Shown piece by piece: positions 1 to 64,000 of a stretch of DNA of 64,000 nucleotides. The position numbers and the translations under genes are program-made. Positions within the stretch are counted from its first letter, which is position 1. Each line of letters starts with the position of its first letter. The stretch is from Phytoamicus setariae (GTDB lineage: Bacteria > Pseudomonadota > Alphaproteobacteria > Rhizobiales > Rhizobiaceae), in NCBI RefSeq assembly GCF_016722925.1, contig NZ_JAEQNC010000005.1:124001-188000 (forward strand), read 5' to 3'. Below the pieces are notes generated by a model that was not told the DNA's origin, did not search any database, and worked only from the letters and a program-made list of their open reading frames with translations.

Positions 1-830
1 GCACGCGCCATCAGCGCCTTGAGCCCGCCGACATCCTTCGCCCACAGCAACGCATCGATATAGTCCTCGACGCAGAGCATGGACGGGGTGTTGATCGTCT
101 CGCCCTGGAAGATGCCTTCGATGATCTTGCCGCCCTTGGTCATGCGGAAGATCTTCGGCAGCGGCCAGGCCGGGTTGTAGCTTTCCAGACGTTCGACGGC
201 GCGGGGCGAAAGAATGATAACGCCATGCGCGCCTTCGCCACCCAGCACCTTCTGCCAAGAGAAGGTGACCACATCGAGCTTGGCAAAATCGAGGTTCTGC
301 GCGAAAGCGGCCGAGGTGGCGTCGCAGATGGTCAGGCCCTGGCGATTATCAGGGATGAAATCGGCATTGGCGACGCGCACGCCGGAGGTGGTGCCGTTCC
401 AGGTGAAGACAACGTCGCGGTCGAAATCGACCTGGGAGAAATCGACGAGCTTGCCATAGTCGGCCGTAAACTTGCGGACGTCGGGGATCTTGAGTTCCTT
501 GACGACGTCGGAGACCCAGCCCGAACCAAAGCTTTCCCAGGCGACCATGTCGACGCCGCGGGCGCCAAGCAGCGACCAGAGCGCCATCTCGACAGCGCCG
601 GTGTCGGATGCGGGCACGATACCAATGCGGTAATCGGCGGGCACGTCCAGAACTTCGCGCGTCAGGTCAATCGCCTGCTTGAGCTTGTTCTTGCCGAGTT
701 TGGAACGGTGGGAGCGGCCAAGCGCTGCATCAGCGAGCGCATCGAGCGACCAGTTCGGACGCTTCGAGCATGGGCCAGAAGAAAAATGAGAGTTAGCCGG
801 GCGCACGGCCGGCGTAGCGGTATCAACCAT
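1..830 (-). CDS. serC: Phosphoserine aminotransferase (5' part, runs off the left edge)
   Basis: PLP-dependent transaminase that turns 3-phosphohydroxypyruvate plus glutamate into phosphoserine in serine biosynthesis; cytosolic. The minus-strand frame opens at the ATG at 830 and stays open to base 1, about 276 codons of a family usually 370-390 long, so the C-terminus lies outside the window. Visible landmarks are the N-terminal [16 protein letters not shown] segment typical of the alphaproteobacterial subtype, the [20 protein letters not shown] substrate/PLP region, and the Schiff-base lysine in [16 protein letters not shown]. Serine made here can feed one-carbon metabolism. The gene is preceded by a structured leader (831-890). 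Identity is sure; only the missing end is unknown. Confidence 0.95.
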
Positions 831-895
831 CGTAAGCTACCCTTCCAGGTATATGGCCTCTCGTTGGGGAGAGGTGTCCCGCCGCCGTGAATATG
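831..895 (-). ncRNA. Candidate serC leader RNA
   Basis: The 60 bases just before serC can fold on the minus strand: CCTCTC and GAGAGG (857-862 and 869-874) form a perfect 6-bp stem, flanked by GGCGGCGGGACA on one side and CATATACCTGGAAGGGTAGC on the other, running almost into the start codon. A conserved cis-regulatory serC motif upstream of serC is known in alphaproteobacteria; I assign this leader to that class from position and shape, not from a covariance search. A possible -35 (TTGACT, minus strand, 916-911) sits about 20 bases upstream of the leader. Confidence 0.5.
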
Positions 896-1014
896 GAAAT
901 GCGCTTTTCAAGTCAAGCGCGATGTGACGCAAACAGGGGATATTTTGACGCAGGCCTGTCGCAGGTCCTTGGCTCCAACCTGTCGGCAGCCTGCCGCTGC
1001 AGCATCCTTCCATG

Positions 1015-1050
1015 ACAAAAAATCCCGCCCAACAGTCGCTGAGCGGGATC
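1015..1050 (-). terminator. Rho-independent terminator after the first porin gene
   Basis: On the minus strand ATCCCGCTC pairs with GGGCGGGAT (1022-1049) and is followed by six T residues (1021-1016). It lies 30 bases past the porin stop codon. Confidence 0.8.
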
Positions 1051-1079
1051 GAAAAATCGATGTTCAGGCGAAGCGGAAA

Positions 1080-1922
1080 TTACCAGGTCATCATCCGGAT
1101 ACCGGTGCGGAACTCGTGACGCGACAGGCCCTTGTCCTTGCCCTTGGTGCCGAAAGCACCTGCCGCGGTTTCGAAACGACTGAAGCCGAACATGTCGCCA
1201 CCGTCGATCTGCGAATACCGATAGCCGAAGTCCAGCTTCATGTTTTCCGTTACGTCGTAGGACATGCCGGCCATCAAGGCATAGGTGAAACGCCAGCTGT
1301 CGGCGCCGTCCTGGTCGGCGGCCGTGAAATCGATTCCACCGCAACTGTTCGTGTTGTGGCAGAGGCGGCTCTGCTCCACGTCGCCCCACTTCACATAGCT
1401 GACACCGGCGCCCGCGCCGACATAGGGGGTCAGCCCCCAATAGGTGCCAAGATCGACATAGCCATTGGCAAGCAAGCCAAGCGCCGTCATATCCTGCTGC
1501 TTGTAGGCACAACTGCCGTAAGCCCCGTTGCCGGTAAAGAATGTACACGGCTTCTGGCGATCCGCCTTACCCTTGAATGTCGAGCCGAAGTAATCGAGCG
1601 TCAGGTCCGTGCGCAGGAATTCGTTGAATTGGTAGCCCGCGCCCGTATTCAGTGTGACATTGTTGGAGAAGCGATGCTTGTCGAATGAATTCGTCACATA
1701 ACTGTCGGTGGCAAAGTTGTAATTTCGATATGTGGGAGCATCCGACTCGGTGGAAACATTGTAGCCGAGGTCGCCGCGAATATACCAGCCGCTGGTGGTC
1801 GAAGCGATCCCATCCGTTTCGATCTCGGGAGCATCGATCGGCGGCGGCATGTCGAATGCCGCTGCGGCTGATGCAAAGCCGAGCGTGATTGCAACGGTAG
1901 CGAGACTCCTTCGGATCGTCAT
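1080..1922 (-). CDS. Small outer-membrane beta-barrel porin-like protein (Omp25/Omp31 type)
   Basis: 280-residue outer-membrane protein. The ATG at 1922 is chosen because it has an AAGGGAA ribosome site and starts a clean signal peptide (MTIRRSLATVAITLGFASAAAAF, cleavage after about residue 22). The mature part begins with a Pro/acidic linker (DMPPPIDAPEIETD), then SGWYIRGDLGYN, a hallmark of rhizobial/Brucella Omp25-Omp31 barrels, and alternating aromatic strands up to HEFRTGIRMMTW. A longer reading from 2033 would bury the signal peptide and is rejected. A paralog lies at 5046-5891 with the same SGWYxRGDLxY and EVRTG/EFRTG ends. Both have a TTAA-N7-TTAA box upstream. Porin or structural OMP role is inferred from family; substrate unknown. 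Confidence 0.9.
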   Translation of the reverse strand: MTIRRSLATVAITLGFASAAAAFDMPPPIDAPEIETDGIASTTSGWYIRGDLGYNVSTESDAPTYRNYNFATDSYVTNSFDKHRFSNNVTLNTGAGYQFNEFLRTDLTLDYFGSTFKGKADRQKPCTFFTGNGAYGSCAYKQQDMTALGLLANGYVDLGTYWGLTPYVGAGAGVSYVKWGDVEQSRLCHNTNSCGGIDFTAADQDGADSWRFTYALMAGMSYDVTENMKLDFGYRYSQIDGGDMFGFSRFETAAGAFGTKGKDKGLSRHEFRTGIRMMTW

Positions 1923-2325
1923 GACGTTCCCTTCCATCCGGCCGGCTCGAACCGGCGAAACTGCTTTTGTGGAACTATGCCAATCAGAGGTTAACTCGCG
2001 GTTAAGCATGTTTGTTTGCATCGAATTTACCATGTCTCAGAAGTCCCGGCTTACATCGAGGGCCAGATCGCGGTCTGGCCCTGGCCTGCGGCGGCACAAT
2101 AGTCGCGGGTGGAAGCACGACTCCGGTCGGTTCTGATTGGCGCGAGCGCGCAAAGCCTCAGGTGGGTCGCCTTCGAAATGTCTCAATAGAGGCGGAACCA
2201 TAAGTGGTCATATCGGTTGTACTCCGACGCCGGACCAATTTCATCGGTGGGGATGGCACCGCGACAGCATTCCTGCCAAGCGGCCAGGCGTTTCAGTTCG
2301 GTCGCGCTTCATGGAGAACACAGCG
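1923..2325. other. 403-base intergenic region between divergent porin and DUF992 genes
   Basis: Holds the porin promoter side (with the TTAA-N7-TTAA box at 1991-2005), and a perfect 8-bp inverted repeat GGGCCAGA-N6-TCTGGCCC at 2060-2081 that has no T-run on either side and so does not look like a terminator. Open frames here are short and without ribosome sites. I see no gene. Confidence 0.6.
1991..2005 (-). promoter_or_regulatory. Candidate CtrA box before the first porin gene
   Basis: TTAA-N7-TTAA with exact seven-base spacing (TTAA at 1991-1994 and 2002-2005), about 70 bases upstream of the porin start. This is the consensus architecture of sites bound by the alphaproteobacterial cell-cycle regulator CtrA. 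The same arrangement precedes the paralogous porin. Confidence 0.5.
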
Positions 2326-2835
2326 ATGAAGAACACCCTTTCGACCGTGTTTGTTGCAACCTCCCTGGCACTCGCCGGCACCATGACCGGCCATGCGGCA
2401 GACACTGTCGCCGAATACGATGCCAGTGGCGGGGTAAGGATCGGCTACCTGTCCTGCAATATAGGCGAAGGCGGAGGCTATCTCCTTGGCTCGGCCAAGG
2501 AGCTTGATTGCACCTTCCATTCCAGCTTCAGTGGCGATCCCCTCGACCACTATACAGGTGTAATCAAAAAGTTCGGAATCGATCTCGGCTACACCGCGCA
2601 GGGCGGGCTCGTGTGGGCGGTGTTCGCGCCGACCGCCGGCTATCACCAGGGTTCGCTGAAGGGCGACTATTTCGGCGCGGCCGCCGAAGCGACGATTGGC
2701 GCCGGGCTGGGCGCCAATGTGCTGCTCGGCGGCACCGGCGGCTCGATTCAACTGCAGCCGATCAGCGTTTCGGGCCAGCTTGGGCTGAATGTCGCTGCCG
2801 CAAAAGCGTTCGTGACACTGTACGCGGCGAGATGA
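2326..2835 (+). CDS. DUF992 family secreted protein
   Basis: 169-residue protein of unknown function. The ATG at 2326 follows GGAG at a spacing of nine and opens a signal peptide (MKNTLSTVFVATSLALAGTMTGHAAD, cut near residue 24). The mature domain has the DUF992 features: GYLSCNIGEGGGYLLGSAKELDCTF near its start, FGIDLGYTAQGGLVWAVFAP in the middle, and a glycine-rich end (GAGLGANVLLGGTGGSI). DUF992 proteins are common, small periplasmic or outer-membrane associated proteins in Rhizobiales; no activity is established. The upstream in-frame extension to 2137 lacks a ribosome site. Monocistronic: the neighbours are 400 bases upstream and 170 bases downstream. Confidence 0.85.
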   Translation: MKNTLSTVFVATSLALAGTMTGHAADTVAEYDASGGVRIGYLSCNIGEGGGYLLGSAKELDCTFHSSFSGDPLDHYTGVIKKFGIDLGYTAQGGLVWAVFAPTAGYHQGSLKGDYFGAAAEATIGAGLGANVLLGGTGGSIQLQPISVSGQLGLNVAAAKAFVTLYAAR

Positions 2836-3004
2836 TCCAGGGCCGCCAACCCGCCACTAAGCCAAATTGGTAAGCGCCATTCACCCTGACGCGCACGTAC
2901 ATTGGCGCTATGATTTGGAATTATTCAAATTCAGAGCTGGGCCGGCCGGCCCGGCCCCATCAGCTGATGACATCTGACTTCTGCAAACCGAACGGGAGGA
3001 CGGC

Positions 3005-3664
3005 ATGCGCAAAGTAACCAATGGCGGCCCTGGAAACGATCGCATCAGAGGCTCGAGGGGAGATGACGAGCTCTTCGGAAATGGCGGCAACGACAAGATA
3101 GTCGGCAGAGCGGGCGACGATTTGCTCGATGGCGGCAATGGCAATGACAAGCTTTTCGGCGATTCCGGCAACGACACAGTTCTCGGCGGAAACGGCAATG
3201 ACTTGGTAGATGCAGGTGATGGCGACGACAGGCTCTCCGGCGGCGATGGCATGGATAAACTGCTGGGGCGTCGTGGCGCCGACCGCATGGACGGAGGAGA
3301 TGACAGGGACAAGCTGCAAGGCGGTCAAGGCAACGACATTCTCGGCGGCGGCGGCGGTCGTGACGATTTTTTGTTTTCCTGGACGGGAACGCAGGACCGC
3401 GACATCGTGAAGGACTTCGTTTCGACGGAGGATCGCATCGGCCTCGATGTCCGCGTTTTCACGGAGCTGGCGATTGGAAACCTGCCCTCCGGTGAATTCG
3501 TGCTGGGCACGGATGCACTCGATGCCGACGACCACGTCATCTACGACCAGACGACAGGCGAACTCTTCTATGACGCGGACGGCAACGGAAGCGGTGTCAA
3601 GGAAATCATCGCCGTACTCCAGAACAAACCGGCGCTGACCGAAGCGGATATCTTTGTTTTCTAA
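3005..3664 (+). CDS. Short RTX (hemolysin-type Ca2+-binding repeat) protein
   Basis: 219-residue, strongly acidic protein built from about a dozen tandem glycine/aspartate nonapeptides (consensus GGxGNDxLxG, residues 7-125), which form a calcium-binding parallel beta-roll in this family. It is followed by a 90-residue C-terminal part ([17 protein letters not shown]..., ending EADIFVF) that fits the uncleaved secretion signal of type I exporters. There is no N-terminal signal peptide, as expected for type I secretion, and no recognisable catalytic domain. The start has a strong GGGAGGA site. No HlyB/HlyD/TolC genes are adjacent, so its exporter must be elsewhere. Role (adhesin, matrix protein or other) cannot be told from the sequence. 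Confidence 0.88.
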
Positions 3665-3912
3665 GGTCCAGACTCATGACCACAAGAAGTCATTCGCGGC
3701 GATGCAGCATGTCGCCGCACGGCCCCTTCCCCTCCTGCGGATCGGTGGGCTTTTATTGTGTTTCGACCTTAGCCGCATTCGTATGTAACTGCTTGAACAC
3801 GTGAACATGTTCATTCTCCGGAATACGACTATACTCCTGTGAATTCGGGGGTTGGATGACCAAGATCCGACCCTTTGCGGAGGCGCACGAGCGGGCCCGT
3901 CGGGGGAGTTGA
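3665..3912. other. Intergenic region before the K+ channel gene
   Basis: 248 bases without a convincing gene. It contains a perfect 10-base palindrome GAACATGTTC (3803-3812) directly preceded by a related half (GAACACGT), about 100 bases before the channel start. This could be an operator, but nothing ties it to a known regulator. Confidence 0.4.
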
Positions 3913-4980
3913 ATGTCGCGTCAGCTTTGGCAAAAGATTTCCGCGCCACTCAACGCGCTTTTCGTTGCGATGGGGTTGTTTGCAGTAGCCGCGCTCACCA
4001 CGCCGGACATTTCAGTACGAATGAGACTAGCCTTGGAGGCCCTGCTCGTATGCATCTGGGCCGCCTACCTGCTGGAATTGATCCTGGCGTTGATCAGGCA
4101 ACAGACGACAGCCGCGAGGATTGCGATGCCGGCAATCGCCATCGATTTGCTCGCTGTCTTGGTCCCGCTGGCAGCCTTCTTTTTCATCGGCAAACGCGAC
4201 CAGAGCCTCTACTGCACCATCTGGCTGCTCAAGCCGCTGCGCAATTCGGCCTTCTTCCAACTGATGGGCAGGGTTCTGTCCAATGAAGCGAGGAATCTGA
4301 CCGGGATCACCTCGGTCTTCGGCATCGTCATGTTTAGCGCGGCGCTGGCAGCCTACCTGATCGAGCGCGACGTGCAGCCTGACAAGTTTGGCAGCATTCC
4401 CCAGACGTTGTGGTGGGCGGTGGTGACATTGTCGACAACCGGTTACGGTGACGAGATTCCGCAAAGCTTCGCCGGCCGCGTGCTCGCGGGCCTGGTCATG
4501 ATGAGCGGCATCGGCATATTTGCACTCTGGGCCGGCATCCTGGCCACCGGCTTCTACGAAGAAGTCCGACGTCGGGATTTCGTTCGCAACTGGCAATTGG
4601 TCGCCGCCGTACCGCTGTTTCAAAAGCTCGGCTCGTCAACACTTGTCGAGATTGTCCGGGCGCTGCGGCCGCGTATCGTGCCGGCTGGGACCGTGATTTG
4701 CCGCAAGGGCGACGTCGGCGACCAAATGTTCTTCATCGTCGAGGGATTCGTCAGCGTCGCAACGCCGAATCCGGTGGAGCTTGGACCTGGCAGCTTTTTC
4801 GGCGAGATCGCGCTGATCAGCGGCGAACCCCGGTCCGCGACCGTCAGTGCCGCCACCGAAGTCTCGCTCCTCTCACTGTATGCTGTCGACTTTCAGATGC
4901 TGTCCAACAACAGCCCCGAGATAGGGGAAATCATCCGCAAGACCGCGCTCGAACGTCGTGCAGCAACTCCGAAGGCTTGA
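3913..4980 (+). CDS. Cyclic-nucleotide-gated potassium channel (MlotiK1/MloK1 ortholog)
   Basis: Inner-membrane tetrameric K+ channel opened by cAMP. It has 355 residues, the length of Mesorhizobium loti MlotiK1. Order: S1-S4 helices (about residues 15-125, with few arginines in S4, fitting a channel that is hardly voltage gated), pore helix and selectivity filter TTGYGD (175-180), S6 (GLVMMSGIGIFALWAGILATGF), then a cytoplasmic cyclic-nucleotide-binding domain (about 220-350). In that domain the phosphate cassette FFGEIALISGEPRSATVSA places Arg307 and the C-terminal helix places Arg348, the residues that contact cAMP in MlotiK1. The start follows a GGGGGAG site. It stands alone, with no cyclase beside it. 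Confidence 0.95.
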   Translation: MSRQLWQKISAPLNALFVAMGLFAVAALTTPDISVRMRLALEALLVCIWAAYLLELILALIRQQTTAARIAMPAIAIDLLAVLVPLAAFFFIGKRDQSLYCTIWLLKPLRNSAFFQLMGRVLSNEARNLTGITSVFGIVMFSAALAAYLIERDVQPDKFGSIPQTLWWAVVTLSTTGYGDEIPQSFAGRVLAGLVMMSGIGIFALWAGILATGFYEEVRRRDFVRNWQLVAAVPLFQKLGSSTLVEIVRALRPRIVPAGTVICRKGDVGDQMFFIVEGFVSVATPNPVELGPGSFFGEIALISGEPRSATVSAATEVSLLSLYAVDFQMLSNNSPEIGEIIRKTALERRAATPKA

Positions 4981-4993
4981 CAGGCTGATGGCA

Positions 4994-5022
4994 ACAAAAA
5001 ACCGCCCGTTGCCGGGCGGTTC
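4994..5022 (-). terminator. Rho-independent terminator after the second porin gene
   Basis: Minus-strand ACCGCCCG-GCAA-CGGGCGGT stem (5001-5020) followed by six T residues (5001-4996), 25 bases past the porin stop. It also sits in the gap after the convergent channel gene but has no T-run on the plus strand. Confidence 0.85.
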
Positions 5023-5045
5023 GAAATCGTCTGTCTTGATATGTC

Positions 5046-5891
5046 TTACTTGAAGACGGGCTGCGGCTGGTTCGGCAGCTCGGCCGGCGGCATATATGCC
5101 TGCTGGCAAGCCGAATCGTCGAGGCTGTAGCGGAGGCCGGTGCGCACTTCGTGAATATTGAAGCCCTCGTCACGACCATTGCCTGCACCGTAGCGGGAGC
5201 CGAACATCGGGCCGTCGTTGACATGCCTGAAACGATAACCGACATCCGCCTTCAGCTGGCAGGTCACGTCGATCGCGGCACCTGCCATCAGCCCGTAGGT
5301 GAAGCGCCAGCTATCCTTGCCCTTGTGGGTGACAGTCGGGTCGCAGGCATTGGGATTGGATGAACTGCACGAGGTGTTCTTGAGATCGTCCCACTGAATC
5401 CTTGTGGCACCGAGGCCGACGCCGACATAGGGCGTCACGGCGCCGTAGTGTGCTAGATCGACATACGCATTGGCCATCAGGCTGTAAGCGGACATGGAAG
5501 CAGAATCGCGCGAGCGGCAGGGGCCGGCTACAGTACCGCACCCGCCCGTCGTCGAGCCGCGAAAGTCCGAGCTGAACATGTAGTCGAGTGTCTTGTCGAA
5601 GCGCAGATAGTCGTTGACCTGATAACCAACGCCGACGCCGATATTGCCGGTGTCGTCAAGGTCGGCGCTCTTGAACCAGGCCTTTTCCTGTGGCGTTCCG
5701 CGCATGTAGTTGGCGCCGCGCATGTCCATGAAGTCATAGGAGAGGTCGCCGCGCAGGTACCATCCGCTGGAGGCCACTACGACTGGTTCGGCAGGCGGCG
5801 CTGCAACGGGCTCGGGCTGATAGAGATCTGCTGCGAATGCCTGCCCCGAAAGCGCCAGCGCAATAGATGCGAATGCCAAAATTCTCTTCAT
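5046..5891 (-). CDS. Small outer-membrane beta-barrel porin-like protein (Omp25/Omp31 type), second copy
   Basis: 281-residue outer-membrane protein with signal peptide MKRILAFASIALALSGQAFA (cleaved before ADLYQ), a proline-rich linker (EPVAAPPAEPVVV) and the barrel motif SGWYLRGDLSYDF. The strand pattern and the near-terminal HEVRTGLRYSL match the paralog at 1080-1922. Here, however, the barrel end is followed by about 25 extra residues rich in Pro/Gln (PPAELPNQPQPVFK), so the protein does not finish with the terminal aromatic residue usual for outer-membrane barrels. Six cysteines in the barrel loops (GGCGTVAGPCRS, TSCSSSNPNACD) could form disulfides. A TTAA-N7-TTAA box lies 80 bases upstream. 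Confidence 0.9.
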   Translation of the reverse strand: MKRILAFASIALALSGQAFAADLYQPEPVAAPPAEPVVVASSGWYLRGDLSYDFMDMRGANYMRGTPQEKAWFKSADLDDTGNIGVGVGYQVNDYLRFDKTLDYMFSSDFRGSTTGGCGTVAGPCRSRDSASMSAYSLMANAYVDLAHYGAVTPYVGVGLGATRIQWDDLKNTSCSSSNPNACDPTVTHKGKDSWRFTYGLMAGAAIDVTCQLKADVGYRFRHVNDGPMFGSRYGAGNGRDEGFNIHEVRTGLRYSLDDSACQQAYMPPAELPNQPQPVFK

Positions 5892-5971
5892 GATCCATAC
5901 TCCACATACAATTTGGCCGGCGCGCGCCGGGAGGACAATTCTTGGTCAGGATGGATAATGAAGGGGAAAGG

Positions 5972-5986
5972 TTAAAACCTGTTTAA
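5972..5986 (-). promoter_or_regulatory. Candidate CtrA box before the second porin gene
   Basis: TTAA (5972-5975), seven bases, TTAA (5983-5986), lying 80 bases upstream of the porin start; same architecture and similar position as the box before the paralog at 1080-1922. Confidence 0.5.
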
Positions 5987-6044
5987 CCACGTATCTTTAC
6001 CATAAGCTTCTACGCAACCTCCCCAGAAGAGCAGGTTTCCAAAG

Positions 6045-6076
6045 CAAAAAGGGCTCCTGACCAGACCAGGAGCCCA
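6045..6076 (-). terminator. Rho-independent terminator after glmM
   Basis: Perfect minus-strand stem GGGCTCCTG-GTCTGGT-CAGGAGCCC (6051-6075) followed by five T residues (6050-6046); 27 bases past the glmM stop. It ends the ftsH-glmM transcription unit. Confidence 0.9.
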
Positions 6077-6102
6077 CACAGCAAGTAGATAGTCAGTAAA
6101 GG

Positions 6103-7455
6103 TCAGGCTGCAGCTCTTGCCTTGCCAATAACATCGACCAGACCGTCGACGATCCGTTCAAGCTGACCGTGATCATCGCCTTCGGCCATCACGCGGATCA
6201 GCGGCTCGGTGCCGGATGGACGGATGACGAGGCGGCCGCGGTTTGCCAGTTCGCTTTCCGCGTCGGCAATCGCCTGCTTGACCCGCTTGTCTTCGAGCGG
6301 CTTGCCACCCTCGATCCGAACGTTCTTCAGCAACTGCGGCACCGGCTCGAAACGACGGCAGACCTCGCTGACGGTACGACCGAGCCTGCGGACGGCGACC
6401 AGAACCTGCAGCGCGGCCACCAGGCCGTCGCCGGTGGTGCCGAAATCCGACAGCACGATATGGCCGGATTGTTCGCCGCCAACGTTAAAATCATGCTCGC
6501 GCATGTGCTCCACCACGTAGCGGTCACCAACCTTGGTGCGCGCCAGCGTCATGCCGCGTTCGGTCATGAAACGCTCGAGGCCCAGATTGGACATGATCGT
6601 CGCGACGATGCCCTGACCGCGTAGCGAGCCGTCGTTGGCCCAGGTCTCGCCGATCAGCGCCATCAACTGGTCGCCATCGACGACGTTGCCCTTCTCGTCC
6701 ACAATGATAACCCGGTCTGCGTCGCCATCCAGCGCAATGCCGATGTCGGCGCGCACTTCATGCACCTTTTTCACCAGAGCTTCCGGATGCATGGAACCGC
6801 AGTTGAGGTTGATGTTGGTGCCGTTCGGTTCTACCCCGACGGAGACAACTTCGGCGCCGAGCTCCCATAGGACGGCAGGAGCAACCTTGTAGGCCGCGCC
6901 ATTGGCACAGTCGATCGCCACACGCAGGCCATTCAGCCTGACGTCACGCGGCAATGTCCGCTTGGCAAATTCGATGTAACGGTCATGGACGCCGTCGATG
7001 CGCTTGGCCCGACCGATCTCATCAGGTTCGGCGAGTTGCGGAGCAAGATCCTTGCTGATCAGTTCCTCGATCTGCGCTTCTATGGCGTCGGAAAGCTTGT
7101 AGCCATCGGGTCCGAAGAGCTTGATGCCGTTGTCCTGATAGGGGTTGTGCGATGCCGAGATCATCACGCCGATGTCGCAGCGCAAAGAGCGCGTCAGCAT
7201 GGCGACGGCGGGAGTCGGAATCGGACCAAGAACGAAAGCATCGACACCAGCTGCTGTAAACCCGGCGACCAGCGCGTTTTCCAGCATATAGCCCGAAAGG
7301 CGTGTATCCTTGCCGATGACGACACGATGCCGGTGGCCACCACGGCGAAAAATCATCCCTGCCGCTATACCGACCCGCATGGCGAGGTCCGGGGTCATCG
7401 GAAAGCGGTTCGACTGGCCGCGAATGCCATCGGTTCCGAAGTAGCGTCTTTTCAT
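6103..7455 (-). CDS. glmM: Phosphoglucosamine mutase
   Basis: Converts glucosamine-6-phosphate to glucosamine-1-phosphate, the step before GlmU in UDP-GlcNAc synthesis for peptidoglycan and LPS; cytosolic. 450 residues, normal for the family. It starts with the signature [11 protein letters not shown]. The catalytic phosphoserine is Ser102 in [13 protein letters not shown], the metal-binding loop is DGDADR ([15 protein letters not shown]), the sugar-binding loop is GGEQSGH, and the phosphate-binding loop is [15 protein letters not shown]. It lies 206 bases after ftsH, beyond the ftsH terminator, so it may have its own promoter. The ftsH-glmM adjacency is conserved in Rhizobiales. Confidence 0.97.
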
Positions 7456-7600
7456 TTTCTCAATCCGGTTTTCGTTACAAGGGGCCTGTATGGGGCGATT
7501 ATGTCAGAATTTCATGCCACATGTGGCCGCAAAAGCCACATCAAATTCATCAAAGCCCGAACACATAGCGTTATAATGGCCGCGACATACGGACGGCAGC

Positions 7601-7637
7601 AAAAACAAAACCCCCGGATCGATCGACCGGGGGTTTG
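7601..7637 (-). terminator. Rho-independent terminator after ftsH
   Basis: Minus-strand AAACCCCCGG-TCGATCGA-TCCGGGGGTTTT stem (about 7605-7637) running into TTTTGTTTTTG; 25 bases past the ftsH stop. Confidence 0.85.
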
Positions 7638-7661
7638 TAACATTCGTATCCGAAAACCCGC

Positions 7662-9590
<1,929 letters not shown>

Positions 9591-9705
9591 TGACCTCACC
9601 GGATTTGTCTGCCGACGGGTTATCCCCCGATGTCGGCATTTTCAAGGTGTAACATAGGGATGCTTGCTCGTCTTGCCAAGCCACGGCAGCAGCAAAAGCA
9701 CCGGC

Positions 9706-11037
9706 TCACCTTGTCGCTATCTCCGGAAACTGGGCCAATCCGCCGAGGATTGCAAGCCTATTAGCGACCTCGTATAGATCTGATGGAACGAACCGGTCGA
9801 ATTGCGCAATAATCGGAACGACCTGAAGACTTGCCGGATCGCTCGCACAGGGCTCGGTTTGAAGCGCCCGCTGGCGGACCGAACCCGGCAGATCGGCAGG
9901 CAAATCGCCGCCCAAAAGGGGTAAGCACCCTTGAGTTCCGGCGCCGGCCCACACAGAAACCGGCGAGCCGCCGCCGTTTCGGACCCGGAACCGACTATCC
10001 CAAACGACCGTATCGCTAGGCGCAATGACCAGTTCCGGCAGCGAACGTCGCTCGCGGGTGATGTAGAGCCTTTGCTTGCGACGCTCCAGAACCACGCGCT
10101 CGATGCTCAGGCGTGTTTCTTCGCGCTGACCGGCAAAGCGCCTCATGCGTTCAGCATTCTCCCGTCCGGCCGTGTGAGTTCTGCCGCCGAGAAATGCGAT
10201 GAGATGCAAAAGAGCCAGAACCCCGCCGGGCTCTCGAACGTCAAAGCTGGAAAGATCAACCTCTGCCACGCGCCCCGCGTGGAGGATGACATGCGCAGCC
10301 AGAAAAGCTGCGGCGAGATCAGCCCGGCGCTTGCGATCACCCGCAAGGCCAGCGAAATCGGGATAGGCGCCCTGCGGCGCCAAAGATTTGCGTACCCTCA
10401 CCCGCTCGAACATCACATTGTCGTTGCTGGGATCCTCCGCCCACTGGACATGGTTGGTCACGAGATAGTCCCGGATGTCATCACGGCGCACAGCCAGAAA
10501 AGGCCGGCACGCCCAGATGGAGCGATCTATCAGCACCGCCTCGGACATCCCGCCCGCAGCGTCCGGATTGCGCAGCTTGCGCATCTCATGTGTTTCGAGC
10601 TGGTCTTCCAGATTGTGCGCGGTGACAAGCAGATCGGCGCCGATATCGCGGGCGCATTGCGCCAGCAGGCGATAGCGGGCTTCGCGGGCGGCGGCCTGAA
10701 TTCCTGTTTTGGGCTTGTCGCCTCGCCAGGTAAGAATGTGATGGGTGATACCGAACTGCCTGCACAGCAGGCCGGCATTTTCCGCCTCCTCCGCCGAGCC
10801 GCTGCGCAAACCGTGGTCGACCGTGGCCGCCGCCAGCGAAATGCCTGGCATCGGTTGCCTCCGGAGCAGCGAGGCAAGCGAAAACAACAGGCCGGTGGAA
10901 TCGCCCCCACCGGAATAGGCTATCAGCACGCGGCACGGAGGCTTCAGTTTCAAAAGGAATTCGAGGGCCGCACTTTCGGGCGCGTTCAGGCTCGACGCTT
11001 CAAGCGGAGCGGAACCGCCGGACAAGTGCCCGACCAT
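9706..11037 (-). CDS. tilS: tRNA(Ile)-lysidine synthase
   Basis: Essential enzyme that joins lysine to C34 of the CAU-anticodon tRNA(Ile) using ATP, changing its reading from AUG to AUA. The start at 11037 is one base past the cpoB stop (TGATATG), implying translational coupling, and gives 443 residues. The PP-loop ATP-binding motif is AYSGGGDSTGLL (residues 40-51), followed by the family's VDHGLR element and the TAHNLEDQLET segment. The C-terminal half is poorly conserved, as usual in TilS. A longer frame back to 11163 exists only because it overlaps cpoB and is rejected. Order cpoB-tilS-ftsH is conserved in Rhizobiales. Confidence 0.94.
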   Translation of the reverse strand: MVGHLSGGSAPLEASSLNAPESAALEFLLKLKPPCRVLIAYSGGGDSTGLLFSLASLLRRQPMPGISLAAATVDHGLRSGSAEEAENAGLLCRQFGITHHILTWRGDKPKTGIQAAAREARYRLLAQCARDIGADLLVTAHNLEDQLETHEMRKLRNPDAAGGMSEAVLIDRSIWACRPFLAVRRDDIRDYLVTNHVQWAEDPSNDNVMFERVRVRKSLAPQGAYPDFAGLAGDRKRRADLAAAFLAAHVILHAGRVAEVDLSSFDVREPGGVLALLHLIAFLGGRTHTAGRENAERMRRFAGQREETRLSIERVVLERRKQRLYITRERRSLPELVIAPSDTVVWDSRFRVRNGGGSPVSVWAGAGTQGCLPLLGGDLPADLPGSVRQRALQTEPCASDPASLQVVPIIAQFDRFVPSDLYEVANRLAILGGLAQFPEIATR

Positions 11038-11038
11038 A

Positions 11039-12019
11039 TCAGCACGCAAGCCGCTTCTGTTCGCTGGCAACCTTACCGATGATAGCACGCGATGCCTTGG
11101 GATAGGCCTTGGAAACCTCACGCAACGTGGCGCAGGCAGTGTCTTTGCTGTCGAGCGCCGCAAGCGACATGGCCAGTTTCAGCAGCATTTCGGGGGCCTT
11201 GGCAGACTTGCCATAGGTTTTGTAGGCATTCAGAAAGGTCTTGGCGGAATCATTATATTTGCCCTGCGAATACTGCGCTTCGCCCAACCAGAAATTGGCA
11301 TCCGCGAGTTTCTTGCTTTGCGGGTTGGCGTTGATGAAATCCGCAAAACCGCTCTCTGCCGAGGCGTAATCGCCGGCAAGAACCTGCTCGTAGGCCGACT
11401 GGTATTGCGCGTCCACGCCGGTCTTCAGCGAGGCCGTCTGATCGCTGGTTGACGTGTCCGGTGGTGGCAAGTTGGAGACATCGACGCCATCGAGGGACTG
11501 GGTGCCGAGCACATTGCCGTTTTCGTCCAGCTTCAGCGACCCGAGATCGCCCGCCGGTTTGCCGGTGTTCGGATCGGTGCCGCCGATATCGTCCATCGGC
11601 AGGTTGAGCTGCGCGGCATCGTTCTGGCCTGCTTCCGGCGTCGTATCGCCGGAAGCATTTGCGGTATCCTGGCTCTGATCACCAGGCACGGTTTCGATGG
11701 AGCTCTTCTTCTTGGGCTTGGCGCCGCCTTCAAGATCCTGGAAGCGGAATTCGTTGTCTTCCTGCGCCTTGCGGATCGTTTCCTGCATCTGCAGAAGCTG
11801 GAAGCTCATTTCCTCGACCCGCCCGTTGAGCTGCCTGAGCTGCTCCTCGAGCTGCTGCACGCGCATTTCGGCATTGCCTGCCTGGGCGAGGATAACGGGC
11901 GCATCGCTGCGTGCATCGACCTTCCCCTTCATTGTGCCAAGCGGCATCGCACTTGGCGGCGATACCCACAGAGCTGTGGCCGCGAGCGCGAGCATGCCAG
12001 CCATGACCTGTTTTTTCAT
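11039..12019 (-). CDS. cpoB: Cell division coordinator CpoB (YbgF), Tol-Pal associated
   Basis: Periplasmic protein that links the Tol-Pal machine with peptidoglycan synthesis during constriction. The ATG at 12019 starts a signal peptide (MKKQVMAGMLALAATALWVSPPSAM). Then comes a trimerising coiled coil (NAEMRVQQLEEQLRQLNGRVEEM..., about residues 50-90), a low-complexity acidic/Thr/Asp linker of about 100 residues (longer than in E. coli), and C-terminal TPR repeats (YQSAYEQVLAGDYASAESGFADFI, ANFWLGEAQYSQGKYNDSAKTF). 326 residues. It is separated from pal by a hydrolase gene, which is unusual, but abuts tilS. Confidence 0.93.
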   Translation of the reverse strand: MKKQVMAGMLALAATALWVSPPSAMPLGTMKGKVDARSDAPVILAQAGNAEMRVQQLEEQLRQLNGRVEEMSFQLLQMQETIRKAQEDNEFRFQDLEGGAKPKKKSSIETVPGDQSQDTANASGDTTPEAGQNDAAQLNLPMDDIGGTDPNTGKPAGDLGSLKLDENGNVLGTQSLDGVDVSNLPPPDTSTSDQTASLKTGVDAQYQSAYEQVLAGDYASAESGFADFINANPQSKKLADANFWLGEAQYSQGKYNDSAKTFLNAYKTYGKSAKAPEMLLKLAMSLAALDSKDTACATLREVSKAYPKASRAIIGKVASEQKRLAC

Positions 12020-12261
12020 CTTTCCAATCCTGTTGTTCCAATCGCGTCGCGCGAAGCAGCGCAACAACTGGAGTTCTTTCAATTTCAGGACAAAAAAGCA
12101 ACGGAGTCAGGCTAAAGTAAGATGCTTTGATGCGCTATCGTAGCCCGAAAAGGAAAACAGGCACCACGCAACAAAAAGCTGGCACCAACTCTCGCAGCAA
12201 GCCGGGCCCGGATACTCGCCTATGGCTTCGGCTCCCGAAAACCGGGACTGGGCTTAAGTCG

Positions 12262-12288
12262 AAAAGGCAGGCCCGAAATGGGCCTGCC
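12262..12288 (-). terminator. Rho-independent terminator after the haloperoxidase-like gene
   Basis: Minus-strand GGCAGGCCC-ATTTC-GGGCCTGCC stem (12266-12288) followed by TTTT (12265-12262), seven bases past the stop codon. It separates this gene from cpoB, so cpoB needs a promoter in 12020-12261. Confidence 0.85.
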
Positions 12289-12295
12289 ACATGCC

Positions 12296-13126
12296 TCAGC
12301 TCTCGATAAAAGCAAGGAGATCGGCGTTGATGATATCCGCGTGCGTAGTGGCCATGCCATGGGGTAAGCCCTTGTAGACCTTCAGCGTCCCATTCTTCAG
12401 CAGCTTGGCTGAAAGCGGTGCGGAGTCCGCGAACGGAACGATCTGGTCGTCATCTCCGTGCATGACGAGCGTCGGCACATTGATCTTCAGCAGGTCTTCC
12501 GTAAAATCGGTTTCGGAGAAGGCCTTGATGCAGTCATACTGCGCTTTGGTGCCGCCCATCATCCCCTGACGCCACCAGTTGTCGATGATGCCCTGGGATA
12601 CCTGGACGCCAGGTCGATTGAACCCGTAGAAAGGCCCAGCCGGAACGTCGATGTAGAACTGAGCACGGTTGGCCGCAACCTGGGCTCGGAAACCGTCGAA
12701 CACTTCCAACGGCAGCCCGCCTGGATTTTTGTCCGATTTCACCATGATCGGGGGAACGGCGCCGATCAGTACGGCCTTTGCAACGCGCCCGGCCTGAGCC
12801 CTGGCCACATAGTGCGCGACCTCACCACCTCCTGTCGAATGCCCGACGTGAATTGCTTTTTTGAGATCGAGTGCGGCGGCAAGCTCGATTACGTCAGCGG
12901 CGTAGGTATCCATCTCATTGCCCGCCGCCGTCTGCGTTGAACGTCCATGGCCGCGGCGGTCATGGGCAATCACACGATAGCCCTTCGACAGAAAGAACAG
13001 CATTTGCGTGTCCCAATCGTCGGCGCTCAGCGGCCAGCCATGGTGAAATACGATCGCCCGGGCATCCTTTGGACCCCAGTCCTTGTAGAAGATTTCGGTA
13101 CCGTCCTTGGTCTTGATCGTGGTCAT
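12296..13126 (-). CDS. Alpha/beta hydrolase of the cofactor-free haloperoxidase (non-heme chloroperoxidase) family
   Basis: 276-residue cytosolic enzyme. The ATG at 13126 has a GGAG site eight bases upstream and begins [39 protein letters not shown], the standard opening of bacterial non-heme haloperoxidases/arylesterases. The catalytic triad is visible: Ser in GHSTGGGEV, Asp in [10 protein letters not shown] and His in [10 protein letters not shown]. The oxyanion-hole stretch is HHGWP. Physiological activity is probably esterase or perhydrolase; the native substrate cannot be inferred. It sits between pal and cpoB in an otherwise conserved Tol-Pal array and ends in its own terminator, which suggests a later insertion. 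Confidence 0.92.
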
Positions 13127-13446
13127 GAGCCTATCTCCATCGTTGGTGAGGCAGTAAGGTCTCGGGCAATCACCGAGACCTGCACGAAAGCACACGAGGC
13201 CACCGGCAGGGTGCGCTGGCTGGCACAATATTCTAGCGTCGAAATAGTGCAATCATCGGTCGGCAACCGTCGTGTCAGCTTAGCACAGTTCGACGGCTGG
13301 CAACGCGCCATGACCTTGAGAGCGTGCCGCCAATCAAGTCTCTGCCGTCTGCTTCTTTTACCCCTCGTCCTGCAGGCTCAAACGAAAAGCCGCCCGCAAC
13401 AGCGTGTTGCGGGCGGCTTGAGATAACGTCTACGAAAGTTAGCTTA
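13127..13446. other. Intergenic region between pal and the haloperoxidase-like gene
   Basis: 320 bases on the minus-strand transcription path. Holds the pal terminator at 13387-13419 and, presumably, the promoter of the hydrolase gene. No credible coding frame. Confidence 0.6.
13385..13419 (-). terminator. Rho-independent terminator after pal
   Basis: Minus-strand GCCGCCCGCAACA-CGC-TGTTGCGGGCGGC, a 13-bp perfect stem (13389-13417), followed by TTTT (13388-13385). It ends the tolQRAB-pal unit. Confidence 0.92.
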
Positions 13447-13980
13447 TCAGCCGTTCGGGCCGCCGTTGAGAGCGGTGACCGCGCGGCGGTTCTGCGACCA
13501 GCAGGAAATGTCGTCGCAAACCGCGACCGGCTTTTCCTTGCCGTAGGAGATGGTGCGCATGCGATTGCCAGCAACACCCTGCGAAACGAGGTAGTCGCGG
13601 GTCGACTCTGCGCGGCGGGCGCCGAGCGCCAGGTTGTATTCGCGTGTACCGCGTTCGTCGGCGTGGCCTTCGACTGTGATGCGGTAGTTCGGATACTGGT
13701 TCAGCCACTGAGCCTGCTTGGCGAGCGTCTGCTGTGCGTCCGCGCGGATCGAGGTGGAATCGGTATCGAAGAAAATGCGGTCGCCGACATTGACGGTGAA
13801 ATCCTGCGGCGAACCCGGGGTCGCCGAACTGTTGGAGTTCAGGCCAAGATCGTCGGCGCTGTTGAGCTTGTTCTTCTTGGCGCAGCTGGCCAGCGCAACG
13901 CCGGCGATGAGCGCGATAACAAAAGGATTGCGTGCGAGCTGTGCCATGCGGCCGGGCTTATAGGTGGAAGTGTGGCTCAT
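13447..13980 (-). CDS. pal: Peptidoglycan-associated lipoprotein Pal
   Basis: Outer-membrane lipoprotein whose OmpA-like domain grips peptidoglycan and whose position is set by TolB; needed for outer-membrane constriction. The ATG at 13980 has AGGAG six bases upstream and gives 177 residues. Lipobox: helix NPFVIALIAGVALASC with the lipidated cysteine at 33. The OmpA_C domain follows: DFTVNVGDRIFFDTDSTSIR, the peptidoglycan-contact segment VEGHADERGTREYNLALGARRA, and TISYGKEKPVAVCDDISCWSQNRRAV. It is the Brucella Omp16 equivalent. A second ATG at 13947 would also keep the lipobox. It lies last in tolQRAB-pal. Confidence 0.95.
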   Translation of the reverse strand: MSHTSTYKPGRMAQLARNPFVIALIAGVALASCAKKNKLNSADDLGLNSNSSATPGSPQDFTVNVGDRIFFDTDSTSIRADAQQTLAKQAQWLNQYPNYRITVEGHADERGTREYNLALGARRAESTRDYLVSQGVAGNRMRTISYGKEKPVAVCDDISCWSQNRRAVTALNGGPNG

Positions 13981-14053
13981 GGCCTGCTCCTGAGTCTTAA
14001 GATTTACGGTTGCCAGACTGTAACCCGATGGGGTTAATCCGATTTCAACATTC

Positions 14054-14061
14054 ATGGTTAA
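14054..14061 (-). promoter_or_regulatory. CtrA-like half site upstream of pal
   Basis: TTAACCAT on the minus strand (14061-14054), about 75 bases before the pal start in the 149-base tolB-pal gap. It matches the half-site form of CtrA boxes, but there is no correctly spaced second TTAA. Confidence 0.3.
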
Positions 14062-14129
14062 CAAATCGGAAATCCGGGGTTCTGTATCACTTTTCTAATG
14101 AAACGGAACCCCTGGATCTCATGCGATTG

Positions 14130-15437
14130 CTACTCAAGCAGCGGCGACCAGGCCGGGTCGGAAGCGAAAGCCGGCGTGGCGATGCGCTGTTCGTTGTAGC
14201 CGCTCAGGTCGATTGAATAGAGCGCGGGCCCACCGGCACCGGCACCCTGACGGAAGAACATGATGACGCGCCCGTTCGGTGCCCAGGTCGGGCCTTCGTT
14301 GTGGAAGCCCGTGGTGAGGATACGCTCGCCCGAACCGTCCGGCTTCATGACGCCGATCGAGAACTTGCCGCCCGACTGCTTGGTAAAGGCGATCAGATCG
14401 CCCTTGGGCGACCAGACCGGCGTCGAGTAGGAGCCGTCACCGAAGGAAACGCGGTTCTGACCAGAGCCGTCAGCATTCATCACATAGAGCTGCTGGCGGC
14501 CGCCGCGGTCGCTTTCGAACACGATCCGGTTGCCGTCGGGCGCATAGGAGGGCGAAGTATCGATCGCCGCCGTCGACGTCAGCCGGGTCGTCGTCCGCGA
14601 GCGCAGATCCATCGTGTAGATGTTGGCATTGCCCTTTTCCTGCAGGCTCATGATGACCCGCTGGCCGTCTGGCGAAAAGCGCGGCGAGAACGTCATACCC
14701 GGGAAGTTGCCTACGACTTCGCGCTGTCCGGTTTCCAGCTGCAGCAGATAGACGCGCGGCTGGTCGCCCTCGAACGACATGTAGGTGACTTCCTGCTGGT
14801 TCGGCGAGAAACGCGGCGTCAGAACGATCGCCTTTGACTTCGTCAGGATGCGCGTGTTTGCACCATCCTGGTCCATGATCGCCAGCTGGCGAATGCGCTG
14901 GGTCTTCGGACCTGTCTCGGAAACATACACGACACGGGTGTCGAAGTAACCTTTTTCGCCGGTCAGCTTTTCATAGATCTGGTCAGCGATGATATGGGCC
15001 ACGCGGCGCCAGTTTTCCGGCCGGGTAAAGAACTGCTGGCCGATCAGCTGCGAACCGCCATAGACGTCCCAAAGACGGAATTCGGCACGCAGGCGGCCAT
15101 CGCCTTCCTTGGTGACGCGACCGGTGAGCAACGCCTGCGCGTTGATCGTCTTCCAGTCCTCGAAGCGCGGTGCGGAATCCGGGTTGGTGATCTTCTGGAT
15201 GAAGGCCTGCTTGTTGATCGGCGCAAAGAAGCCGGAACGCTTGAGATCCGCTTCGATCACCTGCGAGACCTGTGCTCCGAGCGTATCGCCAGACTGCAGA
15301 TCGGTGATGGCGATCGGCAGCGGCTCGACATTGCCCTTGCGGATATCAATGGTCACTTCGGCGTTCGCCGGCACAGCACAGACCGCAAAAAGTCCGGCGA
15401 TCACCAGCAGAGCCTTGAAGATTGGGTGTTTCATCAT
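14130..15437 (-). CDS. tolB: Tol-Pal system periplasmic protein TolB
   Basis: Periplasmic beta-propeller that shuttles between Pal and TolA. 435 residues with a signal peptide ([26 protein letters not shown], cut before EVTIDI). The N-terminal two-lobed domain runs to about residue 160; then six WD40-like (PD40) blades, each with a signature such as [62 protein letters not shown] and [14 protein letters not shown]. The tail [22 protein letters not shown] is typical. Two adjacent ATGs (15437 and 15434) are possible starts. It lies 72 bases after tolA. Confidence 0.97.
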
Positions 15438-15510
15438 CCTACGTCAGCCTTTCAGCCTACTTGTTCTTTGTTCATCGCGCGAGGTTTGTCCCGCTACCGT
15501 TCGAATCCGG

Positions 15511-16635
15511 TCACATCATGTCACTGGGTTGGAAATTGACTGTGACAACTTTCCATGTGTCGTATTTGTCCTTCGGCAACTGGTCGAAGGGCGCCGACCT
15601 CATCACCGCGCGCACCGCGCCGCGTTCGAGTGCCTGCCTTGCGCCGTCGTCGCCGCCGGTTCCGGTCACTTCCGGGCGCCCGACAAGTTCGCCGTTCTCA
15701 TCGAGCTCGAACCTGACGGTTATGACGATATCGTTGGAGCTCACCTGTCCGGGCATGATCGACCAGTTCTTTTCGATCAAACCACGCAACGCGCTCATTT
15801 CGTCCTGCGACAGCTTTTGGCCGCCAGTGGCCTTCTCGGCCCCGAAAGCCTTGTTCTTCTTGTTGCGCTTGGCGCCGCCGGCCTCGACATCGGTCTTGTT
15901 GAGCAGCTCGGAGATCTGGTCGGAGTTGAAATCGGAATCCTTCTGGGTGGTGGATTTCGCCGACTTCTTGTTCTTCTCGTCCTTCTTGCGGTCCTGCGTC
16001 TTGGCGGTCTTGGCCTCGGCGACCTCGACTTCCTTCTTCTTCTCTTCGGTCTTCTCCGGCGGCTTCTTGACTTCGGTGACCTTGGGACGCGTTACCGGCA
16101 CCGGCACGTTGTCGGGAACAGGCTCAGCCTTGGCTTCCTCAACCGGCGCTTCTTCCTTGACTTCTGGTTCGGGCTTCGGCTCCGGCTTTACCTCCACCTT
16201 TGGCTCGGCCTTGGCAGCAAGCTCGGTCGCGGGTTCGACCTGGGTCTCTTCCTTGATGATTTCTTCGACGTTCTCGGGCTTGACGTCCTGCTGGGGCAGC
16301 ACTTTCTCGGATTTCTCCGGCGCAGCCGCCTTCTGGATGTTGTCCGGCTTTTCCGTCGGCGTCGGCACGGATTTCAGGTCGAAATTGTTGTCGCCGTTGT
16401 TGACGGCGTTGTCGACCTTATCCTCGCGCTTGGTGACCTCGGTGGCGCTTTCTTCCTTCTTCGGAGCTTCCTTGTCGCCCTGCTGAAGTTGGGTCATCTC
16501 CTCGATCGGCACGAGCTCCACCGGCAGCGCTTCGGATGCCGTGACGACGAACGGCTCGGGCGAGCCGAACGACACGAGCAGCCACACGAGCAGAAGCCCG
16601 TGCATTGCTACCGATGTTATGACGCTACCCTTCAT
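15511..16635 (-). CDS. tolA: Cell envelope integrity protein TolA
   Basis: Inner-membrane protein that carries proton-motive energy from TolQR to TolB/Pal. 374 residues: one N-terminal membrane helix (ITSVAMHGLLLVWLLVSFG), a long Pro/Glu/Lys-rich helical spacer (about 50-240; repeats of KPEPKPEPEVKEE and EKTEEKKKEVEVAEAKT), and a C-terminal TonB-like domain (IEKNWSIMPGQ...ITVRFELDENGELVGRPEVTG...VVTVNFQPSDMM). The spacer is the low-complexity type normal for TolA. Stop codon TGA at the end; nine bases separate it from tolR upstream. Confidence 0.95.
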   Translation of the reverse strand: MKGSVITSVAMHGLLLVWLLVSFGSPEPFVVTASEALPVELVPIEEMTQLQQGDKEAPKKEESATEVTKREDKVDNAVNNGDNNFDLKSVPTPTEKPDNIQKAAAPEKSEKVLPQQDVKPENVEEIIKEETQVEPATELAAKAEPKVEVKPEPKPEPEVKEEAPVEEAKAEPVPDNVPVPVTRPKVTEVKKPPEKTEEKKKEVEVAEAKTAKTQDRKKDEKNKKSAKSTTQKDSDFNSDQISELLNKTDVEAGGAKRNKKNKAFGAEKATGGQKLSQDEMSALRGLIEKNWSIMPGQVSSNDIVITVRFELDENGELVGRPEVTGTGGDDGARQALERGAVRAVMRSAPFDQLPKDKYDTWKVVTVNFQPSDMM

Positions 16636-16644
16636 TTCAGTCTC

Positions 16645-17112
16645 TTACTTCGGCGTTTCCTGCAGGGTCACAAGGCCTATGTTCTTGTATCCGGCAGAAG
16701 AAATGCGCGCCATGACCTTCATCACGGTGCCATAATCGGCCACCGCGTCGCCGCGCACGAAGATACGCTCTTCGTAGCCCGTTGTGGCGATCGCCTGCAG
16801 CTTCGGAAGTACCTCGTCGATCGGAATCGCCACCTCGGCTTCGTCGCCGAAGAAGATCTGACCCGCTTTGTCGACAGAAATGGTGATTGGCTTGGTGTCG
16901 GAATTCATTTCCTTGGCCTGCGTTTCCGGCAGGTCGATCGGTACGCCGACAGTCATCAGCGGTGCCGCCACCATGAAGATGATCAGCAGAACGAGCATGA
17001 CGTCGACAAGCGGCGTCACATTGATTTCGCTGACGGGCGCTTTCTTGCCGCCGCCCCTGCGACGACCGCGTCCACCCGACGATGTGGCCTGGGGGCCGCC
17101 TGACATTCCCAT
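16645..17112 (-). CDS. tolR: Tol-Pal system protein TolR
   Basis: Partner of the TolQ proton channel. 155 residues: a cytoplasmic Gly/Arg-rich tail (SSGGRGRRRGGGKKA), the family start APVSEINVTPLVDVMLVLLIIFMVAAPLMTVGV with the channel aspartate in PLVDVMLVL, the periplasmic helix opening VPIDLPET, and an ExbD/TolR-type folded domain to the end. The start at 17112 is 15 bases past the tolQ stop. In these bacteria the arginine-rich tail before the membrane helix is usual. Confidence 0.96.
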   Translation of the reverse strand: MGMSGGPQATSSGGRGRRRGGGKKAPVSEINVTPLVDVMLVLLIIFMVAAPLMTVGVPIDLPETQAKEMNSDTKPITISVDKAGQIFFGDEAEVAIPIDEVLPKLQAIATTGYEERIFVRGDAVADYGTVMKVMARISSAGYKNIGLVTLQETPK

Positions 17113-17127
17113 CCGAAAACCTCCCCG

Positions 17128-17847
17128 TTACTGCGCAGCGGCGCGCGGCTGAAGCCGCTCGTCGATCTGGCGCGAGAGAATGGCGGAGAATTCGTCGGCG
17201 AAGGATTCCATGCGGCCGATCAGCTTGCCGGCGTCACCCGAGAACTTGTTGTAGGCAATGACGGCGGGGATAGCGGCGACCAGGCCGATAGCCGTGGCCA
17301 GCAGCGCTTCAGCAATACCCGGCGCGACAACCGCGAGATTGGTCGACTTCGAGGCAGCGATGCCCTGGAACGAGGTCATGATACCGATGACGGTGCCGAA
17401 AAGGCCGATGAACGGCGCGGCTGAACCGATCGTTGCAAGCGAAGAAAGCCGGGCTTCCAGCGTTTCGCTTTCACGGGCGAGCGTGACGTCCATGGCGCGG
17501 TCGATACGCATCTGCAGGCCGATTGGCGAGCGCGCTCCGCGTTCGAAGGACTTCTTCCATTCCCGCATGGCGCCCACGAAGATCGCCGCCATTCCCGAAA
17601 CCTGTCGTTCCGAAAGCGTGCGGTAGAGTTCCTCAAGCGACTGGCCGGACCAGAAGACCTGTTCGAAACTGTCGAGCTGCTTGCGGGCCCGGTTGTAGCT
17701 GACGAACTTGTCGACAACCATCGCCCAGGTCCAGACGGACGCGCCAATGAGGCCGATCATCACAAGCTTGACGACAAAGCCCGCCTGCATGAAGAGCGAC
17801 CACAGCGTCACATCAGCATGCGCGGCTGCCAAATTTGCAGTTTCCAT
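17128..17847 (-). CDS. tolQ: Tol-Pal system protein TolQ
   Basis: Inner-membrane proton-channel subunit (MotA/TolQ/ExbB family). I take the ATG at 17847 (METANLAAAHADVTLWSLFMQAGFVVKLVMIGLIG), giving 239 residues; a 15-codon upstream extension from 17892 adds no homologous sequence. Three membrane helices: about 18-40, AAPFIGLFGTVIGIMTSFQG and ALLATAIGLVAAIPAVIAYN, with the conserved threonines/glycines of the channel in the last two. It heads tolQRAB-pal; the ybgC thioesterase gene that often precedes tolQ is absent here. Confidence 0.95.
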   Translation of the reverse strand: METANLAAAHADVTLWSLFMQAGFVVKLVMIGLIGASVWTWAMVVDKFVSYNRARKQLDSFEQVFWSGQSLEELYRTLSERQVSGMAAIFVGAMREWKKSFERGARSPIGLQMRIDRAMDVTLARESETLEARLSSLATIGSAAPFIGLFGTVIGIMTSFQGIAASKSTNLAVVAPGIAEALLATAIGLVAAIPAVIAYNKFSGDAGKLIGRMESFADEFSAILSRQIDERLQPRAAAQ

Positions 17848-18190
17848 ATTTCCAAAGTCCCCGAATCCAAACACCCAGGCCTGAGATCGCAATCCAGGCC
17901 CGGGCGGCGTTCATAAATCTGTCCGTCGCTAATCGGTTGATTGTCCAACCTTTGGCCTTGACTGTTGCAAAAGCTCCGTAAGCTAGCCTTCTTGACGCCA
18001 AATTTGGTGAAAGGAAGGCGTGCAGTGCACAAAATTTGAGTGACCTCAGTAAGACCCCATTATGGTTAAAAGAAAGTTAGCAAAGAAAAATTCGTGAAAG
18101 TGAAGCCTGCGGCAGTAGCCAAACAAATGTGGAAATGCAGTCGGCGGGAACTGTTGCCCGCCGCCATTGCAATGTGCCCGCAAACGGAAG
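17848..18190. other. Promoter region of the tol operon and end of the AHSA1 gene
   Basis: 343 bases. Contains a stem GGCGGG-N8-CCCGCC (18143-18162) past the AHSA1 stop that lacks a direct T-run (weak terminator candidate) and TTAA-N7-TTAG (18066-18080), whose minus-strand reading includes TTAACCAT. The tolQ promoter must lie here. No gene seen. Confidence 0.5.
18061..18080 (-). promoter_or_regulatory. Candidate CtrA box upstream of tolQ
   Basis: Minus strand CTAA-N7-TTAACCAT (18080-18062): one mismatch from TTAA-N7-TTAA plus the extended half site. It lies about 215 bases before the tolQ start. Confidence 0.35.
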
Positions 18191-18676
18191 TCAACCAACG
18201 GCCTTGAGCTCCGCCACCAGCTCTTCGAGATTGTCGAAGCCGGAATTCATGCCTTCCTCGATGCCCAGGCCGATGTATTCTTTCTTCATGGCAGCGGTAT
18301 CGAAAACCGTGCTGACGGTCAGCGTCGTCTTGCCATCCTGTTCTTCGAAAAGAACGGTTACAAGCATCCGGCCGTTGCCGGGTTCTTCAAACCCATTGTC
18401 GTATTTGATCTTCTTGTTCGGGATGATTTCCAGATACTTGCCGCCGAAAGGCGGGCCTGCCTCGCCTTCGCTGCTGGTCATGGCGAAGTGGAATTCGCCG
18501 CCGACACGAAAATCCATCTCGCATTTCGTCAACGGCCAGCCCTTGGGGCCGAACCATCGCATCATGTGCTCGGGCCTGGAATAGGCGAGAAACAACAGAC
18601 GCGCCGGAGCGTCGTAGACACGGGTAATGACAAGTTCGCGATCCTCGACCGCTTCGAGTTTTTCACTGATGTTCAT
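18191..18676 (-). CDS. SRPBCC/AHSA1 (activator of Hsp90 ATPase-like) domain protein
   Basis: 161-residue START-like protein with the helix-grip lipid/ligand pocket fold. Family landmarks: an N-terminal ELVITRVYDAPARLLFLAYSRPEHMMRWFGPKGW, a central FRVGGEFHFAMTSSEG and the C-terminal helix IEEGMNSGFDNLEELVAEL. Bacterial members linked to ArsR genes are of unknown ligand. The start overlaps the end of the arsR frame by 14 bases (18663-18676), which predicts translational coupling. A second ATG one codon upstream (18679) is possible. The two genes form one unit, probably autoregulated by the ArsR protein. Confidence 0.9.
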   Translation of the reverse strand: MNISEKLEAVEDRELVITRVYDAPARLLFLAYSRPEHMMRWFGPKGWPLTKCEMDFRVGGEFHFAMTSSEGEAGPPFGGKYLEIIPNKKIKYDNGFEEPGNGRMLVTVLFEEQDGKTTLTVSTVFDTAAMKKEYIGLGIEEGMNSGFDNLEELVAELKAVG

Positions 18677-19016
18677 CACTCTGTTCCTTTTGCTGAAGTT
18701 CCTTCACATAGTCGCCCAGCTGATCGAGGCTCTCGTCCCAGAAACGGCGGTAGTCGCCGATCCAGCCCATCGCCTGGCGCAGTGGCTCCGCATTGAGCAC
18801 GACAGGACGAAACTGCTGCTGACGTCCGCGCGTCACCAGCCCTGCGCCTTCCAGCACCTTGAGATGCTTGGAGATCGTCGGCTGGGTCAACTTGAACGGC
18901 TCGACTAGTTCGTTGACCGTCGCCTGCCCCGCCGCCAGGCGTGCCAGGATTGCCCGGCGCGTCGGGTCGGCCAGTGCCCCAAAAACGAGGTCGAGCTGGG
19001 TGGCGGATTGTTGCAT
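18663..19016 (-). CDS. ArsR-family winged-helix repressor (SdpR/AHSA1-linked type)
   Basis: 117-residue DNA-binding protein. It begins LDLVFGALADPTRRAILARLAAGQATVNELVEPFKLTQPTISKHLKVLEGAGLVTRGRQQQFRPVVLN, the classical ArsR winged helix with recognition helix TQPTISKHLKVL. It lacks the CxC metal motif of arsenic or zinc sensors, so it is the non-metal subtype regularly found before AHSA1 genes. The C-terminal helix (WDESLDQLGDYVKELQQK) fits dimerisation. A palindrome and twin GGAAATATA repeats lie directly before its start, suggesting autorepression. Confidence 0.93.
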   Translation of the reverse strand: MQQSATQLDLVFGALADPTRRAILARLAAGQATVNELVEPFKLTQPTISKHLKVLEGAGLVTRGRQQQFRPVVLNAEPLRQAMGWIGDYRRFWDESLDQLGDYVKELQQKEQSDEHQ

Positions 19017-19019
19017 TTT

Positions 19020-19045
19020 ATATTTCCATATAGCTATATTTCCAC
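19020..19045 (-). promoter_or_regulatory. Candidate ArsR operator with perfect palindrome
   Basis: ATATAGCTATAT (19028-19039) is a perfect 12-base palindrome 12 bases before the arsR start. On the minus strand it is framed by two copies of GGAAATATA. An AT-rich TATATA at 19050-19055 could be the -10 element of the same promoter. Confidence 0.6.
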
Positions 19046-19192
19046 TTATCTATATAACGATTTCAGCTTCAGGTCAATCTGGAGTGCGGATCCTTCCAGC
19101 ATTTCAGTTGGCGAAGTTGTCAATGGCTGGCAGTAGCCACCCGCCGTCAGCCGTGCAATGGTCACGCAATCGAACATTCCCTAAGGCGCCCT

Positions 19193-20074
19193 ATGGGCAC
19201 TCTTGGCACAAGAGCTTCAAACGGAGCGATATTGGACGCGATTGCCACAGACACCACGGTGCCCGATGCCGGACAGCATCCCCAACGCGCCAGGGGTACC
19301 GCCCGTCTGGTTGCCAAGTCGGCAGGCGACTGTACGCGTTTGCAGGTGTTCTATCAGGAAGGCGCTGCCAAGATGCGGATGCCGCAATCCTTCGACGGCA
19401 GGATGGAGGCGGTGCTGATCAACACAGCCGGGGGCCTGACAGGTGGCGACAGCATCGCGTGGCAGGTTGAAGCAGGCACAGGCACGTCGATCACCGTCAC
19501 CACCCAGGCCTGCGAGAGAATCTACAAGTCTTCAGGCGGAAATGCGGAAGTGAATTCAACGCTCACTGTCGGAGACGGAGCGGAATTGCACTGGCTGCCA
19601 CAGGAGACGATCCTTTTCAATCGGAGTGCACTGCAGCGTACGCTTGACGTCGATCTCGCCGAAACCGCCGAATTCGTCGCCCTGGAAGCCGTACTCCTCG
19701 GCCGCAAGGCGATGGGCGAAATCGTCCAGTCCGGTCACTTCCGCGACCGCTGGCGGGTGCGCCGCAACGGCGTGCTCATCCATGCCGAAGATGTGTGCCT
19801 GTCGGGCGATATCGAAGCCCTGACGGCGAGATCGCCAGTGCTCGCCGGCAACATGGCCTTTGCCACCCTGCTCTATTGCGGCCGCAGATCCGAGGTGCTG
19901 CTGCCAAAACTGCGCAGTCTGCTTGCAAACGGCACGGCAGCCGCCAGCCAGTGGAACGGCAAGCTGGTGGTCCGCTTCGTCGCCAGCGACGGTTATGCCC
20001 TCAGGAAAATTCTCATCCCGGCCATTTCGCTCTTGCGAAATGGCGAACCGCCACCGAAAGTGTGGAGCCTCTAG
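19193..20074 (+). CDS. ureD: Urease accessory protein UreD
   Basis: Scaffold that binds the apo-urease and receives UreF and UreG for nickel insertion. 293 residues. Family landmarks are RLVAKSAGDCTRLQVFYQEGAAKMRMP near residues 38-64, AVLINTAGGLTGGDSIAWQV, TTQACERIYKSSGGNAEV, the LHWLPQETILFNRS segment and DRWRVRRNGVLIHAED. The first gene of the urease cluster, divergent from arsR across 176 bases. The ATG at 19193 follows TAAGGCG. Gap to ureA is 87 bases. Confidence 0.95.
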   Translation: MGTLGTRASNGAILDAIATDTTVPDAGQHPQRARGTARLVAKSAGDCTRLQVFYQEGAAKMRMPQSFDGRMEAVLINTAGGLTGGDSIAWQVEAGTGTSITVTTQACERIYKSSGGNAEVNSTLTVGDGAELHWLPQETILFNRSALQRTLDVDLAETAEFVALEAVLLGRKAMGEIVQSGHFRDRWRVRRNGVLIHAEDVCLSGDIEALTARSPVLAGNMAFATLLYCGRRSEVLLPKLRSLLANGTAAASQWNGKLVVRFVASDGYALRKILIPAISLLRNGEPPPKVWSL

Positions 20075-20161
20075 ATCTGCGGTCCACACTGATTTGGTGC
20101 GGCGCGCAGTCCGGCGGCGACTGGTTTCTCTATTCATAGCATGATCTTTGCGGAGCGCTCG

Positions 20162-20464
20162 ATGAACCTCTCCCCTCGTGAAAAAGACAAGCTGCTGGTT
20201 GCGATGGCGGCAATGGTCGCCCGCAAGCGACTGGAGCGAGGCGTCAAGCTCAACTACCCCGAAGCCATTGCGCTGATCAGCGATTTCGTCGTTGAAGGTG
20301 CCCGCGACGGCCGCGCCGTTGCCGACCTGATGGAGGCGGGCGCCCATGTCATCACCCGCGACCAGGTGATGGAGGGCATCGCCGAAATGATCCACGACGT
20401 GCAGGTGGAAGCCACTTTCCCCGATGGCACCAAACTGGTGACCGTCCACGAACCCATCCGCTGA
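20162..20464 (+). CDS. ureA: Urease gamma subunit
   Basis: Smallest structural subunit of the three-chain bacterial urease that hydrolyses urea to ammonia and carbamate. 100 residues, exact family length, starting [35 protein letters not shown]. The start has GGAG six bases upstream; a frame extension of seven codons to 20141 is not family-like. The C-terminal [20 protein letters not shown] is characteristic. Followed by ureB 11 bases later. Confidence 0.97.
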
Positions 20465-20475
20465 GGAACCAGAAC

Positions 20476-20781
20476 ATGATCCCCGGTGAATTGATCCCCG
20501 CCCAGGGCGACATCGAACTCAATTCAGGCCGGCCGACAATAACCCTTGAGGTCGCCAATACCGGTGACCGGCCAATCCAGGTCGGCTCGCACTACCATTT
20601 CTACGAGACCAATGCCGGTCTTGACTTCGACCGGGAGAAAACGCGCGGCATGCGGCTGGATATTCCCTCGGGAACAGCCGTGCGCTTCGAGCCGGGCCAG
20701 AAACGGTCCGTGCAACTCATCCCACTTTCGGGAAAGCGCGAAGTCTATGGCTTCCGCCAGCAGGTGATGGGCAAACTGTAG
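20476..20781 (+). CDS. ureB: Urease beta subunit
   Basis: Second structural subunit. 101 residues, beginning [75 protein letters not shown]. The segment [10 protein letters not shown] is the family signature. Its end ([10 protein letters not shown]) is complete. It is followed by two non-urease-subunit genes before ureC. Confidence 0.97.
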
Positions 20782-20806
20782 GCAAATCCATTTAGGGAGA
20801 AACCCG

Positions 20807-21229
20807 ATGAAGAATATTGCTTTTGCGTTCCTAGTTATTGCATCGGGCGCGAGCGCCGCGCTCGCCCAGGAAGACCCGCCTGTTGATTGCGCCAACGCCC
20901 AGACGCAGGCGGACATGAACCAGTGCTCCTATCAGGACTTCGAAACTGCCGACAAGGAACTGAATGCCGTCTACAAGCAGGCGCTCGCCAGCCAGGCAGA
21001 GGTCGACAAGGAGGCCGCCGAGATGGGACCTGACTATGTCGGCGCGGTCAAGGCGTTGAAAAAGGCCCAACGCGCCTGGATCGACTATCGCGACGGCCAT
21101 TGCGATGGCGTGGGCTACGAAGCGGTCGGCGGCTCCATGCAGCCGATGCTGATCAACGGATGCATGGCGACCCTCACGCAGACACGCACCAAGGAGCTCA
21201 AGGAACTGGTGCAGGGCATGGGAAACTGA
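20807..21229 (+). CDS. LprI-family (DUF1311) secreted protein inside the urease cluster
   Basis: 140 residues with a signal peptide (MKNIAFAFLVIASGASAALAQ). The mature part is a cysteine-containing helical domain (DCANAQTQADMNQCSYQDFETADKELNAVYKQAL, then LKKAQRAWIDYRDGHCDG), the pattern of the DUF1311/LprI family whose mycobacterial member inhibits lysozyme. Four cysteines could form two disulfides in the periplasm. It sits 25 bases after ureB and four bases before the next gene, with an AGGGAGAAACCC ribosome site, so it is transcribed with urease. Why a periplasmic protein travels with a cytosolic enzyme is not known; anti-lysozyme activity is untested here. Confidence 0.88.
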   Translation: MKNIAFAFLVIASGASAALAQEDPPVDCANAQTQADMNQCSYQDFETADKELNAVYKQALASQAEVDKEAAEMGPDYVGAVKALKKAQRAWIDYRDGHCDGVGYEAVGGSMQPMLINGCMATLTQTRTKELKELVQGMGN

Positions 21230-21233
21230 CCGG

Positions 21234-21878
21234 ATGGGACGCAGCGTCGTAATTGTCGGCAATGGAGCGATCGATCCGGGTCTAGGTAACGTGATCGATG
21301 CCGCCGACATTGTGATGCGTTTCAACGATTGCCGCTCTGTAGGCGCTGGGGGAAGCAAGACCGACATCGTCGTGGTCTGCAACACCGGACGCCCAGGCAA
21401 GGCGATGCTCGAAGGACCCGGCTGGAAGCAGAACCCGGCCGTGTCGTCTGCCTCGTCCATCTGGTGCGTGCGCGATCCCGCCCGATTTGCCGCGATGCGC
21501 GCGCCACTGGCGATCAGCCACCCTGAACTCGATGATTTCTGCGACGACTACACAGAAGGCTTTGCGGATTTCGCAAACCAGACCGGAAAGGCGTTGCATG
21601 TCATCCCGGCAACAACGCACGACCGACTGGACCGCGAGCTCGCGGCCTATGCACCAACGCCCTATGTCGTGCCGTCGACCGGCCTTGTTGCGCTTGCCGA
21701 AGTCCTCGGCGTGTTCCGCCTGCCCACCGACCGCGTCTCCATCGTGGGCTTCGGTCATCAGGGCTGGGAATGGCACCCATGGGAGGCCGAGCGGCAATGG
21801 GTGGAGGCCCGGATTGCCGAACGTAAGTTGAACCGTATTTTACAAGATAGATTGATGCGACCCGCCTCAGGAGCCTGA
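21234..21878 (+). CDS. Urease-operon accessory protein, GT29 (sialyltransferase)-like fold
   Basis: 214 residues, found in rhizobial urease clusters between ureB and ureC. The N-terminus [50 protein letters not shown] resembles the nucleotide-sugar binding start of family 29 glycosyltransferases (VGNG...I...D.V.RFN), and [13 protein letters not shown] plus [19 protein letters not shown] resemble the second conserved block (TGLxALxxA...xGFxxxG..W..E). No signal peptide. It is tightly packed (five bases to ureC), so it belongs to the urease operon. Whether it transfers a sugar or has become a nickel or urease helper cannot be decided from sequence. Confidence 0.82.
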
Positions 21879-21883
21879 TCCCC

Positions 21884-23593
21884 ATGTCCTACAAGATGTC
21901 CCGTGCGGCTTACGCCTCCATGTTCGGCCCGACGACGGGAGACAAGGTGCGGCTTGCAGATACCGAGCTGCTCGTCGAGGTCGAGAAGGATTTCACCATC
22001 TATGGGGAAGAGGTGAAATTCGGCGGCGGCAAGGTCATTCGCGACGGCATGGGCCAGAGCCAGGCGACGCGCGCGCAGGGCGCCGTCGACACGGTCATCA
22101 CCAATGCGCTGATTGTCGACCACAGTGGCATTTACAAGGCCGATGTCGGGCTCAAGGACGGCCGCATCGCCGCAATCGGCAAGGCGGGAAACCCGGACAC
22201 GCAGCCGGGCATAACGATTATCGTCGGACCTTCGACGGAAGCGATCGCCGGCGAAGGCAAGATCCTGACCGCCGGCGGCATGGATGCCCATATCCACTTC
22301 ATCTGCCCCCAGCAGATCGAGGAAGCGCTGATGAGCGGCATAACCACCATGCTCGGCGGTGGCAGCGGCCCCGCACACGGCACGCTTGCCACCACCTGCA
22401 CCGGCGCCTGGCATATCGAGCGCATGATCGAGAGTTTCGACGCCTTCCCGATGAATCTTGCGCTGGCAGGCAAGGGCAATGCATCCCTGCCCGCAGCACT
22501 CGAGGAAATGGTGCTCGCGGGGGCGTCCTCGCTGAAGCTTCACGAGGACTGGGGCACCACGCCCGCCGCCATCGACTGCTGCCTGTCGGTCGCCGACGAA
22601 TATGACGTGCAGGTGATGATCCACACCGACACCCTCAACGAATCCGGCTTCGTCGAGGATACGATCGCCGCGATCAAGGGCCGCACGATCCATGCCTTCC
22701 ACACCGAAGGCGCGGGCGGCGGCCATGCCCCGGACATCATCCGCATTTGCGGCCAGCCGAATGTCATCCCGTCCTCGACAAATCCGACCCGGCCCTACAC
22801 ACACAACACGCTGGCCGAACACCTCGACATGCTGATGGTCTGCCACCATCTTAGCCCATCGATCCCCGAGGACATTGCGTTTGCCGAAAGCCGCATCCGC
22901 AAGGAGACCATTGCTGCCGAAGACATTCTGCATGACCTAGGTGCCTTCTCGATTATTTCCTCGGACAGCCAGGCCATGGGCCGCGTCGGCGAAGTGGCGA
23001 TCCGCACCTGGCAAACAGCCGACAAGATGAAGCGGCAGCGCGGTCCTCTCAAGGAAGAGACAGGCGACAACGACAACATGCGCGTCAGGCGCTACATCGC
23101 CAAATACACCATCAATCCGGCTATCGCCCATGGTCTCAGCCACGAGATCGGTTCGATCGAGGTGGGCAAGCGCGCCGACCTGGTTCTCTGGTCTCCGGCC
23201 TTCTTCGGCGTCAAGCCCGACATGGTGCTGCTCGGCGGCTCGATTGCGGCCGCGCCGATGGGCGATCCCAACGCTTCGATCCCGACGCCCCAGCCCATGC
23301 ACTACCGGCCGATGTTCGCCGCCTTCGGCAAGCTGCGCACCAATTCGTCGGTGACCTTCGTGTCGCAGGCGTCTCTGGATGCTGGGCTCACGCAAAAGCT
23401 CGGCGTCGCCAAAAAACTGCTGCCGGTCCGGAACACCCGCGGTGGAATTTCAAAGAAATCGATGATCCACAACGACCTGACCCCGCATGTCGAGGTCGAC
23501 CCGGAAACCTATGAAGTGCGCGCCGATGGCGTCCTGTTGACCTGCGAACCGGCGACCGTGTTGCCTATGGCGCAGAGGTATTTTTTGTTCTGA
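21884..23593 (+). CDS. ureC: Urease alpha (catalytic) subunit
   Basis: Carries the di-nickel active site. 569 residues, family length. Visible residues: nickel ligands in [12 protein letters not shown], the carbamylated lysine in [13 protein letters not shown], nickel/substrate histidines in [12 protein letters not shown]...[18 protein letters not shown], the mobile-flap motif [22 protein letters not shown], and the last metal aspartate in [13 protein letters not shown]. Begins [31 protein letters not shown]. Nothing is missing. Five bases after the GT29-like gene. Confidence 0.99.
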
Positions 23594-23618
23594 TCGATAT
23601 GGGGCAGCAATTCCCGGG

Positions 23619-24326
23619 ATGATCATGCCGACACGCACAGAGGCAAACATGGCAATACGCGTATGGCGGCGGCTCCTGACCGGAACTCTGCTCGTAGCGC
23701 TATTGATCGCGGTCGGTACATTCCTGCCACGCCCTCTTTGGCCAACTGCCGAAGCCGCCGGGTCTTCGACCGAGACACGGCAAATTCTCGTGCTCTCCAA
23801 TCCGATCCACACCGACATCGCCATTCCGGTGGACGCTGCCATCCGCGCCCGCTTCGGATTTTTGTCTGCAGCCGGCGTCCCGATCGACAATCCGGCCGTC
23901 AGGTATCTGGTCTTCGGTTGGGGTGGCCGTTCCTTTTACCTGGAAACACCGCGCTGGGCCGACCTCAAGCCGCTGCCGGTGCTCCGCGCACTGACCATCG
24001 ACAAATCGGTGATGCATGTCGATGTCGCCGGGATGCTACCGGTCGACGCGCCAGCGATCACGCGTCACGAGGTGGACGAGGCCGGCTTCGAACGCATGCT
24101 GGTCTTCATCCAGTCGAGCTTTGCGCTCGATAAGGAAACTCCAGTGCCGATTCCAGGTGCTGGCTACGGCCGCTACGACGCCTTCTTCGAGGCAAACGGA
24201 TTCTTCAACATCCTGGTCGGCTGCAATACATGGACGGCGTGGGCGTTGCGCGAGGCAGGCTTGCGCACAGGCCTCTGGAACCCGATACCGCAAACGCTCG
24301 CAGTTTCGCTCAAGCTCTACAACTAG
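23619..24326 (+). CDS. DUF2459 / urease-region conserved protein (TIGR02117 type)
   Basis: 235 residues, a family named for its frequent place next to urease genes. One N-terminal membrane helix or signal anchor (RLLTGTLLVALLIAVGTFLP), then a periplasmic domain with LSNPIHTDIAIPVDA, FGWGGRSFYLETPRWADL, GYGRYDAFFEANGFFNILVGCNTWTAWALREAGL and the end IPQTLAVSLKL. The combination of a His/Asp start, a tyrosine-rich middle and a late Cys (VGCNTW) recalls NlpC/P60-like papain folds, but that is inference. 25 bases after ureC. Its stop codon shares the CTAG tetranucleotide with the convergent hutC stop. Confidence 0.85.
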   Translation: MIMPTRTEANMAIRVWRRLLTGTLLVALLIAVGTFLPRPLWPTAEAAGSSTETRQILVLSNPIHTDIAIPVDAAIRARFGFLSAAGVPIDNPAVRYLVFGWGGRSFYLETPRWADLKPLPVLRALTIDKSVMHVDVAGMLPVDAPAITRHEVDEAGFERMLVFIQSSFALDKETPVPIPGAGYGRYDAFFEANGFFNILVGCNTWTAWALREAGLRTGLWNPIPQTLAVSLKLYN

Positions 24327-25075
24327 ATCTGGCCGGTCTGCGACGGCGTGAAGCGCGCCACAAGCTCGTGGCTCGAGCCGAGATAGGTGAGCCGGACATG
24401 GGTGATGAAGGTGCCCTGCATCGAGGTGCGACGCTCCACCACCAGACACGCTGAGCCCGGAGGGATAGAGAGCGCGCTGGCAATGTCATCGTCCGCCGCG
24501 ACTGCTTTGATCTTGTGCTCGGCCGCACTCCACGGTACCTGCTGCAGCAACCAACTGCCCGGCGCCGTGTCGGCAAATGTTTCTTCGGCAGCTTCCGGTA
24601 CGGCTGCCAGATTGATCAGGCGCTCCTCGAAGCAGAAGACCCGCTCTCCCGCATAGTGAAGCGCAGTCACCTCGACCACCTTGCCGGAGGCGGAAAGGTC
24701 GAGGAGGGCACGATCGTCGCTCGTCGCCTTGCGCATCTCCCGTGAGGCGCGTTTGTAACGATAGGTCTTGCCGAGCCCTTCGACCTCCTGCTTGATTTCA
24801 CTGATTTCAAGTACCGCCGACTGCGCGTGCGGCTGGATGACGAAACTGCCGGATTTCTTCCGCCGCTCGATCAACCCGGTCCTCGCCAGTTGGGCCATCG
24901 CCTTGTTGACGGTCATCCGCGAACAACCATATTGCTCGGCGAGTTCAAGCTCGAATGGCAGCCGGTGGCCGGGCGGCCACTCGCCGGACAAGATCCTGCC
25001 TTCGATTTCATTGACAATGCGCTGATGCAACGAAAGTTCGGTATTTGCGCCGGCAATCGTCTGAGACACTGTCAT
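24323..25075 (-). CDS. hutC: Histidine utilization repressor HutC
   Basis: GntR/HutC-family repressor that leaves DNA when urocanate binds. 250 residues: winged helix at the N-terminus (LSLHQRIVNEIEGRILSGEWPPGHRLPFELELAEQYGCSRMTVNKAMAQLARTGLIERRKKSGSFV) and a C-terminal UTRA ligand domain (EGLGKTYRYKRASREM... to ...FITHVRLTYLGSSHELVARFTPSQ). It lies 30 bases after hutF on the minus strand, so the two are one unit. A matching operator candidate is in the hutF-hutI divergent gap. Confidence 0.96.
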   Translation of the reverse strand: MTVSQTIAGANTELSLHQRIVNEIEGRILSGEWPPGHRLPFELELAEQYGCSRMTVNKAMAQLARTGLIERRKKSGSFVIQPHAQSAVLEISEIKQEVEGLGKTYRYKRASREMRKATSDDRALLDLSASGKVVEVTALHYAGERVFCFEERLINLAAVPEAAEETFADTAPGSWLLQQVPWSAAEHKIKAVAADDDIASALSIPPGSACLVVERRTSMQGTFITHVRLTYLGSSHELVARFTPSQTGQI

Positions 25076-25105
25076 CCAGTCCAGCTTTCCCCGTTTCCGA
25101 AGCGG

Positions 25106-26452
25106 CTACAAGCCAGCGACCAGTTCGCGCATGACGTTGCCGAACCGGGCCGAGACCTGCTCGCGCGCCACGTGCCGCCCGTCTCGAACCTGCTTGACGC
25201 CGCGCACCCACACGCAATCGATATCGGCTCCTTGCGCGAAAATAAAGCGGTCCAGAAGCCTGTCGTCTGTAAATTCCACATGCTTGGGGCGAAGACTTGC
25301 GAAATCCGCTGAATTGCCGACCTGCAACCCACTACTGGCGCCCATGGCTTGAGCGCCGCCCGAAACGGCGGCATCGAACAGCCGACGGCCGGTCGAACCG
25401 TTCGGCTGGGCGATGACGTTGCGGGCACGATGCGCCAGACGCTGGGAATACTCCAACTGCCGCAACTCATCGGCAATGCCGATCAGAATGTTGGAATCCG
25501 AGCCGATGCCCCAGGCGCCACCCGCATCCATGAAAGCGGCTGCCGGGAATGTGCCGTCACCCAGATTGGCTTCAGTGATCGGGCAAAGCCCGGCAACGGC
25601 GCCGCTTTGCGCCATGGCGCGCGTCTCGTCGTCGGTCATGTGGGTGGCGTGGATCAGGCACCAGCGCGCATCGACGTCAAAATTTTCCAATAGCCACTCG
25701 ACCGGACGCCGCCCCGACCAAGCGATGCAATCCTCGACTTCCTTGACTTGTTCAGAAATGTGGATGTGGATCGGCCCATCCGGCATCAACGGCAGCACCG
25801 CGCGCAGTGAGTCCGGCGTCACCGCCCTCAGGCTATGCGGTGCGATACCCAGATTGGCACCATCGGTCCTGCCGACGATTGCCCGGCAGGCTTCCAGCAG
25901 CCGGGCGTACCGGTCAGGGGTATTGATGAAACGCCGCTGGCCTTCGGCTGGCTCGGCACCGCCGAAGCCGGAATTGGCATAGTAGACCGGCAACAAGGTG
26001 AGGCCAATGCCGGTTTGCGCCGACGCTGCGGCAACTCTTGCAGCCATCTCGGCAAGATCGGCATAGGGTTCGCCCGACTTGTCATGATGCAGGTAGTGGA
26101 ACTCGCCAACGCGGGTAAACCCGGCTTCGAGCATTTCCATGTAGAGCTGGCTGGCGACGGCCTCGACCTGCTCCGGCGCCATCGACAGCGCGAAGCGATA
26201 CATGATGTTGCGCCAACTCCAGAAGGAATCGTCACCCGGGCCGCGCGTCTCCGCCAGACCCGCCATTGCCCGCTGGAATGCATGGCTGTGAAGGTTGGCC
26301 ATACCGGGCACAATCAGCTTGTGGATTTCATCGCCCGCGACCGGCTGCTGGTTGGCTTCGATCGCGGTAAAACGACCTTCGGACGCCGTCATCCTCACAT
26401 TGTCGAGCCAGCCCGACGGCCCCAGTGCACGTTCCGCAAATACCACCGCCAT
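25106..26452 (-). CDS. hutF: Formimidoylglutamate deiminase
   Basis: Amidohydrolase that converts N-formimidoyl-L-glutamate to N-formyl-L-glutamate plus ammonia, the fourth step of the five-step hut route. The ATG at 26452 has a strong GGGAGG site and gives 448 residues; the 30-codon upstream extension is rejected. Metal ligands: NLHSHAFQRAM (HxH), HIHISEQVKEVEDC, CLIHATHMTDDE, and IGSDSNILIGIADELR. Divergent from hutI across 112 bases, cotranscribed with hutC. Its presence with hutG shows the organism uses the deiminase/deformylase branch rather than one-step HutG formiminoglutamase. Confidence 0.96.
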   Translation of the reverse strand: MAVVFAERALGPSGWLDNVRMTASEGRFTAIEANQQPVAGDEIHKLIVPGMANLHSHAFQRAMAGLAETRGPGDDSFWSWRNIMYRFALSMAPEQVEAVASQLYMEMLEAGFTRVGEFHYLHHDKSGEPYADLAEMAARVAAASAQTGIGLTLLPVYYANSGFGGAEPAEGQRRFINTPDRYARLLEACRAIVGRTDGANLGIAPHSLRAVTPDSLRAVLPLMPDGPIHIHISEQVKEVEDCIAWSGRRPVEWLLENFDVDARWCLIHATHMTDDETRAMAQSGAVAGLCPITEANLGDGTFPAAAFMDAGGAWGIGSDSNILIGIADELRQLEYSQRLAHRARNVIAQPNGSTGRRLFDAAVSGGAQAMGASSGLQVGNSADFASLRPKHVEFTDDRLLDRFIFAQGADIDCVWVRGVKQVRDGRHVAREQVSARFGNVMRELVAGL

Positions 26453-26499
26453 GACAACCTCCCGACAGATTCTGCACAAATGCCGCTTGCGTTTCGGCA

Positions 26500-26520
26500 C
26501 ATTAAGTATATACATATTAC
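26500..26520. promoter_or_regulatory. Candidate HutC operator between hutF and hutI
   Basis: The sequence TAAGTATATACATA (26503-26516) contains the perfect palindrome GTATATAC (26506-26513) with TA matched again on both outer sides. HutC sites are palindromes around a GTATATAC-like core. It lies 51 bases from the hutF start and 52 bases from the hutI start, where one bound repressor could block both promoters. Confidence 0.65.
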
Positions 26521-26564
26521 CCAGCGACTGAAGATGCAACAAAAAACACGGGGAAGCATATCTT

Positions 26565-27791
26565 ATGTCGAAGCTGGTTCAGATATGGGCGAATGGTTCC
26601 GTCGCGACCCTGGCAACAGGCCGTGAGGGACTGGGGATTATCGAAGACGGCGCGGTCGCCATTGAAGCCGGACGCATCCTCTATGCCGGCCCGCGATCAG
26701 GCCTGCCTGTCGCTCTCCGCGACAATGCCGAGGAAATCGATCTCGAAGGCCGCTGGGTCACGCCCGGCCTCATCGATTGCCACACCCATATCGTCCACGG
26801 CGGCAACCGCGCCCGTGAATTCGAGATGCGCCTAGAGGGCGCCAGCTACGAGGAAATCGCCCGCGCCGGCGGCGGCATCGTCTCATCGGTCAAGGCGACC
26901 AACGCGCTCAGCGTCGAAGAACTGATGAAGTCAGCGCTGCCCCGCCTCGATACGCTGATCTCCGAGGGCGTCACCACCATTGAAGTGAAATCCGGCTACG
27001 GGCTGAATATCGAGGCCGAGCTGAACATGCTGCGCGCCGCCCGGGCTCTCGAACTCGTTCGTCCCGTCCGCGTCGTCACTAGCTATCTTGCCGCCCATGC
27101 GACACCCGTCGAATACAAGGGCCGCAATGGCGAATACATAACCGATGTCGTGCTGCCGGGGATGGAGCAGGCGCATGCTGAAGGGCTGGTCGATGCAGTC
27201 GACGGCTTCTGCGAAGGCATTGCCTTCTCGCCGGCCGAAATTGCCCGCGTCTTCGATCATGCAAAAGCTCTCGGCATTCCGGTCAAGCTGCACGCCGAAC
27301 AGCTCTCCAATCTCGGCGGAACGAAGTTGGCGGCAGCCTATGGCGCGCTTTCTGCCGATCATCTCGAATATCTCGACAACGAAGGCATCGAAGCGATGGC
27401 CAAGGCCGGCACCGTCGCGGTACTGCTGCCGGGCGCGTTCTATGCCATTCACGAAAAGCAGAAGCCGCCGGTCGATGCGCTCAGAAAGGCAGGCGTGCCG
27501 ATCGCCGTCGCCACCGATTGCAATCCCGGCACATCGCCGCTCTCCTCACTGCTGCTGACCATGAACATGTCGGCGACATTGTTCGGACTGACTGTCGAGG
27601 AATGCCTTGTCGGCGCCACGCGCAATGCCGCCCGTGCTCTGGGGCTTCTCAGCGAGACCGGCACGCTCGAAGTCGGCAAATCCGCCGATTTGGCGATCTG
27701 GGACATCTCAAGTCCCGCCGAACTGGCTTATCGCATGGGCTTCAATCCGCTGCATGCACGTATTTTCAAGGGTGAAAGGTTCGATCGATGA
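26565..27791 (+). CDS. hutI: Imidazolonepropionase
   Basis: Hydrolyses 4-imidazolone-5-propanoate to N-formimidoyl-L-glutamate, step three of histidine breakdown. 408 residues of the amidohydrolase fold. Metal site [45 protein letters not shown]; further ligands in [28 protein letters not shown] and [12 protein letters not shown]. First gene of hutIHGUD on the plus strand, with a GGGGAAG site upstream of the ATG. The last four bases overlap the hutH start (ATGA). Confidence 0.97.
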
Positions 27792-29323
27792 CCGTTGTTC
27801 TCCATCCGGGTTCCGTACCGCTCAAGGTTCTCGAAAACATCTACTGGACTGGTGAGGCCGCAAGGCTCGATCCATCTGCCGACGCGGCGATCCAGCGGGG
27901 CGCGGACCGCATTGCCGAGATTGCCGCTGGCAACGAGGCCGTTTACGGCATCAACACCGGCTTCGGCAAACTCGCCTCGATCAAGATCGATAGCGCCGAT
28001 CTCGCCACCTTGCAGCGCAACCTGATCCTGTCGCATTGCTGCGGCGTGGGCAACCCGCTGGCGGAAAACGTTGTGCGGCTGATCATGGCGCTGAAGCTGA
28101 TTTCGCTTGGCCGCGGCGCCTCCGGCGTAAGGCTGGACCTCATCCGGCTGATCGAGGGCATGCTCGAAAAAGGTGTCACGCCTGTTATCCCGGAAAAGGG
28201 TTCGGTCGGCGCCTCGGGTGACCTTGCACCGCTGGCCCATCTCGCCGCGGTGATGATGGGTGAGGGAGAAGCCTTCTTCGCGGGCGAGCGGCTTTCCGGC
28301 AAGTCGGCGCTCGAGAAGGCTGGCCTAAGGCCCGTGGTGCTCGCCGCCAAGGAAGGCCTGGCACTGATCAACGGCACCCAGACGTCGACGGCGCTGGCGC
28401 TGGCCGGCCTGTTTCGCGCTCACCGCGCGGCAAACGCCGCACTGATTACCGGCGCGATGTCGACCGATGCCGCCATGGGCTCGTCGGCACCGTTCCATCC
28501 CGACATCCACACATTGCGTGGGCACAAAGGCCAGATCGATACGGCAGCGGCACTGCGCGGCCTGCTGGCCGGTTCGGTGATCCGCCAGAGCCATCTCGAA
28601 GGCGACGAGCGCGTCCAGGATCCCTATTGCATCCGCTGCCAGCCGCAGGTCGATGGCGCCTGCCTGGATCTGCTGCGTTCGGTCGGCCGCACGCTGGAAA
28701 TCGAGGCCAATGCCGTCACCGACAACCCGCTTGTCCTGTCCGACAACTCGGTCGTTTCCGGCGGCAATTTCCATGCCGAGCCGGTGGCGTTCGCCGCCGA
28801 CCAGATTGCGATTGCCGTTTGCGAAATCGGTGCGATCTCCCAGCGCCGTATTGCACTGCTTGTGGACCCTGCCCTTTCCTATGGCCTGCCGGCCTTCCTC
28901 GCAAAGAAACCAGGCCTGAATTCCGGCCTGATGATCGCCGAGGTCACATCCGCAGCCCTGATGAGCGAAAACAAGCAGATGTCGCATCCGGCGTCCGTCG
29001 ATTCGACCCCGACTTCCGCCAACCAAGAGGACCACGTGTCGATGGCCTGCCATGGCGCGCGCCGGCTGCTGCAGATGACCGAAAACCTGTTCGGCATCAT
29101 CGGCATCGAGGCAATTACGGCCGCGCAGGGCGTCGAATTCCGCGCGCCTCTGACCACGAGCCCGGAACTCGCCAACGCCATCAAGGCGTTGCGCGAAGTC
29201 GTACCGACGCTCGAAATCGACCGCTACATGGCAAACGATCTTGCGGCAGCCGGCAATATTGTCGCGACCGGCGCGCTGAATGCCACGGTCTCTCCGGGGA
29301 TTCTGCCGGCTTTGGAGGGCTGA
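27788..29323 (+). CDS. hutH: Histidine ammonia-lyase
   Basis: Releases ammonia from histidine to give urocanate, the HutC inducer. 511 residues. The MIO prosthetic group forms from Ala-Ser-Gly in [25 protein letters not shown]. Other family landmarks: [36 protein letters not shown] and [15 protein letters not shown]. The start overlaps the hutI stop by four bases, and hutG starts two bases after its stop, showing tight translational coupling. Confidence 0.98.
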
Positions 29324-29324
29324 G

Positions 29325-30128
29325 ATGACCCCCGTCTTCGAAACCCGCCAGGGCACCTCGCCTGTCATCCTCGGCTTTCCGCATACCGGCACCGATGTTC
29401 CCACCGATATCTGGGCACGCCTGAACGACAACGGCAAGATCCTCGCCGATACCGACTGGCACATCCACAAGCTCTATGAAGGGCTGCTCGACAACGTGAC
29501 GACGGTGCGCGCCACCTTCCACCGCTACGTCATCGACGCCAATCGCGATCCTGAAGGCGCCAGCCTCTATCCCGGCCAGAACACCACCGGCCTGATTCCG
29601 GATACGGATTTTGACGGCAAGCCGATCTGGAAGGAAGGCTCGGCACCGACCGACGCCGACATCGCCGCAAGGCTGAGGGATTTCCACGCGCCCTATCACG
29701 CAGCCTTGGCTGCCGAAATCGAACGCGTCAAGGCGATCCATGGTGTGGCTGTCCTCTACGACTGCCACTCGATCCGCTCGCATATTCCCTTCCTCTTCGA
29801 GGGCAAGCTGCCGGATTTCAACATCGGCACCGACATGGGCAAGACCTGCGATGCCGCGGTCGAGCAGGCCACAGTCGAAACCGCTGCCGCGGCATCCGGC
29901 TACACCAGCATCCTCAACGGCCGCTTCAAGGGCGGCTGGACGACGCGCCACTACGGTAAACCGCAGACGAACGTGCATGCGATCCAGATGGAGCTTGCGC
30001 AATCGACCCATCTCACGACCGAAGCACCGCCCTTCGCCTACGATCCCGCCAAGGCAGACCGCCTGCGCGCACATCTCAAAACCATTCTGGAGCGCATCGA
30101 ACACATCGCGCTCGGCCTCAAGCAATAA
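29325..30128 (+). CDS. hutG: N-formylglutamate deformylase (amidohydrolase)
   Basis: Splits N-formylglutamate to formate plus glutamate, the last hut step in this branch. 267 residues from the ATG at 29325, which has GGAGGGCTGAG directly upstream and overlaps no other start; the frame extension to 29280 lies in hutH. Landmarks: [65 protein letters not shown] and [11 protein letters not shown], as expected for FGase-family proteins. Confidence 0.95.
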
Positions 30129-30139
30129 GGGGAAATGAC

Positions 30140-31813
30140 ATGACCAATCCACGCCACAATATCAGGGATGTCCGTGCTGCCCGCGGCAACGAACTGACAG
30201 CCAAAAGCTGGATGACCGAAGCGCCGATGCGCATGCTGATGAACAATCTCGATCCCGATGTTGCAGAACGTCCGCATGATCTGGTCGTCTATGGCGGCAT
30301 CGGCCGCGCGGCCCGCACCTGGGCGGATTTCGACCAGATCGTCGCCTCGCTGAAGGATCTGAACGAGGATGAGACGCTGCTGGTGCAATCCGGCAAGCCG
30401 GTCGGTGTGTTCCGCACCCACAAGGACGCGCCGCGCGTGCTGATCGCCAACTCCAACCTCGTGCCGCATTGGGCAACCTGGGATCACTTCAACGAGCTCG
30501 ATAAGAAGGGCCTTGCGATGTACGGCCAGATGACGGCCGGCTCGTGGATCTATATCGGCACGCAGGGCATAGTGCAGGGCACCTACGAGACCTTCGTGGA
30601 AGCCGGCCGCCAGCATTACGACGGTAACCTCAAAGGCAAGTGGATCCTGACCGGCGGCCTCGGTGGCATGGGCGGCGCCCAGCCGCTGGCAGCCGTGATG
30701 GCTGGCGCCTGCTGCCTGGCGGTCGAGTGCGACGAGACCCGCGTCGATTTCCGCCTGCGCACCCGTTATGTCGATGCCAAGGCGCATACGCTGGACGAGG
30801 CGCTCGCCATGATCGACGAGTGGACCAAGGCCGGCGAAGCCAAGTCCGTCGGCCTGATCGGCAATGCTGCCGATGTCTTCCCCGAACTGGTCAAGCGCGG
30901 CATCAAGCCTGATATCGTCACCGACCAGACCTCGGCGCATGACCCCATCCATGGCTATCTGCCGCTCGGCTGGACCGTCGCCGAATGGCGCGCCAAGCAG
31001 GAAAGCGATCCCAAGGCGGTGGAAAAGGCGGCCCGCGCTTCGATGAAGGTCCACGTCGCCGCCATGGTCGACTTCTGGAACATGGGTGTGCCGACGCTCG
31101 ATTACGGCAACAACATCCGCCAGGTCGCCAAGGAAGAAGGGCTGGAAGACGCCTTCGCTTTCCCCGGCTTTGTGCCTGCGTACATTCGCCCTCTCTTCTG
31201 CCGCGGTATCGGCCCGTTCCGCTGGGCAGCGCTTTCGGGCAATCCCGAGGACATCTATAAGACCGACGCCAAGGTGAAGGAACTGACCCCCGGCAACACG
31301 CATCTGCATCGCTGGCTGGACATGGCCCGCGAACGGATCTCCTTCCAGGGCCTGCCGGCTCGCATCTGCTGGGTAGGCCTCGGCGATCGTCACCGCCTTG
31401 GGCTCGCCTTCAACGAGATGGTACGCACAGGCGAACTCTCGGCACCTGTCGTCATCGGCCGCGACCACCTCGATTCCGGCTCGGTCGCCTCGCCCAATCG
31501 GGAGACGGAAGCGATGAAGGACGGTTCGGACGCCGTGTCCGACTGGCCGCTGCTCAACGCCCTGCTCAACACCGCGTCGGGCGCCACCTGGGTGTCGCTG
31601 CATCATGGCGGCGGCGTCGGCATGGGCTTTTCCCAGCATTCCGGCATGGTCATCTGCGCCGATGGCACCGATGATGCGGCCCGCCGCCTTGAACGAGTGC
31701 TGTGGAACGATCCAGCCACAGGCGTCATGCGTCACGCCGACGCCGGTTATGACATCGCCATCGATTGCGCCAGGGAAAAGGGCCTGCGTCTGCCGGGCAT
31801 CCTGGGCAACTGA
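30140..31813 (+). CDS. hutU: Urocanate hydratase
   Basis: NAD+-dependent enzyme that hydrates urocanate to imidazolonepropionate. 557 residues, family length. NAD-binding [18 protein letters not shown] and the conserved urocanase blocks [67 protein letters not shown] and [20 protein letters not shown] are all present. Eleven bases after hutG, with AAGGGGAAATGAC upstream. Its TGA stop overlaps the hutD ATG. Confidence 0.98.
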
Positions 31814-32385
31814 TGCGCATTCTCAAGCACAGCGACCACAAGCGCATGCCGTGGAAAAACGGGCAAGGCGTCACCGAAGAGGTGGCGTCCTTCCCGCCCG
31901 GCAGCGATATCTCGAACTTCGGCTGGCGGCTCTCCATTGCCCATGTCGGCGCGGACGGACCGTTTTCCGTCTTCGCCGGCATCGACCGGACAATCGCGCT
32001 GCTCGACGGCGATGGGCTATGCCTCGATCTTCCCGACAGTACGAAAGAGCTCGACCCGAAAGGTGAACCTTTCGCTTTCTCCGGCGATCTCGATATTTCG
32101 AGCCGCAACAAGGGCGGCCCGACGATCGATCTCAACATCATGACCCGGCGCGGCCAGTTCCGGCATGTGATGCGGCGATTTTGCGGAGAACCGATCGTGT
32201 CTGATGACGAGGATGCAGTACGCCTGTTTGTCTTCAATGCAACCACATCAATGGTCATAGACGGCCAAGCCATCGTGTTCGATCGCTTCGATGCCTTGCT
32301 GTTGGGCGAGGCTAACAGCAATATTGCCCTTACCGGTCACGCGGTCACCGATGTCCTGGCAATCACCATCTACCGCGTCGATTGA
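31813..32385 (+). CDS. hutD: HutD family protein
   Basis: 190-residue cupin-like protein that always travels with hut genes; in Pseudomonas it limits hut expression or urocanate build-up, but its biochemical action is not settled. The start is the ATG inside TGATG at the hutU stop. Landmarks: MPWKNGQGVTEEVASFP, FGWRLSIAHVGADGPFSVFAGIDRTIALLDGDGL and DLNIMTRRG. The last 16 bases overlap the end of the convergent glycosyltransferase gene. Confidence 0.93.
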   Translation: MRILKHSDHKRMPWKNGQGVTEEVASFPPGSDISNFGWRLSIAHVGADGPFSVFAGIDRTIALLDGDGLCLDLPDSTKELDPKGEPFAFSGDLDISSRNKGGPTIDLNIMTRRGQFRHVMRRFCGEPIVSDDEDAVRLFVFNATTSMVIDGQAIVFDRFDALLLGEANSNIALTGHAVTDVLAITIYRVD

Positions 32386-34334
32386 AGGCTGCTGCCCTCC
32401 ACTGCGTCTGTCTCGGCGGTTTTGGCCATCCTCACCGCCGGCCGATGCGGCGTTTTTCGCCACAGGAACGGATTGGTGTAGAGCTCTATCAAGGCCCTCC
32501 ATGCCGCCAACGAGATGAGCAACCAGTAGAGAGGGACATAACGCCACTTGTCGCCCACGCGACGGCGCTCGTCCATGCTCATTGCCTTGTAGCCCATGGC
32601 CACGAACAGAACGTAGGATCCGAAGGTGTTGAAGCTATCGAGTGCAAGTAGCATTTGCTCCAGCGGCGTGGAGAAGCCGATATTGAGCAGGCGCCAGATC
32701 GCAAGGGCCACGAACCCTACGATCAGCGGGTGCCCGAGCGCGGAAAGCAGCATTCCTGTGATCATCACGTGAAAGACGAGCGTTCCTGCCGGTCCCAATT
32801 CACCGCTCAGCTTACGTGGCTGCCGCATCAACACCAGCCAGGTCTGCATCCAGCCTTTCATCCATCGGCTGCGCTGGGCGAGCCATACACGCTTGTCCGT
32901 CGGCGCATCTTCCAGTGTCGGCCGTCTGATCATCTCGGCACGGTAGCCAAGCCGGTGAAATCGCAGACCCAGATCGGCATCTTCCGTGACGTTGAAGGGA
33001 TCCCATCCACCCGCTGACCGCAACGGCCCTATGCGGAAGTGGTTGGACGTGCCGCCGAGCGGCATCGGCTGCCGCAAGTCTCCCAATAGCGGCAGGATAC
33101 GGCGGAACAGGCCCGCATACTCCAGCGCAAACAGAGCCGAAAGCCACCCCTCCTGCGCGTTTGAGACGATCAGCGGCGCCTGAAGGCAGGCAACATCATC
33201 CGGTCGCAGCTGGAACCGTTGGAATGCTTCCAGCAACTGGTCAGGGTGCGGACGGTCCTCGGCATCGTAGATGACAACATAATCGCCACGAGCCGCCTCA
33301 AGCGCATAATTCAGGGCCTTCGGCTTGGTGCGCGGGCCGACATCAGGAACGGTGACGATCTCGTATTCCGGCTTGAGCTCCAAGTTGCGCAGAGCCTGGA
33401 TCGTATCATTGTCCCGTTCTTCGCACACGAGCTTGATGTCGAGCCGGGAGCGAGGCCAATTCAGTTTGTTGAGACGATCGACAAGCTGGGCGACAACCTC
33501 CTGTTCCTGATAGAGCGCGACCAGAACCGTATAGACCGGCAACTCGCCGGGATCCCGCAACGGCCTCTGTTTTGTCAGGATCTCGCCGAGCACGCTGGCC
33601 AGTCCCCGGATCCATAAAGCCAGAAAATAGCACAGCGACAGCAACATGTGCATGACCAGCAGCGAAGCACTCGGAAGCAGGAAGAAAGACAACGCGATCG
33701 GCGTCAGGCATAAGCCCGCTACGAAGCCCTGTTGCCCTGAAATCACGATCCTGGCGCTGAGGTCCGGCCGCGCATCGAACAAAGCCTCAGAAGCCTGTTT
33801 GCCGCGGCGGATCGCACCAACTCGCCAAACCGCACTGCGGATCGCGGATGGCGTGGTCACTACAACTCTTTGGCGGATCCCGAGCATGCAACAGATCTGC
33901 GCCTCGCCATTGGCGATTTCACGCGCCGATGGGACGATGGCAATTGCCGGCGCCCTGTCCGGCAGGTGGCATCGGACCATCCTCGGAAGCAGGAGCTGGG
34001 TATCGACGCCGGGACGATCGGCTATCGTCGCCGGATCGATGTCCGGTAGGAACGGCAGTTCGAGGACACGCGCCAGAGCGCCATAATAGGCGTCTTCGCG
34101 AACGCGGCCATCGGCCAGCAGTTCCGCCTCCAGCGAGGTCCCGTTCGATGTGGCACGCTTTGCGAGTATTTCGAGAAAAGGCTTGGAGAAGCCAAGTTTC
34201 TTGAGAAAGGCTCGCTCAGAGTCTACTTCGGCTTGCGGGGCGCCATCCCAGAACGCCGGGAATCGCTGGGGATCCGACCCAACGACAAGGCTGGAAACTT
34301 CACCACCGGATTGGAAATATTCCCCCTGACGCAT
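32370..34334 (-). CDS. Family 2 glycosyltransferase with N-terminal MshEN/GspE_N-like domain
   Basis: 654 residues from the ATG at 34334 (a TTG/ATG option 25 codons further upstream also exists). Residues about 45-150 (LAKRATSNGTSLEAELLADGRVREDAYYGALARVLELPFLP) resemble the c-di-GMP-binding MshEN/GspE N-terminal domain of secretion ATPases. Two membrane helices (about 235-290) precede a processive GT2 domain with PVYTVLVALYQEQEVVAQLVDRL, the DxD-like YDAEDRPHPDQ, TEDADLGLR, and QxxRW (QRSRWMKGW). Several further helices follow. Probably makes an extracellular or membrane-bound polysaccharide; product unknown. Divergent from a solute-binding protein gene across 53 bases. Confidence 0.9.
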   Translation of the reverse strand: MRQGEYFQSGGEVSSLVVGSDPQRFPAFWDGAPQAEVDSERAFLKKLGFSKPFLEILAKRATSNGTSLEAELLADGRVREDAYYGALARVLELPFLPDIDPATIADRPGVDTQLLLPRMVRCHLPDRAPAIAIVPSAREIANGEAQICCMLGIRQRVVVTTPSAIRSAVWRVGAIRRGKQASEALFDARPDLSARIVISGQQGFVAGLCLTPIALSFFLLPSASLLVMHMLLSLCYFLALWIRGLASVLGEILTKQRPLRDPGELPVYTVLVALYQEQEVVAQLVDRLNKLNWPRSRLDIKLVCEERDNDTIQALRNLELKPEYEIVTVPDVGPRTKPKALNYALEAARGDYVVIYDAEDRPHPDQLLEAFQRFQLRPDDVACLQAPLIVSNAQEGWLSALFALEYAGLFRRILPLLGDLRQPMPLGGTSNHFRIGPLRSAGGWDPFNVTEDADLGLRFHRLGYRAEMIRRPTLEDAPTDKRVWLAQRSRWMKGWMQTWLVLMRQPRKLSGELGPAGTLVFHVMITGMLLSALGHPLIVGFVALAIWRLLNIGFSTPLEQMLLALDSFNTFGSYVLFVAMGYKAMSMDERRRVGDKWRYVPLYWLLISLAAWRALIELYTNPFLWRKTPHRPAVRMAKTAETDAVEGSSLQSTR

Positions 34335-34387
34335 AACTCTGGTACAACACACGTTGAACGCATTTGAGTAAAACTGGACCCATAATA

Positions 34388-35260
34388 ATGAAGCTAATGG
34401 TTGTGTCACGTTGTTTTTATCTTATGCGTGCATTTTTTTTGACATTCGTCGTTTCCGCGAGTTGCGGGCCGCTGGCCGCACAGGAGCGCAGCTCGCTTTC
34501 GATGCCGCTGATGTTCGATCAACGCGAGCGCATTCCAGCGCCGGATCTGGCAACGGTGCCGCGCATCCGATTCCTCACCTCTGTTGATTTTCCACCATTC
34601 AACTTCCTTGATCAGTCGGGAAAGCTGTCCGGATTTCATGTGGATCTTGCCCGCGAGATATGCACTGAGCTCAAAGTGGTGGAACGTTGCCAGATCGAGG
34701 CCATGCCGTTCAAGGAACTGCAGGGGGCGTTGGACAAGGGCGATGGCGAGGTTGTTCTGGCGGGGATGCGCATAACCCCGGAGCTGCGCGAGACACACGG
34801 CTTCTCGCGGGTCTTCATGCAGCTGCCCGCCCGCTTTGTCATTGCCCGCTCCAGCGCCGGACAACTGACGACCCCTGAAAAACTTGCTCCGGGCAAGACC
34901 GGTGTCCTCGAGGGCACCGCGCATGCTGCAATGCTGACGACATTCTTTCCCCTTATCCAGCCAAAGCCCTACAGTTCACGCCAGGCGATGCTCGAAGCGC
35001 TGAAGAAAGGCGAGATACAAGCCGCATTCAGCGACGGGTTGCAGCTCTCGTTCTGGCTGGAATCGGCGGATTCCGCCGATTGCTGCACCTATCTCGGTGG
35101 TCCCTATTACTCAGCCGTCTTTCTGGGCGAAGGCATTGCGATGATGACCCGCAAGGACATGCCTCAGATTACCCGGGCAATCGATAGCGCCTTGCTGGCC
35201 CTGTCACGCAGTGGCCGGCTGAGCGAGATCTACCTGCGCTATTTTCCCAACGGCCTGTAG
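34388..35260 (+). CDS. Periplasmic solute-binding protein, amino-acid type (SBP_bac_3)
   Basis: 290 residues from ATG 34388, with an N-terminal signal helix (MRAFFLTFVVSASCGPLAAQ). The mature domain has IRFLTSVDFPPFNFLDQSGKLSGFHVDLAREIC, the family-3 solute-binding signature, then GDGEVVLAGMRITPELRETHGFSRVF and GEGIAMMTRKDMPQITRAIDSALLALSRSG. Lobe-2 cysteines (DSADCC) are unusual. There is no permease or ATPase nearby, so it may work with a distant transporter or serve as a sensor. A second start at 34424 is possible. Confidence 0.88.
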   Translation: MKLMVVSRCFYLMRAFFLTFVVSASCGPLAAQERSSLSMPLMFDQRERIPAPDLATVPRIRFLTSVDFPPFNFLDQSGKLSGFHVDLAREICTELKVVERCQIEAMPFKELQGALDKGDGEVVLAGMRITPELRETHGFSRVFMQLPARFVIARSSAGQLTTPEKLAPGKTGVLEGTAHAAMLTTFFPLIQPKPYSSRQAMLEALKKGEIQAAFSDGLQLSFWLESADSADCCTYLGGPYYSAVFLGEGIAMMTRKDMPQITRAIDSALLALSRSGRLSEIYLRYFPNGL

Positions 35261-35417
35261 TAACAAGACATGCAACCTATGCATGGCAGATATGCCTGCG
35301 CCTCCCGCCGGCAGTTTCCTGCTGCGCTGCAATAGAAATTCGGGTAGGATGTCAAAAAACTACAAGCGGCCATTTTCCGGAATGGATGATGGCCGCGCGC
35401 CTACGCAGGAGATAAGC

Positions 35418-35957
35418 ATGATTGGCAAGAGAGTTCCCGACGTCACATTCCGTACACGCGTTCGCGATGAAGCGATCGGCGGCCCGAACCCATTCCGGTG
35501 GGAAGAAAAGTCGAGCAGCGACTATTTCAGCGGCAAGCGGGTGGTGCTCTTTTCGCTGCCGGGTGCATTCACCCCGACATGCTCGACCTACCAGCTTCCC
35601 GATTTCGAAAAACTGTTTTCCGATTTCAAGGCTGAGGGCGTCGATGAAATCTACTGCATCTCGGTCAATGACGCATTCGTGATGAACGCCTGGGGCAAGA
35701 GCCAGGGCATCGAAAACCTCAAGCTCATTCCTGACGGCTCCGGCGAGTTCACGCGCAAGATGGGCATGCTGGTCGCCAAGGATAACCTCGGCTTCGGCAT
35801 GCGCTCGTGGCGTTATGGCGCCGTCATCAATGATGGCGTGATCGAGCAGTGGTTCGAAGAAGAAGGCTTTGCGGACAACTGCGAATCCGACCCATACGGC
35901 GCGTCCTCGCCGCAGAATATTCTCGAAAATCTGCGCGAATTGAAGAAGGCAGCCTGA
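35418..35957 (+). CDS. Peroxiredoxin, Prx5/hybrid-Prx-like (AhpC/TSA redoxin)
   Basis: 179-residue cytosolic thiol peroxidase reducing peroxides. The ATG at 35418 has AGGAGATAAGC directly upstream. Peroxidatic cysteine in PGAFTPTCSTYQLPDFE, with the Prx arginine downstream. Further features: ISVNDAFVMNAWGKSQGIENLKLIPDGSGEFTRKMGMLVAKDNLGFGMRSWRYGAVINDGVI, typical Prx5, and a late Cys in FADNCESDPYGASSP. It stands alone between the solute-binding protein and ureE. Confidence 0.95.
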   Translation: MIGKRVPDVTFRTRVRDEAIGGPNPFRWEEKSSSDYFSGKRVVLFSLPGAFTPTCSTYQLPDFEKLFSDFKAEGVDEIYCISVNDAFVMNAWGKSQGIENLKLIPDGSGEFTRKMGMLVAKDNLGFGMRSWRYGAVINDGVIEQWFEEEGFADNCESDPYGASSPQNILENLRELKKAA

Positions 35958-36127
35958 TCCCTTCGGCACCATCGGAGCCACGGCGCGAACTGAATTGACC
36001 CTCGAAAGTTGGACATCGACTTCGGGGGGGTTTTCATGTCCGGAATCCGGAATTACGCATTGCGCTTCGTGCGAAAATGCCTTCAGGTACCCTATCCGAA
36101 GTTACAGATGGAGGCCGGAGTATCGCG

Positions 36128-36595
36128 ATGCCTTATCGCTCGACGCGCATTGAAAAGCCCGACGCTGCCAAGCCGGCGGCCATCGATACTGTTACCCTGA
36201 AGCATGACGAGCGCCACCTGCGCCGGAAACTCCTGCACATGGCGAATGACGACGTGGTGATGCTGGATCTGAAGGAGCCCACGGTTCTCGAACATGGAGA
36301 CCTGCTGGCCACCGAGGACGGCCACTACATCGCCATCGCTGCCGCCGACGAAAAGCTTCTGGAGATCAAGGCGCGCGATACCGTCCATCAGATGCAACTT
36401 TGCTGGCACCTAGGCAACCGCCACCTTGCAGCCCAAATCGAACCGTCGCGGATCCTGATCGAGCGCGATCATGTCATCAAGGCAATGCTCGAGGGGTTGG
36501 GAGCAATCGTCACCGAGGTGGAGGAGCCATTCCATCCGGTTCACGGCGCCTATCACAGCCATGGTTCGCATGACCACCACCATCACGACCATTGA
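36128..36595 (+). CDS. ureE: Urease accessory protein UreE (nickel chaperone)
   Basis: Delivers Ni2+ to the UreDFG-urease complex. 155 residues from the ATG at 36128, preceded by GGAGGCCGGAG; a frame 17 codons longer lacks a site. N-terminal peptide-binding domain with LTRKDER-like [12 protein letters not shown], metallochaperone domain [36 protein letters not shown], and a histidine-rich nickel tail ([13 protein letters not shown]). The ureF start overlaps its last 26 bases. Lies 12.5 kb from ureC. Confidence 0.96.
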
Positions 36596-37253
36596 CAGCG
36601 AGCGATCCCTGATACGGTTGATGACGTGGCTATCCCCGGCGTTTCCTGTCGGAGGATTTGCCTATTCGGGGGGATTGGAAAGCGCCGTCCACGACGGCAT
36701 GATAGCCAATGGCGACGAACTGGCGCGCTGGCTGCAAACTCAGGCGACGAACGGCGTCCTGTGGAACGATGCAGTATTGCAGGCCGAGGCCTGGCGCAGT
36801 CACGCTGATTGCCCTCGCTTGCAGGCAGCCTCCGAACTCGCCGAGGCGCTTGCGGGCTCTGCCGAACGTCACCTCGAGCTCATGGCGCTCGGTGAAGCTT
36901 TTGTGGCTGCCGCATCCGCATGGCCACATCCGGTACTTGCGTTTCTCGGCGGCAGGCCCCCCTATGCGATCGCCGTCGGTGCGGTCGCCGCTGGCCATGG
37001 CATAAGCCTCGACAGCACCACAGCAGCCTATCTGCATGCCGTGCTGTCGCAGGCTGTCTCCGCAGCTATCCGCCTGGGGGTTATTGGTCAGAAGCAGGGC
37101 GTGTCCATCCTGGCGGGATTGGAAGCCGACATAGTGGAGACTGCCAGGCGGTCAACCCAGTCGACCCTCGACGACCTCGGTGCAGCCACCTTCATCGCGG
37201 ATCTCGCCGCAATCCGGCACGAGACGCAGTATACGAGACTGTTCCGCTCATGA
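36570..37253 (+). CDS. ureF: Urease accessory protein UreF
   Basis: GTPase-activating scaffold partner of UreG and UreD. 227 residues starting [43 protein letters not shown], which holds the UreF signature [16 protein letters not shown]. Other landmarks are [17 protein letters not shown]-like [24 protein letters not shown]. Overlaps the ureE end by 26 bases; a start three codons earlier (36561) is possible. 109 bases precede ureG. Confidence 0.95.
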
Positions 37254-37362
37254 TCGCCAAATGCTGCGATCACTATCCAGTTGTTGCCGGCAACAGACGG
37301 CTTGTATCCTGGCTGGGCATTGTCGGCACACGTTTCCATTTCCTGACGAAAGGATTTGCATC

Positions 37363-37980
<618 letters not shown>

Positions 37981-37994
37981 TTACCGGGTGGCCG

Positions 37995-38201
37995 CTATTC
38001 GAACCAGTCATCCTGGCGGACGATCTCCAGCAATTCGCGCTTTTGCCGGATGCTCAACGGCTTGTAGTGGCGATTTCTCAACAAAAGGCGGCGGCGTTTC
38101 CTGGCATCACGTGCCTGCATCAACATACGAAGCGACAGTGGTCCGCCAAGATAAAGGGCAATTCCGGAAAGGAAATGCCGACCAGAGCTGAATGCTGTCA
38201 T
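37995..38201 (-). CDS. Small basic hypothetical protein (68 aa)
   Basis: 68 codons with a GGAGG site five bases before the ATG at 38201. Sequence: a short N-terminal stretch that could be a membrane-proximal helix (FLSGIALYLGGPLSLRMLM), then a very basic arginine-rich segment (ARDARKRRRLLLRNRHYK) and an acidic-aromatic end (LLEIVRQDDWFE). No family recognised. Convergent with ureG (14-base gap). Real-gene evidence is the ribosome site and uncrowded locus, so confidence is moderate. It is the third of three minus-strand small genes from 38790 down. Confidence 0.55.
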   Translation of the reverse strand: MTAFSSGRHFLSGIALYLGGPLSLRMLMQARDARKRRRLLLRNRHYKPLSIRQKRELLEIVRQDDWFE

Positions 38202-38366
38202 TGCGGCCTCCTTGGCCTCACGGCGACACAGGCGATATCTTGCTCCCCAAAATCCGATCGCTCTGTTCCGCAGGTATCTGCGGATATGTAACGCAGATGT
38301 GGGGATCGAGGTTCCCGAAGTCAATAATGCCTCGCCTCTGACGTCGGCGATCCGGGGCAGAAACCG

Positions 38367-38522
38367 CTAGACAATGCCGAAGATCATCAAGCCGACGAAC
38401 AGAAACACGGCCGTCACCGCGATACGCATCGCAAGAGCGTCTGCTCCGCGAAACTTGCTGCCGGAGGCTTGGCGTTGGATGCTGACCCGCGTCGTAGAAG
38501 TGACTGGCGACTGTGAGGTCAT
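38367..38522 (-). CDS. Small single-pass membrane protein (51 aa)
   Basis: 51 codons with an AGGAGG site six bases before the ATG at 38522. N-terminal half polar and Ser/Thr/Arg rich (TSQSPVTSTTRVSIQRQASGS), C-terminal half one hydrophobic helix (RIAVTAVFLFVGLMIFGIV) reaching the stop codon. No family recognised. It sits between the terminator at 38555-38584 and another tiny gene; below the length usually annotated automatically. Confidence 0.55.
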   Translation of the reverse strand: MTSQSPVTSTTRVSIQRQASGSKFRGADALAMRIAVTAVFLFVGLMIFGIV

Positions 38523-38554
38523 ACGCGACCCTCCTTGCAATAATACCCGCCCGA

Positions 38555-38584
38555 AAGAAAAAAACCGGACCATTGCGGGTCCGG
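38555..38584 (-). terminator. Rho-independent terminator after the 60-codon gene
   Basis: Minus-strand CCGGACC-CGCAAT-GGTCCGG stem (38565-38584) followed by seven T residues (38564-38558), placed 24 bases past the stop of the gene at 38608-38790. Supports that this tiny gene is transcribed as its own unit. Confidence 0.85.
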
Positions 38585-38607
38585 GCGCCAACGGGGCGGA
38601 AAAAAAC

Positions 38608-38790
38608 TTAGAAAAACCTGTAAGCGTAAAGCGAAAGACCTGAAGTGGTGGCTTCGACCTCGTGTGCGACATCGTCATCCTTCTGCCGGTGCTCGACTTT
38701 GGTACGCTCCCGCTCGTCGTTGACGAGGGGCTGCACGAAGTCCCGCTTGGGGAAGAAAAAGCCGATCGGAAAGCCGTTCATGATAATCAT
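38608..38790 (-). CDS. Small hypothetical protein (60 aa) next to the ssu genes
   Basis: 60 codons, ATG at 38790 with AGGAGA seven bases upstream (an alternative ATG lies three codons in). Hydrophobic/aromatic start (NGFPIGFFFPKRDFVQPL), a charged middle (NDERERTKVEHRQKDDD) and an aromatic end (LSLYAYRFF). No family recognised. It has its own terminator and its start is 44 bases from one of the seven sulfur-island dyads (38834-38858), so it may belong to that regulon. Confidence 0.55.
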   Translation of the reverse strand: MIIMNGFPIGFFFPKRDFVQPLVNDERERTKVEHRQKDDDVAHEVEATTSGLSLYAYRFF

Positions 38791-38833
38791 CGGAATTCTC
38801 CTGTTGGCATCTCGCTACCTAGGCATCATGACG

Positions 38834-38858
38834 ATATTATCTATAGAGTCAATAGAGA
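38834..38858 (-). promoter_or_regulatory. Sulfur-island dyad site 1 (before the 60-codon gene)
   Basis: ATATTATCTAT at 38834-38844, then seven bases, then ATAGA (38852-38856): a perfect 5-7-5 inverted repeat TCTAT-N7-ATAGA. It is the most symmetric of the seven related sites, and lies 44 bases upstream of the small gene start at 38790. Confidence 0.55.
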
Positions 38859-38891
38859 TTAAGACTTGCGTTGAAAATGCGGCAGAACGCA

Positions 38892-39698
38892 TCAGACCTG
38901 ACCGCTTCCCAGGATAGCCGACAGCAACCGCGCCTCGACCTCGGCGAGTTCCGGCAGCCCATGGGGACGTGGATGCACATGGTCGACCGCGAGATCCACC
39001 GATATCCGGCCTTGCTCCAGCACAATCACGCGGTCTGCAAGATGCACGGCCTCGCTGACATCATGAGTGACAAGCAACGTGGTAAAGCCTTGCTCGCGCC
39101 AGACCCGGCTCAGCAATTGCTGCATGCTGAGCCGGGTCAGCGCATCAAGCGCGCCGAGGGGCTCGTCCAGGGCAAGAAAATCCGGTCGGCTGACGAGCGC
39201 GCGGGCGAGCGCCACGCGTTGGCGTTGGCCGCCAGACAAACGCGATGGCCATTCATCGAACTTATCAGCAAGTTGCACGTCCCTGAGCGCGACCATCGCC
39301 TGAGCCCGGGCCTCAGCCGCATTCGTCTGGTCCTTCAGACCAACGGCCACATTGTCGATGACATTGAACCAGGGTAGCAGTCGCGGTTCCTGGAAGACGA
39401 TCCGCGAATTGGCGACGGCGGCATTCCCGCTGGCGTCTTCGAAGGTAATGCCGCCACCTGTTCGTTCTTCCAGACCCATGAGGATTCGCAGAAGCGTACT
39501 TTTGCCGCAACCGCTCTTGCCGACGATGGCCACGAACTGCCCGGCCGGAATCTCGAGGTCGATGCCCCGCAGCACACGATTGCCTCCGAAGGCCTTTTCG
39601 ACGCCATCCAAGCGGACGCTTACCGGACGCCGTTGGACGGAGGACGAACCAACATCGCTTTCACCTGGACCCCTGGCCCACGACACCGTAGCATTCAT
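38892..39698 (-). CDS. ssuB: Aliphatic sulfonate ABC transporter ATP-binding protein
   Basis: 268-residue ATPase of the nitrate/sulfonate/taurine importer class. The ATG at 39698 has GAGG upstream and starts [10 protein letters not shown]. Walker [13 protein letters not shown]-loop [13 protein letters not shown], signature [15 protein letters not shown], Walker [17 protein letters not shown] and H-loop VTHDVSEAV. Ten bases after ssuC; fourth and last gene of ssuADCB. Confidence 0.95.
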
Positions 39699-39708
39699 TT
39701 GTCGTTCC

Positions 39709-40551
39709 TCAGTGCTGGTAGACGGGGTTCCACGAAAGCACCCGTCGTTCGAGATACCTGACAGCCACATCGGCAGCCTTTCCGAGTGCTGCGTAGATGA
39801 GCAACGCCAGCACCACGATATCGGTCATCATGAATTCCCGCGCCTCATTGGCCATATGACCGATGCCAGACGAAGCCGCGATGGTTTCGGAAACGATCAG
39901 CGTGAGCCACATGATGCCCAGCGCATAACGAAGGCCAACGAAGATCGACGGCAGCGCACCGGGGAAAATGATCTTGCGAAACAGCGTCCAGCCGCTCATG
40001 CCGTAGACCCTGCCCATCTCGATGAGATCGCGGTCGACATTGCGAACCCCGTGATAGGTATTGAGATAGACAGGAAAGAGCACGCCGAGCGACGTCAGGA
40101 AAAGCTTGGATTCCTCACCGATGCCGAACCAGAGGATGACCAGCGGGATCATCGCCAGATGCGGGATGGTTCTCAGCATCTGCAGACTGGTATCCGTCAG
40201 CCGTTCCGAAAACCGTGAGATGCCGTTGGCTATCCCGAGCAGGAAGCCAATTGTGCCGCCGACGGCGAGGCCAGCGAAGGCGCGAGCAGCACTTACCGCA
40301 ATATCGTGCGGCAGATCGCCCGATACCGTCGTCGACCAGAAAGCACTGGCAACATCGGCTGGCGACGGCATGACCCGAGCTGAGATCCAGCCGATAGAGG
40401 ACAGCAGTTGCCAAATGATGATGATACCGATCGGCAGCGCGTAAGGCACAAGATCGACGGATCCGGGAGCCGGCTTGCGCGCGGCGTTCTTTCGACCGGC
40501 AGTTTTCTTCGCTACCTCGGCGGAATTGCCGTAGCTTTCGATGGCCGTCAT
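39709..40551 (-). CDS. ssuC: Aliphatic sulfonate ABC transporter permease
   Basis: 280-residue inner-membrane permease, ATG at 40551 with GGAGTGA upstream; an apparent 63-codon extension to 40740 lies over the ssuD end and is not real. Six hydrophobic helices, with the coupling EAA-like motif in [38 protein letters not shown]. The first helix ([22 protein letters not shown]) follows a positively charged tail. 94 bases separate it from ssuD, a gap that contains a strong hairpin. Confidence 0.95.
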
Positions 40552-40610
40552 AGCGTCACTCCATGCATGAACTTGTCTCCCACACAGACAATTCGACTGG
40601 ATTGGCGAAG

Positions 40611-40637
40611 GGCTGGCGCACCGGGGGCGCGCCAGCC
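40611..40637. repeat. Inverted repeat between ssuD and ssuC
   Basis: GGCTGGCGC (40611-40619) pairs with GCGCCAGCC (40629-40637), nine bp with a nine-base loop and no following T-run. In the ssuD-ssuC gap it may act as a transcript processing or attenuating hairpin; it has no coding content. Confidence 0.5.
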
Positions 40638-40645
40638 GGGATGGG

Positions 40646-41812
40646 TCAGGAACCCGCCACCACCCGGAGGTTGCCGCCATGGCCACCGCCGCCGAAGACC
40701 TGCGGCTGGTTGAAGCTCGGCCGTGCCGATGGCACCGCACCGGTGATGCCGAGTTCGGGGAACAGCAGTTCCGAAACGCGATAGGCCTCCTCGAGATGCG
40801 GATAGCCAGAAGCGATCACCGTATCGATGCCGATATCCTGATATTCCTTGAGGCGCGCGGCGACCGTCTTCGGCGAGCCGACCAGCGCAGTTCCTGCCCC
40901 GGAACGCACGAGACCGATCCCGGCCCAGAGGTTCGGGGAAACTTCGAGCTTGTCGCGTCGCCCGCCGTGCAGTGCCGCCATACGGCTCTGGCCGACCGAG
41001 TCGGAGTTCTTCGTGAAATTCTCCTGCGCCTGGGCGATGGTTTCGTCAGACAGCTTGGAGATCAGGCTGTCGGCGGCCTCCCACGCTTCCTCGTCGGTTT
41101 CGCGCACGATGAAATGCAGGCGGATGCCGAAAGAGACATCCTTGCCCTTGTCAGCCGCGGCCTTGCGGACCTTGGCGACCTTTTCGGCAACCTGCGCCGG
41201 GGGCTCGCCCCAGGTCAGGTACTTGTCGGCGAGGCCGGCCGAGAAATCGATGCCGGCATCGGATGAGCCACCGAAATAAAGCGGCGGGCGCGGGCTCTGC
41301 ACTGGCGGATAGCCGAGCTTGGCGTCGATCGCCTTGATGTACTTGCCGTCGAGATTGGCTTCGCCGGTTTCGAGCAGCTTGTTGAATACCTGAAAGAACT
41401 CGTCGGCGTGATCGTAGCGCTCGTCATGGGCGAGGAAGATGCCGTCGCCGGCGAGTTCCTGGGCGCTGCCGCCAACCACGATGTTGAGCAGCAGGCGGCC
41501 GTTGGAAATCCGGTCCAGCGTCGCTGCAATGCGGGCATAGTAGGCGGGCGATGCCGTGCCCGGACGAACGGCAACAAGGAACTTCAGCTTTTCGGTGAAA
41601 GGCGCAAGTGCTGCCGCGACGAGGAAAGGCTCCTCGCAGGCGATCGATGTCGGGATCAGGACGCCAGAATAGCCGAGCCGATCGGCAGCGGTGGCGATCT
41701 CGCGGAAATAGCGATGATCGGCAGGCCGATTCTGCTCGTTCGAGCCGAGATAGCTGCCATCGCCGGGGGTCGGGATGAACCACAGGAAATCGAGGGGTTG
41801 CTTGCTGGACAT
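40646..41812 (-). CDS. ssuD: FMNH2-dependent alkanesulfonate monooxygenase
   Basis: Releases sulfite from alkanesulfonates using reduced FMN. 388 residues of the luciferase-like fold. It starts [24 protein letters not shown], with the family's FIPTHGD-like segment, then [58 protein letters not shown] and [39 protein letters not shown]. The C-terminal glycine-rich tail ([15 protein letters not shown]) is common in SsuD of this group. 45 bases after ssuA. Needs an FMN reductase; the candidate is at 44669. Confidence 0.96.
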
Positions 41813-41857
41813 GGGTTACTTTCCTTACTGATATCGTCGGACGAAACGTCCGCGGAA

Positions 41858-42823
41858 TTAGCTTTCCTTGGGGCGCCAGACGATGTCGCTGACCGTGAGT
41901 TGTCTTGGGAGGACCTTGAGGGCGTGGAAGTCGTCCGCCAGCGCCTGCTGGTATTTGACCGCATCGTCAGAAACGAGCGCGACCTTGCCGAGGTCGGCAC
42001 CGGCGCGGGTAAGCGTCACTTTGGTGATCTCCTCTTTGACGCCGGTAATCTCGGCCAGCTGCTTGGCCGTGCCGTCGATATCCTTCTGGGCTTCCGCGCC
42101 AAGCTTGGCGAGTTCATCGAGGATGTCGGTGATCACATCAGGGTTGGCGGGGACGAAATCGCCATTGCCGAGAAAATAGCCCCAGGCCTCGACGATGTTT
42201 TCCGACGTGACCAGCAGCCGCGCCTCGGGATCAGCCTCCGCCACCGCGAAGAAGGGATCCCAGATCGCCCAGGCATCGATGCTGCCACTCTTGAACGCCG
42301 CACCCGCATCCTGTGGCGGCAGGTCGACGCCTTCGATGTCATCAGGCATCAAGCCGACGGATGCCAGCGCCTTGAATGCGAAATTGTGCGCGCTCGAACC
42401 GCGCTTGTAGGCGACCTTCTTACCCTTCAGGTCCTCGATCTTCTGGATCGGCGCATCTTTGTGAACGAGGATGCCATGGAAGGCTGCCGGCGGCTTGTAG
42501 GTGCCGACATAGAGAAGATTGCCGCCAGCCGCCTGCGCGAACAGAGGCGGCACGTCACCGGTCGGGCCGAAATCAAGCGCATTGGAGCCGAGCGCTTCGA
42601 GCAACGGCGGACCGGAGGAGAATTCAGACCACTCGACGGAAATGCCACGCGACGCCAGCCTCTTTTCCAGCACGCCCTGCTGCTTAGCGATGGCGAGGAT
42701 CCCGAATTTCTGCCAGCCGATGCGGATCGTAGAGGCTGCCGCATTTGCCGTCCGGCCAACCGGCAGGATCATTGCCGCGGTGGCAGCCCCTATGAGACCC
42801 AATGTTTGTCTGCGCGTGACCAT
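41858..42823 (-). CDS. ssuA: Aliphatic sulfonate ABC transporter substrate-binding protein
   Basis: 321-residue periplasmic binding protein, ATG at 42823 with AAGGA upstream. A twin-arginine-like start (VTRRQTLGLIGAATAAMILPVGRTANA) could be a Tat or Sec signal. Mature domain: STIRIGWQKFGILAIAKQQGVLEKRLASRGISVEWSEFSSGPPLLEALGSNALDFGPTGDVPPLFAQAAGGNLLYVG, the NMT1/SsuA-TauA signature. First gene of ssuADCB, 78 bases past a dyad site. Confidence 0.95.
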   Translation of the reverse strand: MVTRRQTLGLIGAATAAMILPVGRTANAAASTIRIGWQKFGILAIAKQQGVLEKRLASRGISVEWSEFSSGPPLLEALGSNALDFGPTGDVPPLFAQAAGGNLLYVGTYKPPAAFHGILVHKDAPIQKIEDLKGKKVAYKRGSSAHNFAFKALASVGLMPDDIEGVDLPPQDAGAAFKSGSIDAWAIWDPFFAVAEADPEARLLVTSENIVEAWGYFLGNGDFVPANPDVITDILDELAKLGAEAQKDIDGTAKQLAEITGVKEEITKVTLTRAGADLGKVALVSDDAVKYQQALADDFHALKVLPRQLTVSDIVWRPKES

Positions 42824-43022
42824 GATAAATTCCTTTCCGCCTGCGTGGCGTTCAGAGCCAAATTTCGCTGCCACCCCAAAGGGCTTCAATGATCATATTG
42901 ATATATTCTATTGTTTTTATCGATATTATATCGTTACAAAAAATCTCTAATTTCCGGATCAGATTTTCTCATGATCCGAAATGCAGGAATATTATTCCAA
43001 AACCTAAGGAATCGGTGATTTG
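42824..43022. promoter_or_regulatory. AT-rich ssuADCB promoter region
   Basis: 199 bases between the upstream FAD gene stop and ssuA. Contains a dyad site (42901-42925), and next to it the palindrome CGATAT-T-ATATCG (42921-42933). Strikingly AT-rich against its surroundings. Confidence 0.7.
42901..42925 (-). promoter_or_regulatory. Sulfur-island dyad site 2 (before ssuA)
   Basis: ATATATTCTAT (42901-42911), seven bases, ATCGA (42919-42923). It is 78 bases upstream of the ssuA start and overlaps the palindrome at 42921-42933. Confidence 0.6.
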
Positions 43023-44459
43023 TCAGGCCGCATCTGACGCGAGCTTTGTTACTGAGCCAGCCTGCTCAATCGCCTCAGCCACTTGTCGGGCAACCTCGGC
43101 CGCGTGCTCGGAAACCTGGGGCAATCCCATCAACTCGCCAAAGGTGCCACGCGCAAGTGGTCCAGCGATATAGAGATCGGGCACTGCCCTTCCCTCCTGA
43201 TCGAGCGCTTGTGAATTGCGATTGCAGGCGATGCCGAGATGGGCAGGATCGCTCGCGATAAGCCCTTTTGCTGCAAGCTCCTCAAGAAACTGCTGACTCT
43301 CGAGGATGCTGCCATGGGCCGGACCGGTGGTCACGATCAACGCATCGAAATCGCGGATGATGCTGCCCTTGCGCCGGGCGAGCTTGAGAGCACCGCGGAT
43401 GCGGCCCTCGTGATAGGAAATGACCCCGACCGATGCGGCAAGCGTCTCAAGCTGCCCGTGCTTCGCCGTTTCGACCAAAGCATTCTCCACCTGCGGGGCA
43501 ATCCGGAAGCGATGCACATCCCAGAACGGCCTGAGGTGCCGGACAATCTTCTTGCGCTCGGCTATCGGGAGGTTTTTCCAGATATCCTGCCCCTGTGCGC
43601 GCACGGCATCGATGACCGCGTGCCAACTGACGTCGAAAATGGCCGCTTCACGAATTGCTTCCCTGATACGGCGCGTCAAATGGCGTGCCGACAGGATCGG
43701 CCGTGAGGTGAAATCCCCGTACGGTTCCTGCGGAACAGGCGCATGGCCCCGAGAACGCAGGCCACGCCTGGAAATGGAGGTTATCTTGCCGCGATGTCCG
43801 TTTTGAACCAGCGATGCAATCACATCGGCTGATGTAAGCCCGTTGCCAACCAGCAATACCGTATCATCCGGCCGAATGGCGTGCAGCGCATCTGGCACCG
43901 TGGCATCGGCGACAAAGCGCGGATGGCCTTCAAGGATCGATACGAGCGTTCTCGGCGCAGCTGGCGAAGGGTGGCTGGTCGCGATCACCACCAGATCAGC
44001 CTCCAACTGCATCCCGTCGTCGCTTTCGACCACCCACCCAGCGCCGTGGCGCGTCAATCGTTCGATGCGATTGCGAATGTGCTCGATTCGACCGGACTCG
44101 ATAAAGGGGCGTATGTGGCTGTTGACATAGGCACCGAACACCTGGCGCTGCGGAAAAAGCTGTCCGTCACCTGCGGTCACGCCGATGTCGCCCGACACAG
44201 CGCCGGTTTTCTCGATCCAACGGGAGAAATGCTCCTGGTCCGTGGGATCGAGGCTCATGCGGGTTGCAGGCACATTAATCCTGTGAACCGGGTCGGAGGT
44301 ATCATAGGCCAAGCCGGCGCCAAGTTTGTCGCGCGGTTCAAAGACAACGATCCGCAGCCGGGAAAGTGCGGGATTGCGGGCAAGCTGCCATGCGACAGCG
44401 CCGCCAGTAAATCCGCCGCCGATAATGGCGACAACCGTATTCCCGTCTGGGTTAATCAT
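43023..44459 (-). CDS. FAD/NAD(P)-binding protein of the NAD_binding_9 family, copy 1
   Basis: 478 residues. The ATG at 44459 has AGGAGA eight bases upstream and leads directly into a Rossmann dinucleotide-binding start (TVVAIIGGGFTGGAVAWQLAR). Then LGAGLAYDTSDPVHRINVPATRMSLDP, a second nucleotide-binding start VLLVGNGLTSADVIASLVQNGHRGKITSISRRG, and the distinctive PFWDVHRFRIAPQV block. This uncharacterised FAD family is often seen next to sulfonate genes; a monooxygenase or dehydrogenase role is inference. Paralog of the gene at 46348-47703. Divergent from the flavin reductase, with a dyad between. Confidence 0.9.
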   Translation of the reverse strand: MINPDGNTVVAIIGGGFTGGAVAWQLARNPALSRLRIVVFEPRDKLGAGLAYDTSDPVHRINVPATRMSLDPTDQEHFSRWIEKTGAVSGDIGVTAGDGQLFPQRQVFGAYVNSHIRPFIESGRIEHIRNRIERLTRHGAGWVVESDDGMQLEADLVVIATSHPSPAAPRTLVSILEGHPRFVADATVPDALHAIRPDDTVLLVGNGLTSADVIASLVQNGHRGKITSISRRGLRSRGHAPVPQEPYGDFTSRPILSARHLTRRIREAIREAAIFDVSWHAVIDAVRAQGQDIWKNLPIAERKKIVRHLRPFWDVHRFRIAPQVENALVETAKHGQLETLAASVGVISYHEGRIRGALKLARRKGSIIRDFDALIVTTGPAHGSILESQQFLEELAAKGLIASDPAHLGIACNRNSQALDQEGRAVPDLYIAGPLARGTFGELMGLPQVSEHAAEVARQVAEAIEQAGSVTKLASDAA

Positions 44460-44564
44460 GGTGATAGTCTCCTGATCCGGGTCGCTTACCCTAGCACGTC
44501 TCCTTGTGCCGAGCGATGACCGCAACCAAATTCCCGCCCGCGGAACGCCGACGCCTCAATAACC

Positions 44565-44589
44565 ATATAATCTATAATTTTTATTGACA
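44565..44589. promoter_or_regulatory. Sulfur-island dyad site 3 (FAD protein/flavin reductase divergent gap)
   Basis: ATATAATCTAT (44565-44575), seven bases, ATTGA (44583-44587). About 105 bases from the FAD-gene start at 44459 and 80 bases from the flavin-reductase start at 44669; it could govern both. Confidence 0.6.
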
Positions 44590-44668
44590 ATACGTTTTTT
44601 TGAATTACCTTTCTTTCCCGGCGCCATGAGCGCCAAGACCAAAGCCATGAATGAAGATGGAGAAGTCC

Positions 44669-45217
44669 ATGACCATCGCCCAGAATCTTGCGGCATATCC
44701 CTTTGACGGCGCTCCCCGCCGAATTGCGGCGCACGCCGAAGCCGCCTCGGTCAAGCTCGCAATGCGCACCCTTTCGGGCGGCGTTTCCGTGATTACAGCA
44801 GGCGTTGGCGACGACCGTACCGGCGCGACGGTAACATCGGCGACCGCACTCTCCATGGAGCCGCCGACCATGATCGTCAGCATCAACAAAGGATCATCAA
44901 GCTGGCCGGTCATCCAGCGCTACGGACATTTCTGCGTCAACATTCTGTCAGCCGATCATCAGGCGATTGCCGACCGCTTTGCCGGGATTGGCGGCATCAA
45001 GGGAACGCAGCGCTACGAAGGCGCACGCTGGACGACAATGGCCAGCGGCGCCCCGGTTCTGTCGGAGGCGCTTGCAGCCATCGATTGCGAAGTGGAAGAA
45101 ATCATCGAAAGACACAGCCACGCGATCATCCTCGGTCGCGCCGTGGCGGTCGTCTCAAGCGCCGGATCTTCACTGATCTATGGCAACGGCCGCTACGGCC
45201 AGATCACCCACGCCTGA
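44669..45217 (+). CDS. Flavin reductase domain protein (probable FMN reductase for SsuD)
   Basis: 182 residues from the ATG at 44669 (GGAG nine bases before; two earlier ATGs in the frame have no site). Flavin-reductase-like split-barrel domain: VKLAMRTLSGGVSVITAGVGDDRTGATVTSATALSMEPPTMIVSINKGSSSWPVIQRYGHFCVNILSADHQAIADRFAG, the family core, ending LIYGNGRYGQIT. It is not the SsuE flavodoxin-type reductase; no SsuE is visible in the island, so this protein probably supplies FMNH2 to SsuD. Convergent with the Rrf2 gene 22 bases downstream. Confidence 0.92.
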   Translation: MTIAQNLAAYPFDGAPRRIAAHAEAASVKLAMRTLSGGVSVITAGVGDDRTGATVTSATALSMEPPTMIVSINKGSSSWPVIQRYGHFCVNILSADHQAIADRFAGIGGIKGTQRYEGARWTTMASGAPVLSEALAAIDCEVEEIIERHSHAIILGRAVAVVSSAGSSLIYGNGRYGQITHA

Positions 45218-45239
45218 CGCGGGCGGACGCCAGCCGAAT

Positions 45240-45701
45240 TCAGGAGGCTGCCTTTTCCATCAGGCGGCCGACTTCGGCTTCTCCGTATTCGCCCGACACC
45301 AGACGCGCCAGCGTCATATTGTCGAGAATTTCAGAAATGGCGTCGCGGACTTCGGTCATCGATCTGCGAACAAGACAGTTTTCCGGATCGGCGCAATCGT
45401 CGCAAGCCTCATAGGCGGTGCGACTGGCGCAACGGATGGGCGCAAGCGGCCCATCGATGACCCGTACCGCATGGCCGATGCGGACTTCTTCTGCAGGACG
45501 AGACAGCGAGTAACCGCCCGTAGGGCCCTTCTTGGACCGCACGATGCCGGCATTGCGCAACTCGAGCAGGATCGTGTCCAGGAATTTTTTGGGAATATTG
45601 TTTTCGCTCGCGATCTGCGCACTGAAGGCAGTCTCGCCCGGGGCGAGCCTGGCCAGAGCAATCAAAGCCTTCAGTCCGTATTTACCCTTGTTGGTCAGCA
45701 T
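45240..45701 (-). CDS. Rrf2-family transcriptional regulator
   Basis: 153 residues. N-terminal winged helix MLTNKGKYGLKALIALARLAPGETAFSAQIASENNIPKKFLDTILLELRNAGIVRSKKGPTGGYSLSRPAEEVRIGHAVRVIDGP, the complete Rrf2 pattern. The region where IscR/RirA carry an iron-sulfur cluster has four cysteines spaced C-x8-C-x2-C-x5-C (RCASRTAYEACDDCADPENC), so it may sense sulfur or Fe-S status. It is the only regulator encoded in the sulfonate island and is convergent with the flavin reductase. I infer, without direct proof, that it reads the dyad sites around it. Confidence 0.93.
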   Translation of the reverse strand: MLTNKGKYGLKALIALARLAPGETAFSAQIASENNIPKKFLDTILLELRNAGIVRSKKGPTGGYSLSRPAEEVRIGHAVRVIDGPLAPIRCASRTAYEACDDCADPENCLVRRSMTEVRDAISEILDNMTLARLVSGEYGEAEVGRLMEKAAS

Positions 45702-45836
45702 CTCACATCGCGTTTCAAGCCAGAACGTTTGCTCTACATAGCCCGCTTTGCTGCGCGTATGAAGAGAGCAAACCGAATTTATAGCAAGGCTCCCTAAGGG
45801 AACCTTGCCGGTATGGCGAAAAGAGCGTGAAAAGGC

Positions 45837-46037
45837 CTAAGCCGCGATGGCTGCGGCACTAACGAGGTGCAGCTGGATTGCCCTGCGGACATCACTCAAC
45901 GAACTAAACCGATGACCGTCCAACCCCATGACATGAAACTTGACGGCTACGAATTTGAGCGCCCCCTCGGAGGGAACGACGATACCGACCGGAACTCCGG
46001 CATATTCAACAACGGACTTGTGCATGACCATACCCAT
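45837..46037 (-). CDS. Small conserved hypothetical protein (about 66 aa)
   Basis: 66 codons from ATG 46037 (other ATGs at 46031 and 46025). The sequence HKSVVEYAGVPVGIVVPSEGALKFVAVKFHVMGLDGHRFSSLSDVRRAI reads as a compact beta-rich domain with a clear coding look, but I cannot name a family. The ribosome site is not evident, so the start is uncertain. It sits alone in a 646-base region between the Rrf2 gene and the second FAD gene; dyad site 4 lies 204 bases upstream. Confidence 0.5.
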   Translation of the reverse strand: MGMVMHKSVVEYAGVPVGIVVPSEGALKFVAVKFHVMGLDGHRFSSLSDVRRAIQLHLVSAAAIAA

Positions 46038-46347
46038 CACAGCTAGGGTTTGATTTCCTGTTCTTCGTAAGTTGCGATGCGTAAGCATCACATTCGATGA
46101 TGACAGGAACACAACATGCGGCGGAAAATCGTATCATTTTGAAAGCGGATCGACGAATAGTCGTAAATGCGGCCCATTGCTCTCCCTTTCCGATATCCGT
46201 TCAACAAGAGCAGCATTTCGCTGCCGACGATTAAAAACTACAATTATCTACCTTTTTTGTCAATTATTATTTTTATAGAAATGGCATAATTTTCCAACCT
46301 TGTCGCCAAATGCATAATTGTGAGCAAATAAATTCCAATTTGTGCTG
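46038..46347. other. AT-rich non-coding stretch before the second FAD gene stop
   Basis: 310 bases without a credible gene. AT-rich from about 46230 onward; contains dyad site 4 and a further TTTTTATAGAAA-like remnant near 46270. Likely promoter region of the small gene downstream on the minus strand. Confidence 0.5.
46241..46265 (-). promoter_or_regulatory. Sulfur-island dyad site 4 (degenerate)
   Basis: TTATCTAC with the shared TCTA at 46247-46250, CTTTTTT as the seven-base spacer and GTCAA on the right: same length and layout as the other sites, with mismatches in the right arm. Located between the second FAD gene stop and the small gene at 45837-46037. Confidence 0.4.
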
Positions 46348-47703
46348 TCAGGCAGCCGTGGCGACACGCTGAGCGACATCACGCGCCTGAACCCGAATAT
46401 CCGGTACGGCGAAGATTTCCCAGAACTGCCCCACCGTCATCGGGCCCATGGCATACGCCCCGGTATCCAGCATCCCGGCGCCTGATTGAATCCGGGACTG
46501 TTCATCGACCGCCAGGCCAAGGCCCAGTGGGTCCTGGCGGATGAACGCCTTGTCGAGCATGTCCTGCAGCAGCGGAACACGGGCCACGGAACACTTTTCC
46601 ATGCCGGTACAATTGACGACACGCTGGGCAGCAATGCGCCTTGATGTTCGCGAATGCCGATCCTTGTAGATCACGGCAGCGTTTTGTCCTTCCCTGACCA
46701 CGCGTTCGAGCCAACCTTTGTGCACGACTAGTTGCCCCGAGGCCCGCATGGAATCGAGCACGCCGGCGATATCGGGTGCCATCCGGTGCCTGTGTATGTT
46801 CCACCAGCCGCTGGCATGACGCAGGAAACGCCGCCGCTCATCGATGCTCATGGACTGCCAAAGCGACTGTGTCACGGGTCGCAAACCATCGACGACGCTT
46901 CGCCAATCTTCGGATCTCGCGGCGGCGACACGCAATGCGTTCAGCATCTCGCTCAATTTGCCGCCCGGGCTAATTGGCGATTCGATTGCGGCAGATCGGG
47001 GTACGACATGTGCATGCGGCATCAGCGCATGGCGAGACAACATGTGGATTGGCCCCGCATGACCCCGTTTTCTCAATGAGACAAGCTGATCGACGGCGGT
47101 CAGGCCTGCGCCTACGATAAACACGGGCGCATCGATGTCCAGGCCATCCATCCAGCCACAAGTCCACGGGTTTTCCACCACGAGGTCGCGAACCGCCGCG
47201 TCGACCCCACCCTGTACAACCGGCAGTCCTGCCGCAGTGCCGCCAAGGCAAAGCACGCTTTTGCCAACCTCTATCACGTCTGCATTCGTCAACTCGAAGA
47301 TTTGGCGTTCCGCTTCCAACGCGTGACATCGCAAAGCCTGCGCATCGATGAACCGTACGCGAGCCCGATTGTCTGTGCGCTGAATACCTTGGCCGAGTGT
47401 GTCGGAAACATATGCGCCGAACAGCCTCCGTGGTATGAAATCGTCCGAACCATAGGCGTCGCCGCGACGCGCCAGCCAATCGATCAGATCGTTCGGCCGA
47501 TCCGCAAACAGGCTCATTCTGCCGGCCGGCACGTTCAGCCGATGCGCATCGTCATCGGTCGCATACGCGACGCCACGACCAAAACCGTTCTGGCATCCGA
47601 CCACGGCGATGGTGCGCTCAGGGTGTAAATACTCAAGCAGATTGACGACGACGGCTGTTGCCGAAAATCCTGCGCCCAACACTGCAATATCGGCTTTCGT
47701 CAT
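46348..47703 (-). CDS. FAD/NAD(P)-binding protein of the NAD_binding_9 family, copy 2
   Basis: 451 residues, start at 47703 (MTKADIAVLGAGFSATAVVVNLLEYL). Same domain order as the copy at 43023-44459: FGRGVAYATDDDAHRLNVPAGRMSLFAD, PVFIVGAGLTAVDQLVSLRKRGHAGPIHMLSRH and SGWWNIHRHRMAPDIAGVLDSMRASGQLVVHKG. The two copies are clearly paralogous but diverged. 54 bases upstream of the start is dyad site 5. Role in sulfur-compound oxidation is inferred from context only. Confidence 0.9.
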   Translation of the reverse strand: MTKADIAVLGAGFSATAVVVNLLEYLHPERTIAVVGCQNGFGRGVAYATDDDAHRLNVPAGRMSLFADRPNDLIDWLARRGDAYGSDDFIPRRLFGAYVSDTLGQGIQRTDNRARVRFIDAQALRCHALEAERQIFELTNADVIEVGKSVLCLGGTAAGLPVVQGGVDAAVRDLVVENPWTCGWMDGLDIDAPVFIVGAGLTAVDQLVSLRKRGHAGPIHMLSRHALMPHAHVVPRSAAIESPISPGGKLSEMLNALRVAAARSEDWRSVVDGLRPVTQSLWQSMSIDERRRFLRHASGWWNIHRHRMAPDIAGVLDSMRASGQLVVHKGWLERVVREGQNAAVIYKDRHSRTSRRIAAQRVVNCTGMEKCSVARVPLLQDMLDKAFIRQDPLGLGLAVDEQSRIQSGAGMLDTGAYAMGPMTVGQFWEIFAVPDIRVQARDVAQRVATAA

Positions 47704-47756
47704 TCTGGCCTCCGAAAGATTCGTTCCAACTGGCGGCCATAATACGTATATATTTT

Positions 47757-47781
47757 ATATTATCCATCTTTTTTATAGTTT
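47757..47781 (-). promoter_or_regulatory. Sulfur-island dyad site 5 (before the second FAD gene)
   Basis: ATATTATCCAT (47757-47767), spacer CTTTTTT, ATAGT (47775-47779): matches the shared pattern with one mismatch in each arm. 54 bases upstream of the start at 47703. Confidence 0.55.
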
Positions 47782-47875
47782 ATTATTTCGAATGACCCTC
47801 ACCTGCTGAAATCCGCAATTCAAGGCGCAAACCGCGCAGCCCAAAGGCTACGCGGCTTGTAACACGCCGGCGCAT

Positions 47876-48475
47876 TTACGACCGTAAGCCAAACAGGCTT
47901 TCGAGGAGGCTCGCCCTCGGGACATCGCGCACCTTGACATATTCATGTCGATCCAGGCGCGCAGCAAGCCGATAACCACGCTTCCACCGTCCATAGCCGC
48001 TGGCTATGTTGATATGACCGGCACTGCCGAGGTCGATCAGGTCGCTACCGAGCTGCTCGGCATAGAGCACGGCATTTTCGAATGTCATGTATGGATCATT
48101 GCGGCTTGCCACCAGCAGCGACGGAAATGGCAGCCTGTCCAGCGGCAGATCGCGCAACTCGACGACGTCGGGATGCAGGCCATTCACCCGCAACGGATCG
48201 CAGGGAGCCACCAGCAGGGCACCTTTGACCAGATGGCGCGCCGGGCGGGTGGCAAGTCCTGCCACCACGATAGCGCCGATACTGTGCGCCACGAGTATGC
48301 AACCGGGATGGCGCACAACCGCGTCTTCGACCCGGGCAGTCCACTCCGCAATGTCTGGCTTCGTCCAATCCGATTGCTCGACCAGAATGGCGTCAGGATC
48401 GTCCTGAAGCCAATAGTCCTGCCAGTGACCTTCGCCAGATCCGTTCAATCCTGGGACAATCAGTTTGGTGGGCAT
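47876..48475 (-). CDS. RBBP9/YdeN-type alpha/beta hydrolase
   Basis: 199 residues from the ATG at 48475 (GGGGAG site). Starts PTKLIVPGLNGSGEGHWQDYWLQDDPDAILVEQSDWTKPDIAEWTARVEDAV, the RBBP9 family opening. Catalytic serine in LVAHSIGAIVVAGLA, Asp in VASRNDPYMTFENA, and His in GSAGHINIASGYGRW. It may act as a serine esterase; the place in a sulfonate island points to a sulfur-ester substrate, but this is inference. Divergent from the SfnB-like gene, with two dyads in the gap. Confidence 0.9.
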   Translation of the reverse strand: MPTKLIVPGLNGSGEGHWQDYWLQDDPDAILVEQSDWTKPDIAEWTARVEDAVVRHPGCILVAHSIGAIVVAGLATRPARHLVKGALLVAPCDPLRVNGLHPDVVELRDLPLDRLPFPSLLVASRNDPYMTFENAVLYAEQLGSDLIDLGSAGHINIASGYGRWKRGYRLAARLDRHEYVKVRDVPRASLLESLFGLRS

Positions 48476-48553
48476 GGGAGACTCCCCTAGAGAGGTGATT
48501 GCGTGACATTCTCTCCCGCAACACTCCCACACATCACTCTCCGCCTGAAGAAA

Positions 48554-48578
48554 GTATATTCTATATATTTTATGGATT
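48554..48578. promoter_or_regulatory. Sulfur-island dyad site 6 (hydrolase side)
   Basis: TATATTCTAT (48555-48564), seven bases, ATGGA (48572-48576), 79 bases from the hydrolase start at 48475. Lies in the 264-base divergent gap 48476-48739. Confidence 0.55.
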
Positions 48579-48661
48579 TTAAAATTTCATCATTATCGCC
48601 CGGGCTGGCTTGGTGGTACCTATCCTGCCAGATGCGAAAGAGGATCGGCTTGCGCTTCATG

Positions 48662-48686
48662 ATAATGTCTATATTATATATCGACT
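48662..48686. promoter_or_regulatory. Sulfur-island dyad site 7 (SfnB-like side)
   Basis: TCTAT (48668-48672), seven bases, ATCGA (48680-48684), 54 bases from the GTG start at 48740. Same 5-7-5 layout; left flank is less conserved than in other sites. Confidence 0.5.
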
Positions 48687-48739
48687 GTATGCTTTGAAGC
48701 GTTCGTGCGTCCCTCCGAACAGACCTGAAAGGAACTCCC

Positions 48740-49819
48740 GTGGGAACAGTTTCACGCCTGCCTGAGAGAATCCGGACCAATGCTCCGATCATCGAAAGCG
48801 AAGCCGATGCGTTCAACGCGGTCCACGATCTTGTCAGACGTTTTTCGGCGCCTGATATCAACGGGTTTCCGGTTTCTAGCCCTTACTCCGCGACAGCAAC
48901 CGCTGCTCAGACTGGCCTGCTCGGCATTTCCGTGCCACCCGAGTTTGGCGGAGCCGACGTTGCGAACGCCGTTCTGGGCGAGATAATGCTAAAGATAGCT
49001 ACCGCCAGCCGAGCCGCGGCGGCAGCTCTTGCCGAGCACTTCTATTGCATCGAATTGCTGCGCGGACTATCGCCCACCGGGCCGGCCGCCTATTTTTATG
49101 CCCGCGCGCTCGCAGGCGACACGTTCCGCTATGCCGGAACCATCAGCCAGACCGAATCCATTGAGCCTGAGCACAGCAAGCCTGGCTGGCGACTGACTGC
49201 GACGATCGATATCGTCGGCGACTTCAGGGAGACAGACTGGATCGTTGCCTGCTCAGAGAGCGACCAGGGCGCGATTGCGGTTTTCCTGCCGCGCCTGGCA
49301 TCGGGGCTGACCATAGGTCCCAATCGTCTCATCTTCTCCGACGTTCATGTCGACAACGGCTGCCTGATAGAGATCGGGGATACACAAAACCTGACCGCCG
49401 AGCCGATGGGGCAGTTGCTCAGGTCTGCCGAGCGCCTTGGCTGGGCTGAGCGCAGGCTGAACGACACGCTTGCGCGGCATGTCAGGGCGGTGCCGCAGCA
49501 AAAATTCGGACAGCGTTACCTGGAATTGCTTGGCTTGACCGTTTCACGGATCGAAAATGGCAAGGCGGCGATCGAACGCGCCGGCGGCAAAATCGACATT
49601 GCCCAGGTCAACAAGGACGAACAATCGTTGAAAAATGCCAGCTTCTCCGCGACAATCGCGCTTTCAAGCGCCGCTGAGGCTTTCGACCACGCCACCGAAC
49701 TCGGGAGGGTCAATCCTCAAGCCAGTCTGGATGATGCCGGTCCCGTTCGCACCCATGGGCCAGATCCCTACGGTCATGCGCCGATCGGGGCAACCATGCT
49801 TGGCGATAGCCTGCATTAG
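48740..49819 (+). CDS. SfnB-like acyl-CoA-dehydrogenase-fold flavoenzyme (sulfur acquisition type)
   Basis: 359 residues starting with GTG at 48740 (AAGGAA site). N-terminal half GLLGISVPPEFGGADVANAVLGEIMLKIATASRAAAAALAEHFYCIELLRGLSPTG and a middle YAGTISQTESIEP...GWRLTATIDIVGDFRETDWIVACSESDQGAIAVFLP show the acyl-CoA dehydrogenase fold of DszC/SfnB flavin monooxygenases. The end ASLDDAGPVRTHGPDPYG matches the conserved tail. Members help obtain sulfur from dimethyl sulfone or thiophenes; the true substrate is unknown. Two dyads lie upstream. Slightly shorter than the usual about 400 residues. Confidence 0.85.
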   Translation: MGTVSRLPERIRTNAPIIESEADAFNAVHDLVRRFSAPDINGFPVSSPYSATATAAQTGLLGISVPPEFGGADVANAVLGEIMLKIATASRAAAAALAEHFYCIELLRGLSPTGPAAYFYARALAGDTFRYAGTISQTESIEPEHSKPGWRLTATIDIVGDFRETDWIVACSESDQGAIAVFLPRLASGLTIGPNRLIFSDVHVDNGCLIEIGDTQNLTAEPMGQLLRSAERLGWAERRLNDTLARHVRAVPQQKFGQRYLELLGLTVSRIENGKAAIERAGGKIDIAQVNKDEQSLKNASFSATIALSSAAEAFDHATELGRVNPQASLDDAGPVRTHGPDPYGHAPIGATMLGDSLH

Positions 49820-49825
49820 AGCCGG

Positions 49826-49858
49826 CGACAGAGGGCGAAGACCATTCACCCTCTGTCG
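49826..49858. terminator. Bidirectional hairpin between SfnB-like gene and galU
   Basis: CGACAGAGGG (49826-49835) pairs with CCCTCTGTCG (49849-49858), a perfect 10-bp stem with a 13-base loop, between the two convergent genes. No T-run follows in either direction, so it is a weak terminator or processing signal. Confidence 0.5.
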
Positions 49859-49865
49859 AGCTGCT

Positions 49866-50750
49866 TCATTTCAGGGCGGCCAGCACCGCCTTCAGGTCCG
49901 CTTCCACAAGGCCGCGTATATCCGGGCGGTCGAGCGCGAAGGCGACATTGGCCATGATGAACCCATCCTTCGCACCGGTATCGTAGGTCATGCCCTTATA
50001 GTGATAGGCGGTGAAAGCCTGATCCTTGAGCAATTTCAGCATCGCATCAGTCAACTGGATCTCGTTGCCCGCGCCACGCTCCTGCGTTTCGAGGATCTTG
50101 AAGATCTCGGGCTGCAGGATGTAGCGGCCGTTGATGAAAAAATTCGACGGCTGCGTTCCTGGAGCCGGCTTTTCCACCATGTCCGTAATGCGGAAGCCCT
50201 CGCCGATCTGCTCGCCCGTAGCAACGATACCGTAGCGATGCGCCAGTTCCGGCGCGCATTCCTCCACCGCAATGACGTTTCCGCCGCTGATGGCGTGCAG
50301 ATCGACCATGCCTTTCATGCAGCCGACGTCCGACTTCATGATCATGTCGGGCAGCAAAAGGGCGAACGGATCCTTGCCGATGATGTCACGCGCGCACCAG
50401 ACCGCATGGCCGAGCCCCAGCGGCTCCTGCTGACGGGTGAAACTCGCCGCACCCGCTTTTGGCAGGATTGATTCGAGAATCGAAAGCTCGGCTTTCTTGT
50501 TGCGTGCCTTCAGCGTGCTTTCCAGCTCGTACTGTATATCGAAATAGTCTTCGATGATTGCCTTGCCGCGCCCGGTCACGAATACGAAATGTTCGATACC
50601 AGCTTCGATTGCCTCGTCAACAACATACTGGATAACCGGCTTGTCGACGACCGTCATCATTTCCTTCGGAACCGCTTTTGTTGCGGGAAGAAAGCGCGTA
50701 CCCAGGCCAGCGACCGGGAATACTGCTTTTTTTACTTTTCCTGCACCCAC
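49866..50750 (-). CDS. galU: UTP-glucose-1-phosphate uridylyltransferase
   Basis: Makes UDP-glucose for LPS, exopolysaccharide and trehalose. I favour the GTG at 50750 (GGAG six bases before), giving 294 residues, typical of rhizobial GalU/ExoN; an ATG at 50780 would add ten residues but has no visible ribosome site. Signature [26 protein letters not shown] (UTP loop), then [71 protein letters not shown] and the end [14 protein letters not shown]. Convergent with the SfnB-like gene. Confidence 0.95.
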
Positions 50751-50941
50751 TTTTTTCTCCAATCTGAAAGAGCCGGCCATCCAGCGTTCACGCCGTTTAA
50801 TTACTAAATGTGATTTTTTTTCATTGAAAGTGACCCTTTGCAATTTCCATGGTAAAGAATTTGTTGACTTCGTTTCTGTAAATTGACGGTTTAAGCTGGC
50901 GTGGCCGGCTTTCAGGAAGCATCAGAACCGGAATTGTAGCC

Positions 50942-52162
50942 ATGCAAAATGACCACAAGTATCGATTGATCCGAAGCCTCTTGCCGATGATCGCAGCGGT
51001 GGGACTTCTCGTTTCCACACCCGCATATGCCGACAAGGGTTTCGTCAACTGGATCAATGCCTTCTATCCTACTGCAGCAAATGCAGGCATTAGCAAGTCG
51101 ACCTACCAACGCGCCTTCAAGGGCGTGAGCGAACCCGATCCGACCGTACTTGAGAAGGCAAACTACCAGCCGGAGTTCAAGAGCCGGATTTGGGAATATC
51201 TCGATAGTCGCGTCAACCCCTACACGGTAAGAATCGGTAAGGACATGTTGCGCCAGTATGGCCCGACGCTCAATGCGATCGAACGGCATTTCGGCGTCGA
51301 CAAGCATGTGCTGCTCGCCATCTGGTCGATGGAGAGCAACTATGGCGCCGTGCTCGAAAAGCCGGACCGCCTGCACAACGTGCCGCGCGCGCTGGCAACA
51401 CTTGCCTATGTCGACAAGAAGCGCGCCAAATTCGCACGGACCCAGCTGATCGCAGCACTCAAGATTCTCGAGCGCGGCGATGTCTCGGCCAAGAACCTGA
51501 CCGGTTCGTGGGCCGGCGCCATGGGTCACACCCAGTTCATCCCGACCAGCTACCTGATCTATGCCTATGACGCCGATGGCGACGGCAGGCGCGATATCTG
51601 GAACTCCATACCGGATGCGCTTGCGACATCCGCAAATCTGCTGAAGAGAAATGGCTGGCAGCCGGGCAAGACCTGGGGCTACGAAATCGTTCCTCCGGGA
51701 AATGCTGAAGCCTACGCCGGCAAAACCAAGTCTCTCGCGGAGTGGCAGAAACTCGGCTTCCTCAGGCCGAATGGCAAGGGCTTCAAGAATGGCGCGGATC
51801 GCGCAATGCTGAAGCTCCCCGCCGGCGGCAATGGCCCAGGTTTCTTGATGACAAAGAATTTCTTCGTCATCAAGAAATACAATGCCGCCGACTCCTACGC
51901 GATGGGTGTAGGGATGCTGGCCGACGAAATCGCCGGTTTTGGAGGCGTCAAGCAGAACTGGCCGCGCCCCGAAGGCACGCTCGACATCAAGCAGAAGTTC
52001 GAATTGCAGTCGCGCATGAAGGAGCTTGGCTATTACGATGGCGAGATCGACGGCAATTTCGGCTCCGGCTCGAAGGCCGCCATTTCCGCAATCCAGGCCC
52101 AGATTGGCATGACGCAGGACGGCCAGCCATCCCAGCGATTGCTCAAGGCCTTGCAGAAATAG
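50942..52162 (+). CDS. Lytic murein transglycosylase (MltB-type SLT_2) with peptidoglycan-binding domain
   Basis: 406 residues. Signal peptide (LLPMIAAVGLLVSTPAYADKG), catalytic domain with the essential glutamate in LAIWSMESNYGAVLEKPDR and substrate-binding GSWAGAMGHTQFIPTSYLIYAYDADGDGRRDIWNSIPDALATSANLL, and C-terminal PG_binding_1 (LQSRMKELGYYDGEIDGNFGSGSKAAISAIQAQIG). Cleaves the MurNAc-GlcNAc bond to give anhydroMurNAc ends. Periplasmic. Followed by a terminator and a SGNH gene in the same direction. Confidence 0.95.
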   Translation: MQNDHKYRLIRSLLPMIAAVGLLVSTPAYADKGFVNWINAFYPTAANAGISKSTYQRAFKGVSEPDPTVLEKANYQPEFKSRIWEYLDSRVNPYTVRIGKDMLRQYGPTLNAIERHFGVDKHVLLAIWSMESNYGAVLEKPDRLHNVPRALATLAYVDKKRAKFARTQLIAALKILERGDVSAKNLTGSWAGAMGHTQFIPTSYLIYAYDADGDGRRDIWNSIPDALATSANLLKRNGWQPGKTWGYEIVPPGNAEAYAGKTKSLAEWQKLGFLRPNGKGFKNGADRAMLKLPAGGNGPGFLMTKNFFVIKKYNAADSYAMGVGMLADEIAGFGGVKQNWPRPEGTLDIKQKFELQSRMKELGYYDGEIDGNFGSGSKAAISAIQAQIGMTQDGQPSQRLLKALQK

Positions 52163-52191
52163 GTGCATTTGCCTTATGTTGGCAATGCCGG

Positions 52192-52218
52192 AAGGCCGGG
52201 CGAAAGTCCGGCCTTTTT
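52192..52218 (+). terminator. Rho-independent terminator after the transglycosylase gene
   Basis: AAGGCCGG-GCGAAAGT-CCGGCCTT (52192-52215) with a following T-run (52214-52218), 30 bases past the stop. The downstream DUF459 gene therefore may need its own start of transcription or read-through. Confidence 0.85.
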
Positions 52219-52248
52219 CAATTCGACCAGATGCGGATGGATGAAACC

Positions 52249-53445
52249 ATGACCAACCCACCGCCTGTAGCCCGAAGGACCCGCTTCCGGCTCTTGCTTT
52301 CAGCATTCATCGCCCTGGTCCTCGCGATTCCGTTGCCGGTCGTCTACTCCACCAATATCGCGCATGCGCAGGAAGTTCGCCCGCGTCGCTCGATCATCGA
52401 CTTCATTTTCGGCACACGCCGGAGGAAACCTCAAGTGATGCGGCCTGTTGCGGAGCCGCCGAGGAAGAAGCGACCACATAAATCGGTCGTTCGCGCGGGT
52501 TCCTCCATCGTCAAAGTCGAACCGCCCACCATCCAAAAACGGCCGGATGCGAAGAAGGTCCTGGTCGTAGGCGACTTCATGGCTTCCGCACTTGCCGATG
52601 GCCTGACCGCGGCAGTCGAGGAGGATCCCGGCCTTGCCATCGAAAAAGGCGCAGATGGTTCGTCTGGCCTCGTGCGAACCGATCATCTTGACTGGCCGAC
52701 AACGCTTGAAGCCAAGATCGGCGAACTGAAGCCGGCGCTCGTGGTCATCATGATCGGCGCCAACGATCGCCAGCAGATGAGCGTCGCCGGCAAGAAGGAG
52801 AAATTCCGCTCCGAAGCCTGGAACACCGAATATGAAAAACGCATCGAGGCATTCATCGGCGTTACCACCAAGAACAAGATCCCGTTGATCTGGACGGGGC
52901 TGCCCGCCTTCCAGTCGCCTTCGCTGAGCGCGGATGCGGCGACCCTCAACAACCTCTATCGCAGCAAGGTCGAGATGGCGGGTGGCACCTTCATCGACAT
53001 CTGGGATGGATTCGCCGACGAAAACGGCAAGTTCATCGCTTCCGGCTCGGACGTCAACGGCCAACCGGTCCGGTTGCGCGGCTCGGATGGCCTGAGTCTG
53101 ACCAAGGCCGGCAAGCGGAAGATGGCCTTCTATCTGGAAAAGGACATTCGGCGACTGACCGGCAATGACGAAATTGCCAACCTGATCCGTCTGGATTCGA
53201 GCAACCTGCCGCTGGAGGGCATCACCCCGCAATCAACGATCACAAAGATCGAAAGGATCGCGCCGATCAGTTTCCTCGACCCCGAACTCGACGGATCCAA
53301 GGCACTGCTCGACAGCAACCTTGTGCCCAAGACCTCCGGCATCTCGCCACGCGACCTCTTGATCGAGAAGGGTGAAACCGGCCCCGCGCCAGAGGGTCGC
53401 GTCGATGATTTTCAGTGGAAGAAGGCGGAAAAGCCAGCCGGCTGA
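52249..53445 (+). CDS. DUF459 SGNH-hydrolase family protein
   Basis: 398 residues; ATG at 52249 preferred among three near ATGs (52231, 52237, 52249). Signal-like helix (RLLLSAFIALVLAIPLPVVYSTNIAHAQ). Basic linker RRRKPQVMRPVAEPPRKKRPHK. SGNH-like blocks: VLVVGDFMASALADGL (Gly-Asp-...; the usual catalytic Ser position reads FMAS), VVIMIGANDRQQM and GSDGLSLTKAGKRKMAFYLEKDIRR with the family's late Asp/His region (here no His is obvious). Likely periplasmic; partners and substrate unknown. Confidence 0.85.
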   Translation: MTNPPPVARRTRFRLLLSAFIALVLAIPLPVVYSTNIAHAQEVRPRRSIIDFIFGTRRRKPQVMRPVAEPPRKKRPHKSVVRAGSSIVKVEPPTIQKRPDAKKVLVVGDFMASALADGLTAAVEEDPGLAIEKGADGSSGLVRTDHLDWPTTLEAKIGELKPALVVIMIGANDRQQMSVAGKKEKFRSEAWNTEYEKRIEAFIGVTTKNKIPLIWTGLPAFQSPSLSADAATLNNLYRSKVEMAGGTFIDIWDGFADENGKFIASGSDVNGQPVRLRGSDGLSLTKAGKRKMAFYLEKDIRRLTGNDEIANLIRLDSSNLPLEGITPQSTITKIERIAPISFLDPELDGSKALLDSNLVPKTSGISPRDLLIEKGETGPAPEGRVDDFQWKKAEKPAG

Positions 53446-53465
53446 ACCACATGCCAAAGAAGATG

Positions 53466-53491
53466 CGAGGCTCCGGTTTTCCGGAGCCTCG
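53466..53491. terminator. Hairpin between convergent DUF459 gene and gltD
   Basis: CGAGGCTCCGG (53466-53476) and CCGGAGCCTCG (53481-53491), an 11-bp perfect stem with a TTTT loop, between the two convergent genes; no T-run beyond it on either strand, so termination strength is uncertain. Confidence 0.55.
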
Positions 53492-53496
53492 TGTGC

Positions 53497-54951
53497 TTAC
53501 TGTGGCAGCGTCGTCGAGCCCATCAGGGACTCGTCAATCGCGCGCGCAGCCTGGCGGCCTTCGCGGATAGCCCAGACGACCAGCGACTGACCACGCCGCA
53601 CATCGCCGGCGGTCCACAACTTATCGACCGAGGTTTTGTAGTCGCGATCGTTGGCGACGACATTGGTTGAACCACGCCGATCCGTGTTGAGCGTCAGGCT
53701 GTCGCCGAGGTCGGCAACGACGCCGTCGCGAAGCGGACCGGAAAAGCCGATTGCGATGAAGGCCAGATCCGCCTTGATGACGAATTCGGTGCCGGCGATC
53801 GGCTTGCGCTTTTCATCGACCTGGCAACACTTCACGCCCGTCAACACACCATCCTCGCCGACGAATTCCAGCGTCGCGACCTGGAACTCGCGATTGGCGC
53901 CTTCAGCCTGAGACGAAGAGGTGCGCATCTTGGTGGCCCAATAGGGCCAGACAGCAAGCTTGTCTTCCTTCTCGGGCGGCTGCGGACGAATGTCGAGCTG
54001 GGTCACACGTACCGCACCCTGACGGAAAGCGGTGCCGACGCAGTCGGATGCCGTGTCGCCGCCGCCGACCACGACCACATGTTTGCCGCCGGACAGGATC
54101 GGCGCAGAAGGCCAGGCCACGCTGTCGATGTTTTCGCGGCCAACACGACGGTTCTGCTGCACAAGATAAGGCATGGCATCATGCACGCCGGCGAATTCAA
54201 CGCCCGGAATGCCCGCATCACGCGGGGTTTCGGAGCCGCCGCAATACAGAACCGCGTCATATTCGGCCAACAGCGCCTCGACCTTGAGATCGACGCCGAC
54301 ATTGACGCCGCAATTGAAGGTGACGCCCTCGCCCTTCATCTGCTCGACGCGGCGATCGATGAAGTTCTTCTCCATCTTGAAGTCCGGGATACCGTAGCGC
54401 AGCAGGCCACCGGGGCGGCTTTCGCGCTCATAGACGCTGACATTGTGGCCGGCGCGCGCCAGCTGCTGGGCAGCAGCCATGCCGGCCGGGCCCGAGCCGA
54501 TGACCGCGACCGACTTGCCTGATTTCACCGTCGCCGGCTGCGGCACGATGTAGCCCATCTCGTAGGCCTTGTCAGCGATTGCCTGCTCGACCGTCTTGAT
54601 GGCGACCGGAATGTCCTCGAGGTTCAGCGTGCATGCTTCCTCGCACGGAGCCGGGCAGACCCGGCCGGTGAACTCCGGAAAATTGTTGGTCGAGTGGAGA
54701 TTGCGGATCGCCTCGTCCCACTTGTTGTTGTAGACGAGGTCGTTCCAGTCCGGGATCTGGTTGTGCACCGGACATCCGGTCGGGCCGTGGCAGAATGGAA
54801 TGCCGCAGTCCATGCATCGGGCCGCCTGTTTCACCACTTCCTGATCAGACATCGGAATTGTAAATTCGCGGAAATGGCGAATGCGGTCCGAAGCCGGCTG
54901 ATACTTGCCAACCTGCCTGTCGATTTCAAGAAAACCCGTTACCTTGCCCAT
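53497..54951 (-). CDS. gltD: Glutamate synthase (NADPH) small subunit
   Basis: Feeds electrons from NADPH to GltB. 484 residues. Two [4Fe-4S] cysteine clusters in the N-terminal part (QAARCMDCGIPFCHGPTGCPVHNQIP and RVCPAPCEEACTLN), FAD site VAVIGSGPAGMAAAQQLARAGHNVSVYERE, NADPH site VVVVGGGDTASDCVGTAFR, and the end KTSVDKLWTAGDVRRGQSLVVWAIREGRQAARAID. Located 143 bases after gltB on the same strand, so gltB and gltD form one unit assimilating ammonium. It complements the upstream urease and hut loci. Confidence 0.97.
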   Translation of the reverse strand: MGKVTGFLEIDRQVGKYQPASDRIRHFREFTIPMSDQEVVKQAARCMDCGIPFCHGPTGCPVHNQIPDWNDLVYNNKWDEAIRNLHSTNNFPEFTGRVCPAPCEEACTLNLEDIPVAIKTVEQAIADKAYEMGYIVPQPATVKSGKSVAVIGSGPAGMAAAQQLARAGHNVSVYERESRPGGLLRYGIPDFKMEKNFIDRRVEQMKGEGVTFNCGVNVGVDLKVEALLAEYDAVLYCGGSETPRDAGIPGVEFAGVHDAMPYLVQQNRRVGRENIDSVAWPSAPILSGGKHVVVVGGGDTASDCVGTAFRQGAVRVTQLDIRPQPPEKEDKLAVWPYWATKMRTSSSQAEGANREFQVATLEFVGEDGVLTGVKCCQVDEKRKPIAGTEFVIKADLAFIAIGFSGPLRDGVVADLGDSLTLNTDRRGSTNVVANDRDYKTSVDKLWTAGDVRRGQSLVVWAIREGRQAARAIDESLMGSTTLPQ

Positions 54952-55094
54952 CTGATCCTGCCCTCAAGTCACTGCAGTTCGCAGCCAGCCTGTTCGCTTC
55001 ATCCTGATCAATCAGGATACCCAATAATCCGTGCGTTTCGATGACACGTGAGAAGTCGCGGCCCGGCTATGGTGCCGAACCGCATGGCGGCTGA

Positions 55095-59825
<4,731 letters not shown>

Positions 59826-60236
59826 GACTTAATTCCTCCTGCGGTGAGCAGCGCGCAAATTTGGCGCGGAAAGTCGCCCCCGACCCCACGCCGTCGAAAA
59901 ACCGTCTTCGCATTTTCCTGAACGAGCTGCAATTTCCGGGCCAGATTGGCTACCGTCCCAACGCAGCTGCCGGCTTCTGCCTTCGTCCGCTTCCCCACGG
60001 GTCGAAGGCCGGACCGCTCTTTTAAAGGCCGGGTGACCAGCCTTCAGGATCCATGCAGCAAAATAGGACAGCATGACTGTCCTAATTCAACAATTCTATG
60101 ACAGAAAGCAAACCGCCCTGCAAGACGCCAATCGAAAATTATTGACAATCGCGTCCAATGCATCTTTGCCTTTGCGCTGTCGCTCCGCGCAGCAGCGCGC
60201 GCCATCATTGCCTCTCCGAGAGAAACGGATTTTACC
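59826..60236. other. Divergent promoter region gltB / ltaE
   Basis: 411 bases. The gltB side (59826-60060) is GC-rich with an AGGAGG ribosome site at the end; the ltaE side is AT-richer, with TTGACA near 60143 as a possible -35. No convincing coding frame: the frames I can see lack ribosome sites and are mostly antisense to neighbours. Confidence 0.5.
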
Positions 60237-61283
60237 TTGAATTTCGCATCCGACAACTGGGCAGGAGCCCATAAAGCCATTTCCGAACGGTTGGTCGCCG
60301 AATCCGGCAAATACTGGACTCCTTATGGGGCCAGCACGCTTGATGAAGACGTGGAACGCAAGCTTTCCAGATTGTTCGAACGCGAGGTAAAGGTGTTTTT
60401 TGTGGCCACTGGCACCGCCGCCAATTCGCTGTCGCTTGCCGCAGTGAAGAAGACCGGCGGCATCATCTTCTGCCACGCGGACGCACATATCATCCATCAC
60501 GAAGGTGGCGCCGTCGAATTCATGACCGGTGGCGCCAAACTGGTGCCCGTCAGCGGCGACAGCCAAGGCAAGATGAGCGCAAGCCAACTCGAAAAGACAA
60601 TGGCGCGCTATCCCGGGGATCTGCACATCGGCCAGAAGATGGCGATATCGATCACCCAGGCCACGGAAGCCGGAACGATCTATTCGCTTGACGAAATTCG
60701 CGCGCTGTCTGCCGCAGCCAAACAGGCCGGACTGGCCATCCACATGGACGGCGCGCGCTTCTCCAATGCGATTGCAGCGCTCGATGTTTCTCCGGCTGAG
60801 ATGACCTGGAAATCCGGCATCGACATTCTGTCGCTCGGCGGCACGAAGAATGGCTGCTGGTGCGCCGAAGCGATTGTCTTCTTCAATCCGGAGCAGGCCC
60901 GCGACATGCCGCATCTGCGCAAGCGGGGTGCAAACCTGTTCTCCAAGTCGACTTTCGTCTCCGCGCAGTTTGACGAATGGTTGAAGGACGACCTCTGGCT
61001 GAAGCTCGCACGCCATTCCAACCGAATGGCTGCCCAACTGGCAACCGCAGTGGCAGCTTCAAGATCGGCGCGACTGGCCTGGGAAACCGGCTCGAATCAG
61101 CTGTTCGTCGTCCTGCCGGACGAAACAGCTGCAAAAATGACCGCAGCCGGCGTGCCGCTGATGCAATGGGATACGCCCGAGGCAATGGAGGGAAGGCTGT
61201 CGGCAGATGAGAAGATCTATCGCTTCGTGACCTCGTTTGCCACGCGGGACGAGGACATCGTCCAGCTTGCCGCATTGCTCTGA
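60237..61283 (+). CDS. ltaE: Low-specificity L-threonine aldolase
   Basis: PLP enzyme splitting L-threonine and L-allo-threonine to glycine and acetaldehyde. 348 residues. No ATG is available; the TTG at 60237 fits the family start (NFASDNWAGAHKAISERL) with GGA upstream. PLP lysine in DILSLGGTKNGCWCAEAIVFF; other blocks FFVATGTAANSLSLAAVKKTGGIIFCHADAHIIHHEGGAVEFMTGGAKL, HMDGARFSNAIAAL and FDEWLKDDLWLKLARHSNRMA. Divergent from gltB. Confidence 0.93.
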   Translation: MNFASDNWAGAHKAISERLVAESGKYWTPYGASTLDEDVERKLSRLFEREVKVFFVATGTAANSLSLAAVKKTGGIIFCHADAHIIHHEGGAVEFMTGGAKLVPVSGDSQGKMSASQLEKTMARYPGDLHIGQKMAISITQATEAGTIYSLDEIRALSAAAKQAGLAIHMDGARFSNAIAALDVSPAEMTWKSGIDILSLGGTKNGCWCAEAIVFFNPEQARDMPHLRKRGANLFSKSTFVSAQFDEWLKDDLWLKLARHSNRMAAQLATAVAASRSARLAWETGSNQLFVVLPDETAAKMTAAGVPLMQWDTPEAMEGRLSADEKIYRFVTSFATRDEDIVQLAALL

Positions 61284-61296
61284 TCAGACACACACG

Positions 61297-61330
61297 AAAA
61301 CCCCTCCGGTCGGAACCGAAGGGGCTTTCT
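61297..61330. terminator. Bidirectional terminator between ltaE and hsp20
   Basis: AAAACCCCTCCGGT-CGGA-ACCGAAGGGGCTTTCT stem (61297-61330, one unpaired base in the stem); CTTTCT on the plus side and TTTTCG on the minus side. Serves the convergent ltaE and hsp20 genes. Confidence 0.8.
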
Positions 61331-61353
61331 GCTGATCACCGAGGGAGGAGTGA

Positions 61354-61824
61354 TTAGTTGTTGATGACGTGGGCTTCGATGGCTTTCGGAGCCTCAGCCT
61401 TGTCGGCGGCGGCAATCTCGATACGGCGCGGTTTCATCGCTTCGGGAATTTCGCGCACAAGGTCGACATGCAACAGGCCATTCTTCAGATGCGCGGCGCG
61501 TACCTCGACATGGTCTGCAAGCTGGAAACGGCGCTCGAAGGCGCGCTTGGCGATACCGCGGTAGAGCAGATCGCCGTTCTCGCTCTTTTCCTCAGCCCGT
61601 TCGCCTTTCACAGTCAGAAGGTGCTGGTCCAGTTCGATCGACAATTCGCCTTCGTGGAAGCCGGCCACCGCCATCGAAATCCGGTAAGCGTTTTCGCCTG
61701 TCTTCTCGATATTATAGGGCGGATAGGTCTGCTGCTCTGGCTGCGCAAGGCTGTCCAGCATGGTGAAAACGCGGTCGAAGCCGACGGTCGAACGATAGAG
61801 CGGGGAGAAATCGAAATGACGCAT
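61354..61824 (-). CDS. Small heat-shock protein, Hsp20/IbpA family
   Basis: 156-residue holdase chaperone. The ATG at 61824 has AGGAGG directly before; an upstream in-frame extension to 61935 is the leader RNA region, not protein. MRHFDFSPLYRSTVGFDRVFTMLDSL opens the N-terminal arm, followed by the alpha-crystallin domain (YNIEKTGENAYRISMAVAGFHEGELSIELDQHLLTVKGERAEEK, LLYRGIAKRAFERRFQLADHVEVRAAHLKNGLLHVDLVREIPE) and a C-terminal tail with IEIAAA. Regulation by a ROSE thermometer is likely (61825-61940). Confidence 0.94.
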   Translation of the reverse strand: MRHFDFSPLYRSTVGFDRVFTMLDSLAQPEQQTYPPYNIEKTGENAYRISMAVAGFHEGELSIELDQHLLTVKGERAEEKSENGDLLYRGIAKRAFERRFQLADHVEVRAAHLKNGLLHVDLVREIPEAMKPRRIEIAAADKAEAPKAIEAHVINN

Positions 61825-61940
61825 GGTGTCCTCCTTCAAGAGCAACGTTTGCGGTTGTTGTAAGAGCACGCCACCCTGTGTGCAGGCGCCGGCGTCTCCG
61901 TTGCGCAAGGCCCGTATTGGCACCTCGCATGGCAAAAGGT
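61825..61940 (-). ncRNA. Candidate ROSE-type RNA thermometer in the hsp20 leader
   Basis: The hsp20 leader ends with UUGCU (61845-61841), a five-base loop CUUGA, and the Shine-Dalgarno AGGA (in AAGGAGGA, 61836-61829). ROSE elements are defined by U(U/C)GCU pairing with AGGA, with the G of UUGCU bulged, blocking translation until heat melts it; this is the known rhizobial control of small heat-shock genes. The fold is read by eye. Further GC-rich hairpins (such as around 61870-61920) fit the multi-hairpin ROSE layout. Confidence 0.75.
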
Positions 61941-62240
61941 GGGAGATGCAAATCCGGCTTTCAAGAGTGCGGGGAACGAAAAAGAAAAATGAACGACGGA
62001 TGAACGAAGGGTTCGGCCCGCATTCAGCTACCCTCCGCTAGAGTTCAATCATAGGGAGCGCCCCTCCCGTGACTGGCGTGCAACGTCCCTTCCGCACCAG
62101 TCTTGCTATGCCGGAGCGTTTCATCCCCTGATACGTCTCCGGCTTCTTTTCCTGCAAACTGGCCTTGGCCCGCTGTCGCGAACGGCTCGAATCGTGCTAG
62201 GCAGCGCAGGTATCTCTTGTGCAGGATCCGGGCAGTTCTC
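61941..62240. other. Gap between hsp20 leader and alpha/beta hydrolase gene
   Basis: 300 bases. Holds the hsp20 promoter on the minus strand and the presumed hydrolase promoter on the plus strand. An in-frame extension of the hydrolase reaches back to 62103 but has no ATG or ribosome site; I see no separate gene. Confidence 0.4.
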
Positions 62241-63203
62241 TTGGACATACTCAACGCTTCGCCGGGCAACGCAGTACCGCCCAATCATTTCGCCGGCTAC
62301 TTCAAAACCTTCGACGGTCTTGAGTTGCGCTACGCCGTGTTTCGTTCGGGCTCCCGACTGCCGAAAGGCACTGTGGTGCTACTGCAGGGCCGCAATGAAT
62401 CGATCGAGAAATACTTCGAAACAATCCAGGACCTGAACGCGATGGGCCTGTGGGTCGCTACATTCGACTGGCGCGGCCAGGGTGGCTCACCGCGCCTCCT
62501 GAAGAATCGCAGTCGGGGCCATATCAGGCGCTTCTCCGACCTCGAACGCGATCTCGACGCATTTCTCGAGGCGATCGTGCTGCCCGACGCCAAGCTTCCG
62601 TTTTCTATCCTGGGTCATTCAATGGGCGCGCTCGTGGCGCTGAAAGCAGCCCCACGCCTTGCAAATCGAATAGAACGGATGGTTCTTTGCGCACCGTTCA
62701 TCGATGCCGCCGGGCTTCGCCTTCCAAGATGGCTCCTGAAATTTCTCGCCAACGCGGCGACGACATTCGGGTTCGGCTGGGTTCAATTCGGCCGCGACCG
62801 ACGGAACAAGCCCTTTTCAAGCAACAAGGTCACGTCTGATCCGGCGCGCTTTGAGCGCAACAGGCTGATCGTCAAAACCTGTCCCCAGCTTGGCATTGGT
62901 CCACCGACGGCGCGCTGGATCTCGACGATGATAGATACAATCGAAACCATCAACTCGATCGACTACCTCAAGCGGATCGAAGTCCCGAGCCTGGTGATCG
63001 CACCGTCAGCGGACAAGGTTGTCCCCTATCAGGGCCTGGAAGGGCTTTCGCGCAAGTTCCGCGCCAGCAAGTTAATTACGATCGCGGGCTCGGAACACGA
63101 GATCCTGCAGGAACGCGACATATTTCGCGGCCAGGCATTGGCCGCGATCGACGCCTTCATTCCGGGATCGGATGCCGATCCATCCATCTATACGGGCGCT
63201 TGA
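62241..63203 (+). CDS. Alpha/beta hydrolase (monoacylglycerol lipase/lysophospholipase-like)
   Basis: About 320 residues from an inferred TTG at 62241; no ATG is available near the homologous start, so the true start could differ (the frame reaches back to 62103). Catalytic serine in FSILGHSMGALVALKAAP, Asp in VIAPSADKVVPY, His in TIAGSEHEILQE. Typical of the family: GTVVLLQGRNESIEKYFETIQDLNAMGLWVATFDWRGQGGSPRLLKN. Predicted membrane or fatty-ester turnover; substrate unknown. Ends 5 bases before the convergent HisN-like gene. Confidence 0.85.
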   Translation: MDILNASPGNAVPPNHFAGYFKTFDGLELRYAVFRSGSRLPKGTVVLLQGRNESIEKYFETIQDLNAMGLWVATFDWRGQGGSPRLLKNRSRGHIRRFSDLERDLDAFLEAIVLPDAKLPFSILGHSMGALVALKAAPRLANRIERMVLCAPFIDAAGLRLPRWLLKFLANAATTFGFGWVQFGRDRRNKPFSSNKVTSDPARFERNRLIVKTCPQLGIGPPTARWISTMIDTIETINSIDYLKRIEVPSLVIAPSADKVVPYQGLEGLSRKFRASKLITIAGSEHEILQERDIFRGQALAAIDAFIPGSDADPSIYTGA

Positions 63204-63208
63204 CAGCC

Positions 63209-63982
63209 TCAGGAATTGAGGATTTCGAGAACCTCGGCATGAAGCTCCGGCGTGGCTGCGGCGATGATATAGCCACCCATTTCTGGGCGCGAGCCATCCC
63301 ATCCTGTCATCACGCCCCCAGCCTGTTCGACGATCGGAATGATGCCTCCGACGTCGTACGGCTTTAGGGAGTTCTCGACCACAAGATCCACGTGCCCGGC
63401 CGCCAGCAACGCGTAGGCATAACAATCCGTCCCATAACGGAAAAGCTTCGAACGCGATTCCACCGCCCGGTAGCGCCGGTCGTCCTCACCGAGGAAAAGG
63501 TGCGGCGAGGTCGTAAACATGATCGCACTGGATAGCGATGTGCAGCCGCTGGTTTTCAGCACCCGCTCGCCGCCCGGTCCCCGGTAGTGGGCGCGTTCGC
63601 CATCGGCAAAATAGCGCTCGCCTGTAAATGGCTGGTCGATCAGTCCCATACGCGCGCGTCCGTTCTGGTAGAGTCCGATCAGCGTGCCCCACACCGGGAC
63701 CCCCGAAATGAAAGCCCTTGTACCATCGATCGGATCGATAACCCAGACGAACTCACGGTCGAGCCCCGTGGAGCCATGCTCCTCACCAAGGATGCCGTGG
63801 TCGGGATAGCGGGCTTCGATCAGCGCCCGGATCGCCGTCTCGGCTGCCTGGTCGCCCTCGGTGACTGGATCGTAATATTGCCCGCCCTTATCCACGACTC
63901 TGAGGCCTGAGCGAAACCGGGGCAAGGTCTCGGCTTTGGCGGCCTCGGCCAAGCTATCGAAGAAGGCGCGATCTGGATGCAT
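63209..63982 (-). CDS. Inositol-monophosphatase-family phosphatase (HisN-like histidinol-phosphatase)
   Basis: 257 residues; GGAG eight bases before the ATG at 63982. Metal/phosphate motifs: DPVTEGDQAAETAIR, GILGEEHG, VWVIDPIDGTRAFISGVPVWGTLIGLY (the WxIDPIDGT box) and PYDVGGIIPIVEQAGGVMTGWDGS. This grouping fits the HisN subfamily that dephosphorylates L-histidinol phosphate, but plain IMPase-family phosphatase is the safer name. The gene ends at 63209, facing the hydrolase. Confidence 0.92.
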   Translation of the reverse strand: MHPDRAFFDSLAEAAKAETLPRFRSGLRVVDKGGQYYDPVTEGDQAAETAIRALIEARYPDHGILGEEHGSTGLDREFVWVIDPIDGTRAFISGVPVWGTLIGLYQNGRARMGLIDQPFTGERYFADGERAHYRGPGGERVLKTSGCTSLSSAIMFTTSPHLFLGEDDRRYRAVESRSKLFRYGTDCYAYALLAAGHVDLVVENSLKPYDVGGIIPIVEQAGGVMTGWDGSRPEMGGYIIAAATPELHAEVLEILNS

Positions 63983-64000
63983 GTGGGGTTCTCCGTCCGT

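Follow-up and report, generated by a model that had tools for sequence, protein, structure and literature searches.

The window examined here, a stretch of 64,000 nucleotides from Phytoamicus setariae (contig NZ_JAEQNC010000005.1, positions 124,001 to 188,000 of the forward strand), contains an island of sulfonate genes and their neighbors in which a candidate regulator of the Rrf2 family and seven AT-rich palindromes are embedded. The features, in window coordinates, are as follows.

38608..38790, minus strand: 60-codon ORF, with matches in 4 of 41 genomes, its own included
38834..38862, no strand: operator-like palindrome 1, some 43 bp upstream of the 60-codon ORF, past the ssuB 3' end
38892..39716, minus strand: ssuB-like ABC ATPase (top NCBIfam match the aliphatic sulfonates ATPase, 307.3 bits, below the cut-off of 395)
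39709..40551, minus strand: ssuC (NF008470, 358.2 bits, above 347)
40646..41812, minus strand: ssuD, alkanesulfonate monooxygenase (TIGR03565, 587.7 bits, above 518.2)
41858..42823, minus strand: ssuA, sulfonate-binding protein (TIGR01728, 227.1 bits, above 163.5)
42901..42929, no strand: operator-like palindrome 2, some 77 bp upstream of ssuA and its ssuA-D-C-B run
43023..44459, minus strand: FAD-protein 1 (NAD_binding_9, Pfam scan)
44565..44593, no strand: operator-like palindrome 3, between the divergent FAD-protein 1 and flavin reductase genes
44651..45217, plus strand: flavin reductase (PF01613, E 1.4e-37, scan from 44690)
45240..45701, minus strand: Rrf2-A, Rrf2-family regulator and proposed repressor (Pfam Rrf2, E 1.2e-36; Cys 91, 100, 103 and 109)
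45837..46046, minus strand: orf69, small gene before Rrf2 that adjoins Rrf2 in other Rhizobiaceae loci too
46088..46177, minus strand: upstream ORF of 29 codons in the orf69-Rrf2 leader, with counterparts in other loci
46241..46269, no strand: operator-like palindrome 4, degenerate, upstream of orf69-Rrf2 and overlapping a TTGACA
46348..47703, minus strand: FAD-protein 2 (NAD_binding_9, Pfam scan)
47757..47785, no strand: operator-like palindrome 5, mismatched at two core positions, 53 bp upstream of FAD-protein 2
47876..48475, minus strand: RBBP9-like serine hydrolase (PF06821)
48554..48582, no strand: operator-like palindrome 6, 78 bp upstream of the RBBP9-like gene
48662..48690, no strand: operator-like palindrome 7, some 49 bp upstream of the SfnB-like gene
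48740..49819, plus strand: SfnB-like gene (TIGR04022, 65.9 bits, far under the cut-off of 430.9)

The initial annotation had described the seven palindromes as sharing one layout, ATATWWTCTAT-N7-ATNGA. All seven lie where it placed them, but the exact core TCTAT-N7-ATNGA is found in the window sequence at only five (38834, 42901, 44565, 48554 and 48662). The two others are degenerate, reading TCCAT-N7-ATAGT (two mismatches) at 47757 and TCTAC-N7-GTCAA (three mismatches) at 46241, while the left part ATATWW deviates at 46241, 48554 and 48662. The inverted repeat at 38834 is indeed perfect (TCTAT-N7-ATAGA). The genes assigned to the sites likewise stand for ssuA, the FAD-protein/flavin-reductase pair, the second FAD protein, the RBBP9-like and SfnB-like genes and the 60-codon ORF, the last of which also lies beside ssu/Rrf2 islands in the other three genomes that carry it. 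The exception is 46241: since this site lies upstream of the small ORF at 45837-46046, which is followed by Rrf2, the claim that the Rrf2 gene has no site is probably wrong. The small ORF, orf69, has no family match in Pfam or NCBIfam, and Rfam returned nothing up to E 1 over positions 37000-50000 of the window. A leader ORF precedes orf69 in 13 of 16 regions, selected by a filter that itself required an open frame of 20-40 codons, and ends in CGAATGTGA in 12 of the 13. Changes in this ORF fall on codon positions 1, 2 and 3 in the numbers 61, 73 and 64, and thus give no sign of selection on the leader peptide; the leader-ORF pattern has one occurrence in the P. setariae genome and is absent from 20 relatives.

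Allowing at most one mismatch, the core has 17 matches in the window (counted on both strands, so that palindromes may count twice). A set of 100 dinucleotide shuffles averaged 5.9, and none of them attained 17 (maximum 15); these shuffles, like the Markov sequences used below, do not preserve local AT-richness. Genome-wide, the exact core gives 27 rows representing 25 distinct places, mostly with GC-rich spacers. The exact core alone is unspecific, and specificity resides in the whole AT-rich palindrome of 25-29 bp. A genome scan with the exact short pattern was therefore dropped for insufficient specificity in favor of a 29-position model.

The first such model, R1, was built from 18 of 20 located sites of other genomes (the L054 site and one L049 site were dropped) and run over the 5.6 Mb of the P. 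setariae genome at E<=10, with 150 of 442 first-look candidates scored. Among the candidates scored, nine places were reported, comprising six of the seven window sites and three new ones, before tauA, before msuE-sfnG and before a gene for a DmoA-family monooxygenase. All nine precede organosulfur genes or island neighbors, although, with only 150 of the 442 candidates scored, weaker sites before unrelated genes may be missed. R1 misses 47757; this site is found by a second model, R2, built from 40 sites (those of L049, L099, L100 and L104 excluded), but the R2 training set includes it. A match at C36:187842 (E 9.65), before an SsuC/TauC-like permease gene under all cut-offs, was not counted. 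The 40-site alignment has two-sided symmetry and fixed spacing, with columns 10 and 20 invariant.

Two of the sites overlap likely promoter elements. The right arm of 44565 contains TTGACA (44584-44589), followed after N16 by TACCTT (44606-44611), which is likely the flavin-reductase promoter; by eye, TTGACA-N16-TANNNT precedes the flavin reductase gene in all five same-genus genomes displayed. Similarly, 46241 overlaps TTGACA (46263-46258, minus strand), followed after N17 by TAGTTT (46240-46235), and TTGAC lies within the site arm before orf69 in 14 of 18 rows. The overlap with the -35 box at these two sites fits a repressor operator. The same overlap, and the fact that seven of the ten AT-richest stretches of the window hold a site, could instead mean that the palindromes are only the AT-rich -35/-10 elements of ordinary promoters. 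Symmetry and spacing held over 40 sites, together with a 5.6 Mb model scan that yields organosulfur promoters rather than promoters in general, make this reading very unlikely. Directly before rrf2 in named loci we also noted AT-rich partial palindromes, often near -100, which are suggestive; they score at least 15 in 34 of 80 loci, against 1.75% of 1600 random windows from the same loci. An autoregulatory site directly before rrf2, whose arms are by eye N5-spaced in R. johnstonii 3841 and others, was not adopted.

Related genomes preserve the sites, and a de novo search in other genomes recovers the same palindrome. The palindrome-forced run (width 21) reached a log-likelihood of 198.5, against 31-40 in six mononucleotide-shuffled controls; unforced runs scored higher (239.3 at this width) and returned the same two arms, one of them stronger. 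Among 80 named Rrf2-A loci, 59 hold a total of 120 sites and 21 have none above threshold, while order-2 Markov sequences (one per locus) gave 0; without L116 and L165, which repeat training regions, the count is 112 sites in 57 of 78 loci. Chance similarity of AT-rich intergenic DNA might be argued from the two degenerate sites among the seven and from the 25 places holding the exact core, but it is extremely improbable in view of the shuffles, the de novo controls and the Markov null, the new sites before tauA, msuE-sfnG and the DmoA-family gene, and the conservation elsewhere.

Sites also co-occur with Rrf2-A. With our own and the training genomes excluded, they were found in 27 of 53 genomes that have Rrf2-A and in 6 of 94 that do not (p=1.1e-9, a value that overstates independence because genomes and loci are related). 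Among the sites listed, one lies within 5.2 kb of Rrf2-A in 11 of the 27 genomes; the other 26 genomes with Rrf2-A have no site at E<=0.3 under strict filters, with no more than 49 candidates scored in each genome. The six genomes with sites and no Rrf2-A (G014, G088, G091, G093, G108 and G142) were retained in this count as contrary cases, and two of them, G091 and G093, are not accounted for as small AT-rich genomes. Of 16 non-training sites in other genomes, six lie before transporter genes without a known substrate or before an unclear gene. R1 matches in G009, G014, G034, G039, G042 and G043 (GC 0.31-0.51) have no recognized sulfur-gene target, are likely due to chance and were excluded from the target list.

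Rrf2-A belongs to the Rrf2 superfamily (PF02082, 126.3 bits, above 30; TIGR00738, 108.4 bits, above 73.3) and falls below the cut-offs of the equivalogs for CymR (NF047409, 83.2 against 195 bits), IscR (TIGR02010, 74 against 207.55), RirA (NF008886, 41.4 against 193) and NsrR (NF008240, 53 against 182). Cysteines 91, 100, 103 and 109 are invariant in all 22 aligned proteins, the window's included, in an alignment from which five rows (L026-L029 and L038) were removed after two frame errors, only some of the five being at fault. As in Fe-S sensors, this conserved set lies between the DNA-binding part and the C-terminal helix, with a spacing unlike that of the three-cysteine set. The genome encodes eight Rrf2 proteins in all, two more of them of the Rrf2-A kind: a 70% paralogue (G000:C32:367848) and a 48% paralogue, Rrf2-B, at C12. 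Rrf2-B adjoins cysH-cysD-cysN and sbp-cysTW; before sbp lies a similar palindrome, ACTCTATC-TGGTA-GGTAGAGT, and cys genes are present in 8 of 11 Rrf2-B loci versus 6 of 100 Rrf2-A loci.

Co-occurrence, linkage and the paralogue thus point to an Rrf2 protein as the probable binder of the sites. A distant LysR-type sulfur regulator (CysB, Cbl, SsuR or LsrB-like) would also suit TCTAT-N7-ATAGA, the spacing of which accommodates T-N11-A, the pattern of LysR regulator sites; Cbl and SsuR, known sulfonate regulators, are LysR proteins, and the genome has 55 LysR HTH matches. Yet the nearest of these lie about 79 kb from the sites on C33 and about 40 kb on C23, and the short contigs C15 and C20 have no LysR match listed; one LysR match is 3.6 kb from the doubtful C36 site. 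Rrf2-A, by contrast, is linked to the sites and co-occurs with them, and Rrf2-B shows the same arrangement beside cys genes, so that we regard LysR control of the sites as unlikely. Somewhat better placed, though still not probable, is a paralogue (the 70% protein or Rrf2-B) as the main binder, with another role for the island protein. The paralogues are of the same subfamily; G006 (81% complete) has a site before a DmoA-family gene and a best Rrf2-A match of 73% that resembles the C32 form; and in several relatives the closest orthologue adjoins orf69, away from sulfur genes. Against this, the island copy sits among the sites, and in L044, L051 and L053 FAD2 and then Rrf2 run on one strand behind a site.

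We therefore favor, with good though not full confidence, the reading that one repressor of the Rrf2-A kind, most likely the copy in the island (45240-45701), uses the sites as its operators, perhaps sharing them with the 70% paralogue. The regulon proposed in the initial annotation gains support from specificity in the genome scan, conservation in relatives and symmetry beyond promoter boxes. In this predicted Rrf2 sulfur repressor system with its own regulon, an Rrf2-A dimer would bind the palindrome TCTAY-N7-RTAGA with its AT-rich flanks and cover promoter elements, so that genes for scavenging sulfonates, sulfones, taurine and organosulfides would be held off when sulfur is plentiful. Upon sulfur shortage the repressor would release and the regulon, Rrf2 itself included, would be switched on; the signal may be an Fe-S cluster or a thiol state, sensed through the four invariant cysteines. 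More tentatively, two paralogous four-cysteine Rrf2 repressors may divide sulfur control in Rhizobiaceae in the role of the LysR pair CysB/Cbl, with Rrf2-B governing the genes that take up and reduce sulfate (sbp-cysTW, cysH-cysD-cysN) and Rrf2-A those for organosulfur scavenging, through near-identical TCTAY-N7-RTAGA palindromes and Fe-S or thiol sensing; Rrf2-A would be autoregulated and may have a second control by the cysteine-containing leader ORF.

In the literature searched, little seems to have been settled on how soil and root alphaproteobacteria turn on the use of sulfonates, sulfones and taurine. With an operator named, a repressor proposed that may contain a cluster or thiol sensor, and relatives present in Sinorhizobium and Rhizobium, the question becomes directly testable. 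If sensing is Fe-S based, sulfur starvation would be read through a cofactor itself limited by sulfur. By the operator model, sulfur-related functions are suggested as well for the FAD proteins, the RBBP9-like hydrolase, orf69, the 60-codon ORF and several transporters.

The literature searched, with most subscription journals outside the search, yielded no earlier description of this regulon. The LysR sulfonate regulators Cbl and SsuR, like CysB, are mostly activators; they share the target kind (ssu, tau, msu and sfn genes) with Rrf2-A but belong to another family, and here the site geometry suggests a repressor. Control of sulfate genes by an Rrf2 protein has been predicted before, in Rhodococcus, which fits Rrf2-B; the accessible text of that work reports a neighborhood free of sulfur genes and gives no operator or scavenging regulon. 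CymR, the cysteine regulator of Bacillus subtilis and Staphylococcus aureus, resembles Rrf2-A in family and in its sulfur-gene targets (predicted for Rrf2-A) and, of the solved structures, is among those nearest to Rrf2-A in sequence (3t8r, E 8e-19; 2y75, E 1.4e-17). It occurs in another host group, however, its chains lack in alignments the stretch that carries the four invariant cysteines, and the predicted targets of Rrf2-A are organosulfur scavenging genes. IscR, RirA and NsrR share the Rrf2 domain and conserved cysteines, three in each (PMC5863699). Rrf2-A, by contrast, has four invariant cysteines, C-X8-C-X2-C-X5-C, and its predicted targets are sulfur genes rather than iron, Fe-S or NO genes.

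The initial annotation had described seven matching dyad sites in the sulfur-scavenging island (window 38834, 42901, 44565, 46241, 47757, 48554 and 48662) and proposed that they form one regulon. The observation holds in part: all seven stretches are present at these positions, but only five contain the exact core TCTAT-N7-ATNGA, with two mismatches at 47757 and three at 46241. With up to one mismatch the window contains 17 core matches; 100 shuffles averaged 5.9, and none of them reached 17. Since the exact core occurs at 25 distinct places (27 rows) in the 5.6-Mb genome, the short core alone is weak evidence; discrimination comes from the full AT-rich palindrome. Just left of the island, ORFs at window 36128-37980 (plus strand) resemble by eye the urease accessory genes ureE, ureF and ureG.

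The regulon idea itself is supported by related genomes. Scanning ~20 kb around their Rrf2 homologues revealed similar sites upstream of msuE, FAD-protein 1/flavin reductase, FAD-protein 2, ssuA and RBBP9 homologues. De novo motif discovery on 29 upstream regions, none of them from the window's genome and picked by gene content after the locus scan, returned a palindrome-forced motif of width 25, aTanTCTAtaaantttaTAGAntAt, with a site in 23 regions. At width 21 the log-likelihood was 198.5 versus 31-40 in six mononucleotide-shuffled controls, and runs without the forced palindrome scored higher with both arms visible.

We scanned the whole own genome (E<=10, 150 of 442 first-look candidates scored) with R1, a model of 18 sites that includes none from this genome, though its sites were first spotted via the window motif. 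Nine distinct places emerged among the scored candidates, every one upstream of organosulfur genes or island neighbours. Six are window sites (38834, 42901, 44565, 46241, 48554 and 48662), while 47757 was missed among these candidates. The others are:

C20:2192, before msuE-sfnG (TIGR03566, 231.4 > 212.5 bits; TIGR04021, 602.2 > 382.95 bits)
C15:22428, before tauA (TIGR01729, 440.9 > 304.25 bits)
C23:298318, before an NtaA/DmoA-family monooxygenase gene (TIGR03860, 529 > 279.7 bits)

Because E-values of the nine places run from 0.02 to 3.7, single weak places are not self-sufficient. A second model of 40 sites (R2) recovered its ten own-genome training sites and one doubtful extra on contig C36.

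In genomes with a close Rrf2, 10 of 16 distinct non-training sites (E<=1) precede recognised sulfur or island genes:

ssuA (two sites), FAD1/flavin reductase and RBBP9, by likeness to window proteins
one DmoA-family gene each in G003 and G006
in G011, MetQ with a divergent DmoA-family gene
a binding protein, then TauA
a Lrp-like/Rrf2/FAD2 run
a Sulf_transp gene (PF04143, 32.4 > 27 bits)

Five more precede binding proteins with unassigned substrate (OsmF-like, amino-acid type, peptide type and two RbsB-like), and the last, in G046, precedes a Liv-type ABC transporter and an ORF that matches AMP-binding weakly. Candidate operators at ~4018 in L099 and L101 (G017 and G011) stand before an RbsB-like binding protein and an ABC ATPase, possibly, as a guess, for sulfonated-sugar uptake. 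Two genes appear split, perhaps by a frameshift or assembly fault: the G006 DmoA-family gene is two ORFs (L094 4083-5428), and the second ssuA copy of G001 is two adjacent tblastn pieces (L052 7697-8649).

The sole regulator recognised among the island ORFs is Rrf2-A (window 45240-45701). Among 80 named loci of its relatives (Rhizobium, Sinorhizobium/Ensifer, Shinella, Agrobacterium, Ciceribacter and others), the R1-site matrix at threshold 17 found 120 sites, spread over 59 loci, and the control of one order-2 Markov sequence per locus contained none; without L116 and L165, which repeat training regions, 112 sites remain in 57 of 78. Across 151 family genomes, Rrf2-A (~55% identity or more) occurs in 57, a site (E<=0.3) in 37 and both in 31. 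Excluding own and training genomes, sites were found in 27 of 53 genomes with Rrf2-A versus 6 of 94 without (Fisher p=1.1e-9, optimistic because the genomes are related), and in 11 of those 27 the distance from Rrf2-A to a listed site is at most 5.2 kb. Of the six exceptions, four are 1.1-2.6 Mb in size and gave 716-3102 first-look candidates; they are probably AT-rich, which does not account for G091 and G093. The same-genus genomes G005 and G008, only 84% and 83% complete, yielded no R1 site, and their best Rrf2 homologue is ~45% identical.

A paralogue, Rrf2-B (48% identity, contig C12), ties the Rrf2 subfamily to a palindrome a second time, at sulfate genes. It is divergent from cysH-cysD-cysN, with sbp-cysTW on its other side (L060, C12:14200-34100); sbp, cysH (PRK02090), cysD, cysN and cysT pass curated cut-offs, and cysW is putative. 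The palindrome AACTCTATC-TGGTA-GGTAGAGTAT lies ~30 bp upstream of sbp (core at 8939 of L060) and is not among the R1 places from the 150 of 442 candidates scored at E<=10. Like palindromes occur in L039 and in L027, the latter from G008. Sulfate genes accompany 8 of 11 Rrf2-B loci versus 6 of 100 Rrf2-A loci, a contrast understated if anything because nine of the 11 have short flanks.

Promoter geometry bears on the mode of action. Upstream of the flavin reductase, the right arm contains TTGACA followed by N16-TANNNT in all five same-genus genomes inspected by eye. At site 46241, TTGACA-N17-TAGTTT lies on the minus strand upstream of the small gene orf69, which itself stands 135 bp from Rrf2. 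The earlier view that the Rrf2 gene lacks a site is thus probably wrong, as this TTGACA precedes a putative orf69-Rrf2 unit. In 14 of 18 rows (L041 and L115 being one place) the highest-scoring stretch ahead of orf69 includes TTGAC; only 9 of the 18 reach a score >=17. Sites that overlap a -35 box, like these two, favour repression, and on sequence grounds we consider it quite likely that an Rrf2-A protein is the repressor; the binder may be this or another of the Rrf2 copies.

Two further small ORFs stand out:

window 46088-46177 (minus strand), short ORF of 29-32 codons with a strong Shine-Dalgarno (GGAGAG..ATG) in the orf69-Rrf2 leader; counterparts in L166-L168, L170, L171, L173, L175, L180, L185, L186, L188 and L046
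L096 3079-3264, 61-aa orf69-like protein directly behind an RBBP9-like gene with a candidate operator

Neither orf69 nor the 61-aa protein has a Pfam match. The leader ORF is present in 13 of 16 regions, ends in CGAATGTGA in 12 of the 13 and often contains cysteine codons. Its changes show no third-position excess (61/73/64 at codon positions 1/2/3), and it may be a leader peptide or leader RNA element.

We recognised no description of this regulon in full-text literature, mostly outside subscription journals, and regard its novelty as provisional. In Agrobacterium, loss of the LysR proteins LsrB and OxyR changes cys gene expression (PMC11975290); that text does not contain 'ssu', 'sulfonate' or 'binding motif'. 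Rrf2-A passes the Rrf2 superfamily cut-offs and falls below those of CymR, IscR, NsrR and RirA; its nearest solved chains are CymR and a BadM/Rrf2 protein. All 22 aligned proteins keep its four cysteines with the spacing C-X8-C-X2-C-X5-C, and RirA, IscR and NsrR conserve three (PMC5863699), which makes a cluster or thiol sensor plausible.
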